Assembly (NCBI GenBank): GCA_028275445.1
Contig: JAPWUQ010000006.1
Location: 1-34,372 of the forward strand
Length of the DNA stretch: 34,372 bases
Reading direction: 5' to 3'
From: Anaerolineae bacterium
GTDB taxonomy: Bacteria > Chloroflexota > Anaerolineae > JACIWP01
Part shown: positions 1-34,372 of the stretch, piece after piece
Position numbering within the stretch: position 1 is the first letter of the stretch
How the letters are laid out: every line of letters begins with the position of its first letter
Notes under the pieces: generated by a model
The model's database searches: none
What the model saw: the letters and a program-made list of their open reading frames with translations, nothing else
Told to the model about the DNA's origin: nothing
Translations under genes and position numbers: made by a program

Positions 1-1250
1 GTGGCCGGCGTGTAGAGGCCGCTTTGGAAGGCCGTGGCATAGGTGAAGGGTTTGAGGGCGGAGCCGGGCTGGCGCAGGGCCAGGGCGGCGTTCATAGCGC
101 CGCTGATGCGGGCATTCGTATAGTCCGGACTGCCGACCATGGCCAGAATATCACCGCTGTTCGGGTCCAGGATGACCACCGCGGCGTTGTCCACGCGCCG
201 GCGCACCCCCTGCTCGTCCGGCCGATTCAGCTCCTCCAGGCGCCGGCGCGTCACTTCCAGCGCAATGCGCTGGAAGTCCAGGTCCAGGGTGGTGTAGACG
301 CGCAGGCCCCCCTGGCGCAGGCGGTCGGTTCCCAGCTCACGCTCCAGGATGCCGGCCACATAGGCGGAGAAATGGGGCGCTTCCAGCAGATAGGGGAAGG
401 GGGAGGAGGAGAAATACAGCGGTTCCCGCGCCGCCTGTTCCGCTTCCTCCTCCGTGATATAGCCCTGCTGGACCATGAGGCGCAGGACCACGCGCTGGCG
501 CTCCATCGCGGCGTCCGGATGCTCCAGCGGGTTGTAGGCCGCCGGCGACTGGATCAGGCCGGCCAGCAGGGCCGCCTGGGCCAGGTCCAGCTCCGCGGCC
601 GGGACGCCGAAATAGGCGCGGGCGGCGGCCTCGGCCCCAAAGGCGAAGTTGCCGAAATAGGTCTGGTTGAGATAGAGCGCCAGAATCTCGTCCTTGGAGT
701 AGCGGCGGGTCAGGCGGTACGCCAGGGTGGCCTCGCGGATTTTGCGGCGCAGGGAGGTCTCATAGCGCTCTTGCGGCGAGAGCAGGAGGCCGCGCACCAC
801 CTGCTGGGTGATGGTACTGCCGCCGGCCACCACCCGGCCGGCGCGCAGATTCAGCCACAGGGAGCGCAGGATGCCGCGCGGCGAAAAGCCCGGGTTCTGG
901 TAAAAGGTGGCATCCTCCGTGGCAATGACCGCCTGGCGCAGGTGGAGCGGGATGTCGTCCAGCGCCAGCGGGACATTCTTGCCGGCCTCCGGGTGGATCA
1001 CCTCATGGATGACCCGCCCCTGCCTATCGTAAATGAAGGAGCTGGGAGCCGAAAGGCGCGCCGACACTCCCTCCACCGCCGGCAGATCGCGCACCAGGAG
1101 GGCATAATAGAGGCCGGCGCCCCCCAGGAGGAGCGTCTCCAGCACCAGGGCCAACAGCAGGGCGGCCCGCAGGAGCCTGCGCACCCGGGAAAGCCGGCGC
1201 TCGGTTGTCGAACGCGCCGTTCCCATCATATCATCCGGTTTCAGCGTCAT
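1..1250 (-). CDS. Class A penicillin-binding protein (transglycosylase/transpeptidase, PBP1A-like), C-terminus off window
   Basis: Reverse-strand translation from ATG at 1250: MTLKPDDMMGTARSTTERRLSRVRR + TM segment, then ...VIATEDATFYQNPGFSPRGILRSLWLNLRAGRVVAGGSTITQQVVR... (GT51 motifs) and ...ILDPNSGDILAMVGSPDYTNARISGAMNAALALRQPGSALKPFTY (transpeptidase, SxxK in PGSALK). Not in the supplied ORF list because it runs off the left edge. Confidence 0.93.
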   Translation of the reverse strand, partial: MTLKPDDMMGTARSTTERRLSRVRRLLRAALLLALVLETLLLGGAGLYYALLVRDLPAVEGVSARLSAPSSFIYDRQGRVIHEVIHPEAGKNVPLALDDIPLHLRQAVIATEDATFYQNPGFSPRGILRSLWLNLRAGRVVAGGSTITQQVVRGLLLSPQERYETSLRRKIREATLAYRLTRRYSKDEILALYLNQTYFGNFAFGAEAAARAYFGVPAAELDLAQAALLAGLIQSPAAYNPLEHPDAAMERQRVVLRLMVQQGYITEEEAEQAAREPLYFSSSPFPYLLEAPHFSAYVAGILERELGTDRLRQGGLRVYTTLDLDFQRIALEVTRRRLEELNRPDEQGVRRRVDNAAVVILDPNSGDILAMVGSPDYTNARISGAMNAALALRQPGSALKPFTYATAFQSGLYTPA

Positions 1251-1313
1251 AAGAGAGGCTTCACTGCCAGGACGCTGAAAGGGGGAGCAAAGTTCCCGCC
1301 GGCGCCCTCCATC

Positions 1314-2000
1314 TCAGGAGTAGACACGCTCGCGCCGGCGCCAGCAGGAATCCTTCAAGGCGCACAAGTGGCACAGGGTGCCGACGGTCTTCTCGCTGTA
1401 GTCCGGGCTCAATGGAATCAGCACAGAGGACGACTTCTGCGGCACCAGCATAGCGCTGGAGGTGATGGTGACGCCGATCTCGTCCGCCGGCACCAGCTTG
1501 ATCAGGTCGCGCTGGCCCTGCACCGGCCAGCCCATGGGCGAGCCGGGGTACAGTCCCGGCCCCACGCCCCATCCCAGCTCGTCGGCCATCTGCTGGGCCA
1601 TCTCGCGGGCATGCATCTGCACCTGCCCGACGGCCACCACGCCGGCGCAGTCGAGCATATACCCCTTGAGCGAATCGCCGCTGGACATCAGGTCATGCAC
1701 TTCCTTCTCCAGGCGGGGGCCGATGGTGGCCACTGCCACCAGCACGCGGCGCGCCGGCGCGGCATAATCCGCCCGCTTGCCCAGCCGGATGCGAATATTC
1801 CCCTCCAGCACCAGCTCCTCGCCCTCGACCCCTTTGCTTTCCAGGACGTTATAGGCCAGGGCCGGCTCGATCAGTTCATAGGCGCGCGCGATGGCCCACT
1901 GGGTAGCTTCCAGGACGGCCGGCGGCGGGTTCTCCCGGGCCTGCCGGCGCAGGACTTCCTTGGGGTCAATGCGCACCGGGATGTCGCGAATCACTGGCAT
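1314..2000 (-). CDS. Stand-alone protein resembling the B12-dependent methionine synthase activation (AdoMet-binding) domain, with Cys-containing C-terminal tail
   Basis: MPVIRDIPVRIDPKEVLRRQ...GLYPGSPMGWPVQGQRDLIKLVPADEIGVTITSSAMLVPQKSSSVLIPL matches the SPGYP...L..LL....IG..LTES.AM.P..S.S pattern of the MetH activation domain; tail GTLCHLCALKDSCWRRR. Start at 2000 chosen over 2105 because of the upstream GAGGGAGGAA ribosome-binding site. Confidence 0.72.
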   Translation of the reverse strand: MPVIRDIPVRIDPKEVLRRQARENPPPAVLEATQWAIARAYELIEPALAYNVLESKGVEGEELVLEGNIRIRLGKRADYAAPARRVLVAVATIGPRLEKEVHDLMSSGDSLKGYMLDCAGVVAVGQVQMHAREMAQQMADELGWGVGPGLYPGSPMGWPVQGQRDLIKLVPADEIGVTITSSAMLVPQKSSSVLIPLSPDYSEKTVGTLCHLCALKDSCWRRRERVYS

Positions 2001-2142
2001 GATATGAGTTCCTCCCTCTTGAGAATGCCGGCATGCGGGATAATTGTATAGCATTTTGGAAAATTTGGGAAACGGCCCGCTCCACGCTACAACAGTTGCC
2101 GGCATACGCCCCTGATTCTTTGCCTTCGCGCCTATCTTAGGG

Positions 2143-2148
2143 TATAAT
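2143..2148 (+). promoter_or_regulatory. Putative -10 box (TATAAT) of the plus-strand rmd operon; weak -35 TTTGCC at 2119-2124 (18 bp spacer)
   Basis: Perfect TATAAT in an AT-richer divergent intergenic region, about 50 nt upstream of the rmd start. Confidence 0.5.
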
Positions 2149-2200
2149 GCGGCGTGTTATCAGACGTTGGCCAGTCGGTCTTTGGCGGCAGGGGGCGGTA

Positions 2201-3169
2201 TTGAAGGCGCTCATCACCGGCATCACCGGCTTCGTGGGAAGCCACCTGGCGGAATACCTGCTGGAAGTGCCGGCCTGGGAAGTGGCGGGCACATTCTATC
2301 ATCAGCCAGACCACATCGAACATCTGCGGTCACGGGTGCGCCTGTTCCGCGCCGATTTGTCGCGCCCCGAAGAGGCGCAGGCGGTGCTGGAAGAGTACCG
2401 CCCGGACTGCATCTTCCACCTGGCCGCCCAGTCCCTCACCGCCCGCTCGCATCAGGACCCCTGGCAGACGCTGGAAACGAATATCCGCATGCAGTTGAAC
2501 GTGCTGGAAGGCGTGCGCCGGCTGAACCTGCCGGCGCGCCTGCTGGTGGTCGGCTCGGGCGAAGAGTACGGGTTGGTCCATCCGGAGGAGCTTCCCATCC
2601 GCGAGGAGCAGCCCTTCCGCCCCCTCAACCCGTACGCCGTCAGCAAGATCGCCCAGGATATGCTGGGCCTGCAGTACCATCTGAGCTACGGCCTGGATGT
2701 GGTGCGGGTGCGCCCGTTCAATCACATCGGCCCGCGCCAGCGCCTGGGATTCGTGGCGCCCGATTTCGCCCATCAGATCGCGGAGGCGGAAGCCGGCCGG
2801 CGCGAGCCGGTCATCCGCGTCGGCAACCTGGACGTGAGCCGCGACTTCAGCGATGTGCGCGATGTGGTGCGCGCCTATTACCTGGCGGTGGTCAAGGGGG
2901 AGGCCGGCGAGGTCTACAACATCGGATCGGGACAGGCGCGCTCCATCCGCGAGCTGTTGGAAGGCCTCCTGCGCCTGAGCACCATCCCTCTGCGCTGTGA
3001 GGAATCCCCCGCCCAGGCCCGCCCGGTGGACATTCCCTGCATCCGCGCCGACTTCAGCAAGTTCCAGGCCCGGACGGGCTGGAAACCGGAAATACCCTTC
3101 GAACAGAGTCTGAAAGATATCCTGGACTATTGGAGAGCGGAAGTCCGTAAATCTCTGGAGAGGCAGTGA
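2201..3169 (+). CDS. rmd: GDP-4-dehydro-6-deoxy-D-mannose reductase (SDR family)
   Basis: TTG start: (M)[21 protein letters not shown] (Rossmann GxxGxxG), NPYAVSKIAQDMLGLQYHLSYGLDVVRVRPFNHIGPRQ typical of Rmd; directly followed by gmd. The ORF-track ATG at 2147 overlaps the TATAAT box. Confidence 0.85.
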   Translation: MKALITGITGFVGSHLAEYLLEVPAWEVAGTFYHQPDHIEHLRSRVRLFRADLSRPEEAQAVLEEYRPDCIFHLAAQSLTARSHQDPWQTLETNIRMQLNVLEGVRRLNLPARLLVVGSGEEYGLVHPEELPIREEQPFRPLNPYAVSKIAQDMLGLQYHLSYGLDVVRVRPFNHIGPRQRLGFVAPDFAHQIAEAEAGRREPVIRVGNLDVSRDFSDVRDVVRAYYLAVVKGEAGEVYNIGSGQARSIRELLEGLLRLSTIPLRCEESPAQARPVDIPCIRADFSKFQARTGWKPEIPFEQSLKDILDYWRAEVRKSLERQ

Positions 3170-4150
<981 letters not shown>

Positions 4151-4170
4151 CACCAGCGGAGGGAAACCCC

Positions 4171-5616
4171 ATGACTACTCGCATCAAATTCGGCACCGAC
4201 GGCTGGCGAGCCATCATCGCCGAGGATTACACCTTTGAGAACGTGCGCATCTGCGCCAAAGCGACCGCGCGCTACCTGCGCGACACCGGCATGGCCGGCC
4301 GCGGGCTGGTGGTGGGCTACGATACCCGTTTCCAGTCGGAGCGCTTTGCCGAGGCCGTGGCCACCGTTGTGGCCTCCGAGGGCATCAAAGCCTATTTGTG
4401 CGACCGGCCGGCGCCCACCCCGACCATTTCCTTCTCCATCCTGGACCGCCAGGCCGCCGGCGCGGTGGTCATCACCGCCAGCCACAACCCGGGTATCTGG
4501 AACGGCTACAAATACAAGCCGGAATACGCCGGCTCCGCCTCGCCCGAGGTCATCGCCGCGCTGGAGGAGCGCATCGCCGCCATCCAGGCCGAGGGCCGGC
4601 CAGTCACTCCCATGCCCCTGCAGGAGGCCCTCGATAAGGGATTGGTGGAGCTGTTCAACCCCGAGCCGGCCTATATGGCCCAGCTCCACAAGCTGGTGGA
4701 CATCCAGGCCATCAAGGATGCCGGCCTGAAGATCGTGGTGGACCCGATGTACGGCGCCGGCATCGACTATTTCCCCAAACTGCTGGCCGGCGGCCGGACC
4801 CAGGTCATCCAGGTCAACGGCTTCCGCAACCCCATTTTCCCGGGCATGCACAACCCCGAGCCGATTGACCACAACCTCCATATCCTGCGCAGCGCCATCC
4901 TGGAGCATCGGGCCGATGTGGGACTGGCCAACGACGGCGACGCTGACCGCATTGGGGTCATGGACGAGCGGGGTGTCTTCATCAATCAGCTCCAGGTCTA
5001 CGCCCTGCTCCTGCTCTACCTGCTGGAGGTGCGCGGCATGCGCGGCCCCATCGTCAAGACCCTGACCACCACGGTGATGGCCTATAAGTTGGCGGAGAAA
5101 TACGGCCTGCCGGTGTACGAGACCCCGGTGGGGTTCAAATATGTGGGGCCCAAGATGCTGGAGACGGGCGCTATCATGGGCGGCGAGGAGAGCGGCGGCT
5201 TTGGCTTCAAGGGCCATATCCCGGAGCGCGACGGCATCCTGGCCGGCCTCTTTATCCTGGACCTGATGGTCAAGCTGGGCAAGAAGCCCTCGGAACTGAT
5301 CGAATATCTGTACGCCCAGGTGGGGCCGCATTACTATGACCGCGTTGACGTGCCCTTCCCGCCGGAGCGGCGCGACGAAGTGGTGGCGCGCGTGCGGGAG
5401 GCCCGCCCGACCCAGATCGCCGGCCTGGCCGTCCGCAGTCTCGACACCACCGACGGTTTCCGCTTCCACCTGGAGGACGGCGGATGGCTGCTCATCCGCT
5501 TCTCCGGCACGGAGCCTATCATCCGGGTGTACACGGAGACCACGCACCAGGATAAGGTGCAGAAAATCCTGGAAGAGGGCCTGGCCCTGGCCGGCCTGCA
5601 GGCGCCCGGGAAATAG
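4171..5616 (+). CDS. Phosphoglucomutase/phosphomannomutase family protein
   Basis: MTTRIKFGTDGWRAIIAEDYTFENV..., phosphoserine loop VVITASHNPGIWNGYKYK, metal loop NDGDADRIGV, sugar loop GGEESGGFG. Start at 4171 after GGAGGG; the N-terminal extension in the ORF track (3937) is the out-of-frame gmd region. Confidence 0.93.
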   Translation: MTTRIKFGTDGWRAIIAEDYTFENVRICAKATARYLRDTGMAGRGLVVGYDTRFQSERFAEAVATVVASEGIKAYLCDRPAPTPTISFSILDRQAAGAVVITASHNPGIWNGYKYKPEYAGSASPEVIAALEERIAAIQAEGRPVTPMPLQEALDKGLVELFNPEPAYMAQLHKLVDIQAIKDAGLKIVVDPMYGAGIDYFPKLLAGGRTQVIQVNGFRNPIFPGMHNPEPIDHNLHILRSAILEHRADVGLANDGDADRIGVMDERGVFINQLQVYALLLLYLLEVRGMRGPIVKTLTTTVMAYKLAEKYGLPVYETPVGFKYVGPKMLETGAIMGGEESGGFGFKGHIPERDGILAGLFILDLMVKLGKKPSELIEYLYAQVGPHYYDRVDVPFPPERRDEVVARVREARPTQIAGLAVRSLDTTDGFRFHLEDGGWLLIRFSGTEPIIRVYTETTHQDKVQKILEEGLALAGLQAPGK

Positions 5617-5624
5617 CGGCCGCT

Positions 5625-6401
5625 ATGCTGGTGGACACCCATGCCCATCTGGACTTCGACGATTTTGACGCCGACCGGGAGGAGGTGATCCGGCGGGCCC
5701 GGGAGGCCGGCGTGGTGTATATCATCAACCCGGGAGCCGACCTGGAATCGAGCCGGCGGGCAATCGCCTTGGCCGAATCGCACCCGGGGATTTTCGCCGC
5801 CGTGGGGATTCATCCCCATGAGGCGAGCAGTCTGACAGACGATGCCTGGCAGGAACTGCGCCGGCTGGCCCAGCACCCGTGCGTGGTCGCCATCGGCGAG
5901 ATTGGGCTGGACTACTACCGCGACCTATCGCCGCGGCCCATCCAGCAGGCGGCGTTCCGCCGGCAGTTGGCGCTGGCCGCGGAACGGGGACTGCCGGTCA
6001 TCATCCATGACCGTGACGCCCATGAGGATGTGCTGGCCATACTGGAACAATGGCGCGCGGAAGGCAACAACCTGCCGATCCTTTTCCACGCCTTTTCGGG
6101 TGATCTGGGGATCGCGCAGCGAGTGCTGAAACTGGGCGGCTACATCGCCATCGGGGGGCCGGTAACCTTCACCAACGCGCGCCGTCTGCCGGCCATGCTC
6201 CCCCAGCTTCCGCTGGAGCGGCTGGTGGTGGAGACCGACTGCCCATACCTGGCGCCGCACCCATATCGAGGTCAGCGCAATGAGCCGGCCTACCTGCCGT
6301 TGGTGGTCGAAAAGATGGCATCCCTATGCCAGCGGCCGGCGGAGGAAATTGCCCGGCTGACAACGGAGAATGCCCGCCGGCTGTTCCGACTGCCGGCGTA
6401 A
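5625..6401 (+). CDS. tatD: TatD family metal-dependent hydrolase (putative DNase)
   Basis: MLVDTHAHLDFDDFDADREEVIRRA...GIHPHEAS...IGEIGLDYYRD...QQAAFRRQLALAAERGLPVIIHDRDAHED...ETDCPYLAPHPYRGQRNEPAY. Confidence 0.93.
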   Translation: MLVDTHAHLDFDDFDADREEVIRRAREAGVVYIINPGADLESSRRAIALAESHPGIFAAVGIHPHEASSLTDDAWQELRRLAQHPCVVAIGEIGLDYYRDLSPRPIQQAAFRRQLALAAERGLPVIIHDRDAHEDVLAILEQWRAEGNNLPILFHAFSGDLGIAQRVLKLGGYIAIGGPVTFTNARRLPAMLPQLPLERLVVETDCPYLAPHPYRGQRNEPAYLPLVVEKMASLCQRPAEEIARLTTENARRLFRLPA

Positions 6402-6443
6402 GCTACTTGGACTGGGGAATACTTGTCGTATGAAGGAGTGCCT

Positions 6444-7427
6444 GTGGAGCTGGCGGTAAAAGACATCCTGGCGACGATCCAACCGACGTTACTCCTGGTG
6501 GAGGAGAAACTGCGCGAAGGGGTGGACGAGATGTTCCTGCCCCTGGGGCAGGGTCTCCGCAATTTGCTGGACAGCGGCGGCAAGCGTCTGCGGCCGGCAT
6601 TGGTCATCTTTGCCTCGCGCATTCACCCCGGCGCGCCGCTGGAGCGGGTCATCTCCCTGGCGGCCTCGGTGGAGACCCTGCACACGGCCACGCTGGTGCA
6701 TGATGACCTGATTGATGGGGCGACGGTGCGGCGCGGCCGGCGCACCCTCAATGCCACCTGGCCGGCCGCCGCCACGGTGCTGGCCGGCGATTACCTCTTC
6801 GCCCGCGCCGCCAAGTTCGCCGCGGAAACCGAGAACACCCGCGTCGTCACCATCTTCGCCGAGACGCTGATGACCATTTGCGAGGGGGAACTGTATCAGC
6901 TCTTCGGCGCCTATCACCTGGACCAGGACCTGGAAAGCTACTACCGGCGCATCTTCAGCAAGACCGCCTCGCTGTTCGCCGCTTCCACGGAAGCCGGCGC
7001 CACCCTCAGCGGCGCCGACGCGGCCACCATCCAGGCACTGCGGGAATACGGGAAGAACCTGGGCATGTCCTTCCAGATCCAGGACGATTTGCTGGATATC
7101 GTCGGTGATGAGCGCCGGCTGGGCAAACCGACCGGCAGTGACCTGCGCCAGGGCATCGTCACCCTGCCGGTGTACTACTTCCTGCGTCATTACCCGGGCG
7201 AACGGGAGCGCCTGGAGCGCGCACTGCAGGCGGAGCCGGCGGAGCGAGAGCGCGCCATCGCCGAGATCGTGGAGGATATCCGCTCTTCGCCGGCGGTGGA
7301 GGACTGCCGGCGCGAGGCCGGCCAGTTCGCCGAACGCGCCCGACAGGCCCTGGCCCCGCTCCCCGATGTCGAGGAGAAGCGCTATCTGTTGGCGTTGGTC
7401 ACCGCCTTGCTTGACCGCGACGTATGA
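6444..7427 (+). CDS. Polyprenyl diphosphate synthase (long-chain trans-isoprenyl transferase)
   Basis: First DDxxD-like region LVHDDLID, GGKRLRPAL, second aspartate motif FQIQDDLLDIVGD. GTG at 6444 preferred over TTG at 6423 because AAGGAG lies 5 nt upstream of it. Confidence 0.9.
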   Translation: MELAVKDILATIQPTLLLVEEKLREGVDEMFLPLGQGLRNLLDSGGKRLRPALVIFASRIHPGAPLERVISLAASVETLHTATLVHDDLIDGATVRRGRRTLNATWPAAATVLAGDYLFARAAKFAAETENTRVVTIFAETLMTICEGELYQLFGAYHLDQDLESYYRRIFSKTASLFAASTEAGATLSGADAATIQALREYGKNLGMSFQIQDDLLDIVGDERRLGKPTGSDLRQGIVTLPVYYFLRHYPGERERLERALQAEPAERERAIAEIVEDIRSSPAVEDCRREAGQFAERARQALAPLPDVEEKRYLLALVTALLDRDV

Positions 7428-8455
7428 ATGAGACCACTGCCTCCGAACATGCCTCATCCGCCGACGCTGACCTTTCCATTATTATTGTAAGCTGGAACGT
7501 GCGGGAGCTCCTGCGGCGCTGTCTGGGCTCCATCACTGCCAGCATGGGCGGCCTGCCGGCCCACAGCCCCCGCCCGTACGAGGTTATCGTGGTGGACAAT
7601 GCCTCGCAGGACGCCACCGCGGAGATGGTGCGCTCGGAGTTCCCCTGGGTGCAGTTGATCGCCAATACGGAGAACGCCGGCTTCACCCGCGCCAACAATC
7701 AGGCCCTTCGCCTCGCCCGCGGCCGCTATATCCTCCTCCTGAACCCGGATACCGAGATCGTGGGGGATGCCCTGCCGGCCATGCTGGCCTATATGGATGC
7801 CCACCCCGACATCGGGGGGCTGGGGCCGCAACTGCGCTTCCCCGACGGCCGCCGGCAGTCCTCCCGCCGGCGCTTCCCCACCTATGCGACGGCCTTTGTG
7901 GAGAGCACCCCCCTCCAGCGCTGGTTCCCACACAGCCGGCTCCTTCAACGCTACTACATGGCCGATGTGCCCGATGACCAGCCCCATGCGGTGGACTGGC
8001 TGGTGGGGGCCTGCCTGCTCCTGCGGCGCGAGGTGGTGGAGCGCGTGGGACTGCTGGACGAACGCTTCTTCATGTATTCCGAGGAGCTGGACTATGCCTG
8101 GCGCATGCGCCAGGCCGGCTGGCCCCTGGTCTATTTCCCAGACGCGGTGGTGATTCACCATGAGGCGCAGTCCAGCGGCCAGGTGGCGGCGGAGCGGCTC
8201 ATCCTGTTCCACACCAGCAAGGTGGAGTTCTTCCACAAATGGTTCGGCCGGCGGCGCGGCGAAATCCTGCGCGGGTTCCTGCTGGCGTGCTTCGCCTGGG
8301 AATGGTGCGTGGAAGGGGCGAAGGCGCTCCTGGGCCATAAACGGCCCATGCGGCTGGCACGTATGCGGGCCTATGCCCGGGTCCTGCGCTCCGGATTGCG
8401 GCCGGCATCCCTGCCGGCGCCGGCCGCCGCGCTGCCTCATGCACACCTGGATTGA
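7424..8455 (+). CDS. Glycosyltransferase family 2 (rhamnosyltransferase-like)
   Basis: LSIIIVSWNVRELLRRCLGSI...VIVVDNASQDATAEMV...NAGFTRANNQALRLARGRYILLLNPDTEI...SEELDYAWRMRQAGW; ATGA overlap with the upstream gene. Confidence 0.92.
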   Translation: MNETTASEHASSADADLSIIIVSWNVRELLRRCLGSITASMGGLPAHSPRPYEVIVVDNASQDATAEMVRSEFPWVQLIANTENAGFTRANNQALRLARGRYILLLNPDTEIVGDALPAMLAYMDAHPDIGGLGPQLRFPDGRRQSSRRRFPTYATAFVESTPLQRWFPHSRLLQRYYMADVPDDQPHAVDWLVGACLLLRREVVERVGLLDERFFMYSEELDYAWRMRQAGWPLVYFPDAVVIHHEAQSSGQVAAERLILFHTSKVEFFHKWFGRRRGEILRGFLLACFAWEWCVEGAKALLGHKRPMRLARMRAYARVLRSGLRPASLPAPAAALPHAHLD

Positions 8456-8477
8456 GGAGTGGTTGGAGGGATAAGGC

Positions 8478-9653
8478 GTGCGCATCTGCTTGATCAGCGG
8501 CGAGTTTCCCCCCATGCAGGGCGGCGTCGGCGACTTCACCTGGCGATTGGCGGAAGCCATGGCGGCGAAAGGCCATCAGGTGATGGTGCTGACGTCACAG
8601 CAGGCCGCCGGCGCGGCCTGCCAGGGCTGTTCGGTACGGGCGGAGGTGCCCCGCTGGAACTGGGGGTTCTGGAAAACCGCCCGCCGGCTGTTCGAGGAAA
8701 GCCGGCCGGACGTGGTGAACATCCAGTACCAAACCGCCGCCTACGGCATGCATCCGGCGGTGAACCTCTTCCCCTGGTGGTTGCGGCGCCGGCGGGAGCG
8801 GCCGGCAGTGGTGGTGACCTTCCATGACCTGCGGATGCCCTTCCTGTTCCGCGGCGCCGGCCCCCTGCGCCGGCGCGTCAACGACTTCCTGGCCCAGCAG
8901 GTCGACGGCGTCATCGCCACCAACGAAGAGGATTTCGCCCAACTGACCCTGCGGGCGCCGGCGGTGCCGCGCCGGCTCATCCCCATCGGCTCCAATATCC
9001 TGCCGCCGGCCAGCCCCGATTACTCGCGCGAGGCCTGGCGGGCGCGCTGGGGCATCCAGCCTCATGAGTTCGCCCTGGCCTATTTCGGCTTCCTCAACGT
9101 CACGAAGGGGGGCGAGGACCTCATCGGCGCGCTGGAACTGCTGGTGCGGGAGGGTCGGCCGGTCAAGCTCATCATGGTGGGTGGCAAGGTCGGCTCCAGC
9201 GATCCGACGAATTTGCTGTACCTGAACCGCGTCGAACAGCGCATCCAGCAGAGCCGGCTGGAGCCTTATGTGGTCTGGACCGATTACCTGCCCAGCGAGG
9301 AGGTCAGCGCCACCCTTTGGGCGGCGGACGCGGTGGTACTGCCCTATCGCGACGGCGTGTCCACGCGGCGGGGGACGCTGATGGCCGCGCTGACCCACGG
9401 CCGGCCCATCGTGACCACCATCCCATCCCTGCCGGTCCACTATTTCCAGGACGGAGAGAACCTCCTGCTGGTACCGCCGGCCTCCCCGGAGGAGATCGCG
9501 CGCGCGGTACAGCGCCTGATGGAGGATGCCGGCCTGCGGGAGCGGCTGGGCAAAGGCGCCCTGGCGCTCTCGGAACGCTTCACTTGGCCGGCCATTGCAG
9601 AAGAGACCCTGCAGTTCTACATCGAACTGCTTTCCAGGCGGCGCGGCACATGA
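8478..9653 (+). CDS. Glycosyltransferase family 4
   Basis: GTG start; MRICLISGEFPPMQGGVGDFTWRLAEAMAAKGHQVMVLT... typical GT4 N-terminus; C-terminal ...PILTTIPSLPVHYFQDGENLLLVPPASPEEIARAVQRLMED-type donor region. Confidence 0.87.
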   Translation: MRICLISGEFPPMQGGVGDFTWRLAEAMAAKGHQVMVLTSQQAAGAACQGCSVRAEVPRWNWGFWKTARRLFEESRPDVVNIQYQTAAYGMHPAVNLFPWWLRRRRERPAVVVTFHDLRMPFLFRGAGPLRRRVNDFLAQQVDGVIATNEEDFAQLTLRAPAVPRRLIPIGSNILPPASPDYSREAWRARWGIQPHEFALAYFGFLNVTKGGEDLIGALELLVREGRPVKLIMVGGKVGSSDPTNLLYLNRVEQRIQQSRLEPYVVWTDYLPSEEVSATLWAADAVVLPYRDGVSTRRGTLMAALTHGRPIVTTIPSLPVHYFQDGENLLLVPPASPEEIARAVQRLMEDAGLRERLGKGALALSERFTWPAIAEETLQFYIELLSRRRGT

Positions 9654-11938
9654 TGCTCGGCACCGTATCCCCCTTCCCGGCGCCCGATGCGCCCCGCCGG
9701 CGCTTTTCCGAACGATGGCACCCCTGGCTGGTGGCCTCCGTCGTCGTGCTCTTCCTGGCGCTGGGGGTGGTGTACAACGTCACAGTGCCCATCTTCGAGG
9801 CGCCGGACGAGATCCAGCATTTCTATTACATCAAGCACCTGGCGGATGGGAAAGGCCTGCCGGTGCAGGGGACGGCCGAAAGCCGGCAGAGCTGGGCGCA
9901 GGAAGGGAGCCAGCCCCCACTGTATTATCTGCTGGGGGCGCTGGTCATCCGGGGCATGGACACCAGCGACGCCGGCGAGATCATCTGGCTCAACCCGCAG
10001 GCGAACATCGGCACGCCGCGCTATCCCGGCAACAAAAACCGCATCATCCACACGGAGCGGGAGGATTTCCCTTACGAGGGGACGGTCCAGGCGGTGCATG
10101 TCCTGCGGCTGTATTCCCTGCTGTGGGGATGCGGCACCGTTGTAATGACCTACTTCCTGGCGCGGGAGGTCTTGCGCCGGCGCGACCTGGCCCTGCTGAC
10201 GACAGCCTGCGTCGCGTTCACCCCTCAGTTCATCTTCATCCACAGCGCCGTATCCAACGACAGCCTGATCACCTTCCTGAGCACCCTGGGGGTCTGGCTG
10301 ATGGCGCGGATGCTGGGGAGCGAGCGGCCGGCCCGCTATGCGTTCCCCCTGGGATTGACGCTGGGGCTGGCCGCCCTGGCCAAGCTCAGCGGGCTGGCCC
10401 TGTGGGGGCTGGCCGGCCTGCTCCTGGCCTACCTGCTCTGGCGGCGGCGGCTTTCCTGGCCGCAGGCGTTCCTCGCCGGCTGTCTGATGGCCAGCCTCGC
10501 CCTGCTGATCGCCGGCCCCTGGTTCGTCCGCAACCTCACCCTCTACGGCGACCTGACCGGCCTGCGCCCGATGCTGGAAATCGTTGGCCGGCGCGCCGAC
10601 CGGCCGACCCTGGCGGACATCTGGGGCGAATTCCGCGGCCTGCGCATCTCCTTCTGGGGATTGTTCGGCTGGTTCAACATCCTCCTGCCCGAAGCCGTGT
10701 ACAAGGTGCTGGACGGCATCACCCTGCTGGCCGGCCTGGGACTGGTCTTCGGCGCGCTGCGCCGGCGCAGTGCACCGCTGGCACGCCGGCCGGCCGCCGC
10801 CCTGATGGGCGCCTGGCTGACGCTGACGTGTATCTCCCTGGTGCGCTGGACCACCATCACCATGGGCACCCAGGGGCGCCTGCTCTTCCCTGCCATGGCC
10901 GCGTTCATGATCCTTCTGGTGATGGGATTGGCGCAGTGGTGGCCGGAAGAATGGCGGTTCCGAGGGCTCCTGCCCCTGCCGGCCGGCCTGCTGGCCCTGT
11001 CCATCCTCAGCCCTTTCCTGGTCATTCAGCCGGCCTACGCGCGCCCGCCGATATTGACGGAGCAGGAGGTGCCGGCCGCGGCGCGCATTGACCCCCTGAC
11101 CTTCGGGGAAAGCATCCGACTGGTGGGCCTGGAAATCTCGGGGGCGGAAGTATACCCCGGGGAAAGCGTGCATGTCACCCTGTACTGGGAGTGCCTGGCC
11201 TCCATGCAGGAGGATTACAACATCACCGTGAAACTGTGGGGCAGGAGCATGCAGATCGTCGGGGCAGTGGATACATACCCCGGCTGGGGGACATACCCGA
11301 CCAGCCTGTGGCTGCCCGGCCAGGTGGTGAAGGATCGGTATGAGATTGCCGTTGACCCTCAGGCATTGGCCCCCTCGCTGTTGCGCCTGGATGTCGGCGT
11401 GTATCCCCTGGATACGATGGAGCGCCTGCCGGCCTACGACGCCGCCGGCCGACTGCTGTCCCTGCCCACGATTGCCGGCGTCCTCCGATTGGCGCCAAAG
11501 GGGCCGGCGTCGTATACTATCCCGTACCCGACGCGATTCCGCTGGGAGAACGGGATGGTGTTGGATGGTTACGCGCTGGAAGGGGCCACGGTTCGCGCCG
11601 GCGGCATCCTGCAACTGCAGGCATTCTGGCATACGGAGCGCGCGCTGGAGGAGGAGTACACGGTCTTCGTCCACCTGGTGGACCGGGCCGGCCGCATATG
11701 GAGCCAGCATGATAAGCCACCCCTCGATGGGGATTACCCCACGTTGTTCTGGCGGCCCGGCGAAATGGTGATGGATACCTTCTATCTCTCGCTGGCCGGC
11801 GTGCCGGCCGGCACCTACTGGTTGGAGGTGGGGTTATATCCTTCGGACAGCGCCTCCCATCCGCTGGCGCTGGTGGACGATGACGGAGCATCTCTCGGGA
11901 ACCGAATCTGGCTGACGCCCATACGGGTTCAGCAGTGA
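9650..11938 (+). CDS. GT39/PMT-like multi-pass membrane glycosyltransferase with C-terminal tandem beta-sandwich-like region
   Basis: MMLGTVSPF... then TM helix, VPIFEAPDEIQHFYYIKHLADG, SQPPLYYLLGALV, many hydrophobic segments; ATGA overlap with the upstream gene. ORF track start 9317 is in the wrong gene. Confidence 0.78.
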   Translation: MMLGTVSPFPAPDAPRRRFSERWHPWLVASVVVLFLALGVVYNVTVPIFEAPDEIQHFYYIKHLADGKGLPVQGTAESRQSWAQEGSQPPLYYLLGALVIRGMDTSDAGEIIWLNPQANIGTPRYPGNKNRIIHTEREDFPYEGTVQAVHVLRLYSLLWGCGTVVMTYFLAREVLRRRDLALLTTACVAFTPQFIFIHSAVSNDSLITFLSTLGVWLMARMLGSERPARYAFPLGLTLGLAALAKLSGLALWGLAGLLLAYLLWRRRLSWPQAFLAGCLMASLALLIAGPWFVRNLTLYGDLTGLRPMLEIVGRRADRPTLADIWGEFRGLRISFWGLFGWFNILLPEAVYKVLDGITLLAGLGLVFGALRRRSAPLARRPAAALMGAWLTLTCISLVRWTTITMGTQGRLLFPAMAAFMILLVMGLAQWWPEEWRFRGLLPLPAGLLALSILSPFLVIQPAYARPPILTEQEVPAAARIDPLTFGESIRLVGLEISGAEVYPGESVHVTLYWECLASMQEDYNITVKLWGRSMQIVGAVDTYPGWGTYPTSLWLPGQVVKDRYEIAVDPQALAPSLLRLDVGVYPLDTMERLPAYDAAGRLLSLPTIAGVLRLAPKGPASYTIPYPTRFRWENGMVLDGYALEGATVRAGGILQLQAFWHTERALEEEYTVFVHLVDRAGRIWSQHDKPPLDGDYPTLFWRPGEMVMDTFYLSLAGVPAGTYWLEVGLYPSDSASHPLALVDDDGASLGNRIWLTPIRVQQ

Positions 11939-11956
11939 GGATAGGCAGGACACGGC

Positions 11957-13453
11957 ATGCGGGCAAACCGGGCAGTGGACAGACTGCAGGAGATATTCTT
12001 TGGGCAGGACCGCCGGCTGGCCCTGGCGGCGCTGACGCTGGTGATCATCGGCGCCGGCCTGCTGGTGGGCGCCTACGTGGCCGCGCTGGGGCCACTGCTC
12101 GCGGCGGCCCTCTCCATCGCCCTGGTAGTTGGCCTGTTGATGCTGCGCAGTACGCAGTGGGGCTTTTTCGCCGTGGTCACGGTGGCCTGCCTCCTGCCCT
12201 TCGGCGCCCTGCCGGTGGACATCGGCTTCCGGCCCACGTTCCTGGACCTGGTGCTGGTGGTGCTGTACTTCGTCTGGGTCAGCGCCTATGTCACCGGCCG
12301 GCGCAAGGAGTTCATCGCCTCACCGCTGGGATGGACGGTTTTCCTTTTTATGGCGCTGGCCTGCGCCTCGTTCATCGCCGGCCTGACCCATACCCGCCTG
12401 ACGATGTACGTCCTGCGCCACTTCGCTGAAATCCTCATCGCCATCGGGCTGTTCTTCGTGGTGCTGAACACCATCCGCACGCCGGCACAGCTCCGCCAGG
12501 TCCTGCAGGCCACCGCCCTGGCCGGCACCTTTGAAGCGGCCATCGGCATCTTCCTGTACGTTATCCCGCCGGCATGGTCCATCCGCCTGCTCTCCGCCCT
12601 GGGGCGCTTCAACTACCCCACCGGCGCCGGCGTCCTGCGCTATATCGAGGACAATCCCGAGCTGCCCATGCGCGCCATCGGCACGTCCGTGGACCCCAAT
12701 GTCCTTGGTGGGCTGATGGTGCTCATCGGGGGACTGCTGGTCCCCCAGCTCTTCGCCCGCCGGCCGCTGTTCCGCCGCTGGATAAGCGCCGGCATGCTCC
12801 TGCTGGTGGTCACCTGTCTGTACCTGACCTATTCGCGCGCCGCCCTGCTGGGATTTGCGGCCGCCTCCCTGCTGGTGGCGGTCCTGCGCTACCGCAAACT
12901 GCTCATCCTGCTGGTCATCGCCGGCCTGCTCTTCTTCCTGCTCCCGCAGACCCAGGACTATGTGACGCGCCTGATCGAGGGACTGCAGGCGCAGGACCGC
13001 GCCACGCAGATGCGCCTGGGAGAGTACAAGGATGCCCTCATCCTCATCTCCCGCTATCCCTGGTTCGGCGTGGGGTTCGCCGGCACCCCCGATATTGACA
13101 CCTATTTGGGCGTCTCCAGCGCCTATCTGCTGATGGCCGAACAGATGGGTCTGGTCGGGGTGGGCGTGTTCCTGCTGTTCCTGGTGCGGCTGTACCTGGC
13201 GGTCTGGCGGGGATGGCGCCGCGTGCGCGCTCATCAAAATGAAGAGCTGGAGCCGCTGATGCTGGGCGCCTGGGCCGGCCTTTCCGGCGCGCTGGTGGCC
13301 GGCGTCCTGGACCATTATTTCTTCAACTTCGACTTTCCGCATTCGGTGACCCTCTTCTGGCTGTTCATCGGCTGGTGCGCCGCGGCGGCGTATATGGCCC
13401 TGCAGGCGCCGGCCTCATCCGTATCTGGTGGAGGAGCGCATGCCGCTGGTTGA
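11957..13453 (+). CDS. O-antigen ligase/polymerase-like (Wzy/WaaL) membrane protein
   Basis: About 10 or more hydrophobic segments; YLTYSRAALLGFAAASLLVAVL and GVGFAGTPDIDTYLGVSSAYLLMAEQMGLVGVGVFLLFLV resemble the Wzy_C domain. Confidence 0.82.
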   Translation: MRANRAVDRLQEIFFGQDRRLALAALTLVIIGAGLLVGAYVAALGPLLAAALSIALVVGLLMLRSTQWGFFAVVTVACLLPFGALPVDIGFRPTFLDLVLVVLYFVWVSAYVTGRRKEFIASPLGWTVFLFMALACASFIAGLTHTRLTMYVLRHFAEILIAIGLFFVVLNTIRTPAQLRQVLQATALAGTFEAAIGIFLYVIPPAWSIRLLSALGRFNYPTGAGVLRYIEDNPELPMRAIGTSVDPNVLGGLMVLIGGLLVPQLFARRPLFRRWISAGMLLLVVTCLYLTYSRAALLGFAAASLLVAVLRYRKLLILLVIAGLLFFLLPQTQDYVTRLIEGLQAQDRATQMRLGEYKDALILISRYPWFGVGFAGTPDIDTYLGVSSAYLLMAEQMGLVGVGVFLLFLVRLYLAVWRGWRRVRAHQNEELEPLMLGAWAGLSGALVAGVLDHYFFNFDFPHSVTLFWLFIGWCAAAAYMALQAPASSVSGGGAHAAG

Positions 13454-14453
13454 GGAGTTTGTGAAGGCCTTCGGCGTCTGGGACGTGGCCCAGCCGTATA
13501 TCGAGCGCATCGTGGAAGAGCCGGAAATGCGCCTCATCGTCGCCATGCGTGGACAGGCGCTGACGGTCGAAGAGGCCGCCGAACGCCTGGGGATGGCGCC
13601 GGCAGAGGCCGCGGCGTTCCTCGAACGCTGTTATCAGCGCGGCATGGTGCATAAGCAGGAGGGGGAAGACGGCGTCCGGTATGCGTCGGCCGATTTCTAC
13701 ACGCGCCTCGACTACTTTATCCGCTTCGGCGAATGGAAGCAGTTGCCGGCGGAGGCCCGCCGTGCCCTGGATGAGCGCTATGTGCGCGAATACGCCGCCC
13801 GGGTGCGCCCGACGGTCGAGGCGCGCATGCGCGGCGAGGAGACCGAAGCGCATCTGCACAACGACGCGGTGATGCTCCTGCCGGAAGTCGAGGAGATGGT
13901 CGAGGCGGCCCAGGAGATCATCGTCCTGCCGTGCGACTGCCGGCTGGCCGGCGAGCACTGCGACCGCCCCATCGAGGTCTGCATCTGGATGGATGACCTG
14001 GCGCGCGGCATGCTGGCGCGGGGACACGGCCGGCGGATCACTTCCGAGGAAGCGCGCCAGCTCCTTCGCTGGGCGGACAAAAAGGGCCTGATGCACACGG
14101 CTGACCCGAACTGGCGGGAACACGGCCTGACGGCCATCTGCAACTGCTGTGCCTGTGACTGCTACCCCTTCCGCGCCGCCGGCATGCTGGGAAGCAAGGG
14201 AACCTGGCCGCGCTCGCGCTATATCGCCGCGTATGACCGGGACAGGTGCAATCTGTGCGGCGCCTGCGTGCGGCGCTGTCATTTCGGCGCCTTCTCGTTC
14301 GATGGAACCACGGTCATGGTGGAGGGGAAGGAGCGCCGCAACGTGGTGTATGAGCCGGCGCTCTGTTGGGGCTGTGGGCTGTGTGCCAACACCTGCCCCA
14401 CCCAGGCCATCCGCATGGAACCGCTCTCCTCTGGAGGGGATTCTTCCGCATGA
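13440..14453 (+). CDS. Cys-rich 4Fe-4S ferredoxin-type protein with N-terminal winged-helix-like region
   Basis: ATG at 13440 with GGAGG upstream. Cys motifs: CDCRLAGEHCDRPIEVC, CNCCACDC, CNLCGACVRRCHFGAF, CWGCGLCANTCPTQAI. N-terminal QALTVEEAAERLGMAPAEAAAFLERCYQRGMVHKQ resembles an HTH. Confidence 0.82.
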   Translation: MPLVEEFVKAFGVWDVAQPYIERIVEEPEMRLIVAMRGQALTVEEAAERLGMAPAEAAAFLERCYQRGMVHKQEGEDGVRYASADFYTRLDYFIRFGEWKQLPAEARRALDERYVREYAARVRPTVEARMRGEETEAHLHNDAVMLLPEVEEMVEAAQEIIVLPCDCRLAGEHCDRPIEVCIWMDDLARGMLARGHGRRITSEEARQLLRWADKKGLMHTADPNWREHGLTAICNCCACDCYPFRAAGMLGSKGTWPRSRYIAAYDRDRCNLCGACVRRCHFGAFSFDGTTVMVEGKERRNVVYEPALCWGCGLCANTCPTQAIRMEPLSSGGDSSA

Positions 14454-15823
14454 CGCGCATCGTGCGGGTGCTGGCTGTGCCGGCCTCTGGCGGCTATTAT
14501 TACGAGGACCTGGCCGCGCTTCAGGCGCGCCATATCCCGGTCGAGGAGCGCTACACCGCGCCGGCGGTCACGCCCGGCTTCCGCTTCGTGCGCGAGCCAG
14601 CCGAGGCGGTTTCGGTGGGCCTGGTGCTGGACGACGGCCAGGTAGCCTGGGGGGACTGCGTCGGTGTGGCCTACAGCGGCAAGGCCGGCCGCTTCCCGCC
14701 CTTCCGCGCCGCCGAGGGGACGGCGGTCATCCAGCAGGTGGTGGCGCCGTTCCTGGAAGGCCGGCCGGTAGCCAGCTTTCGCGAGCTGGCCGGCGGTCTC
14801 GATGCCCTGCGCCAGGTGGTGGAGGAGCGCCGGCCCCTGCCGCGCCCGCCGCGCGCCGGGCGCCTTTCGCGGCGCGAGTTCCTGACCGCGCCGGCGCGCC
14901 TGCTGGCGCCGGAAGAAGAGCCGCCGATGGAAACTGTGCGCCAGGAGCGCCCCCTCCATCCGGCGATCCATTACGGCGTCACCCAGGCGCTCCTGCGCGC
15001 TGTGGCGCTGTCGCGCCGGCTAACCATGGCGGAAGTCATTGCGGAGGAATGGGGACTGCCGGCGCCCGAATCCCCGGTGCCCATTCATGCCCAGTGCGGC
15101 GGTGACCGCTATCACGGCGCGGACAAGATGATCGCGCGCCGGCTGGCCTCCCTGCCGCATGCCCTGGTGGACGATATTGATGAGCAGTTAGGGCCGAATG
15201 GGGGACGCCTGATCCAGTATGCCCGATGGCTGCGCAGCCGCGTCGAGGCCCTTGGTGGGCCGGAGTACCGCCCGACCATCCATTTGGACGTGCACGGCGC
15301 GCTGGGTAAAATCTATAACAACGTGCTGGGCAAGGTGCTGGGCGACCTGTACGCGCTGGAGCTGGCGGTGGCCCCCCTGCCCCTGCGGGTGGAAAGCCCG
15401 GTCATCATGGAGACTCTGCCGGCGCAGTTGGAGGCACTGCGCTCCCTGCGCGATTATATCCGCATCCGCAAGATGCGGGTGCAGATCGTGGCCGACGAAT
15501 GGGCCAACACCCTGGAGGATATCCGGCAGTTCATCGCCACACGCGCCGCAGATATGATCCAGATCAAAATGCCCGACATGGGCGGGATTCACCACACGGT
15601 GGAGGCGGTGCTGGCCTGTAAGGCCGCCGGCATCGGCGCCTTCCTGGGCGGAAGCTGTGTGGAGACGGACCTCTCCGCCAGAGCGGCGGTGCATGTTGCC
15701 CTGGCGACCCAGCCGGCGATGATGCTGGCGCGCCCGGGCATGGGCGTGGACGAGGCGATCATGATCGTCCAGAACGAGATGGCGCGTGCGCTGGCCTGCA
15801 TCCGCGGCCGGCGGGGAACATAG
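14450..15823 (+). CDS. Methylaspartate ammonia-lyase homologue (enolase superfamily), divergent active-site pocket
   Basis: VLDDGQVAWGDCVGVAYSG, HPAIHYGVTQALLRAVA, IHAQCGGDRYHGADKMI, LPHALVDDIDEQLG, IHLDVHGALG, VADEWANTLEDI, MIQIKMPDMGGI, GAFLGGSCVETDLSA, LARPGMGVDEAIMIV align with MAL family motifs; ATGA overlap with the 4Fe-4S gene. ORF track start 14366 corrected to 14450. Confidence 0.88.
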   Translation: MTRIVRVLAVPASGGYYYEDLAALQARHIPVEERYTAPAVTPGFRFVREPAEAVSVGLVLDDGQVAWGDCVGVAYSGKAGRFPPFRAAEGTAVIQQVVAPFLEGRPVASFRELAGGLDALRQVVEERRPLPRPPRAGRLSRREFLTAPARLLAPEEEPPMETVRQERPLHPAIHYGVTQALLRAVALSRRLTMAEVIAEEWGLPAPESPVPIHAQCGGDRYHGADKMIARRLASLPHALVDDIDEQLGPNGGRLIQYARWLRSRVEALGGPEYRPTIHLDVHGALGKIYNNVLGKVLGDLYALELAVAPLPLRVESPVIMETLPAQLEALRSLRDYIRIRKMRVQIVADEWANTLEDIRQFIATRAADMIQIKMPDMGGIHHTVEAVLACKAAGIGAFLGGSCVETDLSARAAVHVALATQPAMMLARPGMGVDEAIMIVQNEMARALACIRGRRGT

Positions 15824-15827
15824 GGCC

Positions 15828-15913
15828 TTCTCCCCTTCCCCGCCGTGCGGGGAAGGGGTTGGGGGATGAGGCATTCTCCCCCCGCCGTGCGGCGAAGGGG
15901 CCGGGGGATGGGG
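15828..15913. repeat. Two imperfect tandem copies of a GC-rich palindromic intergenic element
   Basis: Copy 1, 15828-15870: ttctCCCCTTCCCCgccgtgcGGGGAAGGGGttgggggatgagg (perfect 10-bp stem, 15832-15858). Copy 2, 15874-15913: ttctccccccgccgtgcggcgaaggggccgggggatgggg, followed by TTTTT. Offset 46 bp. Confidence 0.8.
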
Positions 15914-15943
15914 TTTTTACAATATTGACCGGAGGAAACAGCC

Positions 15944-17380
15944 ATGGTCCTGCAGAGCAATTACGTGATGTACCTGACCCCTCAGTTCCGCAAGCTCTCC
16001 AACGACCAGCTTGCGCAGATCCACAACGCCAGCCTGGAGATCCTGGACCGCACCGGCGTCTGCCTGTACGAGGAGGAAGCGCTGAACCTGTTGAAAAAGG
16101 CCGGCGTCAAGGTGGAAGACGGCAACCGCGTGCGCATCCCGCCCGGACTGGTCGAATGGGCCCTCTCCATCGCTCCCAAGCGGGTCGTGCTGTGCGACCG
16201 CAACGGCCGGCGCGTCATGCCGCTGGAACGCAACAACGTCTTCTTCGGGCCAGGCTCCGACTGCCCGAATATCCTGGACCACCGCACCGGGGAGCGCCGG
16301 CGCGGCACCCTGCGCGATATCGAAGAGGGCATCCGCCTCTGCGACGCACTGCCCAACATTGATTTCCTCATGTCCATCTGCATCGCCTCCGACATCGACC
16401 AGCAGGTGGCCGACCGCTATCAGATGCGCGCCATGCTGATGAACAGCACCAAGCCCATCCTCTTCGTCACCACCGAGTTTGAGGGCACGGTGGACGCCAT
16501 CAAGATGGCCGAGGCGGTCGCCGGCGGTGAGGAGGAACTGCGCCGCAACCCCATCTGCGCCCTGTACATCAACGTCACCTCGCCGCTCCGCCACAATACC
16601 GAGGCCCTGCAGAAACTGCTCTTCATGGCCGGCAAGGGCCTGCCCACCACCTATACCCCGGTGGTCCTGCGCGGCATCAGCGGCCCGGTGACGCCGGCCG
16701 GCGCGCTGGCCCTGGCCAACGCCGGCGAACTGGCCGGCCTGGTCATCGCCCAGCTCAAGCGCGAGGGGGCGCCCATCATCCTCAGCGGCGGCACCAACGA
16801 TATGCTGGACATGCGCACCCTGGGCGACGTGTACGCCGCGCCCGAGAATCGCGTCATGTTCGTCGAGATGGCCCATTATTACGGTCTGCCGGTCTTCGGG
16901 TTGGGCGGCGCCAGCGACTCCAAGCTTCCCGATGAGCAGGCGGCGGCCGAAGCGGCCTTCTCGCTCATCCTGGAAGCACTGGCCGGCACCCACCTGGTGC
17001 ACGACGTGGGCTACCTGGAGTCAGGCATGACCAACTCCTTCGAGCAGATCGTCATTTGCGACGAGCTGATCAACTACGTCAAGCGCTTCATGCAGGGCCT
17101 GGTCGTCAACGAGGAGACCCTGGCGCTGGACGTGATTGACCAGGTGGGGCCGCACGGCGATTTCCTGGGCACAGAGCACACCGCCCGGCACTATAAAGAG
17201 GATTGGTACCCACGCCTGTTGGACCGCAATGATTTCGACACCTGGAAGGCCGCCGGCGGCAAGACCCTGCGCCAGCGCGCCCGCGAGCGGGTGGAAGAGA
17301 TCCTCTCCAGCCATCGGCCGGAGCCCCTGCCGAAGGACGTACAGGCGAAAATTGACGCCATTGTGGAGGGGGCGCATTGA
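15944..17380 (+). CDS. MttB superfamily (trimethylamine methyltransferase family) corrinoid protein methyltransferase, non-pyrrolysine type
   Basis: LSNDQLAQIHNASLEILDRTGVCLYEEEALNLLKKAGVKVE (MttB N-terminus), FGPGSDCPNILDHRTGERR, FGLGGASDSKLPDEQAAAEAA, complete ORF without an in-frame amber; SD CCGGAGGAAAC. Confidence 0.9.
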   Translation: MVLQSNYVMYLTPQFRKLSNDQLAQIHNASLEILDRTGVCLYEEEALNLLKKAGVKVEDGNRVRIPPGLVEWALSIAPKRVVLCDRNGRRVMPLERNNVFFGPGSDCPNILDHRTGERRRGTLRDIEEGIRLCDALPNIDFLMSICIASDIDQQVADRYQMRAMLMNSTKPILFVTTEFEGTVDAIKMAEAVAGGEEELRRNPICALYINVTSPLRHNTEALQKLLFMAGKGLPTTYTPVVLRGISGPVTPAGALALANAGELAGLVIAQLKREGAPIILSGGTNDMLDMRTLGDVYAAPENRVMFVEMAHYYGLPVFGLGGASDSKLPDEQAAAEAAFSLILEALAGTHLVHDVGYLESGMTNSFEQIVICDELINYVKRFMQGLVVNEETLALDVIDQVGPHGDFLGTEHTARHYKEDWYPRLLDRNDFDTWKAAGGKTLRQRARERVEEILSSHRPEPLPKDVQAKIDAIVEGAH

Positions 17381-18741
17381 TGGATGGCACGGCCCTGGTC
17401 GCCCAGTTCATCGCCGGCACACGCTGGGAGCACCTGCCGCCGGCGGTACAGCGCAAGGCGCGCCTGACCCTGCTGGATGCCCTGGGGGCGGCGCTGGCCG
17501 GCCTGCAGGCTCCCGTGGCGCGCATCACCGCCGAATTTGCGGAGGAGACCTGGCCCGGCGAGCAGGCGACCATCCTGGGGAGCGGCCGGCGGGCATCCGC
17601 CGCCGGCGCGGCCTTCGCCAATGGCTATGCCGCCAACGCCATCGACATTGACGACTGCGCGCTTTACACCAAAGGGCACCCTGGCGCGCAGATTTTCCCC
17701 ACGGCGCTGGCGCTGTCCGAGGCGCTGGGGCGGAGCGGGGCGGAGATGCTGGCCGGCATGGTGGTCGGCTACGAGGTGGCCCACCGCGCTGCCCGCATTT
17801 GGCATGCGGCGCACCGCGAGTATCAGGCCTGCGGCTCGTGGGGATCGGTGGCCTGCGCGGCGGTGGCATCGCATCTGATGGGCCTGCCGCCGGCGCAGAT
17901 ACAACACGCCCTGGGCATCGCCGAATACCACGCGCCTAACCTGCCCATGATGCGCGACATTGACCATCCGGCCATGGTCAAGCACGGCATCGGCTGGGGA
18001 GCGATGAACGGCATCCTGTCCGCCCAACTGGCGGCGCGCGGTTTCACCGGCATTCCCAGCCTGTTCAGCCTCGAGACCTATGCCGATTGGGTGAACGACA
18101 TCGGCCGGCATTTCATCATGGTGGACGGCGTCATCTTCAAGACCTACTGCGCCTGCGCCTGGGGCCACGCCAGCTTTGACGCGGCGCGCCGGCTGGTGGA
18201 TGAACACCATATCCGCATCGAGGATATCAGCCACATCCGCATCGAGACCTTCCATAATGCCGTGCGGCTGGGCGCCAACCTGCCGGCCACCACCGAGGAA
18301 GCCCAGTTCAACGTGGCCTGGCCGCTGGCCTGTCTGCTGGTGGATGGGGAGATCGGGCCGGCGCAGGTGCTGGAAGAGCGCCTGCAGGACGAGCGCCTGC
18401 GCGAGCTGGCGAGCAAGGTGGAGCTGGTGGAGTCGCCGGAATACACCGCGTTATACGAGAAGATGGCGCGCGGGGAGGCCGGCGGCAAATACCTGAGCAG
18501 TGTCACCATCACCCTGCGCGACGGCCGCACATTCCGCAGTGGGCCGGTCGAAGGGAACATCGCGTACCCTCAGCCCTGGGATGAGGAAAAGGCGGAGCGC
18601 AAGTTCCGCTGGCTGGCCGGCCGCCTCCTGCCGGCGGATTTCATCGAACACGTGCTGGAAACGGTCCGGCAGTTCGAGGCACTGCCCGACGTGAGGCCCT
18701 TTGTGGCCGCGCTGTGCGAGCATCTCCCAAGGATCGGGTGA
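17377..18741 (+). CDS. MmgE/PrpD family protein
   Basis: ARLTLLDALGAALAG-type N-terminus, NGYAANAIDIDDCALYTKGHPGAQIFPTALALSEA, PAMVKHGIGWGAMNGILSAQLAARGFTG, VIFKTYCACAWGHASFDAARRL; ATGA overlap with the MttB gene. Confidence 0.9.
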   Translation: MMDGTALVAQFIAGTRWEHLPPAVQRKARLTLLDALGAALAGLQAPVARITAEFAEETWPGEQATILGSGRRASAAGAAFANGYAANAIDIDDCALYTKGHPGAQIFPTALALSEALGRSGAEMLAGMVVGYEVAHRAARIWHAAHREYQACGSWGSVACAAVASHLMGLPPAQIQHALGIAEYHAPNLPMMRDIDHPAMVKHGIGWGAMNGILSAQLAARGFTGIPSLFSLETYADWVNDIGRHFIMVDGVIFKTYCACAWGHASFDAARRLVDEHHIRIEDISHIRIETFHNAVRLGANLPATTEEAQFNVAWPLACLLVDGEIGPAQVLEERLQDERLRELASKVELVESPEYTALYEKMARGEAGGKYLSSVTITLRDGRTFRSGPVEGNIAYPQPWDEEKAERKFRWLAGRLLPADFIEHVLETVRQFEALPDVRPFVAALCEHLPRIG

Positions 18742-18778
18742 CGGTCAGCGCGCCGGCGGCCTGTCACCCAATCCTTGG
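18727..18778. promoter_or_regulatory. Long stem-loop overlapping the PrpD-family stop codon
   Basis: CCAAGGATCGGGTGAC (18727-18742) versus GTCACCCAATCCTTGG (18763-18778): 15 of 16 positions pair; 20-nt loop; no following T-tract. Confidence 0.75.
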
Positions 18779-18823
18779 TCAGTCAACGCAAAAATTCAAG
18801 AATGGGGTACACGACAACGGCAT

Positions 18824-21595
18824 ATGGCAGAGATCCGGTTCCTCCTGAACGGACGGGAAGTGACATATGTGGGCGACCCTGGCCGCAGTCTGCTGACGGT
18901 CCTGCGCGAGGATTTCGACGTTATCGGTCCCAAGCAGGCCTGCGACGGCGAGGGGGAATGCGGTGCCTGTGCGGTACTGCTGGATGGGGAGGCGGTGCGT
19001 TCCTGCCTGATACCGGTGGGCAAGGTCGCCGGCCGGCAGATCATCACCATCGAGGGCCTGGGCAGTGATGAGCGCCTGCACCCGCTCCAGCAGGCCTTTA
19101 TCGAGTACGGCGCCGTGCAGTGCGGCTACTGCACCCCCGGCATGATCATCTCCGCCGCGGCGCTCTTACTGCGTGACCCGCGTCCCAGCCGCCGGCGCAT
19201 CCTGGAAGAGCTGGGCGGCAACCTCTGCCGCTGTACCGGCTACCACGCCATCATCGCGGCGGTGGAAGCGGCGGCGGCCATGATGCGGGGCGAGACACCC
19301 CCGCCGCCGGCCCTCCCCCACCACGCCGACGGCCGGCCCTACAGCGCGCCCATCATCGGCAAACGCCTGACCCGCGTGGACGCCGTCGAGAAGGTCACCG
19401 GCAGGGCGCGCTACGCCGAGGACATCAAAATGCCCGGCATGCTCTATGCCGCCATCACCCGCAGTCCCCATCCGCACGCCAGGGTCCTGCGGATTGACAC
19501 GACGTCGGCGGAACGCATGCCCGGCGTCGTCAAGGTGCTGACCGCACAGGACATTCCCGGCCATAACGACCTCGACGATTACAGCCTGGACGAGCATGTC
19601 CTGGCTTTCCCGGGCGATTCGGTGCGCATGATCGGCGATGCGGTGGCCGTTGTGGTGGCGGAAACGATGGAGCAGGCGCGCGCCGCCGCGGACGCGGTGC
19701 AGGTGGAGTATGAAATCCTGCCGCATACGTTCGACCAGGAAGAGGCGCTGTCGCCCGATTTCCCGCCCATTCACGCCGGCGGCAACATCCTGGATTCCTA
19801 CGAGATTCACTTTGGAGAGCTGGAGCCGGCCATGGCGCGGGCCGACCTGCACCTGGAGACGCAGTACGAGACCGTCTTCCTGGAGCACTCGGCGCTGGAG
19901 CGCGAGACGGTGGTGGGCTATTGGGACGAGAACGAGGTGCTGACGCTGATCGCCGGCACGCAGGAGCCGCACTGGGCGCGCGATTTCACCGCCTGGGCCA
20001 TGGGCCTGCCGCCGGAAAGGGTGCGCGTCATCACGCCGCCCATGGGCGGGGCCTTCGGCGGCAAGCAGGACCCGTGGCCGGTCATCGCCGGCGCGCTGGC
20101 GGCCTATTACGTGCGCCGGCCGGTGCGCCTGGCCTACACCCGCCATGAATCCTTCAACGCCTCCCCCAAACGCCATCCCTACCGCATGCGCTATCGGATC
20201 GGCGCCCGCCGGGACGGCACCCTCACCGGACTGCACCTGCGCATCCTGGCCAACACCGGCGCCTATGACTCCGCCGGCCGCTGGATACCGCAGTACGCCC
20301 TGGTCGCCGGCGGCGGGCCGTACCGCTGGGAGGCGGTGGATGCCGTGTGCCATGCCATTTACACCAACGGGCCGAAGGCCGGCCAGATGCGCGGCTACGG
20401 CACCCCGCAGTCCATGTTCGCCCTGGAGTGCACCCTGGACGAGCTGGCAGAGCAGTTGGGCATGGACCCGCTGGAACTACGCCTGCGCAACGCCCTAGAC
20501 GGCCAGACGACCACCTTCCTGGGCTATCCGCCGGCCGAGACCTTCGCCTACCGCGAGTGCCTGGAGTCCATCCGCCCGCATTACCAGGCTGCGCTGGCCG
20601 CGGCCGAGGAATACAACCGCCGGCATGCCAACACCCCCTGGCGCAGAGGGGTGGGCCTGGCCGGCATGTGGTACCGCTTCGGCAAATCGGGCGACCCCCG
20701 CTGTCCAGCCGAAGCGGAACTGCGGGAGGACGGCACCCTGGCCTTCTATTTCTCGGCGCCGGATTACGGCCAGGGCACCAGCACCGTCATGCTTCAGATC
20801 GCGGCCGAGACGCTGGGCATCCCGGTGGAGTATCTGGAGTTCGTCAACGCCGACACCAGCCTGACCCCGGACAGCGGCATCCAGGGCGCTTCGCGCAGTA
20901 CATATTGGGTGGGCGGCGCGGTGCATCAGGCCGCCAGGACGCTGAAGGAGCAGATCTTCGCCATGGCCGCCGAGATGCTGGAGGCGCCGCCGGACCAGCT
21001 CACCCTGACGCCGGCAAGCGTCAAAGGCCCCAACGGCCAGGAGGTTGCTCTGGCGGAGGTCGCCCGCCAGATGAAGCGCGCCGGCTGGCCCCTGCGCGTG
21101 CGCGGCGTCTTTGCCCCCAGCCCCACGCTTCCAGAAACGCGTCCCGAATATCTGCCCTTCTTCGCCACTGGCGTGCAGTTCGCCGAGGTGGACGTGAACA
21201 TCGAGACCGGCGAGGTAAAGGTCGTGCGCATGGTGGCGGTGCACGACGTGGGGCGCGCCATTAACCCCCAGAGCGCGCTGGGGCAGATTGAGGGCGCCAT
21301 CGTCATGGGAATGGGCGCCGCGCTGGAGGAGGAATTCATCCCTGGTGTGAGCACCGGCTTCAGCAACTACTACCTGCCGGTGGCGGTGGAGGTGCCCAAA
21401 ATCGAGGTGTACCTGGTGGAAGTGGCCAGCAACTGGGGGCCGATGGGCGCCAAGGGGCTGGGCGAGATGGCCATCCTGGCCTCTACGCCGGCCATCATCA
21501 ACGGCATCTACCGCGCCAGCGGCGGGCGGGTGCGCAAACTGCCGGCCACCCCCGAACGCGTGCGCCAGGCCATCCAGGAAGCACACAAACGATAG
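18824..21595 (+). CDS. Xanthine dehydrogenase/aldehyde oxidoreductase family, single-chain 2Fe-2S + molybdopterin hydroxylase (no FAD domain)
   Basis: 2Fe-2S motifs CDGEGECGACAVLLDG, CGYCTPGMI, GNLCRCTGY; Mo domain GGAFGGKQD, MRGYGTPQSMFALE, and GAKGLGEMA carrying the expected catalytic Glu. Start at 18824 (MAEIRFLLNGREV). Confidence 0.92.
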   Translation: MAEIRFLLNGREVTYVGDPGRSLLTVLREDFDVIGPKQACDGEGECGACAVLLDGEAVRSCLIPVGKVAGRQIITIEGLGSDERLHPLQQAFIEYGAVQCGYCTPGMIISAAALLLRDPRPSRRRILEELGGNLCRCTGYHAIIAAVEAAAAMMRGETPPPPALPHHADGRPYSAPIIGKRLTRVDAVEKVTGRARYAEDIKMPGMLYAAITRSPHPHARVLRIDTTSAERMPGVVKVLTAQDIPGHNDLDDYSLDEHVLAFPGDSVRMIGDAVAVVVAETMEQARAAADAVQVEYEILPHTFDQEEALSPDFPPIHAGGNILDSYEIHFGELEPAMARADLHLETQYETVFLEHSALERETVVGYWDENEVLTLIAGTQEPHWARDFTAWAMGLPPERVRVITPPMGGAFGGKQDPWPVIAGALAAYYVRRPVRLAYTRHESFNASPKRHPYRMRYRIGARRDGTLTGLHLRILANTGAYDSAGRWIPQYALVAGGGPYRWEAVDAVCHAIYTNGPKAGQMRGYGTPQSMFALECTLDELAEQLGMDPLELRLRNALDGQTTTFLGYPPAETFAYRECLESIRPHYQAALAAAEEYNRRHANTPWRRGVGLAGMWYRFGKSGDPRCPAEAELREDGTLAFYFSAPDYGQGTSTVMLQIAAETLGIPVEYLEFVNADTSLTPDSGIQGASRSTYWVGGAVHQAARTLKEQIFAMAAEMLEAPPDQLTLTPASVKGPNGQEVALAEVARQMKRAGWPLRVRGVFAPSPTLPETRPEYLPFFATGVQFAEVDVNIETGEVKVVRMVAVHDVGRAINPQSALGQIEGAIVMGMGAALEEEFIPGVSTGFSNYYLPVAVEVPKIEVYLVEVASNWGPMGAKGLGEMAILASTPAIINGIYRASGGRVRKLPATPERVRQAIQEAHKR

Positions 21596-21610
21596 CCCGC
21601 AGTGTCGCGC

Positions 21611-21645
21611 AAAGGGCCGGCGCCCATTCTGCCGCCGGCCCTTTT
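21611..21645. terminator. Bidirectional intrinsic terminator between convergent genes
   Basis: AAAGGGCCGGCG-cccattctgc-CGCCGGCCCTTTT: perfect 12-bp stem with A-run and T-run. Confidence 0.9.
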
Positions 21646-21655
21646 CTACGCCAGC

Positions 21656-23233
21656 TCAATCCTCCCGATAGTGACAGCCGTGGCTCTCCTTCGCCTCCCA
21701 GGCCGCCCAGGCCACGATGAGCGCCGCTTCGACGCTGTTGCGCAGGCCGATCAGCCCGTCCGTCAGCCACGTGGTGCGGTAGAAGCGGTCGATCTCCCGC
21801 TGAAGGTGCAGGAGGTCGTCAATAGCACGCTCCAGCCGGCGCGTGCTCCGCACCAGCCCCACATAGTTCCACATGATGTGCTGGATGGTCACCATGTCCT
21901 GATGGATCAGCGCCGGGTCGGCGGTGTAGATCAGCCCTTCCTCGCTCCAAGGTGGGATATCGTCCGGGGAGGCCTGATAATCGCCCAGGGTCTCCACCGC
22001 GTCGATGCCGGCGCGGTAGCCCCAGGTCAGGCCCTCGAGCAGTGAGGCACTGCCCAGGCGGTTGGCGCCGTGCACGCCGGTGCACGAAACCTCCCCGACG
22101 GCATAGAGGTCGCGGATGCTGGAACGGCCCTTATCATCCACCCAGACACCGCCGCAGAAATAGTGCGCCGCCGGCACCACCGGGATGAGATCACGGGTGA
22201 TGTCCACGCCGTTCTCCAGGCAGTTCTGGTAAATGGTCGGGAAGCGCTGGCGGATGGCCTCCGGCGACATGACGGAGCGCAGGTCGAGATAGACGTGGTC
22301 GGCGCCGGTCGCCAGCATCTCGCGGTGGATGGCGCGCGCCACCTCGTCGCGCGGGGCCAGCTCCTTCCACTGCGGGGCATACTTGTGCATGAAGGGCTCG
22401 CCGTGGATATTGAGCAGGCGGGCGCCGGCCCCCCGCACTGCCTCCGAAATCAGGAACAGCGAGGCGCCGCGCTTGTAAAAGGCGGTGGGATGGAACTGCA
22501 CGTACTGGGCGTTGATAATGCGGGCGCCGGCGCGGTGGGCCATCGCCAGGCCGTCGCCGCGGGCGCTGGGCGGGTTGGTGGTGTGCAGGAAGATGCGCCC
22601 CAAGCCACCGGTCGCCAGGATGGTCTTGCGCGCCAGGATAGGCTCCACATGGCCGGTGCTCTGGTTAAAGACGTACGCGCCCACACAGGTGAGGGGTGCG
22701 TAGACGGCCTGCGGGTTGCGGGAGTGGTGCGCCGGCGTGATGAGGTCCACCGCCGTATGGCCGGCCAGCAGGGTGATGTTGGGGCAAGCCCTCAGCGCCT
22801 CGATGGCCCGCTCCTCGATCGCCTTCCCCGTCGCATCCGCCACATGCAGGATGCGCTCGGTGGAATGGGCCGCCTCGCGGATATACTCCAGCTCCTCATC
22901 CGGCCGCTCGGAGAAAGAGACGCCCAGGCGGTCAATGAGAAACTCCCGCACCAGGCGAGGCCCTTCGTGTGCCAGCAGGGCGACCGCCTTCGGGTCGTTG
23001 CAGTAGTCGCCGGCGCGCATCAGGTCTTCCATCAACAGTTCCGGCGAATCTTTCGGCCCCAGGCCAATGATGCCTCCCTGGGCGTAATAGGTGCTCGACT
23101 CGCGCGGGTCCGTCGGGTTCGTGATCACCAGGATATGGCGGTCCGGGGCGCGCTCCGCCGCCGTCAGCGCCGCCACACAGCCGCTGATGCCGCTCCCGAT
23201 GACCAGGATATCGGTCAGGATGTGCTCGCCCAT
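21656..23233 (-). CDS. nadB: L-aspartate oxidase
   Basis: ILVIGSGISGCVAALTAAE (FAD), STYYAQGGI, GRIFLHTTNPPSARGDGLAMAHRAGARI, HPTAF, GVHGANRLGSASLLEGL; adjacent nadA/nadC. Confidence 0.95.
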   Translation of the reverse strand: MGEHILTDILVIGSGISGCVAALTAAERAPDRHILVITNPTDPRESSTYYAQGGIIGLGPKDSPELLMEDLMRAGDYCNDPKAVALLAHEGPRLVREFLIDRLGVSFSERPDEELEYIREAAHSTERILHVADATGKAIEERAIEALRACPNITLLAGHTAVDLITPAHHSRNPQAVYAPLTCVGAYVFNQSTGHVEPILARKTILATGGLGRIFLHTTNPPSARGDGLAMAHRAGARIINAQYVQFHPTAFYKRGASLFLISEAVRGAGARLLNIHGEPFMHKYAPQWKELAPRDEVARAIHREMLATGADHVYLDLRSVMSPEAIRQRFPTIYQNCLENGVDITRDLIPVVPAAHYFCGGVWVDDKGRSSIRDLYAVGEVSCTGVHGANRLGSASLLEGLTWGYRAGIDAVETLGDYQASPDDIPPWSEEGLIYTADPALIHQDMVTIQHIMWNYVGLVRSTRRLERAIDDLLHLQREIDRFYRTTWLTDGLIGLRNSVEAALIVAWAAWEAKESHGCHYRED

Positions 23234-23254
23234 CTCCCCCTCCTTCTTCGTCCC

Positions 23255-24319
23255 TCAGATGGAGAGCATGCGCTCGAGGGCGATGTTCGCCCAGCGCGTG
23301 GTCTCCGGGTCCACGGTGATGTGTCCCACCAGCCGGCCCTCCAGCAGGCTCTCCAGGGTGTACAGCAGATGGGCAATGGTGGTGCGGGCCATGGTGCCGC
23401 AGAAGGATTTGGCCAGGGGCACCACGGTTTTGTCCGGCTGTTCGCGATCCAGCCGGTAGACCAGGTTGCATTCGGTGCCGACGACGAAGGTACTGCCGGC
23501 CGGCGCCGCCTCCACCTGCTTGATGATGTACGAGGTGGAGCCGTTCAGGTCCGCCGCCTGCACCACCGGCACCGGGCATTCGGGGTGGACGATAACGATA
23601 CAGCCGGGATAGCGCCGGCGGGCCTCCTCCACATGGGCCACCGTGAAATGCGTGTGCACGTGGCAGTACCCCTTCCAGACTACGATCTGGGCGTGATCCA
23701 GATCGGGATCGCCCCCAAAGGGCGCGCCCGGGTCCCATACGGCAACCTGTTCCAGGGAATAGCCCAGGGCGAGGGCCGTGTTCTTGCCCAGCCATTCATC
23801 CGGGAAGAAGAGGATGCGCTTGCCCTGGTCAATGGCCCAGCGGAAGACGGCGCGCGCGTTCGCCGAGGTGCAGACCGCGCCGCCGTGCCGGCCGCAGAAG
23901 GCCTTCAGCTCGGCGCTGGAGTTCTGATAGGTGATGGGCACGATGTTCTCCTCCCCCCAGACGCCGGCGACATGGCGCCAGGCGACCGCCGCGTCGGCCA
24001 CCGAGGCCATCATCGCCATGGGACAGGGGGCCTCCATCGCCGGCATCAGCACCGCCTGGTGCGGCGCGCACAGCATGGCGGCGGTCTCCGCCATGAAGCT
24101 CACCCCACAAAAGACGATATATTTGGCTTCCTTCTGCTGGGCCGCCAGGCGCGACAGTTCCAGCGAATCGCCGCGGAAGTCGGCGAAGCGGATGATATCA
24201 TCGCTCTGGTAATGATGGCCGAGGATCACCACGTCCCGGCCCAGCTTCTGGCGGGCGATCGCGGTTCTCTCCAGCGCTTCTTCTCGCGGCAGTCCCACAT
24301 ATTCAGCCGGCAACCTCAT
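23255..24319 (-). CDS. nadA: Quinolinate synthase
   Basis: VILGHHYQSDDIIRFADFRGDSLELSRLAAQ, VFCGVSFMAETA, FFPDEWLGKN, VHPECPVPVV, GTECNLVYRL, CGTMARTT. Start at 24319 (MRLPAEY) after GGAGGG. Confidence 0.95.
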   Translation of the reverse strand: MRLPAEYVGLPREEALERTAIARQKLGRDVVILGHHYQSDDIIRFADFRGDSLELSRLAAQQKEAKYIVFCGVSFMAETAAMLCAPHQAVLMPAMEAPCPMAMMASVADAAVAWRHVAGVWGEENIVPITYQNSSAELKAFCGRHGGAVCTSANARAVFRWAIDQGKRILFFPDEWLGKNTALALGYSLEQVAVWDPGAPFGGDPDLDHAQIVVWKGYCHVHTHFTVAHVEEARRRYPGCIVIVHPECPVPVVQAADLNGSTSYIIKQVEAAPAGSTFVVGTECNLVYRLDREQPDKTVVPLAKSFCGTMARTTIAHLLYTLESLLEGRLVGHITVDPETTRWANIALERMLSI

Positions 24320-24349
24320 GCCCTCCCTCCTCAACGCCCGGAATGCCCC

Positions 24350-25210
24350 TTACCGCTGAAGGGGCTCGACCTCCAGGCTGATATCCAGTGCTGTGACAGA
24401 ATGGGTCAGCGCCCCGACGGAAATGTAGTCCACGCCGGTCTCCGCAATGGCGCGCACCCGCTCCAGGGACACACCGCCCGAGGCCTCCAGGGGGACGCGG
24501 CCGGCGGTCATCTCCACCGCCCGCCGCATGGTTTCCAGGTCCATGTTGTCCAGCATGATGCGGTCCAGCGGGGGCTGGATGGCCAGCGCCTCTTCCAGCT
24601 CCGCCAGCGACTTCACCTCCACCTCGACGGGCAGGCCGGCCTGATTATGGACCCGCACGCGCGCCACCGCCTGGGTGATGCCGCCGGCGGCCGCGATGTG
24701 ATTGTCCTTGATCAGCACCATGTCGAACAGCCCGAAGCGGTGGTTCTGCCCCCCGCCCAGGCGCACCGCCCATTTGTCCAGCACCCGCAGTCCGGGCGCG
24801 GTCTTGCGCGTGTCCAGGATGACGGCGCGGGTGCCGGCCACCGCATCCACATAGCGGCGCGCCGCGGTGGCGATGCCCGACATGCGCTGGAGGAAGTTGA
24901 GGGCCGTGCGCTCCGCCCCCAGGACAGCCCGGGCCGGCCCCTGGACCACCGCCAGCACATCGCCGGCGCGCACCCTCTGCCCATCCTGGCACAGGGATAT
25001 GAAGCGCACCCGCTCATCCACCAGGTGGAAGACCGCCGCCGCCACCGCCAGGCCGGCGACCACCCCATCCGCCTTGGCCAGCAGTTTGCCCTCCAGCTCC
25101 AGCTCCGCCGGCAGGGTCCACTGGCTGGTGACATCGCCCGGCCCGATATCTTCATCCAGCGCCCGTCGGATAATCTGCAGGATTTCCGGCGTGATCTCCG
25201 GCGCGACCAT
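24350..25210 (-). CDS. nadC: Nicotinate-nucleotide pyrophosphorylase (carboxylating)
   Basis: LDEDIGPGDVTSQ, ERTALNFLQRMSGIAT, LDTRKTAPGLRVLDKWAVRLGGGQNHRFGLFDMVLIKDNH, LEASGGVSLERVRAIAETGVDYISVGALTHS. Confidence 0.96.
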   Translation of the reverse strand: MVAPEITPEILQIIRRALDEDIGPGDVTSQWTLPAELELEGKLLAKADGVVAGLAVAAAVFHLVDERVRFISLCQDGQRVRAGDVLAVVQGPARAVLGAERTALNFLQRMSGIATAARRYVDAVAGTRAVILDTRKTAPGLRVLDKWAVRLGGGQNHRFGLFDMVLIKDNHIAAAGGITQAVARVRVHNQAGLPVEVEVKSLAELEEALAIQPPLDRIMLDNMDLETMRRAVEMTAGRVPLEASGGVSLERVRAIAETGVDYISVGALTHSVTALDISLEVEPLQR

Positions 25211-25241
25211 TCGGCGCTCCTTCCGTCCATATGTACGGGCA

Positions 25242-25247
25242 AGTGTA
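25242..25247 (-). promoter_or_regulatory. Possible -10 (TACACT) for the nadC-nadA-nadB operon
   Basis: TACACT on the minus strand with TTGCGC about 17 bp upstream, in the divergent intergenic region. Confidence 0.3.
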
Positions 25248-25299
25248 CTACAAAGCCCACCGGCGCGCAAACAGATTGCCGCCCTGCGGCCGTATGCGC

Positions 25300-25327
25300 T
25301 TGACGGCGCCGGCCGATGCGTTACAAT
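25300..25327 (+). promoter_or_regulatory. Putative sigma-70-type promoter TTGACG-N16-TACAAT for the propeller gene
   Basis: TTGACG 25300-25305, TACAAT 25322-25327, then AGGAGGGA SD and ATG 25348. Confidence 0.5.
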
Positions 25328-25347
25328 TGCGCCCAGGAGGGAGTACG

Positions 25348-27237
25348 ATGCATCGTCTACGGGTCATTATCGCCATCATCCTGGCCGGCCTGCTGATACC
25401 CCCGCCGGCGCTGGCACGCGGGCCGGTCACCTACAACGTCGAATGGGCCGCCGCATGGGGCGGGGCGACCTATGCCGCCGCCGTGCAGGGCACCACGGCC
25501 GCCGTCGGCATGGGCACCGCGCTGGCACTGCTGGATGTGTCCGACGCCGGCCGGCCCCAACGGTTCGGCCAGGTGCTCCCCCTGACGGATTTCCCCCAGC
25601 GCATCGTCTTCAGCGGGGAATATCTCTATGTGGCCGCGGATCGCGCCGGCCTGCGCATCATCCGCGTCTCCGACGATGGGCGCATGGAAGAGGTCGGCGT
25701 GTACCAGCTCCCTGGTCACGCCTACGGGGTGGCGCTGGCCGGCGGCTATGCGTTTGTGGCCTACGGCGAGGCCGGCCTGCGGGTGCTGGATGTCTCCAAC
25801 CCCAGCGCGCCGGCGGAGGTTGGGTATTACGATACCCCCGGCACAGCTCGCGACGTGGCCCTCGCCGGCCCCTACGCCTATGTGGCCGATGGGGACAGGG
25901 GCCTGCGCATCCTCGACATCTCCAACCCTGCCGCGCCGGCCTCCGTGGGGGCCATCACGCTGGCCGGCCAGTGCTACAGCGTGGACGCGGCCGGCTCGTA
26001 TGCCTATGCCGCGTGCGGCTGGGCCGGCCTGCGGGTCGTGGATGTTTCTCAGCCGGCAAACCTGCGCGAGGTGGGCTACTATGACTCCCCCGGCACTGCC
26101 TGGGACGTGATGGTTATCGGGCCGTACGCCTATCTGGCCGATGGGAGCCGCGGCCTGCGGGTGATTGACGTCTCCACGCCAACCGCCCCTCGCGCCGTGG
26201 GCCTGTATGACACGCCGGGCACGGCCGTCGGCCTGGCCGCCGGCGCCCACATGTACGTCGCCGACGGCGCGCGCGGCCTGTGCATCGTGGATATTTCCTC
26301 CCCGGCCTCTCCCAGCGAGCTGGGGCGCTGGAACCCACTGGGCCTCGCGAGCGCGGTGGCGCTGGCCGGCCGGTATGCCTATGCCGCCGACGCCAACCGC
26401 GGCCTGGTGGTGCTGGACATCTCCTCGCCCACCGCGCCCACGCCCATTGGCTTCTATCCGGGGCTTGGGGACGGAGAAGACATCGTGGTGGACGGCGGCC
26501 TGGCCTACATCGCCGACGGGTGGGCCGGCCTGCGCATCCTGGACATCTCCCAACCGCTGACCCCGACGCTGGTCGCACGTATGGACGTGCCGGGCTACGC
26601 GGCCGGCCTGGCGCTGGCCGGCGGCTATATCTATCTCGCCGCCGCGGATGCCGGCCTGCGGGTGATTCACGTCGCGGAGCCGGGAAACCCCAGGGAGGTC
26701 GGCGCATACGACACGCCTGGCTCGGCGCGGGCGGTGGCTGTCACCGGGTCCTATGCGCTGGTCGCGGATGGGGAGGCCGGCCTGCGGGTGGTGGATATAG
26801 CGGACCCGGGTGCGCCGGCGGAGGTAGCTTTCCTGGATACCCCCGGCTTCGCCGAGGATATCGCGCTGCGCGGCACGCTGGCCCTTGTGGCAGACCAGCA
26901 GGGCGGGGTGCGCGTGGTGGACGTGTCGGATCCCCTTCACCCGCGGGAAATCGGTGCGTACGCGGCGGAGGGACTGGTCCTGGGGGTAAAGGCCGGCGGC
27001 GGTGCGGCCTTCCTGGCAAAATCGGGGCCTCCGATATTCGAGGCGTTGGATATCTCCCGGCCGAATATGCCAGTGCAGGCCGGCGCCTACCAGGCGTGGG
27101 GGAGGGCGGTGGACCTGGCGGCGGCCGGCGATTATGCGTTCCTGGCGGCGCTGGACGGTGGACTGCTGATACTGCGCGTCGCGCCGAACCTGCGCATCCT
27201 CCCGATCCCGCTGTACATGCGGAACCTTGCCCCGTGA
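25348..27237 (+). CDS. Secreted LVIVD-repeat beta-propeller protein
   Basis: Signal peptide MHRLRVIIAIILAGLLIPPPALARG; about 14 repeats of about 42 aa with consensus YYDTPGTARDVALAGPYAYVADGxRGLRVLDISNPAAPAEVG. Confidence 0.9.
   Translation: MHRLRVIIAIILAGLLIPPPALARGPVTYNVEWAAAWGGATYAAAVQGTTAAVGMGTALALLDVSDAGRPQRFGQVLPLTDFPQRIVFSGEYLYVAADRAGLRIIRVSDDGRMEEVGVYQLPGHAYGVALAGGYAFVAYGEAGLRVLDVSNPSAPAEVGYYDTPGTARDVALAGPYAYVADGDRGLRILDISNPAAPASVGAITLAGQCYSVDAAGSYAYAACGWAGLRVVDVSQPANLREVGYYDSPGTAWDVMVIGPYAYLADGSRGLRVIDVSTPTAPRAVGLYDTPGTAVGLAAGAHMYVADGARGLCIVDISSPASPSELGRWNPLGLASAVALAGRYAYAADANRGLVVLDISSPTAPTPIGFYPGLGDGEDIVVDGGLAYIADGWAGLRILDISQPLTPTLVARMDVPGYAAGLALAGGYIYLAAADAGLRVIHVAEPGNPREVGAYDTPGSARAVAVTGSYALVADGEAGLRVVDIADPGAPAEVAFLDTPGFAEDIALRGTLALVADQQGGVRVVDVSDPLHPREIGAYAAEGLVLGVKAGGGAAFLAKSGPPIFEALDISRPNMPVQAGAYQAWGRAVDLAAAGDYAFLAALDGGLLILRVAPNLRILPIPLYMRNLAP
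25442..27187 (+). repeat. 14 coding tandem repeats of about 125 bp (LVIVD-type blades)
   Basis: Repeated nucleotide core GCCGGCCTGCGGGTG...GTGGAT and repeated protein core GLRVxDxSxPxxPxEVG. Confidence 0.85.
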
Positions 27238-27245
27238 GATAAATA

Positions 27246-27284
27246 AAAAGGTGACAGTCACCACGGCGGCGACTGTCACCTTTT
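27246..27284. terminator. Bidirectional intrinsic terminator between convergent genes
   Basis: AAAAGGTGACAGTC-accacggcggc-GACTGTCACCTTTT: perfect 14-bp stem. Confidence 0.92.
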
Positions 27285-27287
27285 CCC

Positions 27288-27506
27288 TTACGAAAGGGCC
27301 TCGCCTCGTTTGGCCGCCTGAAGCTCTGCCTCCAGCTCCGCCTTGCGCGCCTCGGCGGCCCGCCGGCCTTCTTCTATGACCAGCTCGATGCGGTGCCGAA
27401 GCTCCTCCTGGACCTCGCGGCCGGAGCGGGGCACCAGCAGACTGCCGGCCGCCCACCCCACGGCGAAGCCGCACAGCACCCCGAAAAGAAAGCGCAGGAA
27501 CTTCAT
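27288..27506 (-). CDS. YtxH-like small membrane/coiled-coil protein
   Basis: MKFLRFLFGVLCGFAVGWAAGSLLVPRSGREVQEELRHRIE...: one N-terminal TM with glycine motif, GxxxGLLxAPxSGxE-like, then charged helix. Confidence 0.7.
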   Translation of the reverse strand: MKFLRFLFGVLCGFAVGWAAGSLLVPRSGREVQEELRHRIELVIEEGRRAAEARKAELEAELQAAKRGEALS

Positions 27507-27532
27507 GTTTCACCTCCTTGTAGCCCGCGGCT

Positions 27533-28069
27533 TCAGCGCACCAGCGCCTTGAGCACCAGCCCGATGCCGGCCAGGATGAGGATCGCCGGCCAGAACTGGG
27601 CGATCTTGAACGCCTGGACGCCGGAGATCATGCCGGAGGTATAGGCCAGGCCCACCGCCCCCACCGCGCCGGCGGAGATACCGAAGATGAGCGCCCCCCA
27701 ATCCCGCAGGGAAAAGAGCCACTGCACCAGCGCCGAGAGCCCCAGGATCAGGGGAATCAGCGGCCACAACTCGCCCCAGCCATGCAAATGGGAGAGGAAC
27801 AGGCCGTTGCGCCAGGCCAGCAGGAAGCCGCCGGCCAATATCGCCCCCGTGCCCCAAAAGACATCATCGGAGGAGCGGGGAGTAAAGAAGATATATCGGA
27901 CCCAGAAGACGAGGCCCAAGGCCACGATGAGCCAGGGCCAGAGCACATCGCCGGCGAACAGGGGCCATCCCAGCTCGCGCCCCAACATCCAGAGGCCGGC
28001 CAGCACGAGAATGATGCCGAGGACGATGGGGGGCCGGCGGTGCGTCGGTGCGGTACCCTGCGTGCCCAT
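27533..28069 (-). CDS. Small multi-pass membrane protein (DUF5668/LiaF-TM-like)
   Basis: IVLGIILVLAGLWMLGRELGW...WPWLIVALGLVFWVRY...FWPAILILAGIGLVLKALVR: repeated W-P-x-x-L/I-x-G-L TM modules. Confidence 0.65.
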   Translation of the reverse strand: MGTQGTAPTHRRPPIVLGIILVLAGLWMLGRELGWPLFAGDVLWPWLIVALGLVFWVRYIFFTPRSSDDVFWGTGAILAGGFLLAWRNGLFLSHLHGWGELWPLIPLILGLSALVQWLFSLRDWGALIFGISAGAVGAVGLAYTSGMISGVQAFKIAQFWPAILILAGIGLVLKALVR

Positions 28070-28072
28070 CGC

Positions 28073-28786
28073 TCACTCTCCTTCTTCCGTGGAGGGGCCA
28101 GAGGAAACCGGTTCCTCCGGCAGGGCGACAGCCGCCAGGATATAGGCCAGGATGCCGCTCCCCATGGTGCTCAGGGTCCCAATGGCCCATACCAAGCGGA
28201 TCAAAGTGGGGTCAATGTGGAAATACTCGCCCAGGCCGCCGCAGACGCCGGCCACGATGCGGTTCGAGCGCGAGCGGTAAAGGGGTTGGCCGGCCTGCGG
28301 CAGGCGAACCTCTTTCCACCATTCCCGGCCGCCCCACGTGGCGCTGATGAGCAGGGCCAGGCCCAGCCCAATCACCACCAGCGGCCAGAACAGGCGCCAG
28401 AACAGCTCCCAGAGCCGCCACAGCCCGAAGGGCAGTATACCCAGCGAGTTGATCAGCAGGAGGACGCCGAAGAAGGCCAGGAAGATGCCCAGCGCCAGAA
28501 GCCCGTTGCGGCTGACATTCTCCCAAGAGCGGGGGGCCGGCGCCGCGGCCGGCTCCTGTCCCGGGTTTTCCGGGATGATGATGGCCATGATGAGGTAGAG
28601 GAACAAACCAGTTCCCCAGACAAACGTGAGCACCAGCCAACCGATGCGCAGGAGATTGGGGTCAATGCCCAGATATTCGCCCCATCCCCCGCACACACCG
28701 GCGATCATGCGGTTGACGCGCGAGCGGTACAACCGCCGCTCGCCCCGCGTCGGGCCGCCTTCCTGTGGTTCAGGCATGCTGTTCAT
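28073..28786 (-). CDS. Protein with two PspC domains
   Basis: RLYRSRVNRMIAGVCGGWGEYLGIDPNLLRIGWLVLTFVWGTGLFLYLIMAIIIPENP and PLYRSRSNRIVAGVCGGLGEYFHIDPTLIRLVWAIGTLSTMGSGILAYILAAVALPEEP. Confidence 0.9.
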   Translation of the reverse strand: MNSMPEPQEGGPTRGERRLYRSRVNRMIAGVCGGWGEYLGIDPNLLRIGWLVLTFVWGTGLFLYLIMAIIIPENPGQEPAAAPAPRSWENVSRNGLLALGIFLAFFGVLLLINSLGILPFGLWRLWELFWRLFWPLVVIGLGLALLISATWGGREWWKEVRLPQAGQPLYRSRSNRIVAGVCGGLGEYFHIDPTLIRLVWAIGTLSTMGSGILAYILAAVALPEEPVSSGPSTEEGE

Positions 28787-28882
28787 TCCAGGCTCCTCCT
28801 TCCGTAGATGCGAAAGACGAGTGCCGCGCCGTCAGTCCGCGCGGTGATCCTGCGGAGCGCCAATCACCCCCTTTCTTCGCGA

Positions 28883-30166
28883 TCAATGCGCCGGCCGGCG
28901 CCAGATAAGCTGTTCGCGCGCCGGCCCGACGGAAATCATGGTCACCGGCACGCCCGTCAGCTCCTCCACACGCTGGACATAGCGCCTGGCGGCCGCCGGC
29001 AGTTCCTCCAACCTCTGTGCGGCCGAGATATCCTCGTCCCAGCCCGGCAGGTCTTCATAAATGGGCCGGCATTCCTCCAGCACGCGGCTGTCCATCGGGA
29101 AGTGCTCCAGGCGCTGGCCGCGATACTCATAGGCCACGCAGACGCGCACCGGATCCAGACCGGTGAGCACGTCCAGCTTGGTCATGGCGAACTGCGTCAG
29201 GCCGTTGATGCGCGCCGCATAGCGCAGGATGACCAGGTCCAGCCAGCCGGCACGCCGGCGCCGGCCGGTGGTGGTGCCGTATTCATGCCCAACCTCCACC
29301 AGGTGGTCACCGACGGCGTCATGCAGTTCCGTGGGCATGGGGCCGGCGCCCACCCGGGTGGTGTATGCCTTGGCCACACCGATGATCTCATCCACCAGCT
29401 TCGGGCCGAAGCCCAGGCCGACACAGGCCCCGCCGGCGATGGGGGAGGAGCTGGTCACAAAGGGATAGGTGCCGTGGTCCAGGTCCAGCAGGGTGCCCTG
29501 CGCGCCCTCGCACAGCACCGTCTTGCCGGCGGCGATGGCCTCGTTGATGACCAGCGAGGCGTCCCCCACCATGGGGGCCAGCCGGCGGGCGTATTCGGTG
29601 TATTCCTCGACGATGGCCGGCACATCCAGCGGCTCCTGGCCGTAGACCTGGGTCAGCCAGATATTGCGGGATTCCGCCTGTTCGCGCACCCGCCGGGCAA
29701 AATGGTCCAGGTCCAGCATTTCCACGGCGCGGATGCCGGCGCGCCAGGCCTTATCCGCATAGGTCGGGCCGATGCCGCGCTTGGTGGTGCCGATTTTGCG
29801 CTCACCCCGACTGCTTTCCGAAGCGCCGTCCAGGGCGATATGATAGGGCATGATGAGATGCGCCCCGCCGCTGATGATGAGCCGCGCCGTGGGCAGTCCC
29901 CGCGCCTTCAGGTTATCCAGCTCCCCCAGCAGGGTTTTGGGATTCACCACCACGCCACTGCCGATGATGCAGGTGGCGTGCTCATACAGGATGCCGGAGG
30001 GCAGGAGATGGAATTTGAAGGTCTGCCCGCCCCAGACAACGGTATGGCCGGCGTTGTCCCCGCCGTTCCAGCGGGCCACGACGGCGGCATCGCGCGTCAG
30101 ATGATCGGTGATCTTCCCCTTGCCCTCATCGCCCCATTGGGCTCCCAGCAAAATAATCACTGCCAT
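28883..30166 (-). CDS. purA: Adenylosuccinate synthase
   Basis: LLGAQWGDEGKGKITDHL, NGGDNAGHTV, GTTKRGIGPTYADKAWRAGIR, CEGAQGTLLDLDHGTYPFVTSSSP, GRRRRAGWLDLV. Confidence 0.97.
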   Translation of the reverse strand: MAVIILLGAQWGDEGKGKITDHLTRDAAVVARWNGGDNAGHTVVWGGQTFKFHLLPSGILYEHATCIIGSGVVVNPKTLLGELDNLKARGLPTARLIISGGAHLIMPYHIALDGASESSRGERKIGTTKRGIGPTYADKAWRAGIRAVEMLDLDHFARRVREQAESRNIWLTQVYGQEPLDVPAIVEEYTEYARRLAPMVGDASLVINEAIAAGKTVLCEGAQGTLLDLDHGTYPFVTSSSPIAGGACVGLGFGPKLVDEIIGVAKAYTTRVGAGPMPTELHDAVGDHLVEVGHEYGTTTGRRRRAGWLDLVILRYAARINGLTQFAMTKLDVLTGLDPVRVCVAYEYRGQRLEHFPMDSRVLEECRPIYEDLPGWDEDISAAQRLEELPAAARRYVQRVEELTGVPVTMISVGPAREQLIWRRPAH

Positions 30167-30197
30167 GGATCGCTTCCCTTCTTTTGCCAGAGATCGG

Positions 30198-31382
30198 TTA
30201 TCCGCCTAACAGGTCGGCGGCCAGTGCGGCATAGACAGAGGCGGCGTGGTACAGGTCTTCCAGCCGCACATGCTCGTCCACCGCGTGGGCCTGGGTCACC
30301 TCGCCCGGGCCGATGCCGATAGTGGGGATGCCGGCCACCCCCATGGTATAGGTGCCGTCGGTGGAGAAAAGCCAGCGGATGAGCCGCGGGCGGTAGTCCA
30401 GCGCCTGCTCCACGGCGCGCACGCCGGCCCGCACCAGCGGATGGTCCTCCGGCATCAGCCACGCCGGGAAGTACGACTTGGCACGGCAGGGATAGCCGGT
30501 GTAGCTGGTGGCCTGATACTCGGTGACCTCGACGCTGGCGCGCGCCTGCTCGCGCGTGATGATGGCCTGAATTTCCGCCAGGGCGCGTGCTTCGGTCTCT
30601 CCCAGGGTCAGCCGGCGGTCAATGTAGAACACACAGCGGTCAGGAATGGCATTGCGACTGCTGGCGGAACTCTCGATATGCGTGACGGCCACGCTCCCCT
30701 GCCCCAGGATGGAATCCACTGCGAGCTGGCTCGAGAGCAGTTCCACGCCGAAGATGATGCGGGCCGCGCGGTAGATGGCATTCTCGCCCTGCTCCGGCAT
30801 GGAAGAATGGGCGGCCACACCGCGCACCGTGACACACATCTCCATGCGCCCCCGCTGTCCGACGGCCAACTGCAGGTTGCTCGGCTCGCACAGCACCACC
30901 ATATCCGGCACGAGGCCTTCTTCCTCCACCAGCACCCGCATGGCATAGCCCTCGCACGGCTCTTCCTGCACCACCGCCGCCACGTACAGATTGCCGTGGA
31001 GGGGGACGCCGGCGTCCAGCACCATCTTCAAGCCGTAAACCATCGCCGCCAGGGGGCCTTTCATGTCCACCGCGCCGCGGCCGTACAGGATGCCGTTCTC
31101 CACCTCGCCGCCCAGCGGCGGGTGCGTCCAGGCTTCCGGCTCGTTGACCTCCACCGTATCCATATGGGCGTTGAACAGCAGAGAGGGGCCGTTGCCGTCG
31201 CCGGCGCGCGCCACCACATTGCCGATGCGATCCACCCACACCTCCGGAAACCCGATCTTGCGCAGTTCCGCGGCCACCAGCTCGGCCACGGCTTTCTCCT
31301 GCGTGGAAGGGCTGGGGGTCTGGATCAACCGTTGGGCGAAGGCGGTCAGTGCTTCCCGATCCGTCGAGGTCAGTCTCCACAT
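30198..31382 (-). CDS. M20 family metallohydrolase, most like the YgeY subgroup
   Basis: LLFNAHMDTVEV, ILYGRGAVDMKGPLAAMVYGLK, VVQEEPCEGYAMRVLVEEEGLVPDMVVLCEPSNLQLAVGQRGRMEMCVTVRGVAAHSSMPEQGENAIY, IDRRLTLGET, FSTDGTYTMGVAGIPTIGIGPGEVTQAHAVDE. Confidence 0.85.
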   Translation of the reverse strand: MWRLTSTDREALTAFAQRLIQTPSPSTQEKAVAELVAAELRKIGFPEVWVDRIGNVVARAGDGNGPSLLFNAHMDTVEVNEPEAWTHPPLGGEVENGILYGRGAVDMKGPLAAMVYGLKMVLDAGVPLHGNLYVAAVVQEEPCEGYAMRVLVEEEGLVPDMVVLCEPSNLQLAVGQRGRMEMCVTVRGVAAHSSMPEQGENAIYRAARIIFGVELLSSQLAVDSILGQGSVAVTHIESSASSRNAIPDRCVFYIDRRLTLGETEARALAEIQAIITREQARASVEVTEYQATSYTGYPCRAKSYFPAWLMPEDHPLVRAGVRAVEQALDYRPRLIRWLFSTDGTYTMGVAGIPTIGIGPGEVTQAHAVDEHVRLEDLYHAASVYAALAADLLGG

Positions 31383-31433
31383 GGGTTCATCTCCCGGTCA
31401 CAAGGCTGATGACGGCTTGGATATCCAGGGGCA

Positions 31434-32861
31434 TCAATATGCTCCCTCTCCCAAAAGGACATGGGGGATGGTGCGCAGAAGGATCATCAGGTCCAGCGCC
31501 GGCGACCAGTTCTGAATGTAATATAAATCCAGGAGCGCCATTTCATCAAACGTGAGATTACTGCGCCCGCTGACCTGCGGCAGGCCGGTCATGCCGGGGC
31601 GCACCGACAGGCGCCGGCGGTGCCAGGGCTGATACTGCTCCACCTCCCGCGGCAGGGGCGGCCGCGGCCCGACCAGGCTCATATCACCGCGCAGGACGTT
31701 GATGAGCTGGGGCAGTTCGTCCAAGCTGGTGCGGCGCAGGAACCTGCCGACGCGGGTGCGGCGCGGGTCATCCCGTATCTTGAACAGCGGGCCGACCGCC
31801 TCGTTGCGGTCTTCCAGCTCAGCCAGCCGGCTTTCGGCGTCCGCCACCATGGAGCGGAACTTGTACATGGTGAAAGGCCGGCCGTCCTTGCCGACGCGCG
31901 TCTGGGCGAAGAGCACCGGCCCCGGCGAATCCAGCTTGATGGCCAGTGCGATGAGGGCCATCAGCGGGGACAACAGCAGAAGGGCCGTGCCGGCCACCAG
32001 GATATCCATCGCCCGCTTGACCACATATTTCCAGCCGCTGATGCCCTGATCGCGCATGCTGAGGATGGGGATGCCGTTGAGGTTTTCAATCTCCACCTTG
32101 CTCAGCCGCATCTGAAAGAGGTCCGGCACCAGGCGGGCGCGCACCGCATACTGCTCGCACAGCGAGAGGATGCTCATGATTTTGCGATGATACATCCAGG
32201 GTAGGGTGATGATGACTTCGTCAATCGCCAGTTCCTTGAACAGGCGGGGCAACTGGTCGGTGCTCCCCAGGCCCTTGAATGGGCCGACATCGTGGTTTCC
32301 CTTATCGGGGTTGTCGTCCACGAAGCCGACCACTTCGTATCCCAGGTCTGGCTCGGCCATCAGGTTGGCCATGATGGAGCGCCCCACCTCGCCGGCGCCC
32401 ACGATGAGCACCCGGTCCACGCCCAGCCCCAGCCGGCGCAGGCGCCCGATGATGATCCCCCGCACCAACCGCGCCAGGCTCAGCAGGACAATGATCAGCA
32501 CCGCGGCGTAGACAAAGATCAGGCGCGAGTAATACAGCGGCTGGAGGAAAAAGGTGATGAAGACCATCACCATAATGCCGGTAGTGGTGCCGTTCAGGAT
32601 GGCATACACCTCGCCCAGCCACCCCTGCCCTCGCCTTCGATCATACACCCCTTCGATCTTGAAGGCAATCAGCAGGATGATCGTCAGCAGAACCGCTATC
32701 GGCAGGTACGCCTCGTACGAGACGTAGTAGGCATCCTCCACCGCTTTGAACCACTGCAGTTCATAGCGGATGCCGTACGCCAGGCCAAAGGCCAGGTTGA
32801 TGAGTGGGATGTCCACGAGGGCGGTGATCCAGGAAAGCAGGCGGTGATAGCGCGTGGACAT
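31434..32861 (-). CDS. Exopolysaccharide biosynthesis polyprenyl glycosylphosphotransferase (WcaJ/WbaP-like)
   Basis: N-terminal TM bundle, CoA-binding-like RVLIVGAGEVGRSIMANL, C-terminal KRAMDILVAGTALLLLSPLMALIALAIKLDSPGPVLFAQTRVGKDGRPFTMYKFRSM...RRTSLDELPQLINVLRGDMSLVGPRPPLPREVEQY. Start corrected to 32861. Confidence 0.95.
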   Translation of the reverse strand: MSTRYHRLLSWITALVDIPLINLAFGLAYGIRYELQWFKAVEDAYYVSYEAYLPIAVLLTIILLIAFKIEGVYDRRRGQGWLGEVYAILNGTTTGIMVMVFITFFLQPLYYSRLIFVYAAVLIIVLLSLARLVRGIIIGRLRRLGLGVDRVLIVGAGEVGRSIMANLMAEPDLGYEVVGFVDDNPDKGNHDVGPFKGLGSTDQLPRLFKELAIDEVIITLPWMYHRKIMSILSLCEQYAVRARLVPDLFQMRLSKVEIENLNGIPILSMRDQGISGWKYVVKRAMDILVAGTALLLLSPLMALIALAIKLDSPGPVLFAQTRVGKDGRPFTMYKFRSMVADAESRLAELEDRNEAVGPLFKIRDDPRRTRVGRFLRRTSLDELPQLINVLRGDMSLVGPRPPLPREVEQYQPWHRRRLSVRPGMTGLPQVSGRSNLTFDEMALLDLYYIQNWSPALDLMILLRTIPHVLLGEGAY

Positions 32862-32862
32862 C

Positions 32863-34038
32863 TTACGCCCTTTCCTTTCCCAGCACTTGGCGATATATCG
32901 CTGTGGTCTCCTGTGCGGCGCGCTGCCAGGAGAAAGCCGCGGCACGCCGCCGGCCCTTATCGGCCAGGACGCGCCGTGCTTCCTCATCCCGCAGAAGCTC
33001 GTGCATCGCCTGCGCGATGGCCGCCGGCTCCTCCGGGTTCACCAGCACGCCGGCATCCCCCACCACCTCGGGCAGGGACGAACGGTCCGACACCACCACC
33101 GCCGTGCCGCAGGCCATCGCCTCCAGCGGCGGCAGGCCGAACCCTTCGTAGAAAGACGGATAGACGAACAGGGTCGCGGCATTATACAGGAAGGGAAGCT
33201 CGTCCGCCGGCACATAGCCGGTGAAGACCACCCGCTCCATCAGCTCCGCACGCTGTACAGCCTGATACACGTCCTGATAGTACCATCCTTTGGCGCCGGC
33301 AATGACCAACGCCGGCGGTTCTCCCGCTCCCCGCGGCCAACCGGCGGCCAGCAAGCGGTAGGCCTCGATGAGGCCGGCGATATTTTTGCGGGGTTCCAAT
33401 GTCCCGACAAAGAGCACGAACCGCTCGGGCAGTCCTCTGCGCCGGCGGTACTCCTCCACCACCTCCGCCGGCAGGGGGCGGTACGTCTCATCCACCCCGC
33501 AGTACACGACCGCCACACGGCGCGCGTCCAAGCCCAGCAGGCGCACTGCGTCCCGCTTGGTGCTCTCGGAAATCACGATGACCCGATCTGCCCGCCGCGC
33601 GGAAAGCCGCGTGAACATGCTCAGATATAAACGATTATACACCCGGAAACGTTCCGGGAACAAAAGGAAGCTCAGGTCAAAGACGGTGACCACCGTCGGG
33701 CCGCGCCAGGCCAGCGGCGCCACAAAGGCCAGGGCATGGAGGAGATTGTGCCGGCCGGCGTACAACCACCACGGCAGGACCACTTGCTCCCAAGGGATGC
33801 GCGCCAGCGGGTGATGGGTGGGCCAGCGGGTGTAGCGCACCCGCATACCGGCCGGCGCCGGCCATGCCCGCTCGTGGGTGAACACCTCATAATCCATGCC
33901 GGCGTCCGCCGCCGGCAGATGCCGCAGGAGATTATCCATATAGGAGCTGATGCCGGCACTGCGGTACGTCGGCGATAGGGACAGCAGTTGGGCGTTCAGC
34001 GCGACAATGGGGCGTTCCCCCGGCAGAGCGGCCATCAC
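32863..34038 (-). CDS. Glycosyltransferase family 4
   Basis: RSAGISSYMDNLLRHLP...FVLFVGTLEPRKNIAGLIEAYRLL...VVFTGYVPADELPFLYNAATLFVYPSFYEGFGLPPLEAMACGTAVVVSDRSSLPEVVGDAG. Confidence 0.95.
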   Translation of the reverse strand: MMAALPGERPIVALNAQLLSLSPTYRSAGISSYMDNLLRHLPAADAGMDYEVFTHERAWPAPAGMRVRYTRWPTHHPLARIPWEQVVLPWWLYAGRHNLLHALAFVAPLAWRGPTVVTVFDLSFLLFPERFRVYNRLYLSMFTRLSARRADRVIVISESTKRDAVRLLGLDARRVAVVYCGVDETYRPLPAEVVEEYRRRRGLPERFVLFVGTLEPRKNIAGLIEAYRLLAAGWPRGAGEPPALVIAGAKGWYYQDVYQAVQRAELMERVVFTGYVPADELPFLYNAATLFVYPSFYEGFGLPPLEAMACGTAVVVSDRSSLPEVVGDAGVLVNPEEPAAIAQAMHELLRDEEARRVLADKGRRRAAAFSWQRAAQETTAIYRQVLGKERA

Positions 34039-34372
34039 ACCCCTCCGCCGGCGGCCGGCCCGGCCGCCATCACTGCTTGATACACGTCATACGTCTGGGC
34101 GGCGATCCGCTCCTGGGTGAAATGCGCCAGCACCCGCTCCCGGCCGGCGCGCCCCAGGCGCAGGCGCTCCTCCGGATGGCCGGCCAAATACGCCAGATGC
34201 TCGCCCAGTGCCCGGGCATCCCCTTCGGGGAAGAGCAGGCCGGCGCCGCCAATCACGCGCGGGATCTCGCCGCAGTCGGAGCCGACGACTGCCACCTCCA
34301 TCGCCATGGCCTCGATGAGCACCCGCCCGAACTGCTCCATCCAATTGGGCCGGCGCAGGGAGGGGAGCACCA
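34035..34372 (-). CDS. Glycosyltransferase family 4, N-terminus off window
   Basis: C-terminal fragment PNWMEQFGRVLIEAMAMEVAVVGSDCGEIPRVIGGAGLLFPEGDARALGEHLAYLAGHPEERLRLGRAGRERVLAHFTQERIA; overlaps the start of the next gene. Confidence 0.88.
   Translation of the reverse strand, partial: VLPSLRRPNWMEQFGRVLIEAMAMEVAVVGSDCGEIPRVIGGAGLLFPEGDARALGEHLAYLAGHPEERLRLGRAGRERVLAHFTQERIAAQTYDVYQAVMAAGPAAGGGV

Follow-up and report, generated by a model that had tools for sequence, protein, structure and literature searches.

A divergent methylaspartate ammonia-lyase-like enzyme beside MttB methyltransferases in uncultured Anaerolineae suggests an undescribed route for methylated amino acids

What does a methylaspartate ammonia-lyase (MAL)-like enzyme do when its partner gene encodes a corrinoid methyltransferase of the MttB superfamily instead of glutamate mutase, and do the surrounding genes belong to the same unit? 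The question arises from a window of 34,372 nucleotides (the whole stretch of DNA analysed, from the Anaerolineae genome G000), in which a first-pass annotation had described a possible catabolic cassette of five co-directional genes. All five – for an Fe-S protein, the MAL-like enzyme, an MttB-like methyltransferase, a PrpD-like protein and a Mo-hydroxylase – are present on the forward strand between 13440 and 21595 (Table 1), and profile searches confirm the families, with strong assignments. They look like functional coding genes: for the four shared with a congener (G001) dN/dS is 0.03–0.12 (0.034 for MttB), indicating purifying selection.

Table 1. Features of the locus (positions in the window).
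Feature	Position	Strand	Basis or remark
Fe-S protein, 337 aa, predicted electron carrier	13440..14453	+	Fer4 families in Pfam
MAL-like C-N lyase, enolase superfamily, 457 aa	14450..15823	+	Anaerolineae-specific clade; altered amine and methyl pocket
Clade-specific insert of MAL-like protein, about residues 118-170	14801..14959	+	conserved SRRxFLT motif; alignments
Imperfect palindromic repeat, 27 nt	15832..15858	+	MAL-MttB gap; similar unit in same gap of congener G001
MttB-superfamily corrinoid methyltransferase, non-pyrrolysine, 478 aa	15944..17380	+	PF06253; no in-frame TAG
MmgE/PrpD-family protein, 453 aa, accessory	17380..18741	+	PF03972 and PF19305; MmgE_PrpD_N 2e-52
Mo-hydroxylase, xanthine dehydrogenase family, 923 aa	18824..21595	+	Fer2, Fer2_2, Ald_Xan_dh_C, MoCoBD_1/2
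GC-rich hairpin, strong, probable terminator	21611..21646	.	between convergent genes; MFE -26 kcal/mol, z -3.2

Of two ATGA overlaps reported earlier, the one joining the Fe-S and MAL-like genes is present, and the MttB/PrpD junction is a TGATG overlap of 1 nt; gaps of 120 nt and 82 nt separate the MAL-like gene from MttB and PrpD from the Mo-hydroxylase gene. At its 5′ end the cassette is not bounded, because the start of the Fe-S gene (ATG 13440) lies within the last codons of an O-antigen ligase gene that precedes it in the same direction and stops at 13453. The strong terminator placed at 21611 is borne out as a strong hairpin (span about 21611–21646; energy computed with flanks, over 21605–21655); its T-run is no longer than TTTT, and a terminator scan made no call there. 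The hairpin sits between the Mo-hydroxylase gene and nadB, which converges on the minus strand. A link to NAD through nadB/A/C was considered and dropped, the nad genes being convergent and ordinary.

The proposed synteny check (MAL-like, MttB, PrpD and Mo-hydroxylase genes together) recovers a core and not the set. In 16 of 16 MAL-clade Anaerolineae genomes from eight families, an MttB gene lies either directly beside the MAL-like gene or one gene away, the latter in G007, G271 and G320. With one genome taken from each of five families, the chance of this linkage is about 4e-10, a rough figure that ignores shared ancestry. Across a class survey of 396 genomes, MttB is carried by all 15 strong MAL-clade genomes vs 196 of 396 overall (p 0.001 at genus level), and islands with several MttB genes occur among the MAL-like loci. 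The remaining partners vary: PrpD is absent from the congener and lies in the island in only three families, the Fe-S protein and Mo-hydroxylase are present in only some lineages, and the list extends to HutU-HutH, an Opp-type transporter and an Asp/Glu-racemase-like protein. The fixed unit is thus the MAL-like and MttB core, not the five genes. As the first-pass annotation supposed, the combination appears uncharacterised: a literature search returned no paper pairing MttB with methylaspartate ammonia-lyase. G252 serves as an internal control: it alone among the Anaerolineae genomes sampled has a canonical MAL, encodes it beside glutamate mutase MutS/L/E, and gave no match to MttB or to RACo.

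By fold, catalytic set and identity (about 38–42%) the window protein resembles 3-methylaspartate ammonia-lyase (EC 4.3.1.2; Clostridium tetanomorphum 1kcz, Citrobacter amalonaticus 1kko). It matches MAAL_C (4e-96) and passes the TIGR01502 equivalog cut-off (427.8 vs 286.15 bits), a whole-protein score that is blind to pocket changes; its structure model matches 1kcz (E 7e-33), with low confidence at the active-site loops. Active-site alignment shows that the enolase-superfamily catalytic residues are kept: the bases K331 and H194, the Mg ligands D238, E273 and D307, together with Q329 and Q172. The substrate-specific residues are not. In MAL the amino group of the substrate is bound by Q73 and Q172, and L384, F170 and Y356 form a hydrophobic pocket (PMC7241714). 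Relative to 1kcz and 1kko the window protein carries Q73A, F170H, Y240H, Y356F and T360S, plus the insert, which is 40–60 aa long in the clade and modelled as a low-confidence loop. Among 14 MAL-clade genomes, position 73 is Ala in 12 and Cys or Glu in the remaining two, and the methyl pocket carries F170H and Y356F/L; in one member, G050, several catalytic positions have changed as well (Q172D, D307S, Q329H). Q73 and Y356 are retained in every canonical MAL of the comparison, and those adjacent to the mutase keep Q73, F170 and Y356.

The Gln73 to Ala change, natural in this clade, is identical to that in an engineered MAL (PDB 3zvh), which is also the best PDB sequence match (346 bits, slightly above wild-type CtMAL at 344 bits); the natural enzymes differ from it in their additional pocket changes. 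The engineered Q73A enzyme of Raj et al. 2012 reportedly has a wider amine scope. Our literature search returned nothing on Q73A in methylaspartate ammonia-lyase. Because the amine contact has become Ala, and the methyl-pocket residues Phe170 and Tyr356 have become His and Phe or Leu, the enzyme is predicted to act on an aspartate bearing an N-substituent and/or a different 3-substituent, and not on 3-methylaspartate.

The window MttB matches PF06253 over its full length (residues 8–474, 350 bits, 1.5e-104), and its nearest PDB entries are glycine betaine methyltransferases (2qne/9yce). It is not a pyrrolysyl trimethylamine methyltransferase: there is no in-frame pyrrolysine codon, and TIGR02369 scores 423 bits against a cut-off of 525. 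In these features it is like the known non-pyrrolysine MttB systems (MtgB 2qne/9yce, MtpB, MtcB, and MtyB with MtqC/MtqA/RamQ), members of a superfamily of thousands of proteins with few known substrates (PMC8604678). Unlike them it has no adjacent corrinoid protein – none was found within the window – and it has a C-N lyase and a Mo-hydroxylase as neighbors. The corrinoid protein and reductive activator that such enzymes require are encoded elsewhere in G000, which, like the known systems, has many MttB paralogs (20 matches), with five B12-binding_2 corrinoid proteins and two RACo/RamA-type (RACo_C_ter) matches. The MAL-adjacent MttB copies span at least five subfamilies and so need not share one substrate. 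In genomes rich in MttB, part of the adjacency could come from a general tendency of catabolic genes to cluster.

The reading we favor, at a probability of roughly 0.45, takes the locus as one example of an island that varies in mosaic fashion across Anaerolineae, and the core of which – a divergent MAL-like enzyme and one to several non-pyrrolysine MttBs – would break down amino acids methylated on nitrogen, of the betaine or N-methyl type. The predicted acceptor of the methyl group that MttB removes is a corrinoid protein whose gene lies outside the window; from there the methyl would go to tetrahydrofolate, and RamA-like proteins would re-reduce the cobalt. In the MAL-like enzyme the Lys331/His194 pair would take the proton alpha to the Mg-bound carboxylate, and the amine would be eliminated from a (substituted) aspartate-type substrate. 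The Mo-hydroxylase, Fe-S protein and PrpD would be lineage-specific add-ons, as would the HutH/HutU and transporter genes seen in other lineages. We infer the substrate class, the reactions and the order of steps; nothing fixes the order Mo-hydroxylase, PrpD, MAL, MttB put forward earlier.

A somewhat unlikely alternative is that two independent modules share a general methylated-amine and amino-acid island, the MttBs demethylating betaines (hercynine, for example, giving histidine for HutH/HutU) and the MAL-like enzyme deaminating an unmethylated 3-substituted aspartate, and no intermediate passing between them. Lineage-variable partners are what such an island would hold: HutU-HutH lies directly upstream in the loci of one family (f2) and in G223, and AOR, PLP enzymes or an Asp/Glu racemase elsewhere. 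The five MttB subfamilies point the same way, as does the f2-locus HutH, which looks canonical (416 bits vs histidine ammonia-lyase, HAL) and not ergothionase-type (258 bits). Yet the MAL-MttB link persists while other partners change, and the altered residue in the MAL-like clade is the amine contact itself. Hercynine or ergothioneine as the single substrate, a candidate raised by the HutU-HutH neighbors, was rejected: because HutH is canonical, and that of G000 is encoded away from the locus without MttB neighbors, hercynine is kept only within the two-module alternative.

The enzyme might instead serve the ordinary methylaspartate pathway (glutamate or mesaconate), its glutamate mutase gene lying at another locus or missing from the assembly; this is improbable in spite of the equivalog score and of genuine MutE genes on other contigs in relatives G041 and G072. 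The mutase was said to be absent from the window; MutE (PF06368) also has no match in the whole G000 assembly (92.6% complete), nor was it found in G002 (98% complete) or G011 (100% complete), and the congener gave a sub-threshold match only. With an active-site signature unlike that of every mutase-linked MAL compared, this absence led us to reject the canonical pathway. A long shot is an N-alkyl aspartate route resembling iminodisuccinate degradation, in which a PrpD-type epimerase, the MAL-like lyase and the Mo-hydroxylase act together and MttB strips methyls from the released amine. PrpD is within the island in three families, and shares its MmgE/PrpD family domains with both iminodisuccinate epimerase (2hp3; 101 bits) and cis-aconitate decarboxylase (102 bits), but these scores are only about 100 bits and, with no difference in quality between the PDB matches, neither function is favoured; PrpD is moreover missing from most lineages and the congener. 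Nor does it reach the 2-methylcitrate dehydratase PrpD equivalogs (48.5 bits vs 950, 47.8 vs 575, 35.7 vs 458).

The altered MAL beside predicted MttB demethylases in several uncultured Anaerolineae lineages suggests an undescribed route for methylated amino acids. In a stronger version of the favored reading, which we hold to be unlikely, the natural substrates of this C-N lyase clade are aspartate-type amino acids that are N-methylated and possibly quaternary, and the clade acts together with corrinoid MttB demethylases in a new betaine-catabolic pathway; its Gln73 to Ala replacement repeats the one made by engineers. A conserved C-N lyase partner, altered in its pocket and catalytically complete, limits the candidate MttB substrates to a testable class; it also singles out proteins above the EC 4.3.1.2 equivalog cut-off that probably are not 3-methylaspartases, and would add a methylated-amine role to uncultured Anaerolineae.

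Among the accessory proteins, the Mo-hydroxylase has fused 2×[2Fe-2S] and molybdopterin parts (MoCoBD_1 1.5e-75), which place it in the xanthine dehydrogenase family. It is not xanthine dehydrogenase sensu stricto: the chain contains no FAD domain, none is encoded beside the gene in the window, and every NCBIfam equivalog score is below its cut-off. Its best PDB match is aldehyde oxidoreductase 1sij (432 bits), and it has the single-chain domain order of that FAD-less type (1sij/1vlb), differing in the sub-cut-off scores and in the separate FAD subunit carried by related loci. The Fe-S protein gave no fold match at E 1e-3 (weak winged-helix matches, best E 3.6e-3) from a model with pLDDT 60 overall, about 90 at the N-terminus and poor over the Fe-S half. 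It combines a winged-helix-like N-terminus, a cysteine-rich middle (CDCR...CNCCACDC) and a C-terminal 2×[4Fe-4S] ferredoxin, with invariant cysteines in an alignment of six members.

Neighbourhoods of orthologs of the window's methylaspartate-ammonia-lyase-like protein (MAL; 55–68% identity in other Anaerolineae families) were retrieved, and genes were called with a codon-usage score. The divergent clade that includes the window protein was represented by 16 genomes from eight families (the window's own metagenome-assembled genome G000, its congener G001, and G002, G003, G007, G011, G041, G050, G072, G148, G176, G223, G271, G284, G320 and G331); the MAL gene of G002 is split over two contigs and that of G148 runs off a contig end. 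In all 16, a gene for the corrinoid methyltransferase MttB lies directly beside MAL or, in G007, G271 and G320, one gene removed from it; these MttBs belong to at least five subfamilies. Other partners vary: a Mo-hydroxylase lies near MAL in families f1, f2 and f55, the Fe-S protein (FeS) in f1, f2 and G271, PrpD in two of three f1 species, G011 and G007, HutU-HutH in f2 and G223, an Opp-type transporter in f2, G007, G011, G284 and G271, and an Asp/Glu-racemase-like protein in G284 and G271. G001 lacks the PrpD gene and has an unrelated 258-bp spacer at that position. Because partners vary while MttB stays beside MAL, conservation extends to the MAL–MttB pair rather than to all five genes: of the five-gene catabolic cassette proposed by the first-pass annotation, the MAL–MttB linkage holds, but Mo-hydroxylase, FeS and PrpD are patchy.

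Features of the window
Feature	Position	Strand	Basis
Two GDP-mannose-dehydratase-like genes, phosphomannomutase, TatD DNase, polyprenyl synthase, two glycosyltransferases, PMT-like membrane protein, O-antigen ligase (co-directional block)	2201-13453	+	
Fe-S protein (FeS)	13440-14453	+	domain matches
MAL-like protein	14450-15823	+	strong domain match
Insert in MAL (residues ~118-170)	14801-14959		
Near-perfect palindrome, 27 nt, in MAL-MttB gap	15832-15858		
MttB-superfamily methyltransferase	15944-17380	+	strong domain match
MmgE/PrpD protein	17380-18741	+	strong domain match
Mo-hydroxylase, FAD-less	18824-21595	+	strong domain match
nadB, nadA, nadC	21656-25270	-	
Protein with 11 LVIVD repeats, beta-propeller-like	25348-27237	+	

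All five genes are real, share one strand, as had been claimed, and have strong domain matches. The ATGA overlap described for FeS/MAL is present, but that at MttB/PrpD is a single base (TGATG); the remaining gaps measure 120 and 82 nt. Where the unit begins at its 5' side is undefined, because the FeS start falls within the 3' end of the O-antigen ligase gene. Its 3' end is marked by a strong hairpin between convergent genes. For the four genes common to window and congener, dN/dS of 0.03–0.12 indicates purifying selection. The nad genes, convergent with the cassette, also adjoin it in congeners G001 and G002, and the palindrome has a related unit in G001's corresponding gap.

Across 396 genomes of the class, 16 gave a strong MAL hit (>215 bits), 15 of them in the clade. 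All 15 encode MttB, compared with 196 of the 396 overall (hypergeometric P = 2e-5 at genome level and 0.001 at genus level, both ignoring phylogeny). The remaining strong hit, in G252, adjoins glutamate mutase MutS/L/E and groups with canonical MALs, and the G252 genome gave no hit to MttB or to the reductive activator RACo; it is a useful control. Each of the 16 clade genomes tested has RACo proteins. G000 itself encodes five corrinoid proteins, with 20 matches to MttB and two of the RACo/RamA type; glutamate mutase E was not detected there. MttB also recurs in a second setting, the gene set MttB – corrinoid protein – MttB – hydantoinase/oxoprolinase A – regulator-like, at L083 1054-6897 (G000:C231) and L099 (G320). 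At L088 929-4644 (G000:C102) two MttB genes flank an Asp/Glu/hydantoin-racemase-family gene, of the family that also occurs near MAL in G284 and G271.

The lyase clade paired with MttB is clearly divergent. Mapped on Clostridium tetanomorphum MAL, K331, H194, D238, E273, D307, Q329 and Q172 are kept. Among the residues replaced, Q73 has become Ala in 12 of 14 genomes, with Cys in G007 and Glu in G176; F170 has become His, Y240 in most cases His, Y356 either Phe or Leu, and T360 Ser. Every canonical MAL compared, including four with adjacent glutamate mutase, retains Q73 and Y356; T360S is not diagnostic, since some canonical MALs share it. In MAL the substrate amino group is bound by Q172 and, via water, Q73, and the methyl-group pocket is formed by the hydrophobic residues L384, F170 and Y356 (PMC7241714). 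The clade conserves the carboxylate and Mg sites but not the amine and methyl sites. The top sequence match of the window MAL is PDB 3zvh, an engineered Q73A mutant, marginally above wild type. Raj and colleagues are said to have described in 2012 an engineered MAL taking a wider range of amines. Clade MALs are also marked by an insert of 40–60 aa in which an SRRxFLT motif is conserved; in the window protein this resembles a Tat motif but is internal and has no long hydrophobic stretch. Clade member G050 lacks some catalytic residues as well, so not every copy need be active. Two divergent homologs (L081 1472-2764, L082 2887-4116) have lost the majority of the metal ligands as well as the catalytic lysine; one adjoins MttB genes, the other the island's CBS-domain protein.

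MttB is reported to occur in Anaerolineae (PMC11264602), and Chloroflexi homologs have been interpreted as glycine betaine methyltransferases (PMC6081815). No paper joining MttB with methylaspartate ammonia-lyase was found in the literature searched, which leaves out most subscription journals. MAL–MttB is a real, conserved association of known families, undescribed as far as that literature shows; any substrate, step order or product assigned to it is one that we infer. The window PrpD matches cis-aconitate decarboxylase and IDS-epimerase with equal scores.

Follow-up and report, generated by a model that had tools for sequence, protein, structure and literature searches.

Gene organization of the MAL-like locus

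The window analyzed here is the whole stretch of 34,372 nucleotides of contig JAPWUQ010000006.1 from an Anaerolineae bacterium (Chloroflexota). It carries a gene for a 457-aa homologue of methylaspartate ammonia-lyase (MAL; EC 4.3.1.2), located in an operon with genes for iron-sulfur, MttB-superfamily, MmgE/PrpD and molybdenum hydroxylase proteins (Table 1). The MAL-like ORF and the upstream 4Fe-4S gene overlap in an ATGA sequence.

Table 1. Features of the MAL-like gene and its operon (window coordinates)
Feature	Position	Strand	Basis
4Fe-4S protein, translationally coupled, upstream of MAL	13428..14453	+	Profile match; same place in L020, L033, L035, L040, L134
MAL-like enolase-superfamily protein, remodelled pocket	14450..15823	+	Pfam/NCBIfam; PDB 3zvh/1kcz/1kko; AF2 pLDDT 94.6
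Ala74 codon (opposite Gln73 of C. tetanomorphum MAL)	14669..14671	+	PDB alignment; MAFFT
Insert specific to the clade (aa ~120-162), modelled as a hairpin whose tip bears two short helices	14807..14935	+	Alignment; AF2 model
SRREFLT motif (aa 140-146)	14867..14887	+	Alignment; pattern comparison with 62 other MALs
Non-pyrrolysine MttB-superfamily methyltransferase, no in-frame TAG	15944..17380	+	PF06253, 350 bits
MmgE/PrpD family protein	17377..18741	+	Closest solved: cis-aconitate decarboxylase, iminodisuccinate epimerase
Xanthine-dehydrogenase-type Mo hydroxylase, fused 2Fe-2S domain	18824..21595	+	Pfam/NCBIfam profiles

The assignment to MAL in the preliminary description was borne out by matches to Pfam MAAL_C (321 bits) and MAAL_N (151 bits) and to NCBIfam TIGR01502 (428 bits versus a cut-off of 286). 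Both by sequence and by fold, the best PDB relatives are the MAL of Clostridium tetanomorphum (1kcz), its mutants Q73A (3zvh) and L384A (3zvi), and the Citrobacter MAL (1kko). An AlphaFold2 model, built with an alignment of the protein's own family, had a mean pLDDT of 94.6, and the predicted fold is that of MAL (TM 0.81-0.86). Family profiles, fold, metal ligands and residues H194, K331, Q329 and Q172 all place the protein in the MAL family.

MttB proteins act on methylated amines; the one encoded next to the MAL-like gene has 2qne and 9yce (glycine betaine methyltransferase) as its closest PDB entries. All known MmgE/PrpD enzymes use substituted 1,4-dicarboxylates, including iminodisuccinate (PMC12290011); the similarity of the window protein to iminodisuccinate epimerase amounts to only ~100 bits. 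Convergent with the operon, nadB, nadA and nadC lie in a row (21656-25270, minus strand), probably serving ordinary NAD synthesis.

Active site and substrate pocket

Residues were compared in a PDB alignment and in a MAFFT alignment against 71 loci, and C. tetanomorphum MAL numbering was converted to that of the window protein. The metal ligands (D238/D280, E273/E315, D307/D349), the catalytic pair (H194/H237, K331/K373), and Q172/Q215, C361/C403 and L384/L426 are retained, as had been read by eye, and so are Q329/Q371 and M389/M431. The four proposed substitutions were recovered in both alignments: Gln73 to Ala74, F170 to His213, Y356 to Phe398 and T360 to Ser402. The PDB alignment places Ala74 opposite Gln73 with no gap, as does MAFFT. 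A further pocket change, Y240 to His282, had escaped notice. The engineered Q73A enzyme, earlier ascribed to Citrobacter, is in the PDB (3zvh) the C. tetanomorphum MAL.

In CaMAL, the pocket for the 3-methyl group is made up of F170, Y356 and L384, Q73 reaches the amino group via water, and T360S is kinetically near-neutral (PMC7241714). Of this hydrophobic pocket the window protein keeps L384, with F170H and Y356F at the other two positions. Q73, F170, Y240 and Y356 were among the positions mutated when the pocket was enlarged by engineering to take bulky substrates (PMC10992142).

Classical MALs, as represented by 71 public loci and extra genomes, have Q73, F170, Y240 and Y356. T360S and Y356F occur also in MALs outside the clade of uncultured Chloroflexota to which the window protein belongs; judging from the alignments, only Q73A, F170H, Y240H and the insert set this group apart among the changes seen in the window protein. 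All intact clade members have His at position 170, and at position 240 they have His too, except for Gln in L134. At position 73 most members have Ala, but L036 and L136 have Glu and L042 has Cys. What the clade shares is thus the loss of Gln73, not the presence of Ala, and Ala73 was rejected as the defining trait because Glu and Cys occur. The clade is defined by His170, the SRRxFLT insert and gene context.

The complete active site is kept and the gene is under purifying selection (dN/dS of 0.12 against the genus relative L033), so the product is, on sequence grounds, most likely an active enzyme.

A clade-specific insert

The window protein contains a 42-aa insert, absent from the preliminary description, between C. 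tetanomorphum positions 118 and 121. It is modelled by AlphaFold2 as a hairpin (strands 121-129 and 160-168) tipped by two short helices. SRRxFLT or SRRxLLT(G) was found in all 20 aligned clade members, seven catalytically dead ones included, with the variants ARRRFLS in L038 and TRRALLTG in L025; the motif was found in none of 62 other MALs. Among 373 neighbouring proteins, the pattern otherwise matched two N-terminal Tat-type signals, both in substrate-binding proteins, and one apparent chance occurrence. A Tat signal can be dismissed, since the motif lies at aa 140 and is not followed by a hydrophobic stretch.

The N-terminus of Escherichia coli NapF, VKIDASRRGILTGRW, contains the similar SRRGILTGRW. 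NapF, which is cytosolic, serves in Fe-S maturation and binds NapA (PMC10609526). The resemblance is short and confined to the motif, and may be regarded as suggestive. The insert would probably dock a partner protein of the island.

Genomic context of the clade

Eleven clade loci from the genome collection were compared with 60 other MAL loci. MttB genes were present in 11/11 clade loci and in only one of the 60 others (p 5e-12), while glutamate mutase E (GlmE) was nearby in 0/11 versus 30/60 (p 0.0017); the loci are related, and these p-values describe association, not independent events. No PF06368 (glutamate mutase) match was found in the window genome G000 (92.6% complete), G002, G011 (100% complete) or G050; G001 and G007 gave matches below the cut-off only. 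G003 gave a weak match of 29 bits, and a clear one was obtained only in G041. In the latter genome all glutamate mutase components (S, L-like, E) are encoded at one locus (L143:6040-9313) with no adjoining MAL, and the sole MAL found in that genome is of the clade type. An Aerophobetes operon (L044:5208-9461) combines a classical MAL with both glutamate mutase and an MttB homologue.

Profile searches of G000 yielded 21 MttB matches and five MtgC/MttC-like corrinoid-protein matches, the corrinoid proteins being encoded elsewhere in the genome. By rough arithmetic, 21 MttB genes put ~5% of G000 within 3 kb of one. One MttB adjacency by itself therefore proves little, but its recurrence in several families cannot be called weak evidence. 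The MttB genes form several orthologous groups, one of which lies downstream of MAL in seven loci.

Related islands contain, in varying combinations, genes for an Opp-type ABC transporter, CBS-domain protein, 4Fe-4S protein, MmgE/PrpD, Mo hydroxylase, corrinoid proteins (MtgC homologues among them), MtgA, a RACo-type activase, alcohol dehydrogenases, HutH/HutU and an Asp/Glu-racemase-like protein. The last was found in L038 and, by sequence resemblance to L038 only, in L134. HutH/HutU occur in L020, L035, L037 and L040. Degradation of histidine betaine or ergothioneine was considered on this account and set aside: HutU scores as an ordinary urocanate hydratase, far above its thiourocanate hydratase score, and most other clade loci have no Hut genes within the stretch examined.

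Phylogeny and decayed sister proteins

In a tree computed without the insert columns, a branch supported at 95/82 separates the Chloroflexota clade (19 rows) from the rest; when L085 of Bdellovibrionales, which has Ser73, His170 and no insert, is counted in, support is 100/100. The preliminary description had asked whether an Ala73 clade is monophyletic and syntenic. The group marked by the insert and, in its intact members, His170 falls on one branch and has MttB genes in all 11 loci from the genome collection, but Ala73 varies within it.

Ten intact clade members are placed nearest the classical MALs. The full set of catalytic residues is present in the window protein and ten intact relatives with full-length sequence, and is invariant in this subset despite ~35% divergence. 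L039 and L109 are partly decayed. L025, L138, L139, L140, L141, L145 and L146 form a 100/100 sister group on long branches, with an unsure internal order, in which most catalytic positions are lost (e.g., D307 to G/K/H, K331 to N/S/E/D and H194 to Y/F/W). Pfam MAAL_C is still detected in those tested. These decayed sisters, located at equivalent loci, keep the SRR insert, and most adjoin genes for MttB, a CBS-domain protein and/or an Opp-type ABC transporter; the ABC-CBS-MAL order is retained around catalytically dead members. On the decayed branch the motif has been kept while the active site was lost.

Altered pockets elsewhere in the MAL family

Three MAL paralogues occur in Chelativorans sp. 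J32 (L087:8704-11185 and 19806-21050), two of them arranged in tandem; a dipeptide-type ABC transporter and, by eye, a TMADH/old-yellow-enzyme-like flavoprotein are encoded nearby. In Hyphomicrobiales (L071:9619-13564 and L081:1374-9279), the genes downstream of MAL variants with I73, S172 and A361 encode a substrate-binding protein and MmgE/PrpD, and L081 also has Opp-type transporter genes; uptake and cleavage of an N-substituted aspartate is a possible role for this cluster. In Ca. Formimonas warabiya (L076:6181-20792), a MAL with N170 and A384 lies near a Mo hydroxylase, an MtgA-like protein and, by eye, fumarase-like and UbiX-like genes. Two genes upstream of the MAL relative in L085 (7665-11182) resemble, by eye, a 2OG-dioxygenase-like protein and an aldehyde dehydrogenase. 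Since such altered-pocket groups sit in unusual clusters, the MAL family probably holds several specificities beyond those assayed.

Proposed function of the MAL-like protein

We consider it close to an even chance (about 0.48) that the window protein is an active enzyme of the MAL branch, performing MAL chemistry on a modified aspartate other than 3-methylaspartate within a methylated-amine island of Anaerolineae. The preliminary description had based such a substrate on the natural Ala. Pocket changes, the lack of glutamate mutase in the window genome and several relatives, and MttB linkage favour it; Ala73 itself is a weak predictor of specificity, because position 73 is not conserved. A changed lyase specificity is plausible, and the MttB and MmgE/PrpD context would accommodate an N-substituted or bulkier aspartate. 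MttB points to methylated amines and the 1,4-dicarboxylates of MmgE/PrpD match the aspartate skeleton, so a lyase for N-methylated or otherwise modified aspartate is a reasonable proposal, at about even odds.

In the island as we picture it, an Opp-type ABC transporter would perform uptake, and MttB proteins would demethylate the substrate, passing methyl groups via MtgC-like corrinoid proteins to tetrahydrofolate. The lyase would act on a 1,4-dicarboxylic modified aspartate: with the carboxylate bound to Mg, Lys373 would deprotonate the carbon alpha to it, and the amine would be lost from the beta carbon. Loss of Gln73 may give room around the amine, and His170 and His240 may stand in for part of the hydrophobic pocket. 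MmgE/PrpD would epimerise or isomerise the dicarboxylate, and the Mo hydroxylase would also belong to the island.

Several observations weigh against this modified-aspartate lyase. Besides the variable position 73, the MttB-rich genome eases chance adjacency, G041 combines a genuine glutamate mutase with only a clade-type MAL, and in L044 MttB occurs with a classical MAL beside glutamate mutase. An ordinary methylaspartase, acting on 3-methylaspartate with neutral drift of the pocket, would fit the TIGR01502 equivalog score, the nearly neutral T360S and the glutamate mutase of G041. We regard it as unlikely because of the MttB linkage, which replaces the glutamate mutase context, and because glutamate mutase is missing from the window genome and from several of its close relatives, among them G011 at 100% completeness; moreover, F170H strikes the 3-methyl pocket (PMC7241714). 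A similarly low probability is given to another enolase-superfamily reaction, epimerisation or racemisation of a related dicarboxylate or amino acid. The breadth of the pocket changes (Q73, F170, Y240, Y356), the MmgE/PrpD neighbours and the Asp/Glu-racemase-like protein of L038 and L134 would suit it, but the MAL-specific H194, K331, Q329, Q172 and C361 are all retained and the score lies far over the MAL equivalog cut-off.

The seven dead sisters also count against the lyase, and catalysis may not be the whole story. Because these proteins, with like neighbours, lost their catalytic residues, the island can run without the MAL reaction, and the MAL-like protein may be partly or wholly an accessory of it, or may yet acquire a non-catalytic role by way of the insert. 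That it is mainly a non-catalytic scaffold, sensor or maturation factor, with the insert as the working part and an ancestral or ligand-sensing active site, appears doubtful. The restriction of the motif to the clade, dead members included, the gene order kept around these and the opening of NapF speak for such a role, but the catalytic residues of the intact subset are invariant, and the likeness to NapF is a short motif only. A broader view may be advanced tentatively and with less conviction than the modified-aspartate lyase: a MAL-derived family would have been recruited as an MttB partner into corrinoid methylated-amine islands of Anaerolineae, with the SRRxFLT module as the selected feature and a lineage spanning intact lyases of new specificity to dead proteins.

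The window protein is a natural counterpart to the engineered Q73A lyase, and its defined clade and operon offer a starting point for a substrate search. The database name, methylaspartate ammonia-lyase, assigned by equivalog score, is probably misleading for it. The series from intact to dead members provides a test case of an enzyme becoming an accessory protein. We know of no substrate for most members of the MttB superfamily, and a candidate C-N lyase is hereby added to MttB-based degradation of quaternary amines.

Comparison with known systems

With the MALs of C. tetanomorphum (1kcz) and Citrobacter (1kko), the window protein shares the fold, metal ligands, catalytic His and Lys, Q172, Q329, C361 and L384; it differs in Q73A, F170H, Y240H, Y356F, the 42-aa insert, its MttB neighbours and the lack of a glutamate mutase partner. 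The engineered C. tetanomorphum Q73A enzyme (3zvh) has Ala at the same position, whereas the window protein is natural and combines it with further pocket changes and the insert. The iminodisuccinate epimerase plus C-N lyase route is paralleled in the window by an MmgE/PrpD protein encoded beside a candidate C-N lyase of an N-substituted aspartate, the difference being the low similarity between the two MmgE/PrpD proteins noted above. Betaine demethylation by the MttB superfamily (MtgB, MtpB, MtcB and MtyB with MtqC/MtqA) resembles the related islands in the non-pyrrolysine MttB, corrinoid protein, THF methyltransferase and RACo activase; unlike the window island, the available parts of the MtyB and DCMF accounts mention no MAL homologue.
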